Source: Symploca sp. SIO1C2 (GTDB lineage Bacteria; Cyanobacteriota; Cyanobacteriia; Cyanobacteriales; Coleofasciculaceae). From it: a stretch of DNA of 64,000 nt. The stretch spans positions 96,985-160,984 of the forward strand of contig JAAHFP010000005.1 of the NCBI GenBank assembly GCA_010672925.1. The letters run 5' to 3'. How positions within the stretch are numbered: position 1 is the stretch's first letter; each line of letters starts with the position of its first letter. A program made the position numbers and the translations under genes. The notes below the pieces were generated by a model. It worked only from the letters and a program-made list of their open reading frames with translations, had not been told where the DNA came from and did no database searches. Shown piece by piece: positions 1-64,000 of the stretch.

Positions 1-19
1 CAATAGGTTAGTAGAACAA
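1..19 (+). repeat. Left copy of 19-bp inverted leader repeat
   Basis: The sequence caataggttagtagaacaa lies 22 bases before the amidase start codon. It matches the minus strand at 15651-15633 perfectly, where it lies 16 bases before the YbjN-like gene. It may extend beyond the window edge on the left; on the right the match stops at base 19. Relative to each gene the copies have the same orientation, so it could be a copied promoter or leader, or the end of an inverted segment. Confidence 0.8.
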
Positions 20-41
20 CCTAGAATATATCGAGGTAGAA

Positions 42-647
42 ATGAAAATTGCGATTGATCCTGGACATAATTGCCCACCGGACACTGGAGCTAGTGGGAT
101 TAGACAAGAAGATCAGTTAAATTTAGAAGTTTCGGAAAAAGTAATTAAAAAACTCCGAGATGCTGGTCATCAAGTGATTAATGTTTTGCCTGACTACTGC
201 CGAAGTGTATCTGACAGTTTGTCTAAGCGCGTGAACCTTGCTAACAGGATGGAGGTAGATATTTATGTTAGTCTCCATTTCAATTATTTCAATGGCAGGG
301 CTTCCGGAAGTGAAGTGTTTTTTGGCTCACAAGCTGGTAAAGCAATCGCTCAAAAAGTTCTCACAAAAATAGTCAGCTTAGGTTTCCAGAACCGTGGCGT
401 TAAAAATGGACTACACCTGTACGTAATCCGCGCCACAAGAATGCCAGCTATCTTAATTGAGTGCTGTTTCTGCGATTCTGCTAGAGACATGGGTATTTAT
501 GACGCTGAGAGCATGGCTGATGCAATCGTGTTCGGTTTGATTGGTAAGCAAACTGCTTTAACTGCTAATCTTCTGGAAGCACCAACTCTGATGGAACAAA
601 AGGCTGCTGGGCAACCCCGGCCAAGCCTACAGATTCCAAAAGGTTAG
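42..647 (+). CDS. N-acetylmuramoyl-L-alanine amidase (Amidase_3)
   Basis: This 201-residue protein looks like a zinc-dependent amidase that cuts the bond between muramic acid and the stem peptide of peptidoglycan. The start has a GAGG ribosome site at 33-36. The Amidase_3 fold is read from the DPGH motif (H9), a glutamate near E23, VSLH (H79) and the catalytic-type glutamate in AILIEC (E140), giving the usual His-Glu-His-Glu set. There is no signal peptide, so export or a role as a secreted effector or lysis protein is not shown. It is the only plus-strand gene in the first 9.9 kb. Its last 83 bases overlap the end of the DUF928 gene on the other strand. The C-terminal 30 residues after the catalytic domain look low in conservation. 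Confidence 0.85.
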   Translation: MKIAIDPGHNCPPDTGASGIRQEDQLNLEVSEKVIKKLRDAGHQVINVLPDYCRSVSDSLSKRVNLANRMEVDIYVSLHFNYFNGRASGSEVFFGSQAGKAIAQKVLTKIVSLGFQNRGVKNGLHLYVIRATRMPAILIECCFCDSARDMGIYDAESMADAIVFGLIGKQTALTANLLEAPTLMEQKAAGQPRPSLQIPKG

Positions 648-1455
648 TCCAAGCCTCCTGGAGACTATCATCTTCTGGATTAGCAAAATATAGTTCAGCG
701 AGATTAGCGATCGCATCGTGCCAAATTTCTTGTTCCCTATAAACGATGTACTCTTGAGATTGCACCGCCTCTAACTGATTTTCTAGTTGGGAGTTGCTCA
801 GTTGCCGTTGTATCCAGCCATCTACTACTAAGTCCGGTTCATCGGTTGTATCCGGTTTACAGTCAAGATTTAAGCGCCAACGGTAGTTTGCTTGCGCTTG
901 GAGAGCATACTGCGGTTGGTTAGGAATGGTCACTTGAATAATTCCCGGCTTTTCCGTTAGCTTAACTCCCGTTTTGTAAATAGTTTTACGTTCTTTGCTA
1001 TCCAGGAGTAAAAACTCTATGCTGCTAATATCTTCAGGGGCATAGGGAATATAAAACCAAAAAGTGGGATATTCTGAGAGGGTATAATCACTACCATTGT
1101 TGGCAACTAAAGCTGTTAGAGGCGGTTCCATGGTTTGGCAATTAGCCTCAGGACGTGTTGTTCCTGGCTTAGGATTACCTGTAGGTGTACCGGTATCTGG
1201 TGGTGCTGGAGGTTTAGCCTGTCCGGATAGAAAATGGACTAAAGCCTTGTTTGAGTCGTATAAGGAGGACTTGGGCTGTGAGCTAGAGGTTTTGAAAATC
1301 TGACGGTTTATCAGATGTGGCGTAAGATCTGAGCTTACCCTAATGTCTGTTCCAAGACTAGTCGAATTAGCTCTAAACAGAGAAGGTTGGGTTGAGGGAA
1401 GAAGACCCAACACGATAAAATTGGCAACGTACAAAGCCTCAAATTTTATTTTCAT
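565..1455 (-). CDS. DUF928 family exported protein
   Basis: This 296-residue protein matches the cyanobacterial DUF928 pattern: a Pro/Gly-rich linker (PKPGTTR), an LTALV block, the YPTFWFYIPY signature, a PGI turn, and YRWRLNLDC followed by VDGWIQR. DUF928 proteins are usually exported and have no known activity. The N-terminus has a short hydrophobic stretch (residues about 10-20) consistent with a weak signal sequence. It is the last gene of a minus-strand train and starts 57 bases after the PIN toxin gene. Its 3' end overlaps the amidase gene tail to tail by 83 bases, so the two transcripts would be antisense there. DUF928 genes often sit next to CHAT or CHASE2 genes in cyanobacteria, which agrees with this neighbourhood. 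Confidence 0.8.
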   Translation of the reverse strand: MKIKFEALYVANFIVLGLLPSTQPSLFRANSTSLGTDIRVSSDLTPHLINRQIFKTSSSQPKSSLYDSNKALVHFLSGQAKPPAPPDTGTPTGNPKPGTTRPEANCQTMEPPLTALVANNGSDYTLSEYPTFWFYIPYAPEDISSIEFLLLDSKERKTIYKTGVKLTEKPGIIQVTIPNQPQYALQAQANYRWRLNLDCKPDTTDEPDLVVDGWIQRQLSNSQLENQLEAVQSQEYIVYREQEIWHDAIANLAELYFANPEDDSLQEAWTNLLESVGLAGVAQQPFVPSELVLPED

Positions 1456-1512
1456 GATTCTATTCCCGCAACCCCAGCTATAAAATCTACAGTAACTGAT
1501 CTTGCAGCGGAC

Positions 1513-1959
1513 TCAAATGTTCTGCCATAAGTCTGCTGCAATAAACCTTGATAGATGCCCTACATTTGTTGTTGCAATCACCACATCTGAAACACCTAAC
1601 ATCATAGCCTGAGCGATCAAAATCATATCACTGTCAATAGTTTTATCTCCTGCTGTTGGCTGTCCCTGCTGTCGAGCTTGTGCCCAAAGTTCAGCCGCTT
1701 TACGCATAGAAGCAGTAGTAATTGGTAGATATTCAAGAAGTTGGGATAAACCATCTAATCGAGTAAGACCTTTCTTTTTATTAGCTCGCAATAATTCACG
1801 ACGAACTTCGTAATCTGCGATTTCTGGAATAATTACACGATTTTCTGCTTTGAGATGAGACTGAAGCCATTGATTGCAAGCGACACTTTGGGAAGAAAGC
1901 TTGGGATTAGTAATAAGCCCGATTGGACCTGTATCCAGCAGAATGACCAGATTCACCAT
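1513..1959 (-). CDS. PIN-domain toxin (VapC-like)
   Basis: This 148-residue protein has the layout of a PIN ribonuclease. The first acidic residue is D9 in LLDTGPIG, a central glutamate lies in the ADYEVRREL helix, and a late aspartate lies in SDMILIAQAM. In toxins of this group the acidic cluster binds magnesium or manganese and cuts RNA. Its start ATG overlaps the end of the upstream gene by 7 bases, the usual arrangement for a co-translated toxin-antitoxin pair. The C-terminus (VVIATTNVGHLSRF) matches the usual nucleic-acid-facing end of cyanobacterial PIN proteins. No truncation is seen. Confidence 0.85.
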   Translation of the reverse strand: MVNLVILLDTGPIGLITNPKLSSQSVACNQWLQSHLKAENRVIIPEIADYEVRRELLRANKKKGLTRLDGLSQLLEYLPITTASMRKAAELWAQARQQGQPTAGDKTIDSDMILIAQAMMLGVSDVVIATTNVGHLSRFIAADLWQNI

Positions 1960-2237
1960 GTAATCCCTTTCATCTCCATCGGGAATAACTTGCGCTCACA
2001 ACACCGATCATCGTCTAGCACTTGGAGCAAATACTGACCTGTTTCCTGTTGCTCTTCAACATCCCCATCGTCAATCCATGACTGAAGCAGATTAACGGCT
2101 TCAGTTTGTTTTTGCTTGAGTAAGAGTGAGTTTGTCAAAAGCTGCAAGGTCATAGCTTCAACTGACATTCCTTGCTCCTTAGCTTCTTGTAAAAGGTACT
2201 GCTCCAATTCGGGGGAAAGTTCAAGGCTTAGGGTCAT
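1953..2237 (-). CDS. Antitoxin partner of the PIN toxin
   Basis: This 94-residue protein begins with a short beta strand and helix pattern (MTLSLELSPELEQYLLQEAKEQG) typical of ribbon-helix-helix-like antitoxins that repress their own promoter. The C-terminal half is acidic (DDGDVEEQQE) and likely wraps the toxin. It overlaps the toxin gene by 7 bases and starts 41 bases after the stop of the CHAT-CHASE2 gene, so the pair may ride on that transcript or have its own promoter in the short gap. The family call is from pattern and context rather than from a sure domain match. Confidence 0.7.
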   Translation of the reverse strand: MTLSLELSPELEQYLLQEAKEQGMSVEAMTLQLLTNSLLLKQKQTEAVNLLQSWIDDGDVEEQQETGQYLLQVLDDDRCCERKLFPMEMKGITW

Positions 2238-2278
2238 AGGTCTTTTGAAGTAATTATCTATAATTGTAGCTTACCAAC

Positions 2279-4759
2279 TTAAAATTCATTCTTTATTCTT
2301 AATTCTACTATTCCCCCTGTACCAATTAAGATTAATACCGATGGAACTAGTGGTATCCAACCACCTTTAGTGAAAACAAACCAACAACATCCATATAAAA
2401 TCAAGACAGAGACGCTGAATGCTACCCCTTTAGGTAGAGAAGTTGGAAAGTACCAAACAATTACTCCACCGGCTAATGACCAAAACCAGATCCAGAGACA
2501 ATCTCCCCATTGAGGCCACCACCATAATAGGGGTCGATTATCTTCAACAGCACTAAGAATCTGACTGACAGCATGGGCATGGATATACAACCCTCGCATT
2601 TTGCCATAGGGTGTACCGTGATCATCTTGGATACTGGCAGCTGTAATCCCAATAAGAACAACTCGATCCTTAACCCAAGCAGGGTCAAAATTATCGCTAT
2701 TAGTGAGAACATCTCTAACGGTGACTTGCTGGGCAATCTGGGGGCTGTTGCGGTAATTGAGTAACAGTTGATTTCCTGCTGCATCTAAGTTTTGATATCC
2801 CCCACTATTACTCTGCAATCGCTTGATCACAGTAGAGTTAAACTTCCAATTTTTGTTTGTTGTTTCTACCGGAATTCCCTTAGCATTGAAGTATCGGTAT
2901 GCTAAATACCAACTTAAAGAATAGGGCGTACTACAGTGAGAAGTTTGAGCTATGGCATTGGCAGTACCGGATAAAAGATAGCGACGGATATTGTCATCTT
3001 GATAATTGAGGTCACTATCATTATACAAGTCCACAAAGCCTAGTTGGTTAGCTGGGATTTGTGGAGGGGGAGCAATACTAGTTTTTATGTTTTTACCTAA
3101 GGCGCAGATAGCAATCAAGTCTTTATTCTGCTTCATATGAGCAACTAATGCTTGATAACCCGGTTCTACAGGTTGCTCTCGAACAATGTCCAAGCCAATA
3201 ACTGAGGGTTGATACTGCTGCAATTTGTTCAAAAGCTGAGCTAAAATTTCATCTGGTAACGGATGACCATACCAATCTCCACTGATATCCCTTTCATCTG
3301 CACCTATAATTAAAAGACGTCGGTCTGCTTCTTCCACTGGTCGTCTTCGCATTAAATGGTCAAATGCTTGTAGTTCCCATGTCTGAATTAACCCTAGCGA
3401 TCGCACTGCCATCATCAAGCCTGTGACGATTATACTAGTGAGGAAAACTCTTAACAATTTGGGTCTAAATAAGGGAGAAGATTGAGATTTCCGTGGCTCT
3501 AATCGAATCTCTTCTATTGGTGTTACAGAGGTGAGGGAAATTTCAGTTGGAATTTCCATTCTCCTCGTCTCCGTGTCTCCGCGTCTCCCCGTCTCCGCGT
3601 CTCCGCGTCTCCCCGTCTCCGCCGGTTGGAACAAATCCTCCCAAGTCGGTGGCACTTCCCCTGGATTCTGACAAATCACCGGTAACCAAGTAGCACCAGG
3701 CAACTCTTGAAACTCTTCTAAACTCTCTTGTGCTCTCCGCACTGCTGTATACAAAGGTTGCCCTTGGGAATATTCACTCAAAAACTCCTTTAAAAACGAT
3801 TGTGCTACTTGATCTGGCACTACCTCCTGCATGACAATAACTACTGGTATCTGCAAATTGGCTAGCTTCTGTGCTAATCCCAATCCATCACAGGAGTTAA
3901 AGATGGCGATTTTCAATCCTTGATTAATTGCTGTTTTTAAAGCGTGCTTAAACTGGTCAATAGTTAAACTCTCCTGGTCATTAAGATAAATCCGACCTGT
4001 ATCACTCTCCGTCTGACTATGACCAGCAAAAAAGAAAATATCCCAGCTATTTTTGTCCCGCAGCTTTCTAATTAGTTCTTGGGCTTGAGGTTGCTCTAAA
4101 AATACTGGTTCTGCTCCTTCCAAATCCCGAATTGCCTCCTGATCCGGTTGCAGATTAAGGTTATTACTATCTCCCAAAACTGCCAAAATACGGACTTGGT
4201 TGGGCTGAGGAACTGATGTTGGCTGTACTTCTGGTCGTTCAAATTCGGGCAAACTAAAGCTAACACCCACATCAGGGTACTGCTCCAATAAATCCCAGAC
4301 ATGCCAAGGTAACTTCCAAAGTTGGGTTTCTCCGGCTTGAATTACCAAGCGAATTTCATCATCATGATTAGCAAATTCTCTTCCCAATCTCTCTCTAATC
4401 CTTTGCCAATTTTCATCAGCCGAGGTTTGTAGCCAAGTTTTCATATTGGCTTCCAAGAGTTGAACCCATTGGCGACAAGCATCCACATCTTCTCTTACAG
4501 AACGTTGAACTGTTAGACTGGGAGCAATTTGCCAATCATCGTCATTGCTCCGGTTAGATTGCTCATTGCCAGACATAGTTCTAAGACTACGAAAATGAGT
4601 TTGCCAAGCAATGTAAAAACCTTCAACACCTGGGTTCGGGGATAGCTTGCCTTCAATTTCTGCGGAAGGTAAAGCTTGATGATGCCAAACTTGCAGCGAA
4701 ACATGAAATCCTTGGTTAAAATCACCAAGTCCAATCTTTAAAATTGCTACCCTACCCAT
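2279..4759 (-). CDS. CHAT caspase-like protease with CHASE2 sensor
   Basis: This 826-residue protein joins two known domains. Residues about 185-370 form a CHAT domain, a caspase-related peptidase fold; the probable His-Cys dyad is in FFFAGHSQ (about residue 246) and FNSCDG (about residue 290). After a linker, a transmembrane helix leads to a CHASE2 domain (about residues 460-740: AFDHLMRRRP, IGLDIVRE, DRVVLIGITA), usually an outward-facing sensor, then three closing membrane helices. The inference is that an external or periplasmic signal controls a cytoplasmic protease. The linker is made of an in-frame tandem repeat (ETGRRGD units). It follows a CPBP membrane protein gene by 150 bases and precedes the antitoxin gene by 41. 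Substrate is unknown. Confidence 0.9.
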   Translation of the reverse strand: MGRVAILKIGLGDFNQGFHVSLQVWHHQALPSAEIEGKLSPNPGVEGFYIAWQTHFRSLRTMSGNEQSNRSNDDDWQIAPSLTVQRSVREDVDACRQWVQLLEANMKTWLQTSADENWQRIRERLGREFANHDDEIRLVIQAGETQLWKLPWHVWDLLEQYPDVGVSFSLPEFERPEVQPTSVPQPNQVRILAVLGDSNNLNLQPDQEAIRDLEGAEPVFLEQPQAQELIRKLRDKNSWDIFFFAGHSQTESDTGRIYLNDQESLTIDQFKHALKTAINQGLKIAIFNSCDGLGLAQKLANLQIPVVIVMQEVVPDQVAQSFLKEFLSEYSQGQPLYTAVRRAQESLEEFQELPGATWLPVICQNPGEVPPTWEDLFQPAETGRRGDAETGRRGDTETRRMEIPTEISLTSVTPIEEIRLEPRKSQSSPLFRPKLLRVFLTSIIVTGLMMAVRSLGLIQTWELQAFDHLMRRRPVEEADRRLLIIGADERDISGDWYGHPLPDEILAQLLNKLQQYQPSVIGLDIVREQPVEPGYQALVAHMKQNKDLIAICALGKNIKTSIAPPPQIPANQLGFVDLYNDSDLNYQDDNIRRYLLSGTANAIAQTSHCSTPYSLSWYLAYRYFNAKGIPVETTNKNWKFNSTVIKRLQSNSGGYQNLDAAGNQLLLNYRNSPQIAQQVTVRDVLTNSDNFDPAWVKDRVVLIGITAASIQDDHGTPYGKMRGLYIHAHAVSQILSAVEDNRPLLWWWPQWGDCLWIWFWSLAGGVIVWYFPTSLPKGVAFSVSVLILYGCCWFVFTKGGWIPLVPSVLILIGTGGIVELRIKNEF
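3561..3622. repeat. 9-bp tandem repeat inside the CHAT-CHASE2 gene
   Basis: About seven imperfect copies of tctccgcgt/tctccccgt lie inside the coding region and stay in frame. They encode the ETGRRGDAETGRRGD-type linker between the CHAT and CHASE2 domains. Because the unit is 9 bases, copy number changes would lengthen or shorten the linker without breaking the frame. Confidence 0.85.
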
Positions 4760-4909
4760 GGTTGTTTGTTATAACTATTATTAAATAGTAGCTTTAATGT
4801 AGTTTGGGTATAACGCTGGAGTGAAACCCAAAACTGACCCAATACTGATTGCTTAAGGAGGGGAGAGAAGCTTATTAAGATTTGTTCAGTGGTGGGTTAT
4901 CTAACTTAG

Positions 4910-5527
4910 CTAGATTAAACCAAACAGAATCGAGAGAACACCCAAAATGGAATGACTCAAAGTTACACTAGCTAGATTTCTATATCTATCATAATGAATA
5001 TTCCAAAGAATACCTACTAATAATGTGGCAATAACAATGTAAATATCCACGAAAATTATGTGGACAAAGCTGTATAGAGCTGCGGCAATTATTATTCTTG
5101 TCCACTTTTTCAAGGCTAAAACTTCTAGTAAATGAAAAAGATATCCTCTATAAGCAAATTCTTGAAGTGGGCATGATATCAATACATAAAATAAATAAAA
5201 ATATATAGACAGCTCAGAGTTGTCAATTCTAGGGTCATTTACTAGTGACAATAGTATCATCGGCAACCCAAGAAGTAAGGTGAGAGGAATAATCGCATAT
5301 ATAGATTTTTCAAAATTTTTTCTGGTTATACCTAAGTCAATATTGCTTGTGCCTTGAGATGGTCTGATAAAAAACATTAATAGGCCAATAAAAGTTAGCA
5401 AAATAAATCTAACACTGAATGGAATTAATTTGATAACTATTGCGATTGGAGGAAGTAAGTAGAAGGCAAAGATAAGAAAAATTATTTTTATATCTTGAGT
5501 ATTAATTTGTGAAAGTTTTTTGGTCAT
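4910..5527 (-). CDS. CPBP-family intramembrane protein (ABI/Rce1-like)
   Basis: This 205-residue protein has about six hydrophobic helices and the CPBP layout. The motif normally written EExxxR is QEFAYR here (CPLQEFAYRGYL), so the first glutamate is replaced by glutamine. The later motifs are seen as YSFVH and LSHSILG, with the expected histidines. Family members are membrane-embedded proteases or protease-like proteins; in bacteria some act in bacteriocin self-immunity. The changed first glutamate could reduce catalysis, though this variant may be normal in cyanobacterial members. It lies between two CHAT-protease genes (45 bases from the upstream one), so a role with them is plausible. The region is AT-richer than its neighbours. 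Confidence 0.75.
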   Translation of the reverse strand: MTKKLSQINTQDIKIIFLIFAFYLLPPIAIVIKLIPFSVRFILLTFIGLLMFFIRPSQGTSNIDLGITRKNFEKSIYAIIPLTLLLGLPMILLSLVNDPRIDNSELSIYFYLFYVLISCPLQEFAYRGYLFHLLEVLALKKWTRIIIAAALYSFVHIIFVDIYIVIATLLVGILWNIHYDRYRNLASVTLSHSILGVLSILFGLI

Positions 5528-5572
5528 TTGAGAAGCTTAAAATTATATAATCAATCTGCTTAGATGAAGGGG

Positions 5573-7762
5573 CTATACCCCTACATTTTTAGAGAAAATA
5601 TCCGAATAAATTAGATAGATAATGACTAAATTAAGAATCGGCCACAGTATCCATGTTGATGGGTTGCTGTTCAGGCCAAATGCAATATTAACCAAGTTAG
5701 TATTAACTATTCCAATTACAAGAAATCCCAAGATAAGTACAAGAGAAATAAGTCCGGCAAAGAAGCTAGCTTCAAACCTCCAGGATCTATAAATGCTGAC
5801 TGCCAGTAAACTGAGGAGAACCGGGTAGGCTATGATATCTAGACTACTCACTGGACTGTTGTTCCCAAAGAGGAGATTTTTGGTGACAAGATTATAATGA
5901 ACTCGTATGGGAAACCAGAAAAAAAGAATTAGTTGTGTTGCAATTACATACCGCAGATATTTAGCACTATTATAAACATATTTTGATTGAATTTCACTCC
6001 AGAAAATGCCAGTAGCGATGATAACAGCAATGATATTCAGGAATGTTAAAGCGTAAAATTTTCGACTCTCGGAAAAAGCGCCCTTTCCATGCCATGTTGA
6101 GTATGAAAGTCCAAGTTTCATGAATTCGTAATAGCTGTTTTTTTCATCCTGACTGAGAGACATGTCTACTGTCTGAATTGTCCTAAAATTCTCTAGTGCT
6201 CTCTCTAGATCAGATTTACGAATAATGATTTCACCTTTATCCTCGTCAATCAAATCAGAAGTATCGATAATTTGAGTAGGAGTGTCAGAAATTGCCTCAA
6301 TCCGGTCTTTATTTAAGAAAACGACTGATACTGCATCTTCCTTTAATTCAAAAAGCATCATATCATCAGAAGTTAACTCAACACACAGCAATATAATTGA
6401 CACCCCGAAGGCTACAGCTGCCTGACTCCAGAGCTTAGGTTTACTTCTGATTTGGCACCATGCTTTATATAAAGTTAAGTAAGCTCCCCAAAGAAAAATC
6501 CAAGGATATAAAATTACATGAGGATATAGCTGAGCATAGTAAATAAACTTAGATCTTGAACTTGTCTGAATTCCATCGAATTCAAGGTACAAACTGAGAA
6601 ATAAGCTTATCAAAGATACCAAGGTTATTACTGATAACGGTAGCAATAACTTCCATGAATGAGGAGACTCAACAATCAAATCATTCCACTGTGGTAAGCT
6701 GACTGCCGGATTACGGACGATTGTAGGTAACCAACTGGCACCAGGAAATTCATCTTGAACATCCCATTTGCTCTTCAGGTATTCTCTCCCTCGCCGGACT
6801 GATTCAAAAAGAGAGCTATTGTACGAGAATTCTTTAAGGAATTTCTCCAGAAAGTCTTTGGCAACTTCATCCGGTACTGGTTCTCGCATGACTATACTCT
6901 GAGGCAGATTGAGTTCTGCCAATTGATTCGCTAGCCCTAGTCCATCACAGGAATTAAAAATAGCAATCTGTAAACCATTCTTAATCGCGATAGATAATTC
7001 TGCTTTTAGTTGATCAATTCCTAGGGGACTTTCTATATGATTGAGGACAACAGAGCCAATCGTGCCGTTTTTCAAGCTCTGGCTATGTCCTGCGAAAAAA
7101 AAGATATGCCATCCTTCAATCGATCGTAAAGCATCTCTGAGGTCTTTGGCTGTAGGCTGCTTGAGAGTTTGGATATATGCCCCGCGTGCCTTTGTCTGCT
7201 CCAGTTGCTGGTAGTCAAAATCAATATCGATTTGTGGATTTATTCCGCCACAGCTTCCCAGTACAGCTAGTATCCTAACTTGTTTTTTTGGCTGAAGATT
7301 GCCTCGGCGCTGGAACTCTCTTGCTAAGCTTATGGACGTTTCTGCGTAGCGATGATTTTCTCGAAAGACTTCATTCCAGGGTAATAACCGCAGTTTCTTG
7401 TCCAATGTTTGGATGTTAATCTGAACTTCCTCATTACTGGACACATATTGATCTATAAAATTCTGTAGGCGTCTCCAGCCATCCTGAGATTGAAGCCAGA
7501 TTCTGAAACTCTCTCTTACTTCCTCGGCAGAGTCTGAACAGCTACTATAGGAGACCTTACCTGGCTTGATCCCTCTATAAGCTCCAACTAATCCTGAGAA
7601 GGAACCTTGCCAATTCTCGATTGCTTGACCAAGAGCTTCAGGGATCTGCGTCAGTGAATCAGCTACTTGTAAGGGGTTACCATGCTCATCAAAGATCAAC
7701 AGATCAGCATCAAGCTGATTTGCAATACCTGATTGTCTTAGAATCAATTCGACTCTAGCCAT
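5573..7762 (-). CDS. CHAT caspase-like protein with multi-pass membrane tail
   Basis: This 729-residue protein has an N-terminal region of about 150 residues like that of other cyanobacterial CHAT proteins, then a CHAT peptidase domain with FFFAGHSQ (His about 226) and FNSCDGLGLA (Cys about 272), closely resembling the CHAT part of the gene at 2279-4759. After about residue 370 the tail has eight likely membrane helices, in two sets separated by a soluble loop of about 110 residues. No known sensor domain is recognised in the tail. The gene follows DUF1822 by 97 bases and is followed by the CPBP gene after 45, so it is probably co-transcribed with both. The role is inferred to be a membrane-tethered protease responding to a membrane or external cue. 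Confidence 0.85.
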   Translation of the reverse strand: MARVELILRQSGIANQLDADLLIFDEHGNPLQVADSLTQIPEALGQAIENWQGSFSGLVGAYRGIKPGKVSYSSCSDSAEEVRESFRIWLQSQDGWRRLQNFIDQYVSSNEEVQINIQTLDKKLRLLPWNEVFRENHRYAETSISLAREFQRRGNLQPKKQVRILAVLGSCGGINPQIDIDFDYQQLEQTKARGAYIQTLKQPTAKDLRDALRSIEGWHIFFFAGHSQSLKNGTIGSVVLNHIESPLGIDQLKAELSIAIKNGLQIAIFNSCDGLGLANQLAELNLPQSIVMREPVPDEVAKDFLEKFLKEFSYNSSLFESVRRGREYLKSKWDVQDEFPGASWLPTIVRNPAVSLPQWNDLIVESPHSWKLLLPLSVITLVSLISLFLSLYLEFDGIQTSSRSKFIYYAQLYPHVILYPWIFLWGAYLTLYKAWCQIRSKPKLWSQAAVAFGVSIILLCVELTSDDMMLFELKEDAVSVVFLNKDRIEAISDTPTQIIDTSDLIDEDKGEIIIRKSDLERALENFRTIQTVDMSLSQDEKNSYYEFMKLGLSYSTWHGKGAFSESRKFYALTFLNIIAVIIATGIFWSEIQSKYVYNSAKYLRYVIATQLILFFWFPIRVHYNLVTKNLLFGNNSPVSSLDIIAYPVLLSLLAVSIYRSWRFEASFFAGLISLVLILGFLVIGIVNTNLVNIAFGLNSNPSTWILWPILNLVIIYLIYSDIFSKNVGV

Positions 7763-7859
7763 CGATATAGATATTTAGTGTACCAGAAGTTTGGCAATGC
7801 TATGGGAGTCGGATTAGAGAGACACTGTCAAATTTGAATAATTTAGGTATTCAGCCCCC

Positions 7860-8804
7860 CTAGCTGATAAATTTTTCCGTAACTTTGAGATTTTCTATGA
7901 TAAATCTAACACTGAACAATTCTTCAGTATCGATTTGAAAATTCAACCCCCTGAAATTATCTGCACTGCCCGCCTGAGTTTCCATGATAACACTCTCAGA
8001 ATCATCGAGCAATTGCATTAAAAGCCCCTGGGGCAGGATATTGCCATCAGCAGAGTAAATTTTCAACAGGATATCCAATTCTGTCTCAGTAGCTTGTGTA
8101 ATTTGTACAAGTAGAGCTACCTTGTGGTTTCCTATATCCAGCAGCTTAATCCTCTTCTTGCACAGTTGTGACTCAGGTTCTTGTGTTGTGGCTGCACCAC
8201 GATAGCTAGCAGCTAGCAACAATTCTGGAGCCTGCCAAAATTCATCGAACTCGTCTCTAAACCATTGCCCAAGCCTAACAAAATTAGTCTCAACCAACTC
8301 CACTGACCAAGGGGTTTGCTCAGTCTCTGCAATATCATCAACGATGACATCAATCAAACCTTCTAGAGAGGGGATCTGTTGGATAGATAGCCTTCCCTCC
8401 GATGCTGTCTTACTAAACCCCAGCAGCTTAGCCTCATAATTCTCTTCATCAATTTCAACAACAATGTAGCCAATCCGATCCTCCAGGGTTTCCGGTGGCA
8501 AATGGCAGATCTCCTCGCCTTGCAATACTGGGCGACATTCCAGTTTGCCCTTCTCCTGTACTGCCAAATCAGCAACATCCATAAGCGTTCGCATGGCAGT
8601 ATTCCAACTGTCACTTGCCGCCAGTTCTGTCTCAACTCCAATGCACTCACAGTAAAACTGTACTGCTTGCACAGCTAATGTGTTCAAATAGACTTGTCTC
8701 GCTTTATGAGAAGCTTTTTGTTGACAACGAAATTCTTCAGCTTGACGAATAAGTTTGGTAGTCAAACTCACTTTGAAAGTTAAAGGTTCTGTCAGAAATG
8801 ACAT
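7860..8804 (-). CDS. DUF1822 family protein
   Basis: The protein has 314 residues if it starts at the second methionine, which has an AGAGGA ribosome site 5 bases before it; an earlier ATG at 8819 lacks one. The pattern (EPLTFKVSLT, VYLNTLAVQAVQFY, ASDSWNTAMRTLMDVADL, LECRPVLQGE) is that of DUF1822, a cyanobacterial family without known activity. The C-terminal 100 residues form a beta-rich module ending in VTEKFIS, shared with the DUF1822 gene at 11929-13482, which ends in VTEDFIA. It lies 50 bases after a sigma-like gene and before a CHAT protease gene. By analogy it may be a partner, anchor or inhibitor of the sigma-like factor, but nothing in the sequence proves it. Confidence 0.85.
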   Translation of the reverse strand: MSFLTEPLTFKVSLTTKLIRQAEEFRCQQKASHKARQVYLNTLAVQAVQFYCECIGVETELAASDSWNTAMRTLMDVADLAVQEKGKLECRPVLQGEEICHLPPETLEDRIGYIVVEIDEENYEAKLLGFSKTASEGRLSIQQIPSLEGLIDVIVDDIAETEQTPWSVELVETNFVRLGQWFRDEFDEFWQAPELLLAASYRGAATTQEPESQLCKKRIKLLDIGNHKVALLVQITQATETELDILLKIYSADGNILPQGLLMQLLDDSESVIMETQAGSADNFRGLNFQIDTEELFSVRFIIENLKVTEKFIS

Positions 8805-8854
8805 GTTTTCCTCTACCATTTGATAAAGATAAGTAATTATTTAAATATTTGTAA

Positions 8855-9493
8855 TCATTCTCTTAAATATTTTTCAAACAGAAGCTTGAATTTTTGACAA
8901 CTCCTCCGAAAGAAGCTATATAAGGTTTGTTCTGGAATATTCCACATATCTGCAAGTTCTCTTTTACCATAACCATCAAGCAGATGTAAAGCGATTGCCT
9001 GAAAATTTACTTCTGGTCGTCCTCTTATAAATTGATTTTTGAAAACATCCTCAAGATCTTCTTCTATCAGCTGTCGCACAGATTCAGATAAGAAAGGTGT
9101 TTGTTCAGAAGACAATGTATCTAAATCTCTATTAAAATTGCTGCTGCTAGTGCCGGATTGACTTGATAATGAGACTTCTAGTTGCCGTTCTTGTTTAAAT
9201 TTGTTAATAGCGCCCTTAAATTCAAGATTCAATTTTTGATTAATCCAGGTCATCATCTTTGCTCTCGTGGGGTCATATCTATCGATACTTCTAAAAACAT
9301 ATGTACGGACTGCCTGAATAGCTTCATGATAAACCTCTGGAGGATAGTCGTATTTTCCTTGACAATAGAGCTTCCCTGAATTCTCAATAGCTGCAAGTAG
9401 ACGTGTTACAGCAATAATCCTGCGCTTGCTTCCCGGAGAATGCTGTTTGGCTAACTTAGATAGCTGCTTGAGATAGCTGTCCAATTCATCCAT
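8855..9493 (-). CDS. Sigma-70-like regulator, ECF-like
   Basis: This 212-residue protein has a region-2-like helix bundle (about residues 50-110, with YVFRSIDRYDPTRAKMMTWINQKL) and a region-4-like helix-turn-helix (about 165-205, with YGKRELADMWNIPEQTLYSFFRRSC). The start has an AAAGGA ribosome site. Region 2 lacks a clear canonical core-binding block, so it is better called sigma-like than a proven sigma factor. It is the first gene of the train that continues with DUF1822 (gap 50 to its chosen start) and the CHAT protease, so it probably controls that train or a regulon with it. A large relative is encoded at 13517-15037, also directly before a DUF1822 gene. Confidence 0.75.
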   Translation of the reverse strand: MDELDSYLKQLSKLAKQHSPGSKRRIIAVTRLLAAIENSGKLYCQGKYDYPPEVYHEAIQAVRTYVFRSIDRYDPTRAKMMTWINQKLNLEFKGAINKFKQERQLEVSLSSQSGTSSSNFNRDLDTLSSEQTPFLSESVRQLIEEDLEDVFKNQFIRGRPEVNFQAIALHLLDGYGKRELADMWNIPEQTLYSFFRRSCQKFKLLFEKYLRE

Positions 9494-9965
9494 ATAATCA
9501 TCTTTCCTTTACTACACATGAGAGCAGTTTCACTAAGACCACTTGGTTCCCAAGATATCCTATGTGATATTAAATCCGCTCGGTTAAGTACTCTTTATCT
9601 TCAAAAAGAAGGGAGCAGGGGAGAAAACCCTGGAATGATTATAAAGGGGCAGTTACACCGAATTTAGTATGATCTGAGCTTTGATTTCCTCCGCTCTGTT
9701 ATTTAATTGATGTCTACTTACCTCAACGGATATTAGAAACCAGAATTATGCAAGACATATTTTGACTACCTAGTGGATATAGATCGATCGTATCCAAGGC
9801 AAGCTGCTAAGCACACTTGACAAGCGCGATGATGCCAATGAAAAAATTTTTTCTATTTTTGCTCTCGACTTGCATAATTTCCCACTAGAAGCTCCGTTGA
9901 TATAGGTATAGCATCCCATGGGATGACTACAGTCTACTCATTTATTGTCTATAAGGATTTTCAAC
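9494..9965. other. Intergenic region between divergent genes
   Basis: These 472 bases separate the minus-strand sigma-like gene from the plus-strand gene at 9966. No open frame of note, tRNA or repeat family was seen. It must hold promoters for both directions, but no convincing -35/-10 pair could be picked. Confidence 0.5.
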
Positions 9966-10541
9966 ATGACTTCTTGGCATTCACGAATCAAGGCTTCAGC
10001 GGTTATACTTGCTTCACCTATTATATTAGGTAGCAGCTTGCTAGTTCAAGATGCCAAAGCTGGACCTTTTGATTTTCTAGAGACTATAACTGATACATTT
10101 GAGGCAGTAAATGATACGGTTGATGCAGTAAATGATACGGTTGATGCAGTAACTGACTATCAAGAACGTCAAGCCCGGGAGGAAGAAAGGCAAAGACGAC
10201 AAGCACAACTTGAAGCAGCTCGCCAAGCAGCAACAGAAAGAGAAATTCAGGAAGCTGAGGAACGAAGACAGCATTTTGAAAGTCTGTCTCCAGAACAAAA
10301 ACAAGCTTACATAGAACAGCAACAAGCGCAAAGGGAAAAAGAAGCAGCAGCACAATTACTGCTGTTGGGCTTGTTCACAGAATTTTTAATAAATAGTAGT
10401 GGAGAAAGTACTTCAGGAGGGCAACCCGAATATATTCGCTATCCGAACACGTCAACCCCTACTTCAAGACCTGCTCCTGCTCAACGTAAACCATATAATC
10501 CTTCTTTCTATGGCGATTGTCATTCACCGATGGGATGCTAA
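9966..10541 (+). CDS. Exported coiled-coil protein, unknown function
   Basis: The protein has 191 residues from the ATG at 9966, which has an AAGGA ribosome site 8 bases before it; a TTG at 9945 is less likely. A signal peptide covers residues 1-33 (hydrophobic core with a cleavage-like AKA-G). Then comes a short tandem repeat of NDTVDAV encoded by a 21-base direct repeat, a charged coiled coil rich in Glu, Arg and Gln (about 60-130), a hydrophobic stretch (AAAQLLLLGLFTEFL) and a Pro/Ser/Thr-rich tail with two cysteines near the end (GDCHSPMGC). The family is not recognised. It may be a periplasmic or outer-surface structural protein. Confidence 0.7.
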   Translation: MTSWHSRIKASAVILASPIILGSSLLVQDAKAGPFDFLETITDTFEAVNDTVDAVNDTVDAVTDYQERQAREEERQRRQAQLEAARQAATEREIQEAEERRQHFESLSPEQKQAYIEQQQAQREKEAAAQLLLLGLFTEFLINSSGESTSGGQPEYIRYPNTSTPTSRPAPAQRKPYNPSFYGDCHSPMGC

Positions 10542-10620
10542 TGAGATATGGAGATGGAGTGTCTACTAAATTTTTTTAGAGCTTACCATACTTATACCTC
10601 CTGCTAGAGGGTTGATTGGT

Positions 10621-10687
10621 GAAACCGGGTTTCTTGGAAAAAATGTTGATATTAAAGTTGTTGTCGTCACGAGAAACCCGGTTTCTC
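10621..10687. repeat. Inverted repeat with GAAACCGGGTTTCT arms
   Basis: Two arms, gaaaccgggtttct at 10621 and agaaacccggtttc at 10672, face each other across about 37 bases. Each arm is nearly palindromic itself. This is a small repeat of a kind scattered in cyanobacterial genomes and could also act as a transcript-end hairpin for the gene at 9966. Confidence 0.75.
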
Positions 10688-10752
10688 AAAATACTGAATC
10701 GGTGTTTTAGGGGTCAAACTAGCGAAGCTGTTCATAATTACAAAAAAATAAC

Positions 10753-11346
10753 ATGAATACTAATGAATTAAAGTTTAATGGCTACAAAGAAAATTTGTTG
10801 CCTCAGAAAGTGCAATCTTTACCTATCAAGATTGAAGCTTATGAAGTAAATTTACTTCAGGCAAAGGATGAAATTAAGAACTTCATCAGATTATCCGAGG
10901 GACTTGTCTTTAAGAAGGTGGGACTTGATGCTCTTCTTGGCATTATTCCTGTCGTCGGTGGAATCTATACAGGAGTAGCAGGTATCTGGCTGTTATTTCA
11001 ATCTAATCGAGTTAAAACTGGATTTCAGGAAAAGCTGTTAATTCTAATTCTTACTCTAGCTGACATTGTCATTGGAGTATTGGTGGCAGCTGGTGATATT
11101 TTAGATGCGTTTTTTCGAGTTCATGCTTGGACCGGTAATCGATTAATTGCACATATCAATATGCAACTGTCATTAATTGAACGCACTCGTGAGCAATTAA
11201 ATCAAGGTCTTGATGTCGATTTAGACGCTCTGGAAGATATTTTATTTAGGAATGGGTCAACAAAAAGACAAAAAACCACCAGAAACTTAATACTGGCATT
11301 AATCTTAATGGTGGTATTTGTTAGTTGTACGCTAATGGCTGGTTGA
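10753..11346 (+). CDS. DUF4112 family membrane protein
   Basis: This 197-residue protein matches DUF4112, a small family of predicted membrane proteins, through the VGLDALLGIIPVVGGIYTG block, the ADIVIGVLVAAGDILDAFFR block and the following HAWTGNRLI. Two to three membrane helices are visible in the middle and another very hydrophobic helix closes the protein (ILALILMVVFVSCTLMAG). No function is known. No ribosome site is evident. Its stop codon lies inside the end of a degraded Rpn-type reading frame on the other strand, which suggests that the 3' end of this gene marks an old insertion or rearrangement point. Confidence 0.8.
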   Translation: MNTNELKFNGYKENLLPQKVQSLPIKIEAYEVNLLQAKDEIKNFIRLSEGLVFKKVGLDALLGIIPVVGGIYTGVAGIWLLFQSNRVKTGFQEKLLILILTLADIVIGVLVAAGDILDAFFRVHAWTGNRLIAHINMQLSLIERTREQLNQGLDVDLDALEDILFRNGSTKRQKTTRNLILALILMVVFVSCTLMAG

Positions 11347-11595
11347 GAAAAGGAACGAAACCCAAGTAATTTTGCCATCAAGTAACCACACCTTGAATAA
11401 TTTATCGGCAATCCTCTCTCCAGAGTCGGCTTGCCGCAGAATCTGTTCGAGTTCCTTATCGAGGGATTCCGGTGGTTGAGGACCGTCGATTAAGGGATGA
11501 ACTTTAGGAAAAAAAAAGCTCAAAAAGGACTCGAAATATTGCTGTAAGGCTTCTTTCCAGGTTGTATCGTAGTTTGCTGCTGGTAGTTCATTCAC
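11332..11595 (-). pseudogene. Fragment of Rpn/PD-(D/E)XK nuclease-transposase family gene
   Basis: The 87-residue frame starts like cyanobacterial Rpn-family recombination-promoting nucleases: YDTTWKEALQQYFESFLSFFFP, ESLDKELEQILRQADSGERIADKL and KVWLLDGK. Full members continue for another 150-250 residues with the nuclease core; here the match stops after about residue 77 and the last ten residues are unrelated. The break coincides with the end of the DUF4112 gene. It is therefore a 5' remnant of a mobile-element-like gene, probably not functional. Confidence 0.75.
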
Positions 11596-11694
11596 GCTTT
11601 GTTACTCCAAAATACTGTTGCTTATCCTATGCAGAGTCCCCCTGGGAAAGAAAGCTCAATTTGAGATTGACATTAGGGTTGATTTGAGACGTCC

Positions 11695-11812
11695 TACCAA
11701 ATCCGGTATAAACAAACCCCTTATGTCCAACTCCGTAGAGATGTTGAATGCAACGTCTCTACAGGGTCTTTGCGGTTTCCTCAAAACGGGATTATTCAAA
11801 CCGGATTTGGTA
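11695..11812. mobile_element. 118-bp MITE-like element with 13-bp terminal repeats
   Basis: The ends taccaaatccggt (11695-11707) and accggatttggta (11800-11812) are perfect inverted copies. Inside is a 28-bp near-palindrome at 11735-11762 (core gttgaatgcaac flanked by gtagagat/gtctctac) that recurs at 21807, 53021 and 54447. No protein is encoded, so it is a non-autonomous element or hairpin repeat. Confidence 0.8.
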
Positions 11813-11928
11813 TAATTTAATAAGCCTGCTATTCGATTTGAATTCAAGGTGGGTTAGCTTATCCAACTAGTCAGCTATGTCTAGGCTTAAGTTGACACCA
11901 ATGCAAACCTAATACCTACCACCTATCC

Positions 11929-13482
11929 TCAAGCAATAAAATCTTCAGTAACACTAACATCATCAAACCCCACTCGAACCCGGAAACGAGTTCCTGGTGG
12001 AGGACTAAAACGCCCCTCCAGAGATTTATCCTTGCCTTGCTCTTGCTCATCACTTCTGGCTTCTACTTCTAGTTTAGTTTCTCCTGAAGCTGAAAGCACG
12101 CTCAGTTTCAGATGAGGGGGCAGCTTGAGGAGTTTACCTGCTGGTTGCACTTGCACAAAAACACTGATTCTGTCATCAACTCTGGGCATAATTGCCACAA
12201 TCAGGGCAATTGTGTGACTTCCCAATTGCATACCCAGATCAATCAACCTCGCCTTTCTTACCCCAGCTTCTGGATTACCTGGATCTATTTTTCCTAAACT
12301 TAAAGCCGCTTGCCAACGAGTTTCCTCCTCTTGAGCATTGTGTAACAATTCCTGCAAAGCCGCGATCGCTTCTGGATGATGAGTACCAATTTCCCCTAAG
12401 ACACCCGCTGCTTGATAACGGATCTTCTCCGGCTGATCCGGTTGCAGCAGACGAATTACTGGGGTTATGGTGTCTAGAGTCACCGTTTCAGGAGAGGCTG
12501 TGGAACCTCGCACTGGACTTAACTCCAGGGGCACTAGTAGCGCTTCCGCTGCCTGCCAACCCGACTCAACTATCCCCTCTAACCACTGTCTCAAGCTTAC
12601 TGGTGCCTGACTGGAGGCAGTAATATCAAGTTCGGATAAACAGTTATCATTCTCTTCTTTCTTCCCTTCTGCCTTCTGCCCTCTGCCCTCTGCCTTATTA
12701 CCACCAAAGTTTAAGTATTCTACCGAACTTGATATAACCCTAGATTGTCTTAACCGCTGGTCATATAGTTGTTGTCTCCATTGCTCATTTGCTAGTAAAG
12801 CTGCCCAATGTTCAAAAGGAATTGTCAAGCGTGGGGAATAAGGAGTTGGTTTACTCAGCTGTGTCAATAATTGTTTGGCTTGCTGGGTTTCTAAAGTTGG
12901 TAGAGGTGCGACTGTTGGCTTTTCCTCTGGGCAAACTTCTCTGCCTACCCACAGGATATTGAGACTTTCAATCAAATCTTGACTATCTAGGGAGTAAGTG
13001 TGCTGGAGTGTATCCTTTTTACCTTGCTTGAGTTTGTCATAGGTAGTAAAACCCCAAACTCGCATCCAATCTTCATCCCCTTCCAAATTAACCTGCACTG
13101 CTAGGTAATAGTCAGCTGCCCAATTAGGAATATCCAGCCATTCAGCAGGCACACAGAGTTGTTCTAAATCAGTAGTTTCACTAGGAATTAAAACCAGTCG
13201 GGTATCACCTAACTCAAGGGCACAACCATTGACCATTTCCCAGATACCAAGATTAGCCTGATTATTAGGCCAAATTGAGAGTTTTTCTTCCTGAAAATCC
13301 GGTTCTTCTTGCAGCCAGTCAACAAAACTATGCAAACATAGATAGTTGACATAAGCTCTCCAACGGGCAACATCATTAGAATAGTTGTGCACCTGCTGCC
13401 ATGCTTGAGCCTGAGCCTGGGGTGATAACTCCAAGCATAACTGTTTCGGATAAGTATTAATTAATTTATCTAAGCTGAACAT
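11929..13482 (-). CDS. DUF1822-HEAT repeat protein
   Basis: This 517-residue protein starts with a DUF1822 region (about 1-245; CLHSFVDWLQ, VLIPSETTDLEQLCVPAEW, ADYYLAVQVN). Residues about 340-405 hold two HEAT-type helical repeats (RYQAAGVLGEIG, RWQAALSLGKI), usually protein-binding surfaces. The last 100 residues are a beta-rich module ending in VTEDFIA, shared with the DUF1822 protein at 7860-8804. Residues about 250-287 (NKAEGRGQKAEGKKEEN) come from a small element inserted in frame and are not part of the family. The gene follows a sigma-like gene by 34 bases, as DUF1822 does in the first module. No activity is known. Confidence 0.85.
   Translation of the reverse strand: MFSLDKLINTYPKQLCLELSPQAQAQAWQQVHNYSNDVARWRAYVNYLCLHSFVDWLQEEPDFQEEKLSIWPNNQANLGIWEMVNGCALELGDTRLVLIPSETTDLEQLCVPAEWLDIPNWAADYYLAVQVNLEGDEDWMRVWGFTTYDKLKQGKKDTLQHTYSLDSQDLIESLNILWVGREVCPEEKPTVAPLPTLETQQAKQLLTQLSKPTPYSPRLTIPFEHWAALLANEQWRQQLYDQRLRQSRVISSSVEYLNFGGNKAEGRGQKAEGKKEENDNCLSELDITASSQAPVSLRQWLEGIVESGWQAAEALLVPLELSPVRGSTASPETVTLDTITPVIRLLQPDQPEKIRYQAAGVLGEIGTHHPEAIAALQELLHNAQEEETRWQAALSLGKIDPGNPEAGVRKARLIDLGMQLGSHTIALIVAIMPRVDDRISVFVQVQPAGKLLKLPPHLKLSVLSASGETKLEVEARSDEQEQGKDKSLEGRFSPPPGTRFRVRVGFDDVSVTEDFIA
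12623..12735. mobile_element. 113-bp MITE-like insertion inside the DUF1822-HEAT gene
   Basis: The 13-base ends atatcaagttcgg (12623) and ccgaacttgatat (12723) are perfect inverted copies. The middle holds ccttctgcc/ccctctgcc heptamer-type repeats that recur elsewhere in the window between genes. The reading frame of the host gene stays open across it. Confidence 0.8.
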
Positions 13483-13516
13483 TACCCAATTTCCTCCCCT
13501 ACACTCAATTGTTTGA

Positions 13517-15037
13517 TTAATTATTCGTTAGCCATCTGGCGATTACCCGAACTACTTTTTTTTGTTCTCGTTTTTGATCTAGAGAGATATTGATTGTGGT
13601 GCTTACCCATTTAATTAGGTAAGCTAGTAACTGATTTTCTGCCTCCGCTACTTGTTGTTTCACCTGATTTTGCTGAATCTTCAGCTGTCTAGCTATGTGA
13701 GCTGTATCCTTTATTTGGTGGAAATGCCACATTCGCAGGATTGCACTACTCTGAGGAGTGAGATGTTTTTCTAAACCAGTCCGCATCACCGATTCTATTT
13801 GAGCTTGATAATGTTGTTTCAACCATTTGTCGATGTATTCGTCTACATTTTGCAGCTCCATCAAATCCAGGGTTAAACTTTCTTTGACCCAAACTGCTGC
13901 GGACTTGAGCAGTTTTCTGTGCAATCTGGTACAGCGGCGATTAATTGTCGCCTGATTGAGACCAAGTTGCTGAGCAATACTGGGTTCGCTCAGTTCTAGT
14001 CCATAGCGGAGGATCAGCATTTTGGAGTTTTCCTGGTCTTGAGTAAATGTTTTTAATTCATTGAGTAGAACTTGATTAATTCCCTCAACATAGTCTTGCA
14101 TTTTTTTTGTAGATATTTCTTCTTCGATGGCCAACCAAGGCTCGGAGCTTAAGCCTTCATCCCAACGGTTGGACTCCTGAAAATAGGTTTCGATATTGTC
14201 CCCGAAATATAAAACTTGAGGAGATGACTGTAAGGCTCTGATACAGGTTTGGATTAATCTTTCAAACTGCTCAGTGCTGATAGAGAAGTAATGAAGCTTG
14301 CAGTAATCCCTGGCCTCTTGGTACTTAGCCAGATTTGGTTTTCTCCAGCCTTTAGCAGATTTACTGTAAACTTCAAATAAGCAATTTTTGGCAGTCAGGT
14401 AACGAACAATATTTCCTGGCTTGATGCCCAGAGTTTTGAGTCCTTGTTCTAAGTCCCGTTCACTAGCTTGTTTTAATGAATACCAAGGAGAGTACTTGCC
14501 TTGTCCCGTTTCTCGATTGAAAATATCTCGAATCTTGCTAGCTAGCTCTAATTTAAAATGCTCATCCAAAGAATAGGTTTGACTTTTGTATCTTTGGTAA
14601 ATTAGTGCAATAGCTTTAGGCTCATTAGTTAGGCATTTAGCGATGTGCAGATAATGCTCCCAAGTATTTTGGGGATTTTTGAAATCTCTAAAGGCTTCAA
14701 ATCTTTCTTTTACTGCTTTATAGAGAGGAGCTTCTAAGTAAGCTGCCAAATGCCACTTAGCCATTTCTTGTTGGTATTCTGGTCCGGTTTCATTTTCATA
14801 AGCCTCCAGAAATTCTTGCACTAGATAGGGAGCATTTTCCGCTTGACACATCTGCAAAAACTGGTCATTGTCTTCTTGATACAAGCTGATATGGCGTTTC
14901 AGTGCAGGTTCAGGTCGCCACTTGAAAAAGCGGATATGCCCTTGACCATTGTCAACAGGAATCAGAAAGGTAAAAAATTGCTCGATGAAATTCCGTGGCG
15001 GTATTTTCTGGTACATGACTTGGCTCTCGTCCAACAT
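13517..15037 (-). CDS. Large sigma-like regulator with two HTH regions
   Basis: This 506-residue protein has a long N-terminal part without a recognised domain and two region-4-like helix-turn-helix stretches: about residues 335-385 (LILRYGLELSEPSIAQQLGLNQATINRRC) and about 435-480 (ILRMWHFHQIKDTAHIARQL). The pattern is that of large cyanobacterial sigma-70-like proteins rather than a standard group 1-4 factor. It sits between a YbjN-like gene (gap 18) and DUF1822-HEAT (gap 34) and is probably co-transcribed with both. Start could be at the first ATG or the one seven codons later. Binding targets are unknown; it is listed as a regulator by inference. Confidence 0.7.
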   Translation of the reverse strand: MLDESQVMYQKIPPRNFIEQFFTFLIPVDNGQGHIRFFKWRPEPALKRHISLYQEDNDQFLQMCQAENAPYLVQEFLEAYENETGPEYQQEMAKWHLAAYLEAPLYKAVKERFEAFRDFKNPQNTWEHYLHIAKCLTNEPKAIALIYQRYKSQTYSLDEHFKLELASKIRDIFNRETGQGKYSPWYSLKQASERDLEQGLKTLGIKPGNIVRYLTAKNCLFEVYSKSAKGWRKPNLAKYQEARDYCKLHYFSISTEQFERLIQTCIRALQSSPQVLYFGDNIETYFQESNRWDEGLSSEPWLAIEEEISTKKMQDYVEGINQVLLNELKTFTQDQENSKMLILRYGLELSEPSIAQQLGLNQATINRRCTRLHRKLLKSAAVWVKESLTLDLMELQNVDEYIDKWLKQHYQAQIESVMRTGLEKHLTPQSSAILRMWHFHQIKDTAHIARQLKIQQNQVKQQVAEAENQLLAYLIKWVSTTINISLDQKREQKKVVRVIARWLTNN

Positions 15038-15055
15038 CCCTGAATCACTACCATT

Positions 15056-15616
15056 TTAAATAGATGCTAGGCTTCCGTGACTCTGATGAGTTGTCAGTGC
15101 TGACTCCAATAATTCCAATACCCCCTCTGGGGCAATTTCTTGCAACATTAGCAATATCTTCTCACCTAGTTCTCTTTCCCCTGAATTTAAACTGCTTGCC
15201 ATCACTGCTTTAATCTGGGGCATCAACCCTTGATTTACCATATTAATTAGACTACTCAAGCAATGGTTGAACTGCTTTTCGTTCAATGGGGCAGCTTCCA
15301 GAGGGAATTTAATTGCTGCTCGAACTTCCTCATTAATTAAATCAGATTCCCACTGCAACATCTTGGTATTCCCAGATAAAGCTAGTAGTTTATGGCAAAT
15401 TGACTCTTGATGCTGATGTTTTGGAGCATCACCAAGCAACCGAGGGACATAGAATTGGAGGAATTTGCCATCTTCGTGCAATTGGATGACAATCACAAAT
15501 TGTTCAACATGATTCGCCTCAACACTGGTCAACACTCTAAAATTATCTTCATCTACCATATACTGCCAGCGACGGTTGTCGAGGAACTTGGCAATCTGTC
15601 TCAATGTAGTGGCCAT
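15056..15616 (-). CDS. YbjN-like protein
   Basis: This 186-residue protein resembles the YbjN / type III secretion chaperone-like fold in its first 120 residues (LRQIAKFLDNRRWQYMVDED, QFVIVIQLHEDGKFLQFYVP, INEEVRAAIKFPLEAAPLNEKQF). Such proteins are thought to bind other proteins or act in sensory regulation. It is the first gene of the second sigma-DUF1822 train, 18 bases before the large sigma-like gene. Directly upstream on its own strand is one of the two 19-bp repeat copies that frame the block. The C-terminal 60 residues are helical and unassigned. Confidence 0.55.
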   Translation of the reverse strand: MATTLRQIAKFLDNRRWQYMVDEDNFRVLTSVEANHVEQFVIVIQLHEDGKFLQFYVPRLLGDAPKHQHQESICHKLLALSGNTKMLQWESDLINEEVRAAIKFPLEAAPLNEKQFNHCLSSLINMVNQGLMPQIKAVMASSLNSGERELGEKILLMLQEIAPEGVLELLESALTTHQSHGSLASI

Positions 15617-15632
15617 GAATCTTAACCATGAA

Positions 15633-15651
15633 TTGTTCTACTAACCTATTG
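15633..15651 (-). repeat. Right copy of 19-bp inverted leader repeat
   Basis: The minus strand reads caataggttagtagaacaa, identical to plus-strand bases 1-19. It lies 16 bases before the YbjN-like start codon. The sequence between repeat and start codon is different from that at the left copy, so only the element itself is conserved. Confidence 0.8.
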
Positions 15652-15929
15652 GCTCAACCTCCAATTTTCTATGCACTATAACGGGGGGTGGGGCTCACAA
15701 GGGTAGGTTTTTCCATAAGATGCTAGGGTCGGTGAGACAAGGAGGGAAAGTAGACAAGGAAGAAAGAAGGAACTGATATTGGGTTACCCTTCACCGAACA
15801 CCGGGAACCGCTGATAAGGAAAAGCCAAAGGGCAAAAAAAATTTATATTCCCAATTCTCCATTCTCCATTCGACCTTCTCCATTCGACCTTCTCCATTCC
15901 CTTGACAATGACATTTTTGCCTTAACTTG

Positions 15930-16547
15930 TCACCAATGCCTAACACCTGTTTGATACTGTTGCTGTATGTCCTCTATAGTGAACAAGGCTTGAAACTTGA
16001 GTCCTTGTTGTTGGTACAACTCACTTCCTCCTTGTTGCCTGTCTACTAAGGAAATTACCTCTTCCACTGTATAACCAGCCTGTTGAAGGCGTTCCACCGC
16101 TTTGAGTGCCGATTGTCCAGTAGTTACAACATCCTCCAAAACTACCACTTTGGCTCCTGCGGGCAGCAGAGGACCTTCAATATAAGCCCTAGTACCATGT
16201 CCTTTGGGCTCTTTACGGATAATCAAACCAGGGATTGGTTGGTTCTCATAAGCAGAAACGACGGTGACTGCACTCACAATAGGGTCTGCTCCCAGAGTTA
16301 ACCCAGCTACTGCCTGAGTATCAGCTGGCAGCATTGATAAGAGCAAACGTCCCACTGCTAATGCTCCTTGGGGATGGAGGGTTACTTGTTTGCCATTGAT
16401 GTAATAAGAACTGCGCTGCCCAGAAGAGAGAACAAAATCCCCTTCTTTATAAGCTAGTTTAACAAACAACTCCAGCAGCAATTGGCGCAGGGCAGTTAAA
16501 TCTGTAGACACTTCAGGGTAAAGCGGTAGTTGGATATTGTCGGTCAT
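15930..16547 (-). CDS. pyrE: Orotate phosphoribosyltransferase
   Basis: This enzyme joins orotate and PRPP to give orotidine 5'-phosphate in pyrimidine synthesis. The PRPP-binding motif is VVVLEDVVTTGQSA (about residues 123-136), and the substrate-facing lysines and histidine lie in IIRKEPKGHGT. The 205-residue form from the ATG at 16547 fits the usual family length of about 200-215; a TTG at 16583 would add 12 residues. All key residues are present. It stands alone, diverging from the exported protein gene at 16623. Confidence 0.93.
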   Translation of the reverse strand: MTDNIQLPLYPEVSTDLTALRQLLLELFVKLAYKEGDFVLSSGQRSSYYINGKQVTLHPQGALAVGRLLLSMLPADTQAVAGLTLGADPIVSAVTVVSAYENQPIPGLIIRKEPKGHGTRAYIEGPLLPAGAKVVVLEDVVTTGQSALKAVERLQQAGYTVEEVISLVDRQQGGSELYQQQGLKFQALFTIEDIQQQYQTGVRHW

Positions 16548-16622
16548 CAGTAAATCTAGAATATATTTTGTGTAACTACTCAACTTAGATATTATGAAGA
16601 AAAAAGTGAGAGAGTGAGTATT

Positions 16623-17066
16623 ATGCCCATGCGGTTAACCAGGTTGCTCAGTGCCCTAGTTCTTGCTGCTGCCTCTACCCTAGGAGCTTCTGCAGCAATA
16701 GCTCAAACAGAAACTGAGCAGTCAGTTTTTGAACCAATCCGTCTAGAAACCATTCCCGAAGCCTTTGACCGAAGCTTTTTTGAGGATTCTGGAACTTTTT
16801 ACTACAATCGCAATATCTGGCGTCAAGCGAATTATTTTTTAGGTCTTACTGGTTTTCCAGATGTTGAACTAGAAAACGATGCTCATCGCCTCAACAAACT
16901 CTACCATGAGGTGCTCTACCAACAGACTTCGAGTGACCCCATAATCCGCACCCCTGATTTGCCGAATCCCTTCAATCGTAGTATCAGAAGTACTACTCAA
17001 CCCCGTCGTGCTATTAATCGGATCGAGGGTGTTGAGTTTTTCTTAGAGACACCTCCATTGCGATAG
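16623..17066 (+). CDS. Small exported protein, unknown
   Basis: The protein has 147 residues from the ATG at 16623 (a GTG at 16614 is also possible). A clear signal peptide covers about residues 1-28 (hydrophobic LLSALVLAAAS, cleavage near AIA-Q). The mature part is polar, with RSFFEDSGTFYYNRN and FLGLTGFPDVELENDAHR as the most protein-like blocks, and ends in a Pro/Arg-rich tail. No family is recognised. It lies 75 bases from the divergent pyrE gene. Confidence 0.7.
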   Translation: MPMRLTRLLSALVLAAASTLGASAAIAQTETEQSVFEPIRLETIPEAFDRSFFEDSGTFYYNRNIWRQANYFLGLTGFPDVELENDAHRLNKLYHEVLYQQTSSDPIIRTPDLPNPFNRSIRSTTQPRRAINRIEGVEFFLETPPLR

Positions 17067-17217
17067 TCAGATGGTTTAAGTGAATAACAAGAAGATCAGC
17101 CTAAGGCGCAAGGGTTGCCAAAAGGGGACATTGGAAGAGAGGGAAAGGTAGAGTGTGTTAAGTCTAGGATGATCTTTTGATCCTCCCACACTCCCGATTT
17201 TCTCCATACTCATTAAG

Positions 17218-17290
17218 TCCAGGGTGCAGGAGTTGAACCTGCCTAGGGCGAATTATGAGTTCGCTGCCTCAACCGCTCGGCCAACCCTGG
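17218..17290 (-). tRNA. tRNA with CAU anticodon, probably tRNA-Ile2
   Basis: The minus strand folds as a 73-base cloverleaf: acceptor CCAGGGT/ACCCTGG, D arm GCC...GGC, anticodon stem GCGAA/TTCGC with loop CTCATAA, and T arm GCAGG-TTCAACT-CCTGC. The anticodon is CAU. The D-loop style (TGGCCGAGCGGTT) resembles plastid trnI-CAU, so it is probably the isoleucine tRNA whose C34 is changed to lysidine by TilS, though an elongator Met tRNA is not excluded. CCA is not encoded. Confidence 0.88.
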
Positions 17291-17533
17291 TTACTCTTTT
17301 CGGGGAAACAGCCACCATTGCTAAAACTCTCATAGTTGAGGAATTTTGGCAAGCAGTGTTTCACCACCCATATCGATTCTAGCTTAAGGAGGAAGCCAGA
17401 TCAGCTGTTGAGAGGGAAATTTTTTACCTCTATCATTCAAACTAGACTATTTTGATGTTAGACGATTGATAGCCTGTAGGTAAACCAGGCATATAGTCAA
17501 ACTATGCAGCAATTGATATAACTTAAATCTGCT

Positions 17534-18259
17534 ATGAAATTAAACTCAACTGTGGCGCTGACCTTACTTCTGCTAGCAATGATGTTAGGTGCAGGTTTCG
17601 TGAGTGCAATGTGGGGATTTAGCCTTGGCCATCAAGCCCTTAAAGGGGTCACTCAGCCAGATATGCGCCCTACCAAAAAACTGGCAGGGAACCAGCAGAA
17701 AGCCTCTGATGCTCAAAAAGCGCAAGAAGGGGTGGCTATCTTAAAAGAAGAGAATATTCTGATCAACGTCAGAGAGTACATTAACAACAAAGGTAAGGAA
17801 GAGACAAAAAATAAGCAAAAAAAGCAACCAAGCGATACCTCCAAAAAAGAGAAGCAGTCTTCATCTGAAGCACAGGAACCAGTGGCATCATTGGCAAGTA
17901 ATAACACAAGTTCTGACTTACCCATCAAAAGCCAAGATCAAGGAGTAACCTTGGAGGTACGTTCTGCTAATCAGCAGGGAGGTTCTTTATTACTGAATGT
18001 TAGCCTCAAGAACGAAGGTGGGAATGCAGTACGGTTTTTGTACAGTTTCTTGAATGTTACTGATGATCAGGGTCGCGCCTTGAGCGCAATTACAGAAGGT
18101 TTGCCGGGAGAGTTACCTGCGGATGGACAGGAATTCGCCGGTACAGTAAGTATTCCCACTGCTTTGCTAGAAGACTCGAAGAAGCTCTCTCTAACCCTGA
18201 CAGATTATCCTGACCAAAAACTTCAGTTAAAAATGTCTGAGATTCCTGTAGTAAGATAG
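17534..18259 (+). CDS. Membrane-anchored protein, unknown
   Basis: This 241-residue protein has one N-terminal hydrophobic segment (about 7-31, ALTLLLLAMMLGAGFVSAMWGF) that is likely an anchor. A Lys/Gln/Ser-rich linker with coiled-coil character spans about 45-130. The C-terminal 110 residues look like a small beta-sandwich (GVTLEVRSANQQGGSLLLNV, VRFLYSFLNVTDDQGR, FAGTVSIP), like domains that hold extracytoplasmic beta strands, but no specific family is recognised. It follows the tRNA region on the other strand and has no clear operon partner. Confidence 0.7.
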   Translation: MKLNSTVALTLLLLAMMLGAGFVSAMWGFSLGHQALKGVTQPDMRPTKKLAGNQQKASDAQKAQEGVAILKEENILINVREYINNKGKEETKNKQKKQPSDTSKKEKQSSSEAQEPVASLASNNTSSDLPIKSQDQGVTLEVRSANQQGGSLLLNVSLKNEGGNAVRFLYSFLNVTDDQGRALSAITEGLPGELPADGQEFAGTVSIPTALLEDSKKLSLTLTDYPDQKLQLKMSEIPVVR

Positions 18260-18494
18260 AGCGATCGCAAGGTTATTAATACCAAATCCGAATAATTGCC
18301 CATATGAATGGTTATTCAACCAAAATCCTTCTCTCTCTGCTCCCAAACTTCCTTCTCCTGCGCCAATAGCTCCATCAGCTCAACTTACCGAAAGTATCGT
18401 TACCCAAACGATTAGAGAGCAACTCTCAGACAGCTCCCTTGGAAAACAATTCACCACTATGAACGAAAATCAATATCTTCTGACAAGCTCCTGA
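18255..18494 (+). pseudogene. Open frame without start, possible gene remnant
   Basis: Within the 313-base gap after the previous gene, one frame stays open for 79 codons and ends at TGA 18492. It reads plausibly (PKLPSPAPIAPSAQLTESI, TQTIREQLSDSSLGKQF) but has no usable start codon. It may be the tail of a broken gene or a chance open frame; the rest of the gap has nothing else of note. Confidence 0.25.
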
Positions 18495-18572
18495 TTCAGA
18501 AACTCCTATTTTAAATTCAGCAAGTAGAATACTGAACATGCTATTTTTACTCAATAGCCTTTTTCCTTGTTT

Positions 18573-20000
18573 ATGGCTGCTGATCTAATAGTTCTCCTAG
18601 CAGTGATTGCTTATGCTCCGGTTGTTACTAACGCTGTACTATCGGTCGCATTCACTAGCCAGGACATTCTACTGCGATTATTATTGGTGCTTCTACTAAT
18701 TGCGCTCAACGCTTTTTTTGTCACTGCTGAATTTTCCATGGTTTCAGTAAGGCGATCGCGTATTAATCAATTGGTTGATGCGGGTGATATTCAGGCAAAA
18801 ACTGTCCAATCACTACAGAGAAGTATCGAGCGTCTACTTTCTACAACTCAGTTGGGAATTACCCTCTCTAGTTTAGCTCTTGGCTGGATTGGGGAAAATA
18901 CCGTGGCGATTTTACTGGCTCCTTTGATAGCACGACTGCCTATTCCTCAGGGTTCGAGCCAAATTATTATCCACTCCCTTGCTATTTCTGTTGCCTTTTT
19001 CCTGATTGCTTACCTGCAAATTGTTTTGGGGGAACTCTGCCCTAAATCGGTCGCTTTGCTGTACTCGGAGCAACTAGCGCGGTTTCTTGGGCCACCAAGT
19101 TTAGCGATCGCCCGTTTTTTTAATCCTTTTATCTGGATTTTAAATCAATCAACTCGTTGGTTGCTACAGCTAGTAGGCATTCCCTATATTGGTCAAGGTT
19201 GGTACAATCATAGTCGGGTAACCCCAGAAGAGTTACAACTAATTATTACCACTGAGCGGGAGTCTATTGGACTTGAGGCCAAAGAGCGGGCACTACTCAA
19301 AAACGTTTTTGAGTTTGGTGATGTTTTAGCCGCAGAGGTGATGATTCCTCGTACCCGCCTTAAATCCATTCCGATTACTGCCACTTTCCATACTTTACTA
19401 GAAGAAATAGCCAGATCTGGTTACTCTCGTTATCCCATCACTGGGGAATCCCTTGATGATATTCGTGGCATTATCGACTTTAAAGAGTTGGCTGAACCTT
19501 TATACGAAGGACTGCTAACCTTAGATACGCCGATTGAGCCTTGGATCCGCCCAGCCCGATTTGTACAGGATGTTAAACCTTTGAGCGAACTCCTGCCCTT
19601 AATGCAGCGATCGCACTTAGCAATGGTTATAGTTGTGGATGAGTTTGGTGGGACAGCTGGGCTAGTTACCCTCAAAGATTTGATTGCCGAAATAATTGGT
19701 GAAGAGACTGAGCCAGAAAATTCAGAGGAGTTAACTGTACAAAACCTCGACCAATACACTTTTATGGTACAAGCCCAAATGGACTTGGCAAAAGTTAATG
19801 AGTTGTTGGATTTGGACTTACCTCTGACTGATGAATACCAAACTTTGGGTGGATTTTTACTCTACCAATTTCAAAAAATTCCTGCCCAGGGGGAAGCCCT
19901 ACATTACCACAATCTCGATTTTACCATTGTCTCTGCTGAAGGACCGCGCCTGAATGAAATTCGTATTGAACGACGGGAGCCTACTGTGTTGGAGCCGTAG
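18573..20000 (+). CDS. CNNM/CorC-HlyC family membrane protein with CBS domains
   Basis: The protein has 475 residues from the ATG at 18573 (TTG two codons earlier is less likely). Domains in order: a DUF21/CNNM membrane domain with several helices (about 20-200; LIALNAFFVTAEFSMVSVRRSR, LSSLALGWIGENTVA), two CBS domains (about 245-370; MIPRTRLKSIPI, VVDEFGGTAGLVTLKDL), and a CorC_HlyC domain (about 385-470; DLAKVNELLDLDLP, TLGGFLLYQF). Such proteins move or sense divalent metal ions such as magnesium or cobalt. Length and domain order are normal. Confidence 0.9.
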   Translation: MAADLIVLLAVIAYAPVVTNAVLSVAFTSQDILLRLLLVLLLIALNAFFVTAEFSMVSVRRSRINQLVDAGDIQAKTVQSLQRSIERLLSTTQLGITLSSLALGWIGENTVAILLAPLIARLPIPQGSSQIIIHSLAISVAFFLIAYLQIVLGELCPKSVALLYSEQLARFLGPPSLAIARFFNPFIWILNQSTRWLLQLVGIPYIGQGWYNHSRVTPEELQLIITTERESIGLEAKERALLKNVFEFGDVLAAEVMIPRTRLKSIPITATFHTLLEEIARSGYSRYPITGESLDDIRGIIDFKELAEPLYEGLLTLDTPIEPWIRPARFVQDVKPLSELLPLMQRSHLAMVIVVDEFGGTAGLVTLKDLIAEIIGEETEPENSEELTVQNLDQYTFMVQAQMDLAKVNELLDLDLPLTDEYQTLGGFLLYQFQKIPAQGEALHYHNLDFTIVSAEGPRLNEIRIERREPTVLEP

Positions 20001-20015
20001 GTGTGGGGAGCGGAG

Positions 20016-20104
20016 GAGATGGGGAGATGGGGAGATGGGGAGATGGGGGGACAAGAAACCTAACACCTAACACCTAACACCTACCACCTACCACCTACTA
20101 CCTA
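20016..20104. repeat. Short tandem repeats between genes
   Basis: Copies of gatgggga are followed by alternating cacctaa/cacctac heptamers. The same cacctaa/cacctac type recurs before chlB at 51298-51371. Confidence 0.85.
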
Positions 20105-20114
20105 TTCAAACCTG

Positions 20115-20687
20115 ATGGAATCAGCTACCACACATGCACTGAAGGAATGGGCGATTGCTGTTGATGCCTTGGAAAGAGGCAAAACAATTATGCTGCTCCG
20201 TAAAGGAGGGATTAGGGAAAAGGAGAAGCGCTTTCAAGTAACTTACAATCAGGTACTGCTATATCCTACCTATGAACATCAACAGCCTCACCTACTCAAA
20301 GCTGAATATGCCTCGGAGGTAGAACCTGTAACCTCAGGTTGGCATCCAGAAACTGTGCGGATTGGTAGTTGGGCTGAAATTACGGATATTTTGGCAGTAA
20401 GTGACGAGGCAGGAGTTGAAGCTTTGCTACCCTATCATATTTGGAATGAACAATTTGCTAGGGAGCGTTTTCAATGGAAGCCAAGTCAGCCTCTCTATAT
20501 TCTCTTGCTAAGAACTTATCGCCTATCTCAGCCATTGATGATTCCCTATCGCCAAGAATACAGTGGCTGTCGCTCATGGATTAATTTAGCTGAAGCGATC
20601 GCTCTGGAAAACCTGATACCTGTCATAGATGAGATTCATTACACTAAACAAGTAGCACAAATCCGTCAGCTTGTTAAGTCTGCTTAG
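20115..20687 (+). CDS. DUF1802 family protein
   Basis: This 190-residue protein fits DUF1802 from the opening LKEWAIAVDALERGKTIMLLRKGGIRE and the VLLYPTYEHQ block, followed by IGSWAEITDI and YHIWNEQFARERF. The family is common in cyanobacteria and has no known activity. The first 60 residues resemble the start of a small nucleotide- or nucleic-acid-binding fold, which is only a guess. It lies 114 bases after the CNNM gene, separated by tandem repeats, so co-transcription is possible. Confidence 0.8.
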   Translation: MESATTHALKEWAIAVDALERGKTIMLLRKGGIREKEKRFQVTYNQVLLYPTYEHQQPHLLKAEYASEVEPVTSGWHPETVRIGSWAEITDILAVSDEAGVEALLPYHIWNEQFARERFQWKPSQPLYILLLRTYRLSQPLMIPYRQEYSGCRSWINLAEAIALENLIPVIDEIHYTKQVAQIRQLVKSA

Positions 20688-21365
20688 GTGATTTACTCCG
20701 ATTACTTTCAAGAAACAAGGCTTGAAATTTTAGATTTTAGATTTTAGATTTTAGATTCAATAAATCTAAACCCAAGTCTATTAAGAAACAAGGAAGTTCG
20801 GCAAAGCCGTTGCCGCAGGCTAGGCAGAGGGCAGAAGGCAGAAGGAAAGAGGGTTTTGCTTGTTTGTTCCATTTGTCGCGGGTGACCATCGCCGCCAGTG
20901 GGGTTGCTCTTCAGAAACTCAAGCATCATATATTTGGGGCTGAATCCCTTGATATAAGAAGTTTCTGACTTCTTTTTCGGCGCTTCATCAATTTTGAATT
21001 TTGTTTGCGTAGCATGGTGAGCATTTGCGCAGCATGGTGCGTAGCAGCAAAGCGAGGCAAATTTTGAATTTTGAATTTTGAATTTTGAATTTTGAATTCA
21101 CCCTTAGGCGCTTATTACTCTTCTTGCATGATGTTCTTCCTGATTCAATTGCCATTGTCTAAGGTGATTGCTGTCACACCAAAAAATAGATTCAAGGCAC
21201 GAGTGATCGTGATACTGAAAAATAGTCCTGACAGCACCCATTGTTCCCGCATGATCTAGTAGTAAGGAAACAAACAAGCATAAAGGGCACAACACATGAG
21301 ACAAATCAGAACACTCATAATCAACTGAGCAGTTCTGAATCAGCGGGAAAAAGGAGATGATGGTC
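20688..21365. other. Intergenic region rich in short repeats
   Basis: It holds attttag tandem copies (20730-20756), a gcagagggcagaagg stretch (20823), and ttttgaa tandem copies (21060-21098), plus a gcgtagcatggtg-type repeat also seen near 45124. A minus-strand open frame at 21104-21388 has no protein-like pattern and was not accepted as a gene. Confidence 0.6.
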
Positions 21366-21755
21366 ATGAGCATAGAATGGGGAATCACGAAAGAACTAAT
21401 TGAGATGAAGCTGGGTGATGAAATGCTTTATGAGAAGCATCGATTGCTCCAAGGGAAACGTGCAGATCTCCAAAAGAAACTAGAAGAGTTAGACGAGCAA
21501 ATCAAGTCTGAAGAAGTGGTGATGAAGGAAAAGTTTGTCAAGGACAAGCAACGCTTCCATCAGCTAAAGAATAACGTGAGGGAGCTAGTCAATAAACAAG
21601 TCTTAAACGAGGGTAAAAGAGTCTCTTCCTATGGTAGTCGGCGTGTCTATACCTGGCAATTCTGCTCTCAGGTTGGTTTGATAGAGTTAGACCCTTTGGC
21701 GATTGAAGATGAACTGCCTCTTGGTGCAGAAAGGTACATGTTAAGTCATGACTAA
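21366..21755 (+). CDS. Small coiled-coil protein, unknown
   Basis: The protein has 129 residues. The ATG at 21366 is chosen because the AAGGAG ribosome site at 21351-21356 is 9 bases before it, whereas the ATG at 21357 directly abuts the site. Residues about 20-75 form a charged coiled coil (ADLQKKLEELDEQIKSEE, KDKQRFHQLKNNVRELVNK). The end has a short beta-like block (RVYTWQFCSQVGLIELD). No family is recognised. It is flanked by repeat-rich DNA on both sides, in keeping with accessory origin. Confidence 0.6.
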   Translation: MSIEWGITKELIEMKLGDEMLYEKHRLLQGKRADLQKKLEELDEQIKSEEVVMKEKFVKDKQRFHQLKNNVRELVNKQVLNEGKRVSSYGSRRVYTWQFCSQVGLIELDPLAIEDELPLGAERYMLSHD

Positions 21756-21770
21756 CTCAGGGTGTGATAC

Positions 21771-21840
21771 TAAATCCGGCATAAATAACCCCGTTATTCC
21801 CAGATTGTAGAGACGTTGCATGCAACGTCTCTACAGACTT
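21771..21840. repeat. Hairpin repeat with perfect 28-bp palindrome
   Basis: Bases 21807-21834 are a perfect 28-bp palindrome centred on gttgcatgcaac with arms gtagagac/gtctctac. Upstream, taaatccggcataaa matches one end of the MITE at 11695-11812. The matching right-hand end is absent, so this is a partial copy. Confidence 0.85.
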
Positions 21841-22662
21841 TCAAACATTTTTATCAGGCCTAAGTTCTGTGTAAATGGTATCTAAGAGGTTCAAAAACCT
21901 GGCATCGACCCTGAAAAATCCCTGGGTAACCTTGGGGAATACAAGTGTCCAAAACTGGGATAAATTCCTCATTACTTATTACTTATTACTCACGGTTCGC
22001 CCATTTGGAAATGAGGTTATCAAAAGTGGGAATTGTGGAGGGGTTTGTGGGCTCAAGGATATGAATTTGGAGTTGTCTATCCACTCCTAGCTTTCAAAGG
22101 AAGTAACTCGATTACCATGATTACCCATCTGTTATCAGATGATAACTTTCCCAGATGAGGGAACTCAAAATCTTCTGTTGAGTTGGGGGTTGATGCAGCT
22201 TTTCGGTACATTGTCCCGTCAGGGTGGTGCAAGGATTTTGAGCCATTTTACCATATTTGCTGAGACTTCTAGTGCCTGCTGCATGATTGAAAGCCTTGAA
22301 TGACATTGCTTACACACTTATTCAGCAGACCCTATTTATCACTATTAAAACTATTAAGCAATTGTACATGTGAGTTTATCCATAGGGGTCACAATTAATT
22401 CTCCTTGAGACGAGCGTTCGAGTAGTAAATCTGGGTTAGTCTGACATAATTTATAAAATTGCGATCAGCTTCGCTGGTGCTGAAAGCAATCGCGTTAGGG
22501 TAGTAATCTACTCTAAATTTAGTACTGTTGTCATTAGTGTTGTTTGTTATTGATTGTTTGTTATTTGTTGTTTGGGTAAATCTGCTCTTAACTATGGGCA
22601 TTCAAACTGACATATTCTAATAACCAATTCCCCATTCCCTATTCTGCATTCCCCTTAAAGAG
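21841..22662. other. Long gap without a supported gene
   Basis: About 820 bases with only weak open frames (21875-22090 plus, 22121-22306 minus, 22395-22601 minus). None has a ribosome site or family-like pattern. Bases 22543-22572 show tgtttgttattgat/tgtttgttatttgt repeats. Confidence 0.5.
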
Positions 22663-23097
22663 TCACAGGCTTTCAGTATAGCGCTTCAACTCCCTTGCCA
22701 TCCGGTGAATTCCTCGCCTCTCATCTTCCCGAATAAATGGTAAAAACACACGGGTAAGGATGCCAGAAAAACGACTACTATGGATATATTTAGTACGCCG
22801 TAATCCAATCTCTTGTAGCTCAAATATATATTCATTACGAAAGCCGGGAATTTGGGAGACCCAGCTGAGGCATACTGAAGGCTGAATCAGAGTAACTAAG
22901 GCTTCAAAATCTGTTTCTTCCTCATTGGGAAGCCTGCGTAGTGAGAGGAGCACTTCTTTACCCTGTTGAAATGGCACTTGGGATTGACAGTCAAATAAAA
23001 AAGTGTTCCAGTACTTCCACTGGTTTTTCTGGAATAACACTTGCCAAACTTGGTGCTTGGGAGCATTAATTTCAATCTCAGTATAATAACTTGCCAT
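22663..23097 (-). CDS. SRPBCC family (polyketide cyclase-like) protein
   Basis: This 144-residue protein has the start typical of the SRPBCC/START-like fold (EIEINAPKHQVWQVLFQKNQWKYWN), followed by PFQQGKEVLLSLR and RTKYIHSSRFSGILTRVF. These proteins have a deep pocket for hydrophobic ligands; the ligand here is unknown. Length is normal. It stands alone on the minus strand upstream of the divergent malic enzyme gene. Confidence 0.85.
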   Translation of the reverse strand: MASYYTEIEINAPKHQVWQVLFQKNQWKYWNTFLFDCQSQVPFQQGKEVLLSLRRLPNEEETDFEALVTLIQPSVCLSWVSQIPGFRNEYIFELQEIGLRRTKYIHSSRFSGILTRVFLPFIREDERRGIHRMARELKRYTESL

Positions 23098-23115
23098 AAA
23101 CGAGGTAGGTGGTAG

Positions 23116-23144
23116 AACCCACCCCTAACCCCTCCCAGGAGGGG
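23116..23144 (+). repeat. 29-bp hairpin repeat, copy 1 of 6
   Basis: The copy begins aacccacccctaacccctcc and ends in a caggagggg arm that pairs with cccctcc. Other copies are at 28431, 29763, 41793, 45994 and 53292. The rest of this 306-base gap holds ccattct tandem copies at 23229-23268 and no gene. Confidence 0.8.
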
Positions 23145-23403
23145 AAAAGGAGGTAGGAGGTAATCGTAGGGGAAAAATTTTTACTACCAAAGATTATACG
23201 TAGATTCTTCCTTATTCCTTATTCCCCATTCTCCATTCTCCATTCTCCATTCCCCATTCTCCATTCTCTATAGTATCTGCTTTTTTGTTTATGATTGACT
23301 GATGGGTTATTTCCACCATGTTGCACCAGGAATAATTGGACTTCCAGATTGCACACCAGGAAAATCCCCCTTACAAGCTACAACCTGCAGTTAATCATAC
23401 AAC

Positions 23404-24795
23404 ATGGTAAATCTGACACCCAACCCTAGTTTTAGTTTAAAGATTCGTTTGACATATCCCAACAACCCAGGGACATTAGCTAGCATTACGGTCGCGATCG
23501 CGGAAGCTGGTGGTAACCTAGGACAGATTGATCTAGTTGAGCAGAATCGCAATACTGTTATTCGAGATTTGGATATTGATGCTGCTAGTACTGAACACGC
23601 TGAGCAGATTGTGCAAGGGATTAGGGCATTAACAGAGGTCAAAATTGTTGAGTACAAAGACCGCACCTTCGATCTGCATCGCGGTGGCAAAATTAGTATG
23701 CACAACAAACTCTCCTTTAACAGTCAAGGGGATTTGGCAATGGCTTATACGCCTGGGGTAGGTCGTATTTGCAATGCGATCGCTCAAGACCCTGAACAGG
23801 TATATCAACTTACGATTAAAAGTAACACCGTAGCGATCGTTAGTGATGGCAGTGCAGTTTTGGGGTTAGGTAATCTGGGAGCAGAGGCGGCATTACCGGT
23901 AATGGAAGGAAAAGCGATGCTCTTTAAAGAGTTTGCTGGTATTGATGCCTTTCCCATCTGTCTGGCGAACCAAGACACAGATATGATCGTGGAAACCGTC
24001 AAAAATATTGCCCCTGTCTTTGGTGGAGTTAATTTAGAAGATATCAGTGCTCCCCGCTGCTTTGAAATTGAAGAGCGGTTACGTAAGGAGTTGGAGATTC
24101 CGGTATTTCATGATGACCAACATGGTACAGCGATCGTTACCCTAGCGGCGTTGATTAATGCTCTGAAGCTAGTGAAGAAATCCCTAGAATCAGTCAAAAT
24201 TGTCATCAATGGAGCCGGGGCCGCTGGAGTTTCCATTGCCAAGTTGCTACGGAAGGCTGGAGCTGAGAAGATTTGCTTGTGTGACTCTAAGGGTATTATC
24301 TCTAAAAGTCGTTCTAACCTAACCCAGCAAAAGCAAGAATTTGCAGTAGAAGCTACTGGTTCCCTAGCTGATGCTCTCCAAGGTTCGGACATCTTTATCG
24401 GAGTCAGTGCTCCCGGTGTTGTGACTCCAGAGATGGTACGCTCCATGGCAGTAGACCCGATTGTGATGGCTATGGCGAATCCCATTCCAGAAATTCAACC
24501 AGAATTGATCCGGGATGATGTGGCAGTAATTGCCACCGGACGCAGTGATTATCCCAATCAGATTAATAATGTTCTTGCCTTTCCTGGTGTCTTTCGTGGT
24601 GCTCTGAATTGTCGAGCATCTGCAATTACCATCAATATGTACCTAGAAGCTGCAAAAGCGATCGCTTCTTTGGTTGCTCCTAATGATTTAAACCGAGAAC
24701 AGATCATTCCTTCTGTTTTTGATGAGCGAGTTGTGAAAGCTGTTGCCGCTGCGGTACAACAGGCAGCACAGCAAGATGGTGTGGCTAATTGCTAA
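23404..24795 (+). CDS. Malic enzyme with N-terminal ACT domain
   Basis: This enzyme turns malate into pyruvate and CO2 with NAD or NADP. Residues about 8-82 form an ACT domain (IRLTYPNNPGTLASITVAIAEAG), usually a small-molecule sensor. The catalytic part has AYTPGVG with the key tyrosine, EGKAMLFKEFAGIDAFP with the key lysine, the metal site in HDDQHGT, and a Rossmann site INGAGAAGVSIAKLL. The length of 463 residues fits the ACT-fused form common in cyanobacteria and Firmicutes. Cofactor choice cannot be read safely. It stands alone and has no evident operon partner. Confidence 0.93.
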   Translation: MVNLTPNPSFSLKIRLTYPNNPGTLASITVAIAEAGGNLGQIDLVEQNRNTVIRDLDIDAASTEHAEQIVQGIRALTEVKIVEYKDRTFDLHRGGKISMHNKLSFNSQGDLAMAYTPGVGRICNAIAQDPEQVYQLTIKSNTVAIVSDGSAVLGLGNLGAEAALPVMEGKAMLFKEFAGIDAFPICLANQDTDMIVETVKNIAPVFGGVNLEDISAPRCFEIEERLRKELEIPVFHDDQHGTAIVTLAALINALKLVKKSLESVKIVINGAGAAGVSIAKLLRKAGAEKICLCDSKGIISKSRSNLTQQKQEFAVEATGSLADALQGSDIFIGVSAPGVVTPEMVRSMAVDPIVMAMANPIPEIQPELIRDDVAVIATGRSDYPNQINNVLAFPGVFRGALNCRASAITINMYLEAAKAIASLVAPNDLNREQIIPSVFDERVVKAVAAAVQQAAQQDGVANC

Positions 24796-24924
24796 GGGAG
24801 CTGAGGGAGATAAGACAAGTCCAAAAATTGGGATGATTTATTTCTTGGAGTTCCTGTAGGGGCGGGTTTAGGGATAATTTAGCTCAAATTATCAGAAGCT
24901 CGCCATCAAAACCCGCCCTGGTAC

Positions 24925-25055
24925 GGGTGAGCGAAAAAAAGGGTGGGGAGCGGAAGAGCAGAGGAGCAGAGGAGCAGAGGAGCGGAGGAAGAAGAGAGAA
25001 CTGATAATTTTTGGATACAAAGCTCAAGAAATCCCACCCAAAATTTCGTTCACCC
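24925..25055. mobile_element. 131-bp non-autonomous element with 9-bp target duplication
   Basis: Ends are gggtgagcgaaaaaaagggt and, inverted, acccaaaatttcgttcaccc. The 9 bases ccctggtac stand directly before (24916-24924) and after (25056-25064). The interior has agcagagg-type purine repeats. A second copy with its own duplication is at 28263-28415. The target here appears to be an older inverted repeat (aggggcgggttt/aaacccgccct, 24857-24920). Confidence 0.85.
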
Positions 25056-25194
25056 CCCTGGTACAACGCGGCGAACATAGCCCCCCAATAAAAAAGATGA
25101 AAAAGCTTACTACATAACCTTTCTTCCCTCCTGCCTCCTGCCTTCTGCCTCCAAGTTGAAATCTTAAGCAAATCTAAAGCTTGGTTCAAATAAC

Positions 25195-25223
25195 TTTACA
25201 AATCTTGAGAAGCCAGTTAATAT
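25195..25223 (+). promoter_or_regulatory. psbA promoter
   Basis: A -35 box TTTACA (25195-25200) and a -10 box TAATAT (25218-25223) are separated by 17 bases, giving a leader of about 60 bases before the psbA ATG. The leader has no Shine-Dalgarno site at the usual spacing. Confidence 0.65.
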
Positions 25224-25290
25224 AAGTACATACAGACGAACAAAACGTCTGCCGAACCTCGAAAATTCATTCATAGCAATCATACCTAAC

Positions 25291-26373
25291 ATGACTACTA
25301 CCCTTCAGCAACGCGAAAGCGCTTCTGTTTGGCAGCAGTTCTGCAACTGGGTCACCTCCACCAACAACCGCCTCTATGTAGGCTGGTTCGGTGTTCTGAT
25401 GATCCCTTGCCTACTCACTGCTACCACCTGCTTCATCATTGCCTTCATCGCTGCTCCTCCTGTGGACATCGACGGCATCCGTGAGCCTGTTGCTGGCTCC
25501 TTGCTGTATGGCAACAACATCATCTCTGGTGCTGTTGTTCCTTCTTCCAACGCTATTGGTCTACACTTCTACCCCATCTGGGAAGCAGCTTCTCTTGATG
25601 AGTGGTTGTACAACGGTGGCCCTTACCAGTTGGTGGTTTTCCACTTCCTCATCGGAATCTTCTCCTACATGGGTCGTCAGTGGGAACTCAGCTACCGCTT
25701 AGGAATGCGTCCTTGGATCTGCGTTGCTTACAGTGCACCTGTTGCAGCTGCTACCTCCGTATTCTTAATCTACCCTCTAGGTCAAGGTAGCTTCTCCGAT
25801 GGTATGCCTTTGGGAATCAGCGGAACCTTCAACTTCATGTTCGTGTTCCAAGCAGAGCACAACATCCTAATGCACCCCTTCCACATGTTGGGAGTAGCAG
25901 GTGTATTCGGTGGTTCTTTGTTCAGTGCAATGCACGGTTCTTTGGTAACCTCTTCTTTGGTACGTGAGACCACCGAGAGCGAATCCCAGAACTACGGCTA
26001 CAAGTTCGGACAAGAGGAAGAGACCTACAACATCGTTGCAGCTCATGGCTACTTCGGTCGTTTGATCTTCCAATATGCTTCCTTCAACAATAGCCGCTCC
26101 TTGCACTTCTTCTTGGGTGCATGGCCAGTAATTGGAATCTGGTTCACTGCCCTAGGTATCAGCACCATGGCGTTCAACCTGAATGGTTTCAACTTCAACC
26201 AGAGCGTAATCGACTCACAAGGTCGTGTAGTAGGAACCTGGGCAGACGTGCTAAACCGCGCCAACTTAGGATTTGAAGTAATGCACGAGCGCAACGCTCA
26301 CAACTTCCCCTTAGACTTGGCAGCAGGCGAAGCAGCTCCCGTAGCACTACAAGCTCCCGCTATCAATGGCTAA
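25291..26373 (+). CDS. psbA: Photosystem II D1 protein
   Basis: This 360-residue protein is the D1 reaction-centre subunit that holds the primary donor, pheophytin, QB and most ligands of the manganese cluster. Visible key residues: Y161 (redox-active tyrosine), D170, E189, H190, H198, H332, E333 and D342, with the last 16 residues after A344 being the piece normally removed by CtpA. Residue 130 is Gln, as in the standard (low-light) D1 form. All manganese ligands are kept, so it is not a rogue or far-red variant. Codon use is strongly biased (CTT/CTG, TTC, AAC) as in highly expressed genes. It has its own promoter and terminator. Confidence 0.98.
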
Positions 26374-26428
26374 GAGTTAGTTAGGTTGGATAGCAAAAGT
26401 AATGATTCAACTTTTTAACTAAATAACC

Positions 26429-26464
26429 AAAAGCGCCCTCCTAGAAAGGAGGGCGCTTTTTTTT
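26429..26464 (+). terminator. psbA rho-independent terminator
   Basis: aaaagcgccctcc and ggagggcgctttt form a GC-rich stem with a tagaaa loop, followed by a run of eight T. It lies 55 bases after the psbA stop codon. Confidence 0.95.
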
Positions 26465-26603
26465 GCATTATCGCTCCCCCAATTTATAGTAGTCGCCAGG
26501 GTAGTTAAGAAAGTCTCAGGTAAGGCAAGTGAACCAGGGGCTGCCATCCCCTTGTCCTAATCACCTTGGCGGTTGCGATAACAGGAGAAACACTATTTCT
26601 TAC

Positions 26604-26700
26604 TTCCTTCCTCGCCTTCTGCCTCCTGCCTTCTGCCTCCTGCCTTCTGCCTCCTGCCTCCTGCCTCCTGCCTTCTGCCTTCTGCCTCCTGCCTTTTCTC
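26604..26700. repeat. ctgccttctgcctcctgcc tandem repeats
   Basis: About 13 seven-base units of ctgcctt/ctgcctc type fill this stretch between psbA and the sigma factor gene. Open frames read through it on both strands but are low-complexity and were rejected. The same units appear at 12660, 25130, 28233 and 39171. Confidence 0.9.
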
Positions 26701-26868
26701 AAGAGAAGTGAATCCAAACGGGCAGTGAATGCGTATACCTATTAAAAGCAACCCATTGACATGGACAAGGATAGTAAAAACCTAACAAAAAGAGGAAACA
26801 TGGAGTACTAAACGTAAGTGCCGACTTCATGGAATGGAGCAGTTAGCACAAACTTGCTTAAGCAAATT

Positions 26869-27492
26869 ATGAATTTAATAGAACCTGATCCATTGCCACC
26901 TAAAGCGGTAGATGAGGATAATCCCCTCACTCTCCAAACAGATGAAGCAGTGTTTGCCACCTTTAAGGAAGGAAACATCAGCGCTTTAGGTATTCTCTAT
27001 AACCGTTATGGATTAATCGTATATCGTCTAGCAAATAAAATGCTGTCTAATTCCCAAGAGGCAGAAGACTTGACTCAAGAAGTTTTCCTCAGTCTCCAAG
27101 CTCGTCCTAATTATCAACAGAAGCGTGGTTCATTCTACAGTTATCTGATGATGCTAACCCGTTCACAAGCGATTGATCGATTGCGAAAGAAGACTTCTTG
27201 GTGGAAAAGGTGGCAAAATATGGGCAAAATGACAGAACTTGCTCATGAAATTAGCTTTTCTCTCCCTCTAGAAAAAGTATCTACTGATGAAAGAGCAAAA
27301 CGGGTTAATGAGGCACTAGAGCAATTATCAGCAAAACAACGCCAAGTGCTGGAACTAGCCTATTACGAAGGATTGAGTCATACCCAAATTGCTCAACGCT
27401 TAAATCTTCCCTTAGGAACAGTAAAAACTCACTGTCGCCGAGGATTGCTAAAACTTAGAGAAACTTTACGAGATTGGGTGGAAAAAGTATGA
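26869..27492 (+). CDS. ECF RNA polymerase sigma factor (SigK/SigG-like)
   Basis: The protein has 207 residues from the ATG at 26869, or 224 from a GTG at 26818; neither has a good ribosome site. Region 2 is clear (ALGILYNRYGLIVYRLANKML, EAEDLTQEVFLSL, AIDRLRKK), and region 4 is a standard helix-turn-helix (LSAKQRQVLELAYYEGLSHTQ, LNLPLGTVKTHCRRGLLKLR). Its stop codon overlaps the ATG of an RskA-like anti-sigma gene (ATGA), showing a co-translated pair. The likely regulon includes its neighbours, an NDH-2 and a DoxX protein, which points to redox or oxidative stress. Confidence 0.92.
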   Translation: MNLIEPDPLPPKAVDEDNPLTLQTDEAVFATFKEGNISALGILYNRYGLIVYRLANKMLSNSQEAEDLTQEVFLSLQARPNYQQKRGSFYSYLMMLTRSQAIDRLRKKTSWWKRWQNMGKMTELAHEISFSLPLEKVSTDERAKRVNEALEQLSAKQRQVLELAYYEGLSHTQIAQRLNLPLGTVKTHCRRGLLKLRETLRDWVEKV

Positions 27493-28232
27493 GTAAGACT
27501 CCTGAATCTTATAATCTCCAAGAGCTATTAGCAGGTTATGTCCTGGGGGATTTAGACGAAGCAGAACTTGCTTGGCTCAATCAACAATTAGCAGCTAATC
27601 CCAAATTAGAGGAGGAAATTAAACAAATCCAGGAAGCTTTAGCTTTGATGCCCTATGGTTTATCCTCAGAAGTACCTAGCAAAGACTTAGGTAGTCGTAT
27701 TTTAGCTTCAGCAGCAAAGCCTCACCAAGAATTTAAAATTTCTCTATTTCAATTAAATCGACTGGCTTGGTTAATAGCAACTATTACAACTTGTAGTACT
27801 ATTTGGTTTGGCTTTAATAGCTATAAATTACGTCATCAACTTACTCTAAAAGAAACAGAAATACTAAAACAACAGGAATTAACTGCTCTTTTGAGTCAAC
27901 CGAACAACCGTCTCATGGCTCTTAAAGGCATAGAGCAATCGACAACAGCTTCAGGCAGTTTGTTTATTGTTCCTGAACAAGAAAAAGCGATGCTAGTTAT
28001 CCAAAATTTACAACCTTTAACCGATAAACAAGTTTATCGTTTGTGGGCTGTATCTCAGGGTAAAAAAACCGGCTGTATTAACTTTAAACCGGATGATCAA
28101 GGTCTAGTAAGAGTGGAACTATCTCCTAAAGAGCTAACTAATGCTCAATCAGTTTTAATCACCGTGGAATCTCAACCTAATACCTTTGAACCCACAGGTA
28201 ACCCTGTTATAGCTAGCTATCAGTCTCTTTAA
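27489..28232 (+). CDS. RskA-like anti-sigma factor
   Basis: The protein has 247 residues from the ATG at 27489, which overlaps the sigma factor stop. The N-terminal cytoplasmic part (about 1-85; LQELLAGYVLGDLDEAELAWL) is an anti-sigma domain without the zinc-binding His/Cys set. One membrane helix lies at about 90-115. The outer part (about 150-247; VYRLWAVSQGKKTGCINFKP, VLITVESQPNTFEP) is the RskA C-terminal domain. In the family the protein holds its sigma factor inactive until proteolysis or reduction releases it. Translational coupling gives a fixed ratio with the sigma factor. Confidence 0.9.
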   Translation: MSKTPESYNLQELLAGYVLGDLDEAELAWLNQQLAANPKLEEEIKQIQEALALMPYGLSSEVPSKDLGSRILASAAKPHQEFKISLFQLNRLAWLIATITTCSTIWFGFNSYKLRHQLTLKETEILKQQELTALLSQPNNRLMALKGIEQSTTASGSLFIVPEQEKAMLVIQNLQPLTDKQVYRLWAVSQGKKTGCINFKPDDQGLVRVELSPKELTNAQSVLITVESQPNTFEPTGNPVIASYQSL

Positions 28233-28262
28233 GGAGGCAGAAGGCAGGAGGCAGGAGGCAGG

Positions 28263-28415
28263 GGGTGAGCGAAAAAAAGGGTGGGGAGCTGAGGGAGCTG
28301 GGGGAGCTGAGGGAGCTGAGGAAGCTGGGGGAGCTGAGGAAGCTAGGGGAGCTGAGGGAACTCATAATGTTTGGGCACAAAGCTCAAGAAATCCCACCCA
28401 AAATTTCGTTCACCC
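28263..28415. mobile_element. 153-bp non-autonomous element, second copy
   Basis: The outer parts match the element at 24925-25055 almost base for base, but the interior has a longer gagctgagg/gagctgggg tandem array. It is flanked by ggaggcagg on both sides (28254-28262 and 28416-28424), a 9-base match, although the target is itself repetitive. Confidence 0.8.
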
Positions 28416-28430
28416 GGAGGCAGGAGGCAG

Positions 28431-28459
28431 AACCCACCCCTAACCCTTCCCAGGAGGGG
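28431..28459 (+). repeat. 29-bp hairpin repeat, copy 2 of 6
   Basis: Same family as 23116-23144 with one base changed in the arm (cccttcc). Confidence 0.75.
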
Positions 28460-28513
28460 AACTGGAAGCCCGGATATATGATTTTTATGTGATTTCACTA
28501 ATATACATGTTAA

Positions 28514-29755
28514 ATGCACAAAAAAACTCGTGTAGTTATTGTTGGAGCAGGTTTTGGTGGCTTACAAGCTGCCCAATCCTTAGCTCATACTGAGACAGAA
28601 GTAATCTTAATTGACCGTCATAACTACCATACCTTTGTACCCTTACTCTATCAGGTAGCGACAGCAGGATTAAGTCCTGACCTAATAGCTATTCCCATCC
28701 GTAATCTTTTGCGACACTCTCTTAATACCAAATTCCTCAAAGCAGAAGTTGAACAGATTGATTTTGCGGTAAAATTGGTCAAAACTTCTGAGGGAGAAAT
28801 CCCCTATGATTTTCTCATCTTAGCTGCTGGTAGTCGTACCCAATTCTTTGGTATTCCTGGAGCTACTGACTATGCTTTTCCCCTGCGAACTCTTACTGAT
28901 GCCATCAATTTACGTAATCAGATTATTCATTGCTTTGAGAAAGCAGAAGGGGAATTAGATGACGCTAAACGACAGCAATTATTAACTATTGCTATTGTCG
29001 GTGGTGGTGCGACAGGGGTTGAATTAGCAGGAGCATTGGTGGAATTAGTCTTGGGTTCTCTGCAAAAGGATTACCCTCGACTCAATCCTCAAGAAGTTAA
29101 GCTGATTCTTCTACAATCTGGAGAGCGTTTACTGGTAGAGTTTGCTCCATCTTTAGGTAAGTATACATATCGCAAGCTACGCCAACTGGGTGTGCAAGTA
29201 ATGCTCAACTCAAAAGTCTGCCAAGTCAGTGCTGATGGTGTAGGTTTGCAAGATGATGTCTGGTTACCAGCAGCAACGGTGATTTGGTCAGTAGGATTGG
29301 CCGGTGCACTTCCCAATAGTTCAGCGACACCAACTCAAACTCGGAAGGGTAAAATCAAAGTTTTACCTAGCTTACAAGCATCTGAATATCCAGAAGTGTT
29401 TGTTATTGGAGACTTGGCTCACATTGAGCATAACCAGAAGCCTCTGGCTGGTGTTGCACCAGAAGCTCTTCAACAGGGGGTTTTTGTTGCTAGGAATATT
29501 CAACGGCGACTAAGGGGTAAGGAACTCAAACCTTTTAGCTACTTCAATAAAGGTAGATTGGCGATTATTGGCTGCTATTCCGGAGTGGGGAAAATTGGTG
29601 CTTTTAAACTGACAGGCTTCTTACCTTGGTTTATGTGGTTAGCAGTGCATCTAGTTTACTTACCTGATTGGCGTAATCGCTTGCTGATTCTGTTGAGTTG
29701 GCTACACGCTTATATTTTGGGTGATCGTTCGGTGCGTCTTATTTTATCTACTTAG
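28514..29755 (+). CDS. Type II NAD(P)H dehydrogenase (NDH-2)
   Basis: This 413-residue flavoprotein passes electrons from NAD(P)H to quinone without pumping protons. The FAD site is VVIVGAGFGGLQAAQSL at the N-terminus, the NAD site is IAIVGGGATGVELAGAL (about 160-176), and the late FAD contact is VFVIGDLAHIE. The C-terminal part has an amphipathic or hydrophobic segment (LPWFMWLAVHLVYLP) for membrane attachment. Length is usual for the group. It follows the sigma/anti-sigma pair after a repeat-filled gap and precedes DoxX by 116 bases, which fits a redox-balancing role. Confidence 0.92.
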   Translation: MHKKTRVVIVGAGFGGLQAAQSLAHTETEVILIDRHNYHTFVPLLYQVATAGLSPDLIAIPIRNLLRHSLNTKFLKAEVEQIDFAVKLVKTSEGEIPYDFLILAAGSRTQFFGIPGATDYAFPLRTLTDAINLRNQIIHCFEKAEGELDDAKRQQLLTIAIVGGGATGVELAGALVELVLGSLQKDYPRLNPQEVKLILLQSGERLLVEFAPSLGKYTYRKLRQLGVQVMLNSKVCQVSADGVGLQDDVWLPAATVIWSVGLAGALPNSSATPTQTRKGKIKVLPSLQASEYPEVFVIGDLAHIEHNQKPLAGVAPEALQQGVFVARNIQRRLRGKELKPFSYFNKGRLAIIGCYSGVGKIGAFKLTGFLPWFMWLAVHLVYLPDWRNRLLILLSWLHAYILGDRSVRLILST

Positions 29756-29762
29756 GTGGTAG

Positions 29763-29791
29763 AACCCACCCCTAACCCCTCCAAGGAGGGG
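29763..29791 (+). repeat. 29-bp hairpin repeat, copy 3 of 6
   Basis: Same family as 23116-23144, arm form cccctccaaggagggg. Confidence 0.75.
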
Positions 29792-29871
29792 AACCGAAGG
29801 CAGAAGGAACAAGAGTTTTCCATATTTTCTATTCCCTATTCTTTAGTAAAACATTTTCAGGAGATTTGACA

Positions 29872-30279
29872 ATGAATAGTACTTTTTCTAATCAAAATTT
29901 TAGGTTTTACTCTCTTTGGCTGCTACGGCTAATGTTGATAGCAATTTTTCTCTATCATGGTCTACCTAAAGCTATTTTTTGGTCAGCAGCATCAGAGAAG
30001 TTTATCGGATTTGGACTACCTGGTTTTCTCGGTCCGATTACTGGTATCGCTGAGGTAATTGCTAGTGTGCTGTTGTTATTCGGCTTGTACTGGCAAGCCG
30101 CCAATTTATTACTATTGTTTATTATTGCCGGAGCAATTGCAACTGTGCAACTTCCTGCATTTCTCGCAGATGCTAAAAAGGTTGCAGGGTTAGAAAGGGA
30201 TTTATTAATCTTGGTTGGGCATATAACTTTACTGGCTTTTAATCCTAAAGTGGAGAGAGTCAAAGCTCCTCAAGAATAG
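29872..30279 (+). CDS. DoxX family membrane protein
   Basis: The protein has 135 residues from the ATG at 29872, with an AGGAG ribosome site 8 bases before it. Four membrane helices are visible. The DoxX pattern is clear: LRLMLIAIFLYHGLPKA, FGLPGFLGPITGIAEVIASVLLLFG, LLLFIIAGAIATVQLP. DoxX proteins are small quinone-associated membrane proteins linked to redox or sulfur stress. Its place after NDH-2 fits a shared role in electron flow. A repeat-based inverted structure follows the gene. Confidence 0.9.
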   Translation: MNSTFSNQNFRFYSLWLLRLMLIAIFLYHGLPKAIFWSAASEKFIGFGLPGFLGPITGIAEVIASVLLLFGLYWQAANLLLLFIIAGAIATVQLPAFLADAKKVAGLERDLLILVGHITLLAFNPKVERVKAPQE

Positions 30280-30327
30280 GGTAGTGGCTTTTCTTGACAA
30301 CAGTTTGCTCTGCTATGGGGTACATTG

Positions 30328-30523
30328 TGATCCCCCTAAATCCCCCTTAGCAAGGGGGACTTTTTCTGGCACCGTAAGTCAAGAGTAACAATTAACAATT
30401 AACAAGTTTTTAATACCCGTGCTGTGATCAACATTGAACGCAGGCTTATAGTATATATCATGTTTATGAAGTATGTTATCAAATCTCAAAGTCCCCCTTT
30501 GAAAGGGGGATTTAGGGGGATCA
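30328..30523. repeat. Inverted repeat pair with gggggatttagggggatc arms
   Basis: The 21 bases tgatccccctaaatcccc... at 30328 are matched inverted at 30503-30523, and each arm also folds on itself (ccccctt/aaggggg). The 124 bases between the two 36-base arms contain no gene. It resembles a non-autonomous element or paired hairpins between the convergent DoxX and DCC genes. Confidence 0.8.
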
Positions 30524-30543
30524 AAAGCGATAACTGCTACATT

Positions 30544-30954
30544 TTATTGTTGCTCTTTAAGGCTACATCCGAAAGGCTCCGGTGCATGGTAGGTGGAGGA
30601 ACGCCTACCAAACCAGTTATACCGATTATCACGGACTTGTTCGTAGGCGCGATCACCTAACCATTTCATACCGGGAATTGCACGATAGGCATTGATAAAT
30701 AGATGACCCGCTGGCAACAGACGGGTGATTTCTTCAGCAGCATCGCTTCCTTGCCATTTTTGGGGAGGTGTTTGATCATCAAGTAAGATCATCCCCATTT
30801 CGCAATCTTGAGGCGTAATTCCCCATTTTTTGAGGTTTTCGTGGTCTTGCATCGGACTGTAGGCAAATAACTTTCCCCCATCAAACTGTTGGAGTAATTT
30901 GGTAAAGGTGGTACAGAGATTGCAGTCTCCATCGTAAATAACGAGATACTTCAT
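30544..30954 (-). CDS. DCC-family thiol-disulfide protein (DUF393)
   Basis: This 136-residue protein carries the DGDCNLC motif near its N-terminus (residues 8-14), the mark of the DCC family of thioredoxin-like proteins. FAYSPMQ and GMILLDDQ blocks follow as expected. The family is thought to carry out thiol-disulfide exchange. It is convergent with DoxX; DCC and DoxX genes are often neighbours, so the two may share a pathway. Confidence 0.9.
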   Translation of the reverse strand: MKYLVIYDGDCNLCTTFTKLLQQFDGGKLFAYSPMQDHENLKKWGITPQDCEMGMILLDDQTPPQKWQGSDAAEEITRLLPAGHLFINAYRAIPGMKWLGDRAYEQVRDNRYNWFGRRSSTYHAPEPFGCSLKEQQ

Positions 30955-31182
30955 CTATTTTTGGTTAATGTGTGTACGGAATAATGGCACTAATGATGAG
31001 GATTTGACTGCCAGAATGACAAGTTTTATTAGTGATAATTTTATCTAATTTTTCAATTATTTCACAAATATCAAGACTAAACCATGTTAAACTTTCCAAG
31101 CTTGAGAACTATTAGTAAATTAAGAAAATCTTGCTTAGCAAGGGAACTATGGTTCAATATTTAAGAAAAAACTACCACCACC

Positions 31183-32163
31183 ATGTCAGAACATACCAAG
31201 AATGATTCAGCACAACAGCATCCGAAGGAAGAATTTCTCGAATCATCAGTAGGAGTGAGCATTCCCGTCGCACCAGAGGGATTTAAATCTGGTTTTATTG
31301 CTATCGTCGGACGCCCTAATGTAGGTAAGTCTACCTTAATGAATCAATTGGTGGGACAAAAAGTTGCCATTACTTCCCCAGTGGCACAGACGACGCGCAA
31401 TCGCCTGCGGGGTATCCTGACGACACCAGCAGCACAGTTAATTTTTGTTGATACTCCTGGAATTCACAAACCCCATCACCAGCTAGGCAAGGTGTTGGTG
31501 CAAAATGCACGGATTGGTATCGAGTCGGTGGATGTGGTACTGTTGGTAGTGGATGGAGCAGTACCCGCTGGAGGAGGCGATCGCTTTATTGTTGATTTGC
31601 TGCAGCGTACCAAGACACCAGTAATTCTAGGTATTAATAAATCCGATCTACAAACCTCCGAATCCCTAGATGAAAGTTACCTTCAACTAGCTACTTCTCA
31701 AGATTGGCAAGTAACCAAATTTTCTGCTCTGACTGGCGATAACTTGGAAACTCTACAGCAACAGTTAATTGACAAGCTGGAACCAGGACCATACTACTAT
31801 CCACCGGATTTAGTAACAGACCAACCGGAACGTTTTATTATGGGGGAATTAATTCGGGAGCAAATTTTACTGCTGACTCGCCAGGAAGTGCCTCATTCAG
31901 TAGCAATTACTATTGATGTAGTGGAGGAAGCACCAAAGATTACTCGGATTTTGGCAACTATCAATGTGGAACGAGAGTCTCAAAAAGGAATTGTCATCGG
32001 GAAGAAGGGCAGTTTGCTTAAAGAAATTGGTAGTGCTGCTCGTCAACAAATTCAAAAGTTAATTGCTGGTAAAGTTTATCTAGAACTATTTGTCAAAGTA
32101 CAACCTAAATGGCGTCAATCTCGCCTCCTGTTGGCAGATTTGGGTTATAGGGTAGAGAATTGA
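31183..32163 (+). CDS. era: GTPase Era
   Basis: This 326-residue GTPase helps assemble the 30S ribosomal subunit by binding the end of 16S rRNA. G motifs are clear: GRPNVGKST (G1), DTPG (G3), NKSD (G4). The KH RNA-binding domain is at the C-terminus with GIVIGKKGSLLKEIG. An N-terminal extension of about 35 residues before the GTPase domain is polar and probably disordered; standard Era is about 300 residues. It stands alone, convergent with the sulfotransferase gene. Confidence 0.95.
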   Translation: MSEHTKNDSAQQHPKEEFLESSVGVSIPVAPEGFKSGFIAIVGRPNVGKSTLMNQLVGQKVAITSPVAQTTRNRLRGILTTPAAQLIFVDTPGIHKPHHQLGKVLVQNARIGIESVDVVLLVVDGAVPAGGGDRFIVDLLQRTKTPVILGINKSDLQTSESLDESYLQLATSQDWQVTKFSALTGDNLETLQQQLIDKLEPGPYYYPPDLVTDQPERFIMGELIREQILLLTRQEVPHSVAITIDVVEEAPKITRILATINVERESQKGIVIGKKGSLLKEIGSAARQQIQKLIAGKVYLELFVKVQPKWRQSRLLLADLGYRVEN

Positions 32164-32237
32164 TGGTTATTGCTTATTAATGGATAATTAATACTTGGTT
32201 AATTTTGTTTGTAAAGTTTACCATTGCTTCCGTTTAA

Positions 32238-32276
32238 GGCTCTCCCTCATGCCAGGGAAGCAGAGGAGGGAGAGCC
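32238..32276. terminator. Hairpin between convergent genes
   Basis: ggctctccctc and gagggagagcc form an 11-bp stem with a 17-base loop between the ends of era and the sulfotransferase gene. No T run follows in either direction, so it may act as a two-way transcript end or a processing site. Confidence 0.5.
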
Positions 32277-32309
32277 GTCAACATCTCACAATCTGAATTT
32301 TCCCTACTT

Positions 32310-33155
32310 TTACCAGGTAAAACCAAAATCTTGCTTCAGTTGCGTGATTTCATCTTGAAAAATAGCTGCTAGCATTTTCTCATATTTCTCTGGTATTTCT
32401 CTGGACTCTGTAGCATTGACTATAGTCTGGGCTAGTCTATAATATTTTGCTTCATTGCGTACTCCTAAAAAATCAAAAATTCTCATCAAGAGCTGTTCTG
32501 GTGCTTGTTGGATATCATCATAAAAACCAACAAATAAGTTGCCCTCTGGTAGACAAGAAGACCATTTATCAATCATTGCTGTATATCGCCCACAAGCGAG
32601 CTGGTATGGGTTATTAAAAAATTGCTCAAACTCTTGCTCTGATACTTCATCAAATTTTTTTCCTGCTTCTTTTAATAAATCTTTCTTGGCATGAGACCAA
32701 GCTCTATCGATAGGATTTCTAATCATTAAAATAATCTTGATATCAGGATTGAGAGTCAGCACGTCTTTAATCAGCTCAGTTTTCATTGCCGCATAAGTAG
32801 CTGTTGCCTCTCCTCTGATTTTGGGGAGATAAAATTCTCCGTGATATCTCAAGGTGGTAAAGTTTTTCCAGAGATATCTGATGGGATGCTCTCGGAAAAA
32901 CTGTAAGTACCAGCTCAATTCACTAGAACGATACATCGGAAATTCCGGCATATCGAGAAAGTTGAAATAGAATAGTTCTTTCGGTCTAGAGAAACCAATC
33001 TGCGGATGCTGCCTTAAACTCCAGTAGAGCCAGGTTGTACCTGTCCTTTGAGGACCGACAATCATAAAATTAGGAAAATTACTCAGGTCAAGGTTAGGAT
33101 TAGAGACCTTTACATATTGAAGATTTTGAATGATATCCTGGCTGATTCTTTTCAT
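32310..33155 (-). CDS. Sulfotransferase (PAPS-dependent)
   Basis: The protein has 281 residues from the ATG at 33155, which has an AGGGGTG ribosome-like site; a longer frame to 33218 only adds repeat-derived residues. The phosphosulfate-binding loop is VGPQRTGTTWLYW (about 31-43) and the 3'-phosphate site is IRNPIDRAWSHAKKDL (about 145-160). Such enzymes move sulfate from PAPS to a sugar, lipid or protein. It is the downstream end of a minus-strand polysaccharide locus, so a sulfated exopolysaccharide is the likely product. Confidence 0.88.
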   Translation of the reverse strand: MKRISQDIIQNLQYVKVSNPNLDLSNFPNFMIVGPQRTGTTWLYWSLRQHPQIGFSRPKELFYFNFLDMPEFPMYRSSELSWYLQFFREHPIRYLWKNFTTLRYHGEFYLPKIRGEATATYAAMKTELIKDVLTLNPDIKIILMIRNPIDRAWSHAKKDLLKEAGKKFDEVSEQEFEQFFNNPYQLACGRYTAMIDKWSSCLPEGNLFVGFYDDIQQAPEQLLMRIFDFLGVRNEAKYYRLAQTIVNATESREIPEKYEKMLAAIFQDEITQLKQDFGFTW

Positions 33156-33430
33156 AAACACCCCTAAAGAGAATGAAGAATGGAGAATGGAGAATGGAGA
33201 ATTGGGAATTGATGACAAGTTAAAAGATCGTAAGTGGTTTTATCTCCCTTGAAAACGACATTTTTATCTTAACTTGTGCCCGTCGCCTGTTGACCATTTT
33301 TTGAATTCAAAATTAAAAATGTAAAATTATCTTTTCTTAATGAATGCATTGATCAATTTTGGGTACAAGCCCCCACTAATTGTCTTCAATTTTGAATTGA
33401 TAATTTTTAATTTTGAATTGTTTTGACTCA

Positions 33431-34570
33431 CTAAATCTGCAACACCTGTAAATACTGACTGACCGCCTTATCTAGGGAAAAATCCGCAGCCCTCTGCTGT
33501 AGCAACAATACATCTTGGGGTTGCTCCAAGGTACTAGCAATAGCTTTTGCCATAGCTTGGATATCCCCCACGGGTACTAACTTGCCATACTTCCCTTGCT
33601 CCAAAATTTCTGCAGGTCCACTTTTACAATCTGTAGCAACTATGGGAGTTCCTCCTGCCATTGCCTCAATTAGCACCGTGGGTAGTCCCTCAAAAATTGA
33701 GGAAAGAACAAACACTGCTGCTTTAGCCATATAAGCATAAGGATTATAGACAAAGCCAGGTAAAGCTATGTCCGACTCTAGACCTAATTCTTGCACTAAA
33801 GCTTCGAGAGCTGGTCGATCTTGCCCCTCCCCCAAAATCAGCAATTTGGCAGCGCATTGTTGCCTAACTTGGGCAAAAGCTTTGATTAGAGTCGGAAAGT
33901 CTTTCTGGGCTTCTAAACGTCCTACAGCTAAAATTACTGGAGGTGAACCGGGTTTAAACCAAGGATGTCCAATGGGTTCAATTGCTTTTTGGCTCAGATT
34001 TGGGGTAACTACTGGATTGTAGATTACTTGCAGACTTTCCGAGGATAAGCCTAAATCCAGCAAATCTTGAGCTGCTCCCTGGGATACCGTAACCACTGCG
34101 TCAGCCCAGGGATAGAACCAGCGTGCTAAGTAGGGAGCCAGTCGTTTGCTTAGTTGAGTGGTTCTCTGAGACTCTTGAGAAAGGGTATTGTGTACACTCA
34201 CTACTGATCGAGTAGATACTCCAGCTAGCCGTCGAGACAACAAAGCCACGACATTTATATTTTCCATCGCTGAGAGCAGGGCTTGAGGTTGATTCTCTTG
34301 TAGGTACTTGATTAAGCCAGGGATACTCAGTAGCAGTCGTTTTGAGGCCAAATCTACCACTCGCACCTCTGGTGGCATCAAGGAAAGAAAAGCACCTTCT
34401 GCCTTGGCAACAACTAAGTCTACACTTAATCCCCGCTCAACAAAACCATAAGCTAAGTTAACTAATACTCTCTCCACTCCACCACCATCTAGGTAAGTGA
34501 TGAAAATTGCTAGTTTGTTGTTGGTTGTTGGTTGTTGGTTGTTTGTCGTTGGTTGTTTGTCGTTTGTCAT
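33431..34570 (-). CDS. Glycosyltransferase family 4
   Basis: The protein has 379 residues from the ATG at 34570; a TTG at 34597 overlapping the previous stop is the alternative. The N-terminal donor-independent half begins with AIFITYLDGGGVERVLVNLA, and the C-terminal UDP/GDP-sugar half has AVGRLEAQKDFPTLIKAF, ILGEGQDRPALE and SSIFEGLPTVLIEAMAGGTPIVA with the EX7E-type glutamates. Retaining GT-B fold. The first 18 residues (QPTTNNQQPTTNNK) come from acaacaacc repeats that have drifted into the frame. It lies in the exopolysaccharide locus. Confidence 0.9.
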   Translation of the reverse strand: MTNDKQPTTNNQQPTTNNKLAIFITYLDGGGVERVLVNLAYGFVERGLSVDLVVAKAEGAFLSLMPPEVRVVDLASKRLLLSIPGLIKYLQENQPQALLSAMENINVVALLSRRLAGVSTRSVVSVHNTLSQESQRTTQLSKRLAPYLARWFYPWADAVVTVSQGAAQDLLDLGLSSESLQVIYNPVVTPNLSQKAIEPIGHPWFKPGSPPVILAVGRLEAQKDFPTLIKAFAQVRQQCAAKLLILGEGQDRPALEALVQELGLESDIALPGFVYNPYAYMAKAAVFVLSSIFEGLPTVLIEAMAGGTPIVATDCKSGPAEILEQGKYGKLVPVGDIQAMAKAIASTLEQPQDVLLLQQRAADFSLDKAVSQYLQVLQI

Positions 34571-34593
34571 TCCCAATTCCCAATTCCCAATTC

Positions 34594-35310
34594 TCAATTA
34601 CCCTTCTGTTTTTTCAGAACCAGAATATAGTCCGTATTATCTGTAGCAACTTGACCAAAACTCAGTACCTTAACTGTTCCTGCAAGCAATTGCCACCATA
34701 AACCATATTTTTCCCTCATTCCTGTTTGACGGAAATTTTCGTACAAATCTAGATATTCGATGGATAAGTTATGATTCAAGGCAAATTGCTCTAGCTCTTT
34801 GGGGCTAATAGACAATCGGGAAAAGGTTTGAAAAGGACCAAAGTCATCTGTTCCTGCCCGCTTTTCCCCAAATATATATCGGTAAACCCAAACATGAAAC
34901 CAATGGGGAGTAAATTTGGTGATTAAGCCCCAGATAGATAAGACGTTAGGAAGGGCTAAAATAATAATGCCATCTTCTTTAACTGTTTGTACAAAATTCT
35001 TGAGGGCTAATTCCGGTTGGGGCAGATGTTCTAACAGATAAAAGCAAAGAATGACATCAAACTCACCAGCTGGTAGTGGGTAAGTTTGGATATCTCCCAA
35101 GATTTTTTCCTGAGCAACTGCATTTCTTTCCAGCTGCTTAGCGGAGATGTCCACACCAACAAAATGGGCATCTTGTGGCAGGTTAATTTCTGTAGCAGAA
35201 CCACAACCAGCCTCCAGTACTCGGAGTTTCCTAGGGTTAGTTAGCAATTTATCAACTACTTTTTGTAGTCTGAGCAACTCTGGTTTAGTTGGGATAGTTT
35301 CTGTAGTCAT
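34594..35310 (-). CDS. Class I SAM-dependent methyltransferase
   Basis: This 238-residue protein has motif I as [13 protein letters not shown] (about 34-46), motif II near FVGVDIS, and [17 protein letters not shown] (motif IV type). It likely methylates a sugar or a lipid carrier-linked intermediate in the surrounding polysaccharide pathway; the exact acceptor is unknown. It starts 404 bases after the O-antigen ligase gene, a gap filled by tandem repeats, and ends 23 bases before the GT4 start (or overlaps it by 4 if the TTG is used). Confidence 0.88.
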
Positions 35311-35312
35311 TG

Positions 35313-35713
35313 TTGTTTGTTGTTTGTTGTTTGTTGTTTGTTGTTTGGGAACTGGGAATTGGGAATTGGGAATTGGGAATTGGGAATTGGTAATCGGTGA
35401 GTGTAAATATTTCTCTATCTTCCCCAGCTCCCTCAGCTCCCCCAGCTCCCTCAGCTCCCCCAGCTCCCTCAGCTCCCCCAGCTCCCTCAGCTCCCTCAGC
35501 TCCCTCAGCTCCCTCAGCTCCCCCAGCTCCCTCAGCTCCCCCAGCTCCCTCAGCTCCCCCAGCTCCCCCAGCTCCCTCAGCTCCCTCAGCTCCCCATCTC
35601 CCCCAGCTCCCCATCTCCCCCAGCTCCCTCAGCTCCCTCAGCTCCCCATCTCCCCCAGCTCCCTCAGCTCCCCCAGCTCCCCATCTCCCCCAGCTCCCCA
35701 TCTCCCCCAGCTC
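35313..35713. repeat. Three stacked tandem arrays inside an operon gap
   Basis: From left to right: tgtttgt heptamers (35313-35347), aattggg heptamers (35348-35395), and about 32 copies of a 9-base unit cagctccct/cagctcccc with occasional catctcccc (35425-35713). The last array ends two bases before the stop codon of the O-antigen ligase gene. Long open frames run through it in several phases but are low-complexity. Confidence 0.95.
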
Positions 35714-35714
35714 T

Positions 35715-37025
35715 TCAAACTAGTTCTGCCAATCTCTCTTGATGGGGTATTTCAAGTTCTTCATTAGTATTTGCCAACTGGATATGCCTTAAGGAGAGAG
35801 TTATTGATACGTATAAGATCCAAAATAGGGAATTGGTTTCTATCGTGGTACTTTCCGTTTGGTTGTACATAAAGATAAATGTTAGATAAGTTAAAGGCCA
35901 AAGTCCTTCTGGAGTTTTAATCATACGTCCCCAACTGACTCCTCTGATGTAGGCGGTGATAAAACTCAGGGCAAACAACAATAAGCCTAAGATTCCTAGT
36001 TGAACTGCTAAGTCTAAATAACCATTGTGAGACTGGGTAAAGGTTATGCGAAAAACATACCAAACATAATCTTGTCCTCCCCCTGGTTGCCAGAAAGCAT
36101 CGTACCCGTAACCTAACCAAGGGCGCTCTTGAATTTTCTCGATAATTGCGTCCCAAATTTCTGTACGACCAGTGAGGGTAGCGTCTTTACCCAGACTACC
36201 AAGGAAAGATACCCAATTCGTCATCAACCAGGTTCCGGCACTAGCTCCTACTAATACCACACTCATCAATATGGGCACAGCAAAAGAGCTACTCCAACGC
36301 AGGGCTCGATAAATAGGCAACACCATCATCAGAGTGAGAAACACTACCAGAGCAGTTTTGGAAGTGGAAAGCACAATGAGGGCTACTGTAATACCAAAGA
36401 CAGCCCAAACCACATAACGGTATTTGGTGCGACTACTGTTGAGCACTAGTGCTAAGGGTACAGCACACATAACCATCAAACGAGCAAAGGTGTTTTTCTG
36501 CGTCACAGGTCCTCGCCATGCTCCCGCATGAATCCCTTGCTCGATACCAGCCCAGGGAAAAGCCAGAGTATACAACAAACTAAATACTGCTGTTATTCCT
36601 GCTGCCCAGGCCACTATCTGTAGCTGCTCTTTTAAGGAATAACGGGAAGCTAGGTACACCCCAAATAAAGTTGTCATAAAGGTGAGTACAGCTTCTTTTT
36701 TGGATATACCGGGAAAGTCAGACCAAACAAAGGAGAAAACTGCTAGTCCCACCAAAATCCAGAGAAAGGGGTCTCTCATCAGGGGACGAACCACGGTTTT
36801 TAATCGGGCAATAATCAGGAAGAGAGTAGAAGCATAAATCCCATACCTGAGCAGCTTTACTAAGGGGTCAACGGGAGAGGGGGTATAGCCAGCAGCAGTA
36901 GCACCAAAACCTCTGGCAGCATGAAATGTGGGGTTGCTATAACTCGCTATTCCTAATACCCCTGAGAACACTAGCAAAGCTAAAACAGCGAGTTTCGGTT
37001 CAGCCCATTGAAGAAGTTTATTCAT
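35715..37025 (-). CDS. O-antigen ligase / Wzy-like polymerase
   Basis: This 436-residue membrane protein has about ten to twelve helices and the Wzy_C pattern: GPVTQKNTFARLMVMCAVPLA, LVVFLTLMMVLPIYR, GRTEIWDAIIEKIQERPWLGYGYDAFW and a loop histidine in TQSHNGYLDLAVQLGILG. Such proteins join or polymerise lipid-linked sugar units at the outer face of the inner membrane. Start ATG overlaps the preceding GT2 stop by 4 bases (ATGA). Together with Wza and Wzc it points to a Wzy-dependent exopolysaccharide route. Confidence 0.92.
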   Translation of the reverse strand: MNKLLQWAEPKLAVLALLVFSGVLGIASYSNPTFHAARGFGATAAGYTPSPVDPLVKLLRYGIYASTLFLIIARLKTVVRPLMRDPFLWILVGLAVFSFVWSDFPGISKKEAVLTFMTTLFGVYLASRYSLKEQLQIVAWAAGITAVFSLLYTLAFPWAGIEQGIHAGAWRGPVTQKNTFARLMVMCAVPLALVLNSSRTKYRYVVWAVFGITVALIVLSTSKTALVVFLTLMMVLPIYRALRWSSSFAVPILMSVVLVGASAGTWLMTNWVSFLGSLGKDATLTGRTEIWDAIIEKIQERPWLGYGYDAFWQPGGGQDYVWYVFRITFTQSHNGYLDLAVQLGILGLLLFALSFITAYIRGVSWGRMIKTPEGLWPLTYLTFIFMYNQTESTTIETNSLFWILYVSITLSLRHIQLANTNEELEIPHQERLAELV

Positions 37026-37924
37026 AGGGTTAGTCCATAGTAAAGGGCTCTAGCATTAATCTCTAGTTTTTCTATTAGAGTTGCTGACGAGAGATATTTT
37101 TTGGCAAACTCTTGGCATTCTGGCTCAATACCACCAGCACGCCAAAACATGCCCATACCTCCAGCAAATACTTTGTGACTAAATTTAGCTAAAAAGGGAA
37201 ATTTTACTCGCATCCAATAGCCAGTCAGGAGCATAACGCGGGCTTGTACGCGCTTGTCTTTACTCCTAACGTAGGCATTAGCACCATGAATTCGATACTG
37301 TCCTAAGGGTTTATCTAATATCAAACCTGGATTCAAAGCAATAGAAGTAAATTCTAGGTAACCATCATTCAAACCAATCCTTTTAGCTTCAGGCATGGGT
37401 AAAATTTGTTGTAGATGGGAACGGGTAAAGCTCAAGCCGGAGGTAGAAGGAAGATTGGCTAAGCGATCTTTGAGTTTGCCCCCTCTGATATGAGCTCTCA
37501 AATCGTATTCTTTGACTTCCCCTTGATAAGGATTTTCTTGAGGCAATGGCTTACCTTTGTCATCTACCTGTTGGAGGGGATGGAAACACCAACCTAAATC
37601 TTGGCGATCGTTCAATGCTTGGACAATTTCTGCTACTTTTTCTGGTAGGCAAGTATCATCAGAGTCTAAGAAACAAATAATCTCACCTTGGCTAGTGGCA
37701 AAGCCTGCATTAAAGGCTGAAGCTTGTCCTCCATTAGATTTGAGCACGGGAATAATTTTGTCCCCGTAACTAGCAATCACCTCTCGTGAATTATCGGTGG
37801 AGCCATCATCCACTACAATCACTTCGATTGGGGAATAGGTTTGATTCAGAGCACTATCAATCGCCTCTGGTAAGAAACGCCCATAGTTGTAGTTATTAAT
37901 CGCAATACTGACTAGAGGAGTCAT
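37022..37924 (-). CDS. Glycosyltransferase family 2
   Basis: This 300-residue GT-A enzyme opens with SIAINNYNYGRFLPEAIDSALNQ and has the nucleotide-binding VVDDGSTDNS and the DXD-type FLDSDDTCLPEK. It is an inverting transferase in the exopolysaccharide locus. Its stop overlaps the next gene by 4 bases, so the two are translationally coupled. It resembles the GT2 at 53478-54407 over its full length (shared SGLSF, YRIHGANAY/YRHHGNNAY and LTGYWMR/LTGYWIR blocks), so the two sugar loci probably share a related step. Confidence 0.93.
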   Translation of the reverse strand: MTPLVSIAINNYNYGRFLPEAIDSALNQTYSPIEVIVVDDGSTDNSREVIASYGDKIIPVLKSNGGQASAFNAGFATSQGEIICFLDSDDTCLPEKVAEIVQALNDRQDLGWCFHPLQQVDDKGKPLPQENPYQGEVKEYDLRAHIRGGKLKDRLANLPSTSGLSFTRSHLQQILPMPEAKRIGLNDGYLEFTSIALNPGLILDKPLGQYRIHGANAYVRSKDKRVQARVMLLTGYWMRVKFPFLAKFSHKVFAGGMGMFWRAGGIEPECQEFAKKYLSSATLIEKLEINARALYYGLTL

Positions 37925-38051
37925 GGGAATTTAGAATTTAGAATTTAGAATTGGGAATTGGGAATTTAGAATTGGGAATGGAGAATTGGGAATGACCAAT
38001 GACCAATAACCAATAACCAATGACAAATGACCAATGACAAATAACAAACAA

Positions 38052-39134
38052 CTAATTCGTAAATAATCTGAAGAAATTGACGATGAAGTTTAAGGGATTG
38101 GCGACATCGGTAGCAAAATCGATGACATTGTAAGTATTGGTCTTTGGTACAACAATTACATCGCCTTCTTCTATTTGGAAGGTATCGGTCATATTGCTCA
38201 GATTTACTAATTCTTCTTCAATAGTGCCGTCTTCATGTAAGCGGACAAAGAGCACTTCTTCTAGTTTGGCTTTATCTGTTGGTCCCCCAGCGATCGCAAC
38301 GGCGCTGGAAAGGGAACTATGGGGAGGAACTTCTAATTCTCCGGGCTTTTTTACTTCCCCCACAACCCGAACTCGTACTGTTGTAGGAGCTAAACTGGAT
38401 CTGGTTAATAATCTGCGGTTGAGGGTGTCAGCTTCTGCTAAAGCGGGAACAAAGATTGAGTCTCCATCTTGCAGTAGTAGATCACGAGGAGCATTTCCTG
38501 AGGATAGGGATTCCCAAAGATTAATAGTAACTACAGGAGCATTACCTGTGGGACTGTAGCGTTTGAGTACAACCTGGCGAATGTCAGCATTTTTGGTTAC
38601 TCCTCCTGCTGCGACAATTGCTCCATTAACTGTCGGTGCTCGAACAGTAAAATTGTCTTCGTTAAAGTTATTACCAAATAGAGTTTCGCTACTCAATTGT
38701 ACAGGCCCTGGACGTTGTACTTCTCCGGCTACATTAACTAGCAAAGCTCTGGTTTTCCTCAGGCTGATTGTCACCATCGGGCGACGTTTGATCCAAGGAT
38801 CTAGGAGGGTTTCCAGATTATTTATGAGTTGCGGTATGGTACGATCCGCTGCTCTCACACTGCCAACCAGTGGTAGCTCAATCGTTCCATCGGGCAGAAT
38901 TACTTTCGAGCCACTAAACTCTTCATGGTCAAATACATTAATCTGGATTTCGTCCCCTGGTCCTAAAAGATAAGTAAATTTTGTATCTCCAGTAGTCGGG
39001 AATTGCTTATTTCTCTCTTCAGTTTCTCCCAAATAAGGAATTTGTGCCACGGCAGGTAACTGAGGAAGCATTGCTCCTAACACAATGGCGGTAGAAATTG
39101 ATAGATGAATTACCCCAAAAATTCGTCGGTTCAT
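38052..39134 (-). CDS. Polysaccharide export protein (Wza-like, SLBB)
   Basis: This 360-residue exported protein has a signal peptide (about 1-31), a Poly_export domain (TYLLGPGDEIQINVF, ILPDGTIELPLVGSV) and SLBB domains (VRVVGEVKKPGELEVPPHSS). It would form the periplasmic/outer-membrane channel for exopolysaccharide. No lipobox cysteine is seen, unlike E. coli Wza, which is common in cyanobacterial members. It lies between GT2 and the Wzc-like kinase. Confidence 0.92.
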   Translation of the reverse strand: MNRRIFGVIHLSISTAIVLGAMLPQLPAVAQIPYLGETEERNKQFPTTGDTKFTYLLGPGDEIQINVFDHEEFSGSKVILPDGTIELPLVGSVRAADRTIPQLINNLETLLDPWIKRRPMVTISLRKTRALLVNVAGEVQRPGPVQLSSETLFGNNFNEDNFTVRAPTVNGAIVAAGGVTKNADIRQVVLKRYSPTGNAPVVTINLWESLSSGNAPRDLLLQDGDSIFVPALAEADTLNRRLLTRSSLAPTTVRVRVVGEVKKPGELEVPPHSSLSSAVAIAGGPTDKAKLEEVLFVRLHEDGTIEEELVNLSNMTDTFQIEEGDVIVVPKTNTYNVIDFATDVANPLNFIVNFFRLFTN

Positions 39135-39355
39135 ATTAAATCTTCCTTATAAAACGACATGTCAGAAAAGGCAGAAGGCAGAAGGGAATAGAAGGAAGGC
39201 AGGAGGCAGAAGGGAATAGAAGGAAGGCAGGAGGCAGGAGGTGAGAGAAAGAAGTATGTATTTCAGGATTTTATTTTTTGGTATCACGTAATTTATTCCC
39301 AATTCCCAATTCCCAATTCCCAATTCCCAATTCTAAATTCTAAATTCTAAATTCT

Positions 39356-41566
39356 TCATTCCCTCTCCCCTACTTCCAAAACCTGAGAACTTTTTACCTC
39401 ATTCCAATGAGAAACGTTATAGTAGGATTTGGCATGATGGAAATAACTATCAGGCTCGGCTGCAATGCTCACGCCATTAACTACCAAACCTAAAACCTTT
39501 TGGCCAGATCGCACCAAGAATTCCTTAGAAGCAGTAGCACTAACTCGGTCGATTACCCCAGGTCGAGCTAGTAGTAACATCCCATCAGTCATTTTGCCTA
39601 AGGTAATAGCATCAGCGGTTAGTACTAGAGGGGGAGTATCAAAGATGACAAAATCATAATTTCTGGAAAACTCTTTAATTAAAGAAGCCATACGTTTGGA
39701 GTTTAAGAGAGCTAAGGAGTTGGGGGGTATGACTCCCGAAGGTAGGACATCTAAGTTATCCATCACTCCTTTGACAGCATTCTCAAATTCCGCTCGATTG
39801 ACAATTATTTCGCTTAGTCCTTGAGTATTAACTAAACCCCAAATATGATGTTGTAAGGGATGGCGTAAGTCGGCATCGATGAGTAATACTCGTCTGCCTA
39901 ACTGAGCCATTGCGATCGCTAAATTAGCTGAGACTGTAGACTTGCCCTCTTTGGAAACGGAGCTGGTTACGACAATCACCTTCAATTCTTTATCAGGACT
40001 GAGGAATTTTAGGTTAGCTTCCAGCATCCTGTAAGCTTCACTAATCACTGCATGGGGAGCATCTCTCACGGGGAGTTGCGGTACTAAGTCTCCTAATTTT
40101 TTCCTGCCAAAGAATCCTTTTTTCCCATAGTCAGGAATCATACCTAGCCAAGTATAATTAAAGAGCCGTCGCACTTCTTTGGCAGTTTTAATTGATGGAT
40201 CCATCAAGTCGAGGACAAAAGCTGTGATAATGTAGAGCAAGCTACCAGCGACAACTCCGGCACCAATGATTAACTTTTTGTTGGGACCAACTGCTAATTC
40301 TGGCTGCTGAGCATAAGCAATGATGCGGGCGTTGCCCACGTTCTGATTTTCGGCAATCTGAACTTCTTGGTAGTTTTTGAGCAGAATTTCATAGGTAGAT
40401 TGAGCTGCTGCCAATTTTCGCTCTCGATCCCGCAAACCTTCTTGCAATCGGGGTAAAATATTAGCTCTTTGCTGCTTGGTAAGCTTAGCACGATCCAGAG
40501 CAGCTACTCGATTAGTCAAACCTAGACGCTCTACCTCAGCATTGATCAGATTTTCTGTCATGCTTTGCTCAAGCTCTCCCATCTGCAAACTTTCCCCAGG
40601 GATTAGTTGCTCAAAGCCCAGCACTTGCTCTACCCTTTCTGCTAATAGTATTTCTCTAGCAGCTTTTCGGTCCTTGAGATTGACAATTACAGGGTGTTTT
40701 TCCTCATAGCGAGTCCGTTGAACATTCAACTGATCTTCTATTTGCTCTACTTCTAATAGTGCCTGCTGAACCCCACGAGACTGACTTAGGGAACTTAAGG
40801 CTAGGGCTTGCTGAGAATTTAGACCCAGTTTACCTTGGAGTGCTGCGGAACGAGCAGCTACATCTTCGAGATCAGAACGGGTTTGGGATATTTTTTTGTC
40901 TAGCTCAGCAATATTGGCTACAGCATAGGTGGCTTCTTCTTTGAGGGAGACAATGTTGTTTTGTTCTTTAAAAGAGCGTAAGTCTGATTCTGCTTTACGA
41001 AGAGTCTTTTCAGTTGCGGGTAGTTGCTTGGCAATAAATTCCCTTGCTGCTACTGCCTCTTCTCTGTTAGTGAGGACATTGTTTTGTAAATAAACCTGCA
41101 TCAGTTGGTTAACTACCTCTGCCGCATCCTCAGGATTGGGACCATTAAAGGAAACTTTGAGAACATCTGTTCCTTTGATTCCTTCTACTGTCAACCCCCC
41201 CAAGACGTAACTCGGTTTAACTGACTCACCTGCTTTGTTTTTCAGATCCAGTTGCTCTATAGTCTTTTCAATCAGGGGTCGAGAAGTGATCACTTGAGCT
41301 TCTGTATCCAGGGGAGTATTGATGAAGTTATTGAGGGCTTCCAACTCGCCAATTTGCTCTCCCGCTTCTGTGCCCAGGCTGGACAAAATTCTCTTTTTCA
41401 AGAGTAGTTTACCTTGAGCTGCATAGGTAGGTTGTTTCAATAAGGCAGCAGTAGTTGCTAATATGACCGTCAGCAACAAAACCAGAGTACCCGGTAGCCA
41501 ACGCCTTCGGAGGATTAGCCAGTAACTTTGAAAATCGATATCTTGTATATGCTGTTGAGATTCCAT
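39356..41566 (-). CDS. Tyrosine autokinase / chain-length protein (Wzc-like)
   Basis: The protein has 736 residues from the ATG at 41566. It opens with a Wzz domain (SYWLILRRRWLPGTLVLLLTV, first membrane helix), then a long coiled coil (about 165-415) and a second membrane helix (about 430-450). The kinase part has Walker A VTSSVSKEGKSTVSANLA, A' VLLIDADLRHP and Walker B FVIFDTPPLV. The C-terminal tail has a tyrosine cluster (SYFHHAKSYYN) that could be phosphorylated. It would control export and chain length with Wza and Wzy. Confidence 0.95.
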   Translation of the reverse strand: MESQQHIQDIDFQSYWLILRRRWLPGTLVLLLTVILATTAALLKQPTYAAQGKLLLKKRILSSLGTEAGEQIGELEALNNFINTPLDTEAQVITSRPLIEKTIEQLDLKNKAGESVKPSYVLGGLTVEGIKGTDVLKVSFNGPNPEDAAEVVNQLMQVYLQNNVLTNREEAVAAREFIAKQLPATEKTLRKAESDLRSFKEQNNIVSLKEEATYAVANIAELDKKISQTRSDLEDVAARSAALQGKLGLNSQQALALSSLSQSRGVQQALLEVEQIEDQLNVQRTRYEEKHPVIVNLKDRKAAREILLAERVEQVLGFEQLIPGESLQMGELEQSMTENLINAEVERLGLTNRVAALDRAKLTKQQRANILPRLQEGLRDRERKLAAAQSTYEILLKNYQEVQIAENQNVGNARIIAYAQQPELAVGPNKKLIIGAGVVAGSLLYIITAFVLDLMDPSIKTAKEVRRLFNYTWLGMIPDYGKKGFFGRKKLGDLVPQLPVRDAPHAVISEAYRMLEANLKFLSPDKELKVIVVTSSVSKEGKSTVSANLAIAMAQLGRRVLLIDADLRHPLQHHIWGLVNTQGLSEIIVNRAEFENAVKGVMDNLDVLPSGVIPPNSLALLNSKRMASLIKEFSRNYDFVIFDTPPLVLTADAITLGKMTDGMLLLARPGVIDRVSATASKEFLVRSGQKVLGLVVNGVSIAAEPDSYFHHAKSYYNVSHWNEVKSSQVLEVGERE

Positions 41567-41792
41567 AACCAAATTAGGTAATAGGAAAGGTACAGACTCC
41601 TCACCCTTTGCAAAGAGTGCTCAGGGCTGCTGGAAAAAAATCTTACACTTCACCTATAAGTCGTCTACACAAAATTAATTGTATATTTGCTACTGAGTAA
41701 TATTTCCTACTGTCTATCCTCACGAAATGTTAAGTGAATGTTTCTAGTGCTTTTGTAAGAAGCTTTTTTCCTTCTACCTCATTCCTCCTATT

Positions 41793-41821
41793 CCCCTCCC
41801 AGGAGGGGTTAGGGGTGGGTT
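41793..41821 (-). repeat. 29-bp hairpin repeat, copy 4 of 6
   Basis: Inverse orientation of the 23116-23144 family; cccctcccaggagggg arm followed by ttaggggtgggtt. Confidence 0.75.
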
Positions 41822-41838
41822 TGCCTTCTGCCTTCAGA

Positions 41839-43026
41839 TTAGTTGTTGTGCAAATTGCCAGGAAATGGCAATATTTTTTGGCCTGCGATAGGCCGAATTG
41901 CAGTTTGGAGGAGTTCATCATATACGTTCATTGTACGGTTTGCAATGTCGTCCCAGTTATGGTGAGTATTGATATACTCTTGTGCTTCCTTTGCCATGAC
42001 TGTTAACTCTTGAGGATGAGCCAGTGCCCAATCAAGGGATTGCACACAGGCATCGATATCTCCCACGGGGAAAGTCATGCCTCGTTGTTTACTTAGCAGT
42101 TGCCGATGTACGGGAATATCACTTGCCAATACAGGAATGCCTTCTTGCATGGCTTCCAGCAATGCCAGGGGCAGTCCCTCTATTTCCGAAGGTAGGACAA
42201 ATAATTTTCCGTGCCGCAGAATTTCTGCTAGACGGGGACCGTGAAGTTCATCGGTGAATACTATATCTGGATTACCGGCAGCTAGCTCCACCAACTCAGA
42301 GGTATACTTACCCGTATCACTAGTTCCCCCAACTACAACTAGTTTCAAGCCCTTTGGCTTCAGAGTTTGAAAGGCTTTAATTAGAACATGTGGCTGCTTT
42401 TCCGGCACCAGCCTACCCATAAACATGATGTATTGACCTGGGTTCAAGCCTAAGGATCTGCCATATTGAAAGTTGGGGTCTGATTCTCCCAGACTTGATG
42501 GGGCATTGGTTATATATTCAGTTTTGAGGCCATAGCTCTTGGTAAAGTAAGATTTCAGCTCTTCGGAAACGACGATTATCTGATTCGCAAAACGTACAGC
42601 AGCTTTTTCTCCCAGATGGATTAGTTCACTAGAAGCTTTAGACCATTTTGCCCGTTGCCAATCCAAGCCATGACAAGTGACAACTATTTGGGCAGTAGTG
42701 GCAACTTTTGGTAGCCAAGTAAAGAGGGAAGGACCTAGAGCATGGAAGTGAATAATATCATACCTTCCTCCAGTGGAAGCGATCGCACCAAGAGCGGAAC
42801 TCAACAGGGCATCCATTCCTTTGAGCTTCAAACAAGGTAGAGAAATTACCCTCACTCCCTGAATACCATATTTATCGATAGTAATAGAGCCAGTATAAGA
42901 AGAGCGAGCAAACAAATCTACAGAGTGCCCCTGTCGGACAATGCGAGAGTAGAGTTCTTCACAGTGGTGCTCAATTCCTCCTTGTTTGGCAGGTAAGCCT
43001 TTGGCACCAATTACGGCTATTTTCAT
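41839..43026 (-). CDS. Glycosyltransferase family 4
   Basis: The protein has 395 residues from the ATG at 43026 with AGGTG upstream; a GTG at 43035 is less likely. It opens with KIAVIGAKGLPAKQGGIEHHCEELYSRI, typical of WcaL/rhamnosyl-type GT4 enzymes, and has FMGRLVPEKQPHVLIKAF and LPSEIEGLPLALLEAMQEGIPVLASD with the EX7E pattern. It belongs to the exopolysaccharide locus, upstream of the Wzc gene by 272 bases. Confidence 0.93.
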   Translation of the reverse strand: MKIAVIGAKGLPAKQGGIEHHCEELYSRIVRQGHSVDLFARSSYTGSITIDKYGIQGVRVISLPCLKLKGMDALLSSALGAIASTGGRYDIIHFHALGPSLFTWLPKVATTAQIVVTCHGLDWQRAKWSKASSELIHLGEKAAVRFANQIIVVSEELKSYFTKSYGLKTEYITNAPSSLGESDPNFQYGRSLGLNPGQYIMFMGRLVPEKQPHVLIKAFQTLKPKGLKLVVVGGTSDTGKYTSELVELAAGNPDIVFTDELHGPRLAEILRHGKLFVLPSEIEGLPLALLEAMQEGIPVLASDIPVHRQLLSKQRGMTFPVGDIDACVQSLDWALAHPQELTVMAKEAQEYINTHHNWDDIANRTMNVYDELLQTAIRPIAGQKILPFPGNLHNN

Positions 43027-43288
43027 AATACACACCTGGTAAAATTTTGCTTCGCAGCTAAGCGTTAGTGAAGAGCAAAAAAAGCTGATTTTTTTGAAAA
43101 AACCTCAATTATCTTAAGTATAAAGATAAATCGATTTTTTTTAAACTATCCGCAGTTAACCCTCAGGAGAACATATCCTAACTTTAACCTTAATTATCTC
43201 ACTAATAGGCAAAAATTTTTGTGAAAAATTTGCGAATTTTTCACAAATTTTTATTACAAACCAAGATCTAGGTAATGGTTGGCTCCCC

Positions 43289-44557
43289 TTAAATCTGCAC
43301 ATTAAATTGTTCTTGAGAATTACCTAAAGTAGTAGGAATGGTTAACTCCTGAGACAGGTTATGTTTCTGTTGCCAACGCTTCCACATGTCAGAGTAAACA
43401 GCACTAGCTACAAACCTCGCACTGTAAGGTTCTGCCGACTGAACACAAGCCTCGATTGGGTAATCTTCTGGGTGCAGTAAGACTTGACACAAAGCATCAG
43501 CAATAGAAGCTGTGGTTCGCTCTTGGCAAACAATCCCACTGTGAGCATCTAGCAAGTTGGGAGTTTCACCACAACGAGTGGTAACTATTGGCAAACCACA
43601 AGCAAGTGCTTCAAGTACGACTAAAGGTAGACCTTCGTAAGCACTAGTTAGGATAAAGGCGTTACAGAGGCGCATTAACTGGGCAAGTTCTTGTTGTACT
43701 AAAGCCCCCAGTAATGTTACTCGTTCCGACAACCCCAAACTGTCAATTTCAGCACAAAGTTCACCTTGTAAGTCTCCATCTCCTGCGATAAGTAAGTGCA
43801 CATTGGGTTCATTGATGGTAGCTATAGAGCGTACTAGTAATAGTGGGTCTTTTTGGGCATGTAAACGACCAGCAAATAGTAAAAAACGGGTATCTGCTGC
43901 TAAACTCATCTGCTGTGCTAAAGCGCGTCTACCTTGATCCCGTTCTTCCCAAGTCAAGGGATAACAAATCTCATTATCTACTGTATTTTTGATGTAGGAA
44001 ACTCTGTCGGCAATGGCTGGGTAACTTTGCCTGTAATGTGCCACAGAGTCAGTGTTACAAGATAAAATCTGGTCAAACTGACTAACGAGGAAACTCTCAA
44101 GAGCTAAGTAAACTTTGGGTAAACGTTGCCAAAGAATCGCATCTTTCTTACCTGAGGCATCAATTTGTTTGCCAATATCGTTGTGTACAAATAATGTCTT
44201 TTCTCCAGACCAGTTCAGAGTAGCTAAAGTTGGTTCTAGCCGGTGAAAGTGCATAAAATCTGAACTGAGGCAGCGTCCCCAGAGAGCTGCTGTATATTTA
44301 ACAGTAGTAGGTATTAAATGCCTAACATTATCATTAGGCAGGGTTAACACCGGCATAAAACGAATTTCCCTACCTGCTAACTCAGCATCTTGCCATTTAC
44401 CTAAAGGGTGGGATGAATCTGATTGTGTTCCTACCAACCTGACTTCAAACTCTTTCGGAGAGTATTTTACAAAGGAACGTATAACTGTTTGAATTCCACC
44501 AATGCTGCTTTGCCAAGGGTTAAATTGGTAGAAAATAGTCAAGACTGGTTTCCGCAT
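43289..44557 (-). CDS. Glycosyltransferase family 4
   Basis: The protein has 422 residues from the ATG at 44557 (a GTG at 44575 is possible). GT-B features include FYQFNPWQSSIGGIQTVIRSF at the start, LFAGRLHAQKDPLLLVRSI and LTSAYEGLPLVVLEALACGLPIVTT. The acceptor and donor sugars are unknown. It is the first gene of the minus-strand polysaccharide locus, after an AT-rich gap, so the locus promoter probably lies within 44558-45203. Confidence 0.92.
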   Translation of the reverse strand: MRKPVLTIFYQFNPWQSSIGGIQTVIRSFVKYSPKEFEVRLVGTQSDSSHPLGKWQDAELAGREIRFMPVLTLPNDNVRHLIPTTVKYTAALWGRCLSSDFMHFHRLEPTLATLNWSGEKTLFVHNDIGKQIDASGKKDAILWQRLPKVYLALESFLVSQFDQILSCNTDSVAHYRQSYPAIADRVSYIKNTVDNEICYPLTWEERDQGRRALAQQMSLAADTRFLLFAGRLHAQKDPLLLVRSIATINEPNVHLLIAGDGDLQGELCAEIDSLGLSERVTLLGALVQQELAQLMRLCNAFILTSAYEGLPLVVLEALACGLPIVTTRCGETPNLLDAHSGIVCQERTTASIADALCQVLLHPEDYPIEACVQSAEPYSARFVASAVYSDMWKRWQQKHNLSQELTIPTTLGNSQEQFNVQI

Positions 44558-45203
44558 AAGTCTTAATAGATGCACTACTAGTACCGCTGCGCGGAATGCT
44601 TACATTCAAAATTTAAAATTCAAAATGCTTAGAGAGTAAGGGCTCTAATGATCTCCAACTGGTGTGTTAGCGCAGCATAACGCACCACGTCGCGGGTAAA
44701 GTTATTTTCCAGGAGCACCTAAGGCAATCCTAATGAAAAAATTTCACCTTTCTAATTTCGTTTATCCAGTAGAGCAATATCCCTGACAGTGACCAATGGG
44801 TGACACACACAATCAATTGAAGGAAACAAATTCTTTTTTTGTTCCCTTATCTATTAAAAACAGATTTCGTAACATTTGTCTTACAAATGTTATACACTAG
44901 TAAGATTTTAATCTTATTTTAAGAATTAGTACATTCCTCACTCCCTTCACGAAAATTAACGACTACTTAAAATAAGTTAATGGTAAATCTCCAGTTTTTG
45001 CCGGAAAAAGATACTTAATGCCAAAACAGCATATAATTTTACTTTCACTAAAGCATTTTGCAAAATTTCTTAAAATAAAATTAAGAATTAAGAATTAAAA
45101 ATTAAGAATTTGCCTCGCTTGGCTGCGTAGCACCATGCTAAGCAAACAAAATGCCTATAGAGTAAGGATTCTACCGATTTCCAAATCCTTTGGATTAATT
45201 AAG
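44558..45203. other. AT-rich divergent promoter region
   Basis: About 650 bases between the first polysaccharide gene and the divergent DUF2259-like gene. It holds attaaga/attaaaa tandem copies (45076-45110), a gcgtagcaccatg repeat fragment (45124) and no gene. Promoters for both sides are expected but not located. Confidence 0.5.
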
Positions 45204-45917
45204 ATGAAACGTTTGACCCTATTTTCCCTGACCCTTGTTGCTAGTGCCTTTCTCCTTAATGCTGCGGGATTAGCAACAGTTTTCAAAACATCTAGACGCA
45301 TGTCGGGTTTTTCCCTAGATAGCAAACACTACATATATCTAGAAAGTTCTCGCAACCAAATTACGGAAGTACCCACCGCACAAATACAAATCATCGATGT
45401 AGCGCAAAACTCCTGTGTGAACAATGGCTGCCTGAAAACAGAATACGACCGCTCAGCCTTAAATTTAACTAACCAAGCTGCGGAAGATGACTTACTCCAG
45501 AAAACTTTATCTCTCCGACAACAATTGCGGCTGACTCGGTTGAAAGTAGGCAGAAAGCTCCCAATCCTGGTGCGCTCAATTAGTTCCCGCAACAGCGATA
45601 CGGTACAAGTGCGTTTGAGAGAGGAAACACCCCCCTTACAAATTCAACTACAGCAAAGGTATAGTCCCTCTAATTTATCTGGAGGTACTTCTGACCTAGA
45701 CCGTGCTTCCATGCGTTTAGTGGTTGATTATCGGTATCGTCGCCTGACCATTGGCAAATTGAATGATTACCGTGATGCAGTGAAAAAATACGCAATTCGA
45801 GAAGTGCGCCTATCTCCCAACGGCAGCAACTTGGTAGTGCTGATTGATATGACCCAACCCACTTATGATGGAGTCTTGCAGACTACTTTAGTGCAAAGTT
45901 TTCCAATTTGGCAATGA
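45204..45917 (+). CDS. DUF2259-like secreted protein
   Basis: The protein has 237 residues from the ATG at 45204; upstream in-frame codons to 45135 include a repeat fragment and are probably not coding. A signal peptide covers about 1-22 (LTLFSLTLVASAFLLNAAG). The mature part has MSGFSLDSKHYIYLESSRNQI, two cysteines in NSCVNNGCLKTEY, and a closing VREVRLSPNGSNLVVLIDM-like block (here IREVRLSPNG), matching the predicted secreted DUF2259 family. Function is unknown; the repeat of FS-D and LS-NG motifs suggests a small beta-propeller-like part. Confidence 0.75.
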   Translation: MKRLTLFSLTLVASAFLLNAAGLATVFKTSRRMSGFSLDSKHYIYLESSRNQITEVPTAQIQIIDVAQNSCVNNGCLKTEYDRSALNLTNQAAEDDLLQKTLSLRQQLRLTRLKVGRKLPILVRSISSRNSDTVQVRLREETPPLQIQLQQRYSPSNLSGGTSDLDRASMRLVVDYRYRRLTIGKLNDYRDAVKKYAIREVRLSPNGSNLVVLIDMTQPTYDGVLQTTLVQSFPIWQ

Positions 45918-45993
45918 GAAAATATAGCAGTTGCAAGGCGATTAGGACAACACCAAAGGCAGCAAACCTTTACGGGTCAATCTTTCGACCATT

Positions 45994-46022
45994 CCCTTCC
46001 TGGAAGGGGTTAGGGGTAGGTT
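45994..46022 (-). repeat. 29-bp hairpin repeat, copy 5 of 6
   Basis: Divergent copy of the 23116-23144 family with arm cccttcctggaagggg. Confidence 0.65.
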
Positions 46023-46076
46023 CTGCCCTCTGCCTTGTGCTATAAAATCTAGGAAGAGCTGGCGGTGAAGTTGTAG

Positions 46077-47957
46077 ATGATGCCAACATTGTTAAATAAT
46101 CGCTACCGGGTACTCCAGAAGCTGGGGGCTGGAGGTTTTGGTAATACTTTCCTGGCAGAAGATACCTATTTGCCTTCCCAAAGGCGATGCGTGATTAAGC
46201 AACTCAAACCTTTAGCCGACGATCCCCAAGCATATCAGCAGGTACAAGAAAGGTTTCAGCGAGAAGGGGCAGTGTTGGAAGAGTTGGGAGAAGGGCACAA
46301 CCAGATTCCTCGATTGTATGCTTACTTTTCAGAAGCTGGACAATTTTACTTAGTACAGGAGTGGATTGAGGGTCAAACCCTGACGCAAAAAGTGGAAAAG
46401 GGAGGAGGCTTGGATGAGAAGGAAGTTAGGGAACTTCTCGTCAGTCTGTTGCCGATAGTTGACTATACCCACAGTTACCACATAATTCACCGGGATATTA
46501 AGCCAGATAACGTGATTATCCGGAAAAAAGATGGCTTACCTGTGCTGATTGATTTTGGTGCTGTCAAAGAAGCAGTGAAGACGGTGGTCAATCCTCAAGC
46601 CGTACCATCAATGGTGATTGGTACTCCTGGATTTATGCCTCCCGAACAAGCCGCAGGACGCCCAACTTATGCTAGCGATTTATACAGTGTAGGGCTAACC
46701 GCCATTTTTTTGCTCACAGGTAAACTACCCCAACAGTTGGAGACAGACCCTCAAACGGGGGAATTTTTGTGGCGTAAGGAACTACCAAATCTGCACTCTA
46801 ATCTAGCAACGGTAATTGAGCGGGCGATCCGTTTCCATTCTAGCGATCGCTTTGCCAGTGCTAAACAAATGCTAGATACTTTAAGAGCAAAAAATTCTGT
46901 TTCTGAGATGGCCACCGTGGCGGTTGCTCCTGGTTCACCCCAAGGAAGGCCGCAAAGGACCACCAGCAATAATTATAATACTGGAGCTACCGTTGCCGTT
47001 GGTCAAACTCCTGCCCAACAAGGTAATCGGAGTAAACCGCTAATCCTTGGTTTAAGTATTGCTGCGGGTGTAATTATTGCTGCTGTGGCAGTTGGCTTGG
47101 GGTTGAGACAACCTACTGAACCGATTGCGGAAAAACCTCCTACTGAACAATCCTCTTCTGAAGCCTCTCCCTCACCATCCCAACCACCGGTAAATCAGTC
47201 TCCCGAAGTTTCACCATCTCCATCCCAACCACCGGTAACTAAATCTCCAGAACCTTCTCCCTCACCAGTAACTAAGTCTCCAGAACCTTCACCATCACCA
47301 TCCCAACCATCAGTAACTAAGTCTCCAGAACCTTCCCCCTCACTATCCAAAACACCAGTAACTAAGTCTCCAGAACCTTCCCCCTCACTATCCCAACCAC
47401 CAGTAACTAAGTCTCCAGAACCTTCTCCCTCACCATCCCAACCACCAATAACTAAATCTCCCTCAGCTTCCCCAGCCCCCTCAGCCCCCTCAGCTTCCCC
47501 ATCTCCTTCTCCTGAACCAGAAAACAAAAACACAAATACTAATCAAAAAATACCTGCATTTCCTCCAGGAACTCAACGTAAAGCGGTAGAATTTGCCTTG
47601 GGTAAACCTACTAAAACCTCAAGTGGTTTGTGGAATACTCGTGCCATGCTTTATGAAGAATATATTCCCAATCAGATAAGTCTCGGATACTTGTATGACC
47701 CTTCCTCTGGGCGTCTGCGGCAAACAGAGGTATCTTTTTATCAATCCGTGGGATTAGAGAGGATGTCCGAAACTTTGAATAAGCTGCTCAATAACAATGC
47801 TTCGGATGAGATTAAACAAGGACTAGAATCGGTATATCAGCGTCAAACTAAGAACTATGAGTTTGTTAGTGGTCGAAACAATAGCCTAAAAGGGGTAATT
47901 CAACGTAATAAACAAGATCGTATCTATGTTGGTGTCTGGGAAGCAGATTTACATTGA
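46077..47957 (+). CDS. Ser/Thr protein kinase with Pro/Ser linker
   Basis: This 626-residue kinase has the glycine loop LGAGGFGNTF, K41 in CVIKQL, the HRD loop H141-R142-D143 (HRDIKPDN) and DFG at 159-161. One membrane helix follows (about 320-345, PLILGLSIAAGVIIAAVAVGLG). The outer part has a long repeat linker (SPSPSQPPVTKSPEP type, about 358-480) from 30-60-base DNA repeats, and a C-terminal domain of about 130 residues (KAVEFALGKPTKTSSGLWNT) found in cyanobacterial kinases. It probably senses something outside the membrane. The next genes are not clearly linked. Confidence 0.92.
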   Translation: MMPTLLNNRYRVLQKLGAGGFGNTFLAEDTYLPSQRRCVIKQLKPLADDPQAYQQVQERFQREGAVLEELGEGHNQIPRLYAYFSEAGQFYLVQEWIEGQTLTQKVEKGGGLDEKEVRELLVSLLPIVDYTHSYHIIHRDIKPDNVIIRKKDGLPVLIDFGAVKEAVKTVVNPQAVPSMVIGTPGFMPPEQAAGRPTYASDLYSVGLTAIFLLTGKLPQQLETDPQTGEFLWRKELPNLHSNLATVIERAIRFHSSDRFASAKQMLDTLRAKNSVSEMATVAVAPGSPQGRPQRTTSNNYNTGATVAVGQTPAQQGNRSKPLILGLSIAAGVIIAAVAVGLGLRQPTEPIAEKPPTEQSSSEASPSPSQPPVNQSPEVSPSPSQPPVTKSPEPSPSPVTKSPEPSPSPSQPSVTKSPEPSPSLSKTPVTKSPEPSPSLSQPPVTKSPEPSPSPSQPPITKSPSASPAPSAPSASPSPSPEPENKNTNTNQKIPAFPPGTQRKAVEFALGKPTKTSSGLWNTRAMLYEEYIPNQISLGYLYDPSSGRLRQTEVSFYQSVGLERMSETLNKLLNNNASDEIKQGLESVYQRQTKNYEFVSGRNNSLKGVIQRNKQDRIYVGVWEADLH

Positions 47958-48774
47958 GATTGGTTGTTTGTTATTTGAGTAGGTTGGGTGTAGCGATAGC
48001 AAAACCCAAAACAATGTACTTCGACACCCTGCCTACTTTAAATCTTTCCTTCACTTTGTCAGTTGGTCGAGCAGTAAGATATCCGAGAATACTCGTCTAA
48101 ATGTAAACAGTTTCACTCATTTATAAAACCTGTGGAACATTTCGGGATGCCTGTAATTATTCCCCAGACTTTACAGGCGCACAGCTATTCCATTGTATAA
48201 AAAGATATCAACAAATAACACGAAAGTCAAGGAGAATTGAGAATTGTAGGGTCGTAAGCATTTGGGCAACAATTTATCGATAAAACCCAAGTTATTCAAT
48301 CCCAATGCTATGCTGCTACGCAAACGCCCTCCGACTGTTTGACCACACACTCTAATTCTTATCGGAAATTGAAACATCCCCTTGCAGGGCGAGAATTTTG
48401 GAAAGTAGGGGTAATTCATGAAGTACCCCTACTGTAAATGTTTCCATCCCTGGATGGCTGATGATTCTGGATATGACGAACAAACATATCCTCAGATTGA
48501 AAAAGCACTTTTCAAAGCAAAGGGATAGAGATTTTGGATTGGGAGCAAGTAATCAAAGGGCTAACTTGAATTTCTTCATTTCTGGACAATACTAGCTCCT
48601 TCAGCTTCCTCAGCTTCCTCAGCTTCCTCAGCTCCCCCAGCTTATCTTAACCACATAGTAAACTGTGCCACGCCACGAGGTACACCATGAACAACTCAAA
48701 ATATTAGAATTTGTTATCTTGGAGAGTTTAAGGCTTTACCCTTAGAACATAACCTAGACTTCTACATCCCATTC
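47958..48774. other. Long gap without a supported gene
   Basis: About 817 bases. A 36-codon frame at 48421-48531 and a minus frame at 48171-48419 are not protein-like. cttcctcag/cccccag-type repeats lie at 48598-48640. A single hairpin ccccttgcaggg at 48379 is not repeated, so it is not a CRISPR array. Confidence 0.5.
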
Positions 48775-50076
48775 ATGGACTTATTAGAGTACCAGGCAAA
48801 AGCATTATTTCGTGAGATTGGTATTCCGGTTTTACCATCTCAGTGCATTGATCGTCCTGCAGATCTTAAAAGTTTACAGATTCCCTATCCGGTGGTGCTG
48901 AAGTCTCAAGTACCTACAGGGGGAAGAAGTAGAGCTGGTGGTATCCGTTTTGTTGAAAATACCATAGACGCGATCGCGGCAGCTAGGGCAATTTTCAACC
49001 TCTCGATTTTAGGTAGATATCCTCAAGTTTTACTAGCAGAATCCCGTTATGACACAGACCAGGAACTTTACTTAGCAGTGATACTCGACTATTCTCTGGG
49101 ACGTCCGGTTCTGTTGGGTTCTTCCCAAGGAGGTATTTGCGTTGAGGTACTTATAGAGCATTTACAAAAGGTTGTTGTTGAAGAAAAGTTCTCTCCTTAC
49201 TATGCAAGGCGTTTAGCAGTTCAAATGGGACTCCAGGATCATCTCATTGAATCTGTTAGTGGGATTGTACAGAAGATGTACCAGCTATTTGTGCAAAAAG
49301 ACCTAGACTTGGTGGAAATCAACCCTCTCGGCATCAGTGCTAGGGGAGAGGTAATGGCTTTGGATGGCAAAATTACGGTAAATGAGAGTGCTCTGGGACG
49401 TCATCCGGAGTTAGCTACTCTTGTTTCTACTATAGTTAAAGGTATCCCGGAGCGGCAACTGCCCAAAAATCAATTAACTAACACAGAAGGCAATATTGGC
49501 ATTCTCTGTAACAGCAGCTGTCTAGCGGCAACCACATTAGATTTGCTCTACCAGCAACAGGGAGAACCCGCCAGCTGCTTGATTGTGGAAGAGGATAATA
49601 TTGCTCCTTTAGACTCAGACTTGGCTGAAGAGGAACAACTACAGACTGCTTTGGAGAAACTAACGGAGGCTCAAGACATTGAAGTGGTTTTAGTCAATAT
49701 TTTGAGTAATGCTGCCAAAAGTGAACAAGTCGCCAAGTTGATTGCCAATTATCTCTTGTCTCAATTTGAGGACACCCCGGTTTTAAGTGTCCCTAACCGG
49801 ATAGAAATACCGACTGGCTTTACCTCCAGTTTTCGTCAACAGACAACTAATCTCCACCCCACTACTCAGCAGAAATCAGCATCTCTCAAGAAACGCTTCG
49901 GCAAAACTTCTCTACCTAGATTTGTTATCCGCTTAGTTGGAGGAGCAATTGACTCTACTCAAGAACTTTTAGCCGGAATACCTGTATATTGGATGGATAA
50001 CTTGGATGAAGCCGTAGCCCAGGCTGTATCTTTAGCGGAGTCAACTGTAAAAAACTCCAGGCAGCAAACGAATTAG
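48775..50076 (+). CDS. sucC: Succinyl-CoA synthetase beta-like protein, C-terminus altered
   Basis: This 433-residue protein matches SucC over its length. The ATP-grasp half is well kept (LLEYQAKALFREIGIPV, VVLKSQVPTGGRSRAGGI, VEINPLGI, MALDGKI). The C-terminal ligase half is not: the glycine-rich stretch normally GNIGCMVNGAGLAM reads GNIGILCNSSCLAA, the DVGGGA loop reads IVEEDN, and the normal VNIFGG reads VNILSN. Those glycines form the site where the phosphohistidine loop docks. It is followed by the sucD-like gene after 29 bases. The family is sure; normal activity is doubtful. Confidence 0.8.
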   Translation: MDLLEYQAKALFREIGIPVLPSQCIDRPADLKSLQIPYPVVLKSQVPTGGRSRAGGIRFVENTIDAIAAARAIFNLSILGRYPQVLLAESRYDTDQELYLAVILDYSLGRPVLLGSSQGGICVEVLIEHLQKVVVEEKFSPYYARRLAVQMGLQDHLIESVSGIVQKMYQLFVQKDLDLVEINPLGISARGEVMALDGKITVNESALGRHPELATLVSTIVKGIPERQLPKNQLTNTEGNIGILCNSSCLAATTLDLLYQQQGEPASCLIVEEDNIAPLDSDLAEEEQLQTALEKLTEAQDIEVVLVNILSNAAKSEQVAKLIANYLLSQFEDTPVLSVPNRIEIPTGFTSSFRQQTTNLHPTTQQKSASLKKRFGKTSLPRFVIRLVGGAIDSTQELLAGIPVYWMDNLDEAVAQAVSLAESTVKNSRQQTN

Positions 50077-50105
50077 GAATCAAGGCTGAATTATTAAGAC
50101 TGAAG

Positions 50106-50999
50106 ATGAACTTAAAACCAGACAGCAAAGTCCTAATACAGGGTATTGCCCAACCCCTGGGTTCATACTATGCAGCCCGCATGAGAGACTACGGTACCAA
50201 TATTGTAGCTGGGGTCAGTGTCCGTAAGGAAGAATACCAATTGCCAGAGATTCCGGTATTTGACTTAGTAGAGCAAGCTTGTCAGTATACCGGACCGGTG
50301 GATACAACGATTATTTTTGTGGAGCCCTACAGAGCCTTAGATGCGGCCTTAGAAGCAATAGATGCTGGTATCCCACAAATCGTCATCTTCACTCGCGGTA
50401 TTCCCCCCCTGGATGTAGTGCGTTTACTACGGAAAGCAGAAGCGACAAACACTCTCATTGTCGGTCCGAGTAGTTCCGGCATCATTGTGCCGGGAAAAAT
50501 CTTGCTGGGTGCTCAAGAAAGTGAGTTTTATACCCCGGGGTCAGTGGGTTTAATTACCCATGCTGGTATTCTTACTTACGAAGTAGCTCTTGCTCTGAGC
50601 CAAGCTGGACTGGGACAATCAATTGGCGTGAATCTGGGTAATGAGGCAATTGTTGGCTCTTCTTTTCGTCAGTGGCTAGAAATTTTGGCGAAGGATAAGA
50701 GTACTGAGGCAATTGTTTTAGTGGATCAATCCGGCGGTAGTAGCGAGGAGACAACAGCTGAATTTATTGCTCAAGTTATTGATAAACCGGTAATTACCTA
50801 TTTTGCTGGCAATTATACGCCTGGGTCGAAACAATTTGGCAATGCTAGTTCTATTATTGCTGCTCAATTATCCGGACCAGTGACGAAAGCTACTACTGTT
50901 CAGCAAAAAGTTGCCGCTTTTAAGCAAGCAAAAGTACCAGTTGCCCAAAGTCCTTCCGAAATTCCCAAATTAGTTAAAAAAGCCTTAAAAAAGAAGTGA
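50106..50999 (+). CDS. sucD: Succinyl-CoA synthetase alpha-like protein lacking catalytic His
   Basis: This 297-residue protein aligns with SucD end to end (SKVLIQGIAQPLGSYYAARM, EAIDAGIPQIVIFTRGIPPLD, AGILTYEVALALS). In active SucD a histidine (His246 in E. coli, in GHAGAI) carries the phosphate; here the stretch is FGNASSI with Asn at residue 246. The partner glutamate (E. coli Glu208, in GEIGGS) is Gln208 here (DQSGGS). The CoA-side GPNCPG is GPSSSG. With the changed partner beta gene, this looks like a pseudoenzyme pair or a repurposed one, since both frames stay full length and clean. Confidence 0.85.
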   Translation: MNLKPDSKVLIQGIAQPLGSYYAARMRDYGTNIVAGVSVRKEEYQLPEIPVFDLVEQACQYTGPVDTTIIFVEPYRALDAALEAIDAGIPQIVIFTRGIPPLDVVRLLRKAEATNTLIVGPSSSGIIVPGKILLGAQESEFYTPGSVGLITHAGILTYEVALALSQAGLGQSIGVNLGNEAIVGSSFRQWLEILAKDKSTEAIVLVDQSGGSSEETTAEFIAQVIDKPVITYFAGNYTPGSKQFGNASSIIAAQLSGPVTKATTVQQKVAAFKQAKVPVAQSPSEIPKLVKKALKKK

Positions 51000-51415
51000 A
51001 TAAGTTCAAGCTTTTACCAATAAAAAGCAGTTATTTGTCAACCCCATGAAATTTAATTTAATGAAGCATTGGCAAAAGATTAAGAATAATTGCACTAAAA
51101 CCATAAGATTGTGGTTTGAATCCTATGCTGATATCAGCCTTTTGGCTGTCGGCGTCAAGTGAGCTGGGGGAGCTGGGGGAGTTGAGGAAGAGGAATACAA
51201 TTTTTCTGACTCTTTGGGGTATTTCCATATATAGGGTTTTTTTAGTTCCCAAAAACTATATGTGGGATTTGACAAAATGCACGACCCTTTAATTTGTCAC
51301 CTACCACCTAACACCTACCACCTACCACCTAACACCTACCACCTACCACCTAACACCTACCACCTACCACCTCACTCAAGAGCTTTTGTAATTACTACAA
51401 GGGAGAAAACTCAGT
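51000..51415. other. Gap with cacctaa/cacctac tandem repeats
   Basis: Bases 51298-51371 are about ten seven-base units of cacctaa/cacctac, ending 45 bases before chlB. The stretch before it has ggagctggg copies (51162-51182). No gene is supported. Confidence 0.8.
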
Positions 51416-52942
51416 ATGAAATTGGCTTACTGGATGTATGCAGGTCCTGCCCACATTGGTACTCTCCGGATTGCCAGTTCTTTTAAAAATGTTCACGCTA
51501 TCATGCACGCACCCCTGGGGGATGACTATTTCAATGTCATGCGCTCAATGCTAGAACGGGAACGGAACTACACTCCAGTAACTGCTAGTATTGTTGATCG
51601 CAATGTTCTGGCGCGGGGTTCCCAAGAAAAAGTGGTGGATAATATCGTCCGCAAGGATCAAGAGGAAACTCCTGATTTGATTGTGTTGACCCCTACCTGC
51701 ACCTCTAGTATCTTGCAGGAAGACCTGGAAAATTTTGTTGATCGCGCCCAAATGGAATCGAAGGGTGACGTAATGCTAGCGGATGTGAACCATTATCGGG
51801 TGAACGAACTACAAGCCGCAGACATTACCCTCAATCAAATTGTTAAGTACTACATCAGCAAAGCCCAGAAGAAAGGTCAATTACCAGAAAGTAAGACAGA
51901 AAAACCTTCTGTTAATATTATCGGTGTTTCCACCCTCGGCTTCCACAATCAGCATGATTGTACCGAATTGAAGCGGCTAATGGTTGACTTGGGTATTGAG
52001 GTGAATGAAGTTATACCAGAGGGAGCCTCGGTCCAAAATCTGAAGAATTTGCCCAAGGCTTGGTTTAACCTAGTACCTTATCGGGAAGTTGGTCTGTCGG
52101 CAGCCCGTTACCTAGAAGCAGAGTTAGGGATGCCTTACATCGATATTACGCCCATGGGTGTGGTGGAAACTGCTCGTTGTATCCGCAAGATTCAGGAAGT
52201 AATCAATGCTCAAGGGGCAGAAGTAAATTACGAAGGCTACATCGAAAACCAAACCCTCTACGTTTCCCAAGCTGCTTGGTTCTCTCGTTCCATCGATTGT
52301 CAGAACTTAACTGGCAAGAAAGCTGTTGTCTTTGGCGACAATACCCACGCGGCTGCGATGACGAAAATTCTCGCACGGGAGATGGGCATTCATGTTGTCC
52401 TAGCTGGTACTTACTGCAAGTATGATGAAAAGTGGTTCCGGGAACAGGTAAGCGAATACTGCGAGGAAATCCTTATTAGTGATGATAACGGTGCTATTGC
52501 CGACGCGATCGCTCGCCTTGAACCGGCAGCTATTTTCGGCACTCAAATGGAACGCCATGTAGGTAAGCGCTTAAACATTCCCTGTGGTGTGATTGCTGCT
52601 CCCATTCACATCCAAGACTTCCCTATTGGTTACAAACCTTTCCTCGGTTACGAAGGTACTAACCAGGTAGCGGATTTGGTGTACAATTCCTTTACCTTGG
52701 GGATGGAAGACCATCTGCTGGAAATCTTTGGTGGTCACGATACCAAGGAAGTTATCCACAAAGGTATATCTGCTGACTCTGACTTAAACTGGAACAAGGA
52801 AGCCAAAGCAGAACTTAATAAGGTTCCCGGTTTCGTGCGGGGTAAAGTGAAGCGTAACACTGAGAAGTTTGCCCGTGAGCGTGACATCAGTGAAATTACC
52901 CTTGAGGTAATGTATGCTGCGAAGGAAGCTGTAGGAGCTTGA
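51416..52942 (+). CDS. chlB: Light-independent protochlorophyllide reductase subunit B
   Basis: This 508-residue protein is the B subunit of dark-operative protochlorophyllide reductase, a nitrogenase-like enzyme that makes chlorophyllide without light together with ChlL and ChlN. It opens with [19 protein letters not shown]36 in APLGDDYF is the unusual aspartate ligand of the shared iron-sulfur cluster; [12 protein letters not shown] holds a cluster cysteine. The C-terminal substrate-side helix ([21 protein letters not shown]) is present. Start has GGGAG upstream. chlL and chlN are not in the window. Confidence 0.97.
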
Positions 52943-53020
52943 TAATTTTCGGGGTTGTTAACAGTAGTGATAAGTGATCAACCCCACATGATAAATATCA
53001 CCATTTTTATATTCCACCCT

Positions 53021-53048
53021 GTAGAGATGTTGCCTGCAACGTCTCTAC
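53021..53048. repeat. 28-bp palindrome copy
   Basis: Near-perfect palindrome with core gttgcctgcaac and arms gtagagat/gtctctac. No terminal repeats flank it. Confidence 0.8.
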
Positions 53049-53291
53049 TTTATACTAAAAAATTTAATCAATTTTCATTGAACCTTTACTGCACATTTTT
53101 CAAAAAAGACATAATATGAAAGTCAAACAGAAGTATTCATCATTTCTGGCTTGTGAGAGGATAACTACTATTCATTCCTCAAAAAAACATTAATTGTTTT
53201 TCATAAAAATTATATCATGTCCGGGTAATTACTTATAATTCTTTCTACCTTGCAACCTTCTTTCTGCCCTCGGAACCTCCTGCCTGGGGTT

Positions 53292-53320
53292 CCCCTCCAA
53301 GGAGGGGTTAGGGGTGGGTT
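53292..53320 (-). repeat. 29-bp hairpin repeat, copy 6 of 6
   Basis: Same family as 23116-23144, arm cccctccaaggagggg followed by ttaggggtgggtt. Confidence 0.75.
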
Positions 53321-53477
53321 ATGCCTGAAGTGTAAGTATGCAACCGGACATGATATTACAGGGTATCTACCAAAGTGAAATTTACTAAGTAGGTACAGTC
53401 ATGCTAGAAAAAATTATTCCCAATCATTCAGTGCCAATGACAGTCAACTTTTTGATGTCCAAACTGAAAAATCTACA

Positions 53478-54407
53478 TTGGAAGACTTTCAACCATTAGT
53501 TAGTGTAATTATTACTAGCTATAATTATGAGCAATTTATTGCTAGAGCAATTGATAGTGTACTGGAACAAACATATACTTCTACCGAGATAATTGTGGTA
53601 GATGATGGGTCTCAAGATAATTCCATAAAAATTATTCAAAGCTATGGCAATAAAATCATTCCTATATTGAAATCTAATGGAGGAGAAGCATCTGCAACTA
53701 ACGCTGGAATGGCAGCTAGTTCAGGTAGTATCATTTGTTTCTTAGATGCAGACGATATGTTTTCACCAGAAAAAGTGGCTAATGTGGTCAATGCCTTGCG
53801 AATACACCCAGAATCAGGTTGGTGTTTTCATTCCCTACAGGTTTTAAGTAAAACTAATCCAATAAAAGAGGAAACATTTACAGGGAATGTTCAGATATGG
53901 GATCTAGTAGATAGCCTCAAAAAAGGCAAAATGACTACTCACTTAAGCAAACCAGTTCCTCCTACTTCTGGTTTATCTTTTCGACGTTCTTTATTAAAAC
54001 AGATTTTACCAATTCCAGAAAATATTAAAATTGTCTGCGATAGCTATATGCAATTTGTTGCTCTAGGTCTTAGTAAGGGTGTATTTATTGACTTACCTTT
54101 AGCCTACTACAGACACCATGGGAACAATGCCTACGCAGAAAACCCACAAAAACCTTTATTAGAAGCCAGGATGCACGTACTGACAGGTTACTGGATACGG
54201 CTTAAATTTCCCTCCCTATCTTGCTTTGCAGATAACATTATGGCAGCAGGTTTGGGTACTTACTGGAAATTAGGTAAGATGACTCCAGAAGAGCAGGAGT
54301 TGGTCAACCATCATCTCAACTCAGTGCCCTTGTACAAAAAGTGGGAAATTTATCTGAGAGCTATTTTCAATTATGCTCTCTTTGAAATTCGACAAAAAAA
54401 TGTCTAA
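53478..54407 (+). CDS. Glycosyltransferase family 2
   Basis: This 309-residue GT-A enzyme has SVIITSYNYEQFIARAIDSVL at its start, VVDDGSQDNS, and the DXD-type FLDADDMFSPEK. The start is a TTG at 53478; no ATG in frame exists upstream before a stop at 53376, yet the upstream codons read plausibly (SANDSQLFDVQTEKST), so the true start or an old frame change is unsure. It resembles the GT2 at 37022-37924 closely. It is the only plus-strand gene of the second sugar locus. Confidence 0.88.
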   Translation: MEDFQPLVSVIITSYNYEQFIARAIDSVLEQTYTSTEIIVVDDGSQDNSIKIIQSYGNKIIPILKSNGGEASATNAGMAASSGSIICFLDADDMFSPEKVANVVNALRIHPESGWCFHSLQVLSKTNPIKEETFTGNVQIWDLVDSLKKGKMTTHLSKPVPPTSGLSFRRSLLKQILPIPENIKIVCDSYMQFVALGLSKGVFIDLPLAYYRHHGNNAYAENPQKPLLEARMHVLTGYWIRLKFPSLSCFADNIMAAGLGTYWKLGKMTPEEQELVNHHLNSVPLYKKWEIYLRAIFNYALFEIRQKNV

Positions 54408-54446
54408 TATCAAATTCGGTTACAATAGAGCCTTTATTCCCACATT

Positions 54447-54474
54447 GTAGAGACGTTGCCTGCAACGTCTCTAC
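54447..54474. repeat. 28-bp palindrome copy
   Basis: Core gttgcctgcaac with gtagagac/gtctctac arms, the same family as 21807-21834. It lies between the convergent GT2 and methyltransferase genes. Confidence 0.85.
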
Positions 54475-54504
54475 AGGCTTTTCCCCTCTGCCTTTTGCTA
54501 TAGC

Positions 54505-55704
54505 TCAAACACAAATAAACTCAGGATGTAAATTCCAACTTGCGAGTAGTTGTCGAATTTCCTGCTCATAAAGAGGATTAACCACAATTACTACATCTGG
54601 TTGATAGTCTCGCATCAACTCTGGGGGAACAATTTTTTGCCCTGTTCCCGCAATGTACATCCCTTGTTTGCGGGGATTAAGATCCACTGCATATTCAACC
54701 AAATCTTGAAGCTTGAGGATATTTAAGAAAGTAACACCCTTAGAACCTGCACCCCAAACCACTACTTTTTTTCCAGCCTGAGTGATTTGGGCTAATTTAT
54801 GCTGCCAATTTTCTACTTTGGCATTGAACTTAGTGGTAAAAGCAGCAATATCCCGGCCTAAAATTTCCACTTCATCCTGTCCCTCATGAATAGGAGGCAC
54901 TCCTGTGTCAGTGGGCACAGCCTCTAGACACAGAAATTGTCCTCCAAACTCTTCTCTGACGTTGTTAACCTTAAACCCACAACTAGTAAAGGCTTTGATC
55001 AGGGAAGTAGGAGCAAAGTAACAGCAGTGTTCATAGATAATGTCCCAAACTGCTAGATTACGAAATGTATCTAAGGCATTGGGGACTTCAAAAAACACCT
55101 TAGTACTCAGGCGATTGCCGATGGACTGTCGTAGGGAATCGAGCAAGTCAGCTGGATTGGGAATATGCTCTAGAGTATGCCGACAAGCAATCAAATCAGC
55201 TTGATAGTCTTGGTAGTCTTCCGAGTAAAAGTCCTGAACAAATTGAACTTGGTTTTCCATCGAGCTATGCTCTGATCTAGGAACATAGCTGGGGTCAAAA
55301 CCTACCCCTCGGTTATTGCCCAATTCGCACAAGGAGATCAGAAAATCTCCTTTGCCGCAACCAATCTCTATAATATCTTTGTCATAAAGATGGTGGTTTT
55401 CTACCAAACCGGTGGCAAGGGATTGGGCATATTCTTGAAACCGGGGAGAGTAGTGCAAGGAGTTTTCATAGTCCTGGGAGTAGCCTAACTTAGCTGGATC
55501 AAAGGCTACATTGGTAATAAAACCACAGCTAGGGCAGAAAGCTAGTATGATATCTCCCTTAGGACAATTTCGGGCTGCTTGTTGTTCTGGCCAGAGAAGA
55601 TTACAGTAGACTGGCATCTCCAACATTGCAAAAAATTGCTCTAAATCTGGAGATTGACAAACAGGGCAGGTTTGGTCAGATAAATTTTTCATCGAAAAAA
55701 TCAT
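54505..55704 (-). CDS. Zinc-finger SAM methyltransferase (C-methyltransferase type)
   Basis: This 399-residue protein has an N-terminal zinc-type cluster (CPVCQSPD and CPSCGF), a SAM domain with motif I IIEIGCGKGDFLISLCELG, and a C-terminal Rossmann-like domain (VVVWGAGSKGVTFLNIL). This order (Methyltransf_13, SAM core, Methyltransf_14) is that of sugar C-methyltransferases. The usual HGGS-R block is GGQFLCLEA here, as in its paralog at 57137-58366, so its acceptor may differ. Start may be the first ATG or the one four codons later. Confidence 0.85.
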   Translation of the reverse strand: MIFSMKNLSDQTCPVCQSPDLEQFFAMLEMPVYCNLLWPEQQAARNCPKGDIILAFCPSCGFITNVAFDPAKLGYSQDYENSLHYSPRFQEYAQSLATGLVENHHLYDKDIIEIGCGKGDFLISLCELGNNRGVGFDPSYVPRSEHSSMENQVQFVQDFYSEDYQDYQADLIACRHTLEHIPNPADLLDSLRQSIGNRLSTKVFFEVPNALDTFRNLAVWDIIYEHCCYFAPTSLIKAFTSCGFKVNNVREEFGGQFLCLEAVPTDTGVPPIHEGQDEVEILGRDIAAFTTKFNAKVENWQHKLAQITQAGKKVVVWGAGSKGVTFLNILKLQDLVEYAVDLNPRKQGMYIAGTGQKIVPPELMRDYQPDVVIVVNPLYEQEIRQLLASWNLHPEFICV

Positions 55705-55763
55705 CAGTTCTTCTTTATTTCCCTATCTCCCCATCTTCCCACCCTCCCCACACTTCCCACACT

Positions 55764-56897
55764 CTAGTTAAGGAGTGTCCCCATTGTTCCCAAAGTGATT
55801 TGCTCCGCTAATTGCTTCAAATGAGCTTCCCGGTCCAATAATTGGGGAGTCGGTTGAATATCAACTGCTTCTAAAACTTGTCTCCAGCGATATACCCAGT
55901 CATGCCGCAATAGGGAGTTCACCACATTATCTTGGCTAATTTTTTCCAGGCGTTCCGGCTGTGCATCAAGTTCAGCAATTACATCCCCGATGTTAGGAGC
56001 ATCAAAGGGAATTGGGATCACCGCATCTGACCAATCAAAGTATTTATTGAATTGCTCCGTAGCAGGGGGCTCTCCAATCATCACGGCTCCTGCCGCTGCC
56101 CCTTCAAAGAAGCGATAGCCAATTTCTGTATGCTTTCCTGTTTTATGAGGCTCATTAGCATTTGCTTTATTAGCGATTAAATAACGGCTTCTCTTGGTTA
56201 GATTAGCCAGTAGAGTGCGATGCTCATTAGGGTCTAAGACGTGAAATCTTTTAGCCGTATCGTAGTAATAAAAAAATTTCTTCTGCTTCGCAAGCTCAAG
56301 TAGGACTTGATGAGTGATTGCTGAACGACGTCCTATGTAGCAAACATCAATATCGCGATGAGGTGAAGGGAGGTAGGGGCAGAATTTTATGGTATCTACA
56401 CTCGGTGGGAGATAACTACAAGGAACTCCGGTAATTTCTGCAACAGCTTCGGTGGCATGACTAACTCCTAAAAAGATATGATCAAAATCTTTAAGTAGTT
56501 CTAGGATAGGTCGCCAACCAGGAATACTATTTTCCCAAATTTCGACGATATAGCAAACAGCTTTCTTGCACTTTTTACGCCAGTTTTTAATCGAGTCAAC
56601 TGCTAAAAAAAGACCAGGACCAGCTAGAATATTAAAAAAGAGATCGTACTCCTGATCTAAAACCACTGGATTAGGATCCGGTGTGATCCATTGAGCAAAT
56701 TGAGCAGACCTGGTAAAACGTTTTACCCAAGTAAATACTTGCTTGGAAAAATCGTAAGAATTCGTAGGGGTAACCAGATTAACCCTATCGATTTCCTGGA
56801 TCAGATCCTCAAACTCGTATAAACAGCAGTAGGAAACATGATCAATAAGTTGGCGCTGGGACAATAATAAAGTGCGCGCACTTTGATTGGTATTCAT
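55764..56897 (-). CDS. CgeB-like glycosyltransferase
   Basis: The protein has 377 residues from the ATG at 56897; a GTG at 56936 is less likely. The pattern (WENSIPGWRPILELLKDFDHI, YLPPSVDTIKF, DVCYIGRRS, and EIGYRFFEGAAAGAVMIGEPP) fits the GT-B family near CgeB/DUF3880-type transferases that act on surface polysaccharides. The donor is unknown. It lies between two paralogous methyltransferase genes, 59 bases before the one at 54505-55704 and 239 bases after the one at 57137-58366. Confidence 0.8.
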   Translation of the reverse strand: MNTNQSARTLLLSQRQLIDHVSYCCLYEFEDLIQEIDRVNLVTPTNSYDFSKQVFTWVKRFTRSAQFAQWITPDPNPVVLDQEYDLFFNILAGPGLFLAVDSIKNWRKKCKKAVCYIVEIWENSIPGWRPILELLKDFDHIFLGVSHATEAVAEITGVPCSYLPPSVDTIKFCPYLPSPHRDIDVCYIGRRSAITHQVLLELAKQKKFFYYYDTAKRFHVLDPNEHRTLLANLTKRSRYLIANKANANEPHKTGKHTEIGYRFFEGAAAGAVMIGEPPATEQFNKYFDWSDAVIPIPFDAPNIGDVIAELDAQPERLEKISQDNVVNSLLRHDWVYRWRQVLEAVDIQPTPQLLDREAHLKQLAEQITLGTMGTLLN

Positions 56898-57136
56898 GAT
56901 ACATCTGAGTCGTAAATGTTTTTGTAGGTGATGCACTCAGATAGAGATACACCCAGATGTTTTGGCAGTAGCCAAGAATAAATAGTCTTTGAAGAGATAA
57001 GTAATAACAAAGAAGTTGGGGAGCAACTGTTTTCGCCTAGGTATACTTTATTTTGTACCTTATAACCCTAGTATTGGCGTTAGTTTGCTTGGTAGATCAT
57101 CCAAAGTAGTCTGCTCCCAGAAGTTGATTTTTACAA

Positions 57137-58366
57137 TTAAACTGGTATAACTTCTGTTGTCACGCCCATCTTATCCAACATTTCCTGAATTTCGCCACAA
57201 TAAATCCGATTCATCACAATTACTTGATCTGGTTGATATTCTTTGAGAAACTCTGGCGACATAATTTCTTTGCCCACCCCAGGAATAAATTTGCCTTGAC
57301 GGTGGGGGTTAATATCAACGATGTATTGGACTTGATCTTTGGTATCTAAGGTAGTCAGGAAGGCAACACATTTAGAACCAGAACCCCAAACAACTACTCG
57401 CTTACCTTGCTCCTCCATCTGCTGGAGATGTTGTTTCCACTGTTGGAATTTGTTATTGATCTCCACCACAAAGTGTTTGATATCCTGAGCCATTTCCTCT
57501 AAACTTTCCTCTAGGGGATGTATTTTGTCAGATGGAGTAGCAACAGGAAGTGCTTCGATTAGCAAATACTGCTCATCGTAAGCCCGATAGAGATCAGTAA
57601 CCTCGAAACCGCAGAAACGAAACAAGCGAGCCAGAGACCCAGGAGTAAAATAGGAGCAATGTTCGTAGTAAATATCCTCAAAAGCTATATCCTTTAAAAC
57701 ACGGGTCATATCCGGAATTTCAAAAAAGACAGCGGTATCAGTGCGACTGCCAATGGAGTCCCGCACTGTTTGTACAAATTCAGCGGTAGGATAGATATGC
57801 TCTAAAGTATGGCGACAACAGATAAAATCGCCGACATATTGAGCGTGCTCTTGGGAATAATAGTCTTTAATGAATCTTACTCGGTCAGCTGCTTCACTCT
57901 GCACTCGTCCCGGTAAGACGGAAGGATCAATTCCCACTCCACGATTGTTTCCCAACTCACAAAGGGAGATGAGGAAGTCCCCTTTACTACAGCCAATTTC
58001 TACAACATCTTTGTTGTGGAGGTCGTATTTTTCAATTAAGCGATTTGCTAAACCAACAGCAAATTTATTAAAGGTAGGAGAAAAACTCTGTTGATCTTCG
58101 TAGTTAGGAGCATAGGCTGACCATTTAGCATCGAAGGCTACATTAGTCACGAAGCCACAATTTTCACAGTAGCCTAAAACTACATCACCACAGGGGAAAT
58201 CTAAAGCTTCCTGTTGAGTCGGCATCATCAAGCAACTATGGACAGGAACATTCCTGACTTCGTAGAAAATCAATAGTTCTTGATGACCACAGTTAGGACA
58301 AGTATATTCTACTAATTTGAGCCCTGAACCTAGCTCATTAGGATTTAACAGTGACTGTTTGTTCAT
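57137..58366 (-). CDS. Zinc-finger SAM methyltransferase, paralog
   Basis: This 409-residue protein has the same order of domains as the gene at 54505-55704: CPNCGHQ and CENCGF cysteine pairs, VVEIGCSKGDFLISLCELG, and VVVWGSGSKCVAFLTTL. The core block SLCELGNNRGVG is identical in both, so they come from one duplication. The acceptor block reads YDEQYLLIEA, not the HGGS-R of classic sugar C-methyltransferases. It is probably part of the same sugar pathway. Confidence 0.85.
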   Translation of the reverse strand: MNKQSLLNPNELGSGLKLVEYTCPNCGHQELLIFYEVRNVPVHSCLMMPTQQEALDFPCGDVVLGYCENCGFVTNVAFDAKWSAYAPNYEDQQSFSPTFNKFAVGLANRLIEKYDLHNKDVVEIGCSKGDFLISLCELGNNRGVGIDPSVLPGRVQSEAADRVRFIKDYYSQEHAQYVGDFICCRHTLEHIYPTAEFVQTVRDSIGSRTDTAVFFEIPDMTRVLKDIAFEDIYYEHCSYFTPGSLARLFRFCGFEVTDLYRAYDEQYLLIEALPVATPSDKIHPLEESLEEMAQDIKHFVVEINNKFQQWKQHLQQMEEQGKRVVVWGSGSKCVAFLTTLDTKDQVQYIVDINPHRQGKFIPGVGKEIMSPEFLKEYQPDQVIVMNRIYCGEIQEMLDKMGVTTEVIPV

Positions 58367-58514
58367 GGTTTTGGCTGCTCCCTTTAATTACATTTAGTTG
58401 ACTAGAAAATTTTAGATTTTAGATTGGAAGAATTACAACGGTTACAAGATCCTAAATTTATTTATAGGGTAAATCCAAAATCTTCAGTCTTCAATTGCTT
58501 ACCTTGTTATTTTT

Positions 58515-59618
58515 TTACTTGTTCAGCAATTTACTCTTGATGCCTCGAACTGTTTTTTGCAATTTCCTCCTGTAGTTTTTTTGTCTTAAACCAAGACTTC
58601 TTACGTTCACCTCAAGTGGCTTCACATTAATATTTGACCATTCTGTCGGTTCCCCTTCATGTTGAAAAAGACCGAAAGAAGCTTTGGTAATGCGAGAAAT
58701 ATTGCCATTAAGGTAGGCATTATTTTCATCACATAACCATTGGTTAGGTTCAAGATCACCTTTAGGCCAAATACGATACCTGACGCAGTTTACTCCCTCT
58801 GCGATGATGACCTGATGCCTGACGCTATAGGTAACTCCTTCTTGGATAGCAATTTGTTTGGGAAATTCCGTACTTAATACCCATGTCCAATCTTTATCCA
58901 TCAGGGCATCTCCCTTAGCAATCCAGGCATGAGCCCATCCGCTAGGTTTAATGGTTGCTAGTCCTGCTGTAGAATAACCTGGTTTAATACCAAGACCTGG
59001 GGACTGTTCCTCAAACCCAGCAAAAAAATCACTCAATCCAATGAAAATACCTTTTTTACTGGTGAATTTAACATCATAAGTTGCTTCTTGACTGCCATAA
59101 GGAGAACCCAGTAGTAGCAGACTATCGGAAACAACTGGTATCCGCGAACGAATCACATTCTTGTCATAATCAATATCGAAAGCTCCATTCAGTACTTGAC
59201 CGATTTCCTGAATACTCTGGTAAACACTCAAATCAGATAGACTAAGAGGTAAAGGTAGAGGTTGAGGGTTCCATTGAAATTCAGCATCTAGCATCTCAAC
59301 TTTCCCAGACATATCTTCGATTTCAATGCTGAGGTTATTCCCTCCTGCCTGAAGTTCTGGGCAATTAATCGGTATTTCGATATTAAAATGACCGCGTCTA
59401 CCGTTCAATCGCAGCACTGATGGGGTATGAGCTCCCCAAGGATACTTACTTTCTCCAGGCTCAGGTTCTGGTTCTACATAAAAATGCACTGCTAGCCCAT
59501 TATTTAGTCGATATACCGAACGCTTTACAGGAAGCTTGGTATCTGATTGTCCCAGAATATTGATATCGTTATGTCGAAAACGAAATTGTTGTTGGTTACC
59601 GTAAAAAAGTTGAATCAT
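58515..59618 (-). CDS. Unrecognised protein, probably beta-rich
   Basis: The protein has 367 residues from the ATG at 59618 (GGA upstream); an ATG at 59666 would add 16 residues. The first 120 residues look like a beta-sandwich (VYRLNNGLAVHFYVEPEPEPG, VLRLNGRRGHFNIEIPI). Residues about 165-330 look like a concanavalin/LamG-type jelly roll (DVKFTSKKGIFIGLSDFF, GWAHAWIAKGD, VRYRIWPKGD). The C-terminus is basic (YRRKLQKTVRGIKSKLLNK). No signal peptide is seen. It could bind or trim sugars in this locus; no family is recognised. Confidence 0.6.
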   Translation of the reverse strand: MIQLFYGNQQQFRFRHNDINILGQSDTKLPVKRSVYRLNNGLAVHFYVEPEPEPGESKYPWGAHTPSVLRLNGRRGHFNIEIPINCPELQAGGNNLSIEIEDMSGKVEMLDAEFQWNPQPLPLPLSLSDLSVYQSIQEIGQVLNGAFDIDYDKNVIRSRIPVVSDSLLLLGSPYGSQEATYDVKFTSKKGIFIGLSDFFAGFEEQSPGLGIKPGYSTAGLATIKPSGWAHAWIAKGDALMDKDWTWVLSTEFPKQIAIQEGVTYSVRHQVIIAEGVNCVRYRIWPKGDLEPNQWLCDENNAYLNGNISRITKASFGLFQHEGEPTEWSNINVKPLEVNVRSLGLRQKNYRRKLQKTVRGIKSKLLNK

Positions 59619-59824
59619 GAATTTTTCCAGGTGCGTTGCACTGCTGCAAATATTTGGGTAGCACATTTATTTAGCAGATGCAGCTCACAAACATTTTATT
59701 GGCCAAGTAATTGAAGATTGTAGACGGAAAGTTTTAGATTTAACCCCTAAATTTATTTACGGGCTTGCGACTGTTTTAATCCTTAAATCTAAAATCCAAA
59801 ATCTAAAATCTAAAATCTCCCTAG

Positions 59825-61054
59825 TCAGTTCACAATTTTTGGTTCAGGAATCGGAATAATAAACTTACCTCCTTGTTGTTGATAAGCCTGCTGCTGCTGG
59901 ATAATCTCCTGGGCAAAATTCCAGGCTAAAATCAGAACATAGTCTGGCTGATCTTCGAGTAGTTTCGAGGGGGGGAAAATCGGCAGATGATTGATGCTCA
60001 TATAGCGACCATGTTTAAATTTATTTAAATCGACTACATAGTCAAGGAGCGTCTTATCAACCCCTAAGTAGCTCAACATGGTTGTGGCTTTAGCTGCCGC
60101 ACCGTATCCCACAACTTGCTTGCCTTGCTTCTTCAAGTCCCAAAGAATAGCAAGTAAGGAATCCCTGAACTCCTGGACACGCTTGGCAAAATCATGATAA
60201 TAATCGATGCGATCGACTCCTCGTTCTACTTCTAATTGTAAAAGAGATTTAACGGAATCTTGAACTGCTTCGACGGGCTCGATAAACAGACGCAATGAGC
60301 CGCCATGAATGGCAGTACGCTGGATGTCATTGAGAAACAAACCGTGGCTTCTAAATAACTTGTCCAAAGCCGTCACTGAAAAGTAGCACAGGTGCTGATG
60401 GTAAATGGTGTCAAATTCGCAGTGATCTACTAAATCAACGATATAAGGCGCTTCGATAACTGCTACACCAGTCTCTTTTAAGAGCAAACTAATACCGGCG
60501 ACAAAACCATTCAAGTCTGGCACATGAGCTAAAACATTGTTGGCGAGGAAAACATCTGCCTGTTTTCCTTCTTCTCGCAGTTGCTTGGCTAAGTCTTGGG
60601 TAAAGAAAGTACACTTAGTCGGAATGCCAGCTTTTTGTGCTGCTTCCGCAGGACCGGAAGCAGGATCAATGCCTAGTACAGGAATGCCCACTTCTTGAAA
60701 GTTTTTGAGCATGTACCCATCATTGCTAGCCGCTTCAATCACCAAACTGTTGCTATCAAGTTTCCTTGAGGCAATCAATGCTTTGGCACTGTCGCCAAAA
60801 TGTCTGAGTAGGGAAGGAGAAACGGAAGAAAAGTAGGGATATTCCTGACAAAAGAGGATTTCTGGAGGTACACTTACAGTAATTTGCACTAAAGAGCAAT
60901 TAGGACAGAAAGCTAATTCCAGGAGTGCAGTATATTCGGGTTGTTCTAGTTGATCTAATCTCAGCAGTCCATCAGCTAGGGGAGTGTAACCGAAGGAAAT
61001 GATTAATTCTAGGTCAGAATGGCCGCAAGCACGGCAAGGTGGTAACGAGTCCAT
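59825..61054 (-). CDS. Sugar C-methyltransferase (classic type)
   Basis: This 409-residue protein has [10 protein letters not shown] and CPNCSL cysteine pairs, the SAM part [20 protein letters not shown], the conserved [16 protein letters not shown], the acceptor block [11 protein letters not shown], and a C-terminal [14 protein letters not shown] domain. These match the TylC3/EvaC-type family that adds a methyl carbon to a nucleotide-linked keto-sugar. Unlike the two paralogs nearby, it keeps the HGGS-R motif, so it is the best candidate for true C-methylation, presumably of a CDP-linked sugar. Confidence 0.9.
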
Positions 61055-61061
61055 TGTTTAA

Positions 61062-61433
61062 GTGGAACTGGCATCTTGCCAGTAGTAGGTGTAGACAAGT
61101 AGAACTGGCATCCTGCCAGTAGTAAGTGTTAGATAAGTAGAACTGGCATCTTGCCAGTAGCAAGTGTTAGATAAGTAGAACTGGCATCCTGCCAGTAGCA
61201 AGTGTTAGATAAGTAGAACTGGCATCCTGCCAGTAGCAAGTGTTAGATAAGTAGAACTGGCATCCTGCCAGTAGTAAGTGTTAGATAAGTAGAACTGGCA
61301 TCCTGCCAGTAGTAAGTGTTAGATAAGTAGAACTGGCATCTTGCCAGTAGCAAGTGTTAGATAAGTGGAACTGGCATCCTGCCAGTAGTAGGTGTTAGAT
61401 AAGTGGAACTGGCATCCTGCCAGTAGTAGGTGT
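61062..61433. repeat. Ten-copy 38-bp hairpin repeat array
   Basis: Copies start at 61062, 61099, 61137 and every 38 bases after that to 61403 (the first is 37 bases). Each holds actggca-tcc-tgccagt, a 7-bp stem with a 3-base loop, plus a linker with agtaagtgttagata. Unlike CRISPR, the linker is also repeated, so there are no spacers. The remaining 150 bases to the next gene hold caggttgggt/acccaacctac inverted ends (61492, 61556). Confidence 0.95.
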
Positions 61434-61586
61434 GCTGTGGATTAACAAATTGGTGTAGTAGCACGACACACTTAAAATAGTGGAATAGATGCAGGTTGGG
61501 TCGAAGCAACGAGACCCAACACAGTCCCCTAAGAGAGTTAGGTTTCACTACGTTTCACCCAACCTACATTTTGAGCTACATTACAC

Positions 61587-62633
61587 CTAACCAACCGCAG
61601 CGGGAGTTTCGGCTTGCCAACGCAGGGTATCATCCAATTTTCCACTACCTAGTAGTTGTTTGATGTGGGCAATGCGTTGATATCTTGGTCCTTCAAACTC
61701 TTCCAGGGTTAAACCAACTTTTTGATAAGCTTGGTAGAGTTCTTGGGCTCCTTTACGAGCATCCCATTGGGGTTGAAATTCAGGGACTGCCTCCCGAATT
61801 TTACTGGCATTTACCCGATAGCAGCGCTTATCAGGTCCGGCATCCTTAGCATATTCAATTTGGCAACCAGGGACTGTTTCTTGGACAATGTCCGCTAATT
61901 CCCGAATGCGATAGTTGTCCTCGTTGCGTGCCACATTAAAGGCTTGGTTATGTACTACTTCCCGGGGAGCATTCATGACTGCAACAAAAGCCCGTGAGAT
62001 ATCTTCGATATGAACAATAGGACGCCAAGGACTACCATCACTCTTGATATATACTCTTCCTGTAGTAAAAGCCCAAGCCACTAGGTTATTGAGTACTAAG
62101 TCAAAACGCAGGCGGGGGGATACACCGAAAGCAGTGGCGTTGCGTAGAAAGGTAGGGCTAAAGTTGTCATCTGCTAACTTAGTCACATCCTGTTCTGTAC
62201 GCACTTTGGAAATGCCGTAGGGAGTAACTGGATTAAACGCGGATTCTTCTGTTAACCAGTCTTCGCCCCCAGCACCATAGTTGCTACAGGAAGAAGAAAA
62301 GATAAAGCGAGGGACGCCTACTTGTTTAGCTAATTGAGCCAGACGGACGGAGGCAAGATGATTAATGTCATAGGTCAAATTAGGATTGAGGTTTCCTAAG
62401 GGGTCGTTAGACAATCCTGCCAAATGAAGTACTGCTTCAAATCCCTCTAAATCCGATGCTTCCACATCCCGGATATCTTTTTTGATTTCTGAAATCTCCT
62501 GGATTCCTTCACCAAAAGTACTGCTGGTATACAGATCACTATCAAATCCTACTACTTCATGCCCTTGAGCTAGTAGCATGGGCACTAGTACCGTCCCGAT
62601 GTAACCCTTGTGACCCGTTACTAATACTCGCAT
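61587..62633 (-). CDS. NAD-dependent sugar epimerase/dehydratase
   Basis: The protein has 348 residues from the ATG at 62633, with a GGGAGG ribosome site 7 bases before it; a longer frame to 62663 adds only 10 residues. It is an extended SDR: NAD site VTGHKGYIGTVLVPML, LHLAGLSNDPLGN, the serine block SSSCSNYG and YGISK with catalytic Tyr and Lys. It changes a nucleotide-bound sugar, probably the CDP-sugar made by the partner gene. The start lies 77 bases inside the end of the cytidylyltransferase frame, an unusually long overlap. Confidence 0.9.
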   Translation of the reverse strand: MRVLVTGHKGYIGTVLVPMLLAQGHEVVGFDSDLYTSSTFGEGIQEISEIKKDIRDVEASDLEGFEAVLHLAGLSNDPLGNLNPNLTYDINHLASVRLAQLAKQVGVPRFIFSSSCSNYGAGGEDWLTEESAFNPVTPYGISKVRTEQDVTKLADDNFSPTFLRNATAFGVSPRLRFDLVLNNLVAWAFTTGRVYIKSDGSPWRPIVHIEDISRAFVAVMNAPREVVHNQAFNVARNEDNYRIRELADIVQETVPGCQIEYAKDAGPDKRCYRVNASKIREAVPEFQPQWDARKGAQELYQAYQKVGLTLEEFEGPRYQRIAHIKQLLGSGKLDDTLRWQAETPAAVG

Positions 62634-63408
62634 CTTTTTCCTCCCAAGTTTTCCAAGGTGCATTGCCAGCGTTCCACAGACTTTCTAACCGTCGCTTATC
62701 TCGCAAGGTGTCCATGCATTGCCAATAAGAGTTATGTTTATAGGCCATTAATTGACCATCTTTGGCTAGACTCTCTAGGGGAGCTTTTTCCCACTGAGTA
62801 TCATCCCCTTCTATGTAATCGGAGATTTCCGGTTCGAGGACAAAAAAGGCTCCGTTAATCCAACCTTCTCTAGTCTGGGGCTTTTCTGAGAATTCACTAA
62901 TTTGATCTCCATTGAGGTCTAAGTGACCAAAACGGGCTGGTGGGCGTACTGCGGTTAAAGTTGCTAATTTCCCATGAGAACGATGGAATTTGAGGAGTTC
63001 GTGCAAATTGATATCAGAAACTCCATCTCCCCAAGTCAGCATAAAAGTTTCATTGCCCATATAGGGAACTAAACGTTTAATGCGTCCTCCAGTATTGGTA
63101 TCAATGCCAGTATCGATTAAATCAACAGTCCAATCTGGCTGGTAGCCGCCATGCCTTTTGATATCACCATTGCGTAAATTAACGGTGAGATTACTATTGA
63201 GAGAACAGTAATCTACCATGTATTTTTTGATCACTTCAGCTTTATAGCCGAGGGCGATAACAAAGTCATTGAAATTGTAGCGGGAATAGTGCATCATGAT
63301 GTGCCACATAATCGGCTTCCCACCAATTTCTACCATTGGCTTCGGCTTAGTCTCAGTTTCTTCCGCAAGGCGAGTACCAAGACCTCCAGCAAGAATTCCT
63401 ACTTTCAC
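62557..63408 (-). CDS. rfbF: Glucose-1-phosphate cytidylyltransferase
   Basis: The enzyme makes CDP-glucose from CTP and glucose-1-phosphate, the entry to CDP-deoxy sugars. The GTG at 63408 is chosen because AGGAG stands 9 bases before it, whereas the upstream GTG at 63417 abuts the site. Motifs: VGILAGGLGTRLAEETETKPKPMVEIGGKP, WGDGVSDINL, and WINGAFFVLEPE. The family normally ends near APWKTW (about residue 255); here 28 more residues follow in a frame that overlaps the start of the epimerase gene. Confidence 0.92.
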   Translation of the reverse strand: MKVGILAGGLGTRLAEETETKPKPMVEIGGKPIMWHIMMHYSRYNFNDFVIALGYKAEVIKKYMVDYCSLNSNLTVNLRNGDIKRHGGYQPDWTVDLIDTGIDTNTGGRIKRLVPYMGNETFMLTWGDGVSDINLHELLKFHRSHGKLATLTAVRPPARFGHLDLNGDQISEFSEKPQTREGWINGAFFVLEPEISDYIEGDDTQWEKAPLESLAKDGQLMAYKHNSYWQCMDTLRDKRRLESLWNAGNAPWKTWEEKDASISNGSQGLHRDGTSAHATSSRA

Positions 63409-64000
63409 CAGATTCACTCCTGAGGTGATTTACAGTTGTTCAAGCATCAATTAAAGCAGTATAATAAAACTATTTCATTAGTTTTTTTCTTGAACTAATG
63501 TTTAGTTTCTTTTACTACTAAATCTTAAAGAAATCAAGTTAATTTTTTCATTAAGCTAGCTAAATTAGCATTTCAAATTTTGTGAAATGAATTGCCAGCT
63601 ACAGGCATATATTTTAATTAACTTGGAATTGTAATGATGTATGTTTAATACTGACACCTACTAAATAATTTGTCAACTAGAGTACATCGTTTTTTTGTAA
63701 AAAAAAGTTAAGAATTGATATTTTGATTTTTTGGCCATTTAAACATAAAAAAGCAGTGATAATTGCACAAATAGGCAATTACCGATTCACAATTGAATAC
63801 ATTACAGAATGTAAAGCTTGTCGTAATTTTTCCCTATAATCAATGAGGGATTTCAATGGTTAACTTCAAATAACTGGAGTTTAGACTAGTTAGGAGTGCG
63901 AAACTCCAAAGTCTGATAGTCCGCAAGATAAAAAATCAATCAATTCAGTCGATGGTGTCCCAAGAATGCGTGCAATTGCCAAGTCTAGGAGAGGCAGGGC
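63409..64000. other. AT-rich leader upstream of rfbF
   Basis: About 590 bases without an accepted gene, very AT-rich from 63440 to 63840. A TATAAT at 63835-63840 faces right. A small hairpin, ggagt-gcgaa-actcc, lies at 63892-63906. At the right edge, atgcgtgcaattgcc (63966) may begin a plus-strand gene cut off by the window. The rfbF promoter is expected here but not located. Confidence 0.4.

Follow-up and report, generated by a model that had tools for sequence, protein, structure and literature searches.

The window analysed here is a stretch of 64,000 nucleotides from Symploca sp. SIO1C2 (GCA_010672925.1, contig JAAHFP010000005.1, positions 96,985 to 160,984 of the forward strand). A train of genes on its minus strand, at 2279-9493, had been picked out in a sequence-only reading as a sigma-like regulator, a DUF1822 protein, two CHAT proteases, a CPBP membrane protein and a toxin-antitoxin pair, and every one of these genes is found where that reading placed it. 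The genes of the train and its surroundings are as follows.

8855..9493, minus strand: predicted ECF-type sigma factor, 212 aa, gene 1 of the train
7860..8819, minus strand: DUF1822 protein, 319 aa, likely anti-sigma factor (PF08852, 181 bits; AlphaFold2 model)
5573..7762, minus strand: EACC2-type CHAT protease with C-terminal membrane stretches, His226/Cys272 (PF12770, 39.0 bits; hydropathy)
4910..5527, minus strand: CPBP/Rce1-like membrane protein, local passenger (Pfam, 44 bits)
2279..4759, minus strand: EACC2-type CHAT protease with CHASE2 sensor (residues 446-765), His247/Cys290 (PF05226, 224 bits; PF12770, 53.9 bits)
1953-2237, minus strand: RHH-like gene, local passenger between CHAT-CHASE2 and DUF928 (weak matches only)
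1513-1959, minus strand: PIN gene, local passenger between CHAT-CHASE2 and DUF928 (22.8 bits against a cut-off of 23.6)
565..1455, minus strand: DUF928, likely secreted partner of the CHASE2 form (PF06051, 183 bits)
13517..15037, minus strand: second, long sigma-like protein, 506 aa (TIGR02937, E 9.2e-11, 41.6 bits; cut-off 42.9)
11929..13482, minus strand: second DUF1822 with inserted HEAT repeats, no CHAT following (PF08852, 319 bits; HEAT_2, 38.5 bits)

The gaps are, as had been stated, of 150 bases or less, measuring 35, 97, 45, 150 and 41 bases from the sigma gene to the RHH-like gene, which overlaps the PIN gene by 7 bases. Within the train, the DUF1822, both CHAT, the CHASE2 and the CPBP/Rce1-like matches all exceed their Pfam cut-offs. 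Two details of the sequence-only reading are qualified here: in the first CHAT protein a simple hydropathy scan finds six membrane stretches where eight helices had been read, and the CPBP gene and toxin-antitoxin pair, while present in the train, are no conserved unit of it, given that the ORFs of 151 loci match them only in this window. That reading overlooked DUF928 as a member of the train, and also a second sigma-DUF1822 pair, without CHAT, at 11929-15037. The genome as a whole contains 83 CHAT matches and a dozen DUF1822 genes; to our knowledge, most CHAT and DUF1822 genes have no known job.

A defence system had also been proposed. None of the eight window proteins compared with PADLOC 2.0.0 matches an anti-phage defence component, and the other genes of the window, judged from ORFs read by eye, are housekeeping and polysaccharide genes, including pyrE-, psbA- and era-like ones. 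Because of this result and these surroundings, the defence proposal finds no support.

The sigma factor and its DUF1822 neighbour

The sigma-like protein has no Pfam match above cut-off, and the NCBIfam model TIGR02937 spans its residues 53-201 with an E value of 1.1e-4, under the model's cut-off. A profile of its family retrieves SigK (4nqw, E 1.6e-4), and the family profile and a modelled homologue give sigma2 and sigma4 domains without sigma3, the arrangement of ECF sigma factors. Since the window protein's own sequence scores under curated cut-offs, the call that the first gene of the train encodes an ECF-type sigma factor, with a predicted promoter-directing role, is carried by this profile together with the modelled homologue. 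The short family to which it belongs is not clearly the same as the long sigma-like family (hhalign 12.7%).

A neighbourhood survey of 67 DUF1822 genes in 21 genomes bore out the conserved co-occurrence of sigma-like, DUF1822 and CHAT genes. A sigma-like gene lies directly upstream of 53 of the 67 and a CHAT gene directly downstream of 38, with both in place at 30; by a score-ratio rule, EACC2-CHAT follows 35. Among the 53, at least two sigma neighbours (L020 and L074) were assigned only by an iterated profile, with no Pfam sigma match. Six of the 14 DUF1822 genes that have no sigma-like neighbour follow proteins of 453-517 aa with no Pfam name, and the profile of an alignment containing these proteins matches that of the family of long sigma-like proteins (hhalign 98.3%, E 2.5e-14). 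By the script's count 29 of the 67 pairs have no CHAT neighbour, of which at least L021 and L082 have a CHAT gene slightly further on.

The same adjacency is seen in a family of another class (f17), which has one DUF1822-like match in each of 23 genomes. Two of the 23 loci run off their contig, and in all 21 readable loci an ECF-like sigma gene is next to the DUF1822-like gene on the same strand; no CHAT was found in the three genomes searched. The order is reversed, with the DUF1822-like gene before the sigma gene, so that what has been kept is the adjacency and not one inherited block. The f17 scores are weak (22-44 bits to PF08852, 2 of the 23 under cut-off): hmmscan lists PF08852 for L106 and not for L107 or L110, and a profile built from the window's genome alone reaches 5 of the 23 proteins at E up to 1. 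In a precomputed Pfam list, 50 of the 120 relatives shown carry PF08852 together with PF13103 (our own count). Each of the three f17 proteins inspected has a DUF1822-like N-domain, then a long acidic stretch and a single hydrophobic segment, to which two of them add a TonB_2 C-domain; this build is comparable to that of membrane anti-sigma factors, of which RseA, RsgI and FecR are types. At these weak scores, a one-helix TonB-like protein encoded before an ECF sigma gene would be an anti-sigma-like layout, and it is new here.

Across 40 trains, sigma and DUF1822 diverge together (r 0.76; partial correlation given CHAT 0.67), and the link of each to CHAT is weaker (0.53 for sigma-CHAT and 0.51 for DUF1822-CHAT), so that the protease is the looser member, a finding that is also new here. 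The genes for sigma and DUF1822 lie side by side, and when called from the first start codon they overlap in several loci. A single-chain model of the two proteins, which came with no contact map, has a pLDDT of 88.2 and a pTM of 0.63 over 542 residues; compared with 0.56 for DUF1822 by itself, this pTM would be above expectation if the two did not pack, which hints weakly at sigma-DUF1822 binding.

Pairing and co-divergence cannot separate an inhibitor from an activator, and adjacent, overlapping genes would likewise suit a DUF1822 that aids the sigma factor as a positive cofactor and is destroyed by CHAT to end the response. We consider this quite improbable, given that the one-helix membrane layout beside an ECF sigma gene in f17 resembles anti-sigma factors of the RseA, FecR and RsgI types. 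A gene beside that of its sigma factor is characteristic of anti-sigma factors and is found in the cyanobacterial loci as well as in f17. The earlier suggestion that DUF1822 is partner or inhibitor of the sigma factor thus draws independent support from the f17 pairing, with no CHAT in the three genomes searched, the membrane layout, the co-divergence and the joined model, and DUF1822 is likely the anti-sigma factor of the adjoining sigma.

An AlphaFold2 model of the window DUF1822 (pLDDT 89.5, pTM 0.56) shows an N-domain of alpha/beta type joined by a linker to an Ig-like C-domain, a predicted architecture that is new here. Kaur et al. (2021, PMC8195603) describe DUF1822 as a TPR protein; the modelled fold contains no TPR. 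Its parts map to the window as follows.

8340..8783, minus strand: N-domain, residues 13-160, proposed sigma-binding part (model; profile match to the f17 N-terminal part)
8163..8339, minus strand: linker, residues 161-219, with conserved W186 and W195
8199..8201, minus strand: codon of Arg207, candidate cut site (conservation in 117 sequences)
7866..8162, minus strand: C-domain, Ig-like beta-sandwich, residues 220-318 (model)

The N-domain is the part common to the membrane form in f17, and DUF1822 in cyanobacteria is soluble by sequence. Across the 117 sequences the position of Arg207 is 96% Arg and 3% Lys, with variable neighbouring positions, and in the joined model the equivalent Arg432 falls in a stretch (430-434) with pLDDT under 50. 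The position is also Arg in 23 of the 29 pairs that have no CHAT neighbour; because it is kept where CHAT does not follow, Arg207 is no mark of a CHAT site. In Pfam the sole match of DUF1822 is DUF1822, with no known anti-sigma family, and by sequence it matches no solved structure. Structure searches, which barely covered the N-domain, list no anti-sigma domain for it, and no Csx30-like match is among those listed, where one may still exist.

CHAT proteases and their signal side

The His/Cys dyad is intact in both window CHAT proteases, and both residues are kept in 119 of 119 EACC2-CHAT domains aligned, which were selected by score. Of the NCBIfam families, HetF alone is listed for both (E 8e-8 and 1e-4); it is a caspase-like CHAT protein too, and the matches to it lie far under cut-off and span only part of the protease domain. 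We use the EACC2 label for a shared N-terminal part plus CHAT domain in these 119 proteins, not for the alignment of Kaur et al. The features that mark EACC2-caspases are all found: a constant N-terminus with the dyad, a variable C-terminus (CHASE2, membrane stretches, pentapeptide repeats or nSTAND1-WD40), and ECF sigma and DUF1822 neighbours. The presence of ECF sigma and DUF1822 beside EACC2-caspase genes has already been published (Kaur et al., eLife 2021, PMC8195603), and the systems described there share with ours the constant N-terminal and caspase domains and a variable C-terminus that includes CHASE2 and multi-helix forms. DUF928 is absent from that main text (0 occurrences), and the text drawn on here gives DUF1822 no CHAT-free membrane form, two-domain fold or anti-sigma role. 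In our data, DUF928 follows 81 of 87 CHASE2-type CHAT genes as against 1 of 16 other EACC2-CHAT genes; this coupling is new here and points to envelope sensing.

Kaur et al. (PMC8195603) proposed that EACC2-caspase proteins, whose C-termini vary, are activated as autopeptidases. Applied to the window, a C-terminal sensor would trigger autoproteolysis of EACC2-CHAT, DUF1822 would serve as an adaptor, and a conflict or cell-death system would have the sigma factor as a later output; the varied C-termini and the 83 CHAT matches in the genome fit such a scheme. It is nevertheless unlikely, since f17 keeps a sigma gene beside the DUF1822-like gene with no CHAT in the three genomes searched, PADLOC matches none of the eight proteins, and the tight CHASE2-DUF928 link points to the envelope.

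Alternatively, sigma and DUF1822 could form a complete switch with another input, CHAT, DUF928, trypsin-like and channel genes being merely transcribed by the sigma factor. In eight scanned pairs without adjacent CHAT (nine proteins; 29 such pairs exist), the next genes are diverse and mostly envelope-related, with tandem trypsin-like proteins, a CLC channel, an ion channel, a TPS-secreted protein and DUF4870, and also a C14 caspase and an oxidoreductase, and the looser divergence of CHAT agrees with this. Such a bystander role is doubtful, however, since EACC2-CHAT follows DUF1822 far more often than the estimated chance of ~0.7% per gene for a same-strand CHAT gene no more than 1.5 kb downstream, and its dyad is kept in all 119 aligned domains.

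Known systems and a proposed mechanism

The nearest precedent is type III-E CRISPR, in which the CHAT protease Csx29 cuts Csx30, a protein that binds and inhibits CASP-sigma (PMC10028731). The parallels are a CHAT protease, a two-domain protein adjoining an ECF sigma factor, and an output through that sigma factor. For Craspase the cut of the inhibitor is shown (PMC10028731); in the train a cut is proposed, and CHASE2 or other C-terminal domains would do the sensing. No CRISPR part had been expected, and a direct-repeat scan of the 64 kb (repeats of at least 23, spacing of at most 120) indeed gives no array, only head-to-tail short repeats; no RNA-guided part was seen among the window ORFs read by eye. 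The train may work like Craspase without CRISPR.

RseA/DegS and RsiW are named in the same paper as protease-cut membrane anti-sigma factors (PMC10028731). The train shares with them, and with RsgI and FecR, a likely inhibitor encoded next to the ECF sigma factor, and envelope sensing that is coupled to a protease; DUF1822 is, however, a different domain, and in cyanobacteria it is the protease that carries the membrane part and the sensor. A further parallel is HetF of Anabaena, a cyanobacterial protease able to cleave PatU3, a negative regulator (PMC12288457); PatU3 acts there on HetZ and not on a sigma factor, and the text of that report drawn on here names no DUF1822.

Taken as a whole, the reading that we prefer, at a probability of about 0.45, is that the CHAT proteases would cut DUF1822, the likely anti-sigma factor, and so release the sigma factor. 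The DUF1822 N-domain would hold the ECF sigma factor back, CHASE2-CHAT together with the likely secreted DUF928 would supply an envelope signal, and CHAT would then cut the DUF1822 linker, with Arg207 as the candidate site. Once released by the cut, the sigma factor would transcribe envelope genes, perhaps including its own train. No shared promoter element was found for the trains; an upstream motif of Nostoc orthologues precedes 7 of 84 sigma genes and is absent from the window train.

More tentatively, DUF1822 may be a new and ancient anti-sigma family older than its proteases, membrane-anchored and TonB-like in another class of the phylum and soluble in cyanobacteria, where anchor and sensor would have moved to the caspase, CHASE2-CHAT with secreted DUF928. 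A genome would then run as many as a dozen such lines in parallel, each turning an envelope signal into transcription by one linker cut, as a CRISPR-free counterpart of Craspase. If true, the widespread DUF1822 family would gain a function and a share of CHAT proteases a substrate, DUF928 as the partner of CHASE2 would provide a handle on what CHASE2 senses, and caspase-controlled transcription would exist outside CRISPR.

Neighbourhood of the sigma, DUF1822 and CHAT genes

The train on the minus strand of the window (2279-9493) holds genes for an ECF-type sigma factor, a DUF1822 protein, a membrane CHAT protease, a CPBP protein and a CHAT-CHASE2 protease, with RHH/PIN and DUF928 genes beyond. 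Judged by architecture, it belongs to the EACC2-caspase group of Kaur et al. 2021 (PMC8195603). That study describes proteins in which an EACC2 domain is joined to a caspase domain and followed by a variable C-terminus, reports ECF sigma and DUF1822 genes nearby, and proposes that these proteins are activated as autopeptidases, one output being the sigma factor. The module is already published as a gene neighbourhood.

DUF1822 matches occur in 44 of the 59 genomes drawn from the phylum, and the window's genome carries 12 DUF1822 genes and 83 CHAT matches. Surroundings were counted for 67 DUF1822 genes, from the window's genome and 20 others outside f17, a family from another class of the phylum; excluded were two weak matches (G011 and G052, E near 1e-3), locus L209 and, in locus L021, a response-regulator-like protein of 338 aa that was caught by a drifting profile. 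A sigma-like gene lies immediately upstream on the same strand in 53 of the 67, called with iterated local profiles and in at least two loci (L020 and L074) lacking a Pfam sigma match. A CHAT gene lies immediately downstream in 38, by an automatic count that scores TPR-CHAT proteins as CHAT in at least three genes and overlooks an EACC2-CHAT gene 289 bases past the DUF1822 gene of L082. Both neighbours are present in 30. The adjacency noted in the sequence-only reading recurs across genomes, and the train type is a real, repeated regulatory module. A further 80 named loci, mostly from a group of Nostoc orthologues whose sigma gene is often more distant or not found, stand outside the 67-gene count and enter the 40 co-divergence trains and the DUF928 counts described below.

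The CPBP gene and the toxin-antitoxin (RHH/PIN) pair found no further match among the ORFs of the loci beyond the window, and they are passengers because of this, not parts of the unit. None of eight window proteins was matched by PADLOC, so a defence system is not supported. A direct-repeat scan found no CRISPR array in the window; a 38-base unit at 61054-61471 forms a tandem array unlike CRISPR. Natural fusions among sigma, DUF1822 and CHAT were sought in the ORFs of 151 loci, a set preceding the later-fetched f17 loci, and none was found. Several loci show variant arrangements. In L101 (5024-8658) a Cro/CI-type HTH gene takes the sigma gene's place before DUF1822 and a CHAT-pentapeptide gene; in L018 (10466-11682) the EACC2 and CHAT parts are separate ORFs with a four-base overlap, reflecting a split gene or a frameshift; and in L021 (3384-8523) CHASE2 sits in a protein of its own, a response-regulator gene lying between its gene and that for CHAT.

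Fourteen of the 67 DUF1822 genes have no called sigma gene, and six of these come after proteins of 453-517 aa that Pfam does not name and whose own alignment matches the profile of the long sigma-like family (hhalign 98.3%, E 2.5e-14). Treating that family and the short family of the train as one was rejected (hhalign 12.7%), the two being not clearly related. At 11929-15616 the window holds a second sigma-DUF1822 pair with no CHAT gene after it, consisting of a 506 aa sigma-like protein and a DUF1822 protein with HEAT repeats. It is preceded by a 186 aa protein with no Pfam match that recurs in L100, also within a 1348 aa CHAT-like protein. A shared promoter was discarded, since the upstream block kept in Nostoc orthologues stands before only 7 of 84 sigma genes.

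Pairing of sigma with DUF1822

Across 40 trains with all three genes, distance correlations were 0.76 for sigma-DUF1822, 0.53 for sigma-CHAT and 0.51 for DUF1822-CHAT; in 2000 permutations no value came up to any of these. Controlling for CHAT left a partial sigma-DUF1822 correlation of 0.67. Among the five trains of the window's genome the values were 0.675 for sigma-DUF1822 (2 of 120 permutations as high), 0.40 for sigma-CHAT (14/120) and 0.57 for DUF1822-CHAT (19/120). These values are inflated by common descent and by a set of closely related Nostoc orthologues, leaving only their ranking informative.

Modelled with 117 sequences, the window's DUF1822 protein (pLDDT 89.5) consists of an alpha/beta N-domain (residues 13-160) and an Ig-like beta-sandwich (220-318), joined by a linker that carries two conserved tryptophans; as the pTM is just 0.56, the domains are loosely placed relative to each other. 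TPR repeats are absent from this model. Long DUF1822 forms carry HEAT repeats, which the alignment puts in the linker. We also modelled the sigma and DUF1822 proteins of locus L182 as one chain of 542 residues, with the intervening stop read as glycine (pLDDT 88.2, pTM 0.63). A pair that did not pack would be expected to fall under the 0.56 of DUF1822 alone, and 0.63 x 542 gives ∼340 residues, close to sigma plus the DUF1822 N-domain. This one summary number suggests that the two proteins may pack together. For neither model did Foldseek return a match with an E-value of 0.001 or lower. Fold searches listed no Csx30-like or anti-sigma match to the N-domain; the VIA rows for DUF1822 alone mainly span the C-domain, and are therefore uninformative on the N-domain fold.

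The CHAT protease, its candidate cut site and DUF928

The His and Cys of the dyad are kept in all 119 EACC2-CHAT domains selected by score, a set that excludes CHAT pieces and proteins below the score limits (for example L018 and L086, where the gene is split), so these proteases are likely active. As a candidate cut site, linker Arg207 of DUF1822 is conserved among the 117 sequences (96% Arg, 3% Lys) amid variable flanking positions, and its counterpart in the joined model, Arg432, sits within a stretch of pLDDT <50. Conservation confined to CHAT-adjacent genes would have marked a cut site, and this failed: 31 of the 35 genes next to an EACC2-CHAT gene retain the Arg, as do 23 of the 29 that lack a CHAT neighbour. 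The residue may therefore serve another purpose, or the protease may be encoded elsewhere, and a CHAT cut in the linker is a prediction. In our view, this predicted CHAT proteolysis of DUF1822 is the likeliest mechanism.

Next genes differ among eight scanned pairs without adjacent CHAT and are mostly envelope-related; in L090 a C14 caspase-like protein follows. In the CHAT-less pairs of L075, L077 and L078 the next genes encode tandem trypsin-like proteins, two with TPR repeats, and the linker Arg is replaced by Lys. Protease replacement as proof of cleavage was rejected, because these trypsin-like proteins show an apparent export signal near the start and are unlikely to encounter cytoplasmic DUF1822. 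Within the window's CHAT-CHASE2 gene, an 8-base tandem repeat (3560-3623) lies in the part that encodes the linker from the CHAT domain to the first membrane stretch.

Of 87 CHASE2-type EACC2-CHAT genes, 81 have a DUF928 gene downstream, versus 1 of the 16 other EACC2-CHAT genes. Counting just the window's genome and the genomes drawn from the phylum gives 15/17 and 0/13; the remainder comes from the Nostoc-rich list. Hydropathy shows an N-terminal hydrophobic stretch in 83 of 91 DUF928 proteins and no membrane stretch further on in any of them, pointing to likely secretion. In the window's genome, read by hand, a DUF928 match lies within 3 kb of 12 of 22 CHASE2 matches, six of them outside DUF1822 trains; DUF928 may thus accompany CHASE2 in general.

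CHASE2 with DUF928 within 3 kb outside DUF1822 trains, window's genome
Contigs C35, C57, C112, C146, C165, C235

A literature search covering few subscription journals and preprints found no paper naming DUF1822 as an anti-sigma factor and none tying DUF928 to CHASE2. No paper was found with CHASE2, CHAT and ECF together as whole words, and CHAT domain with anti-sigma returned the Craspase paper alone. Reading DUF1822 as an anti-sigma factor and linking DUF928 with CHASE2 both appear to be new here.

A sigma-DUF1822 pair without CHAT

The f17 genomes, of 1.8-2.2 Mb, come from another class of the phylum, and each of 23 has one DUF1822-like match (22-44 bits; two under the Pfam cut-off). These sequence scores are weak, and a profile built from the window's genome alone recovers 5 of the 23, which counts against the f17 link. 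The three proteins inspected have 1019-1250 residues, with a DUF1822-like N-domain, an acidic stretch and one hydrophobic segment; two have a TonB_2 C-domain. By hmmscan PF08852 was listed for L106 and, again to the disadvantage of the link, not for L107 or L110; in precomputed Pfam data, counted by hand, PF08852 and PF13103 occur together in 50 of 120 relatives listed. Loci L106-L110 and L191-L208 combine this one-segment protein with an ECF-like sigma factor. In L106 and L107 a zinc-ribbon protein of >900 aa follows the sigma gene, with AAA, TPR and double zinc ribbon matches in L107; the three genes perhaps form a unit.

The ECF-like sigma gene comes next after the DUF1822-like gene, the reverse of the cyanobacterial order, in all 21 loci with DNA beyond; the other two reach the contig end. 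Sigma70_r4 scored over cut-off in all three sigma genes checked against Pfam, and the one checked against NCBIfam passed TIGR02937. Two f17 genomes (∼2.0 and 1.8 Mb) hold 16 and 17 sigma matches, so chance does not account for adjacency in every readable locus. A CHAT search of three f17 genomes gave no match in any of them. The f17 pair argues for sigma and DUF1822 as the core of the module, to which CHAT would have been added as an input.
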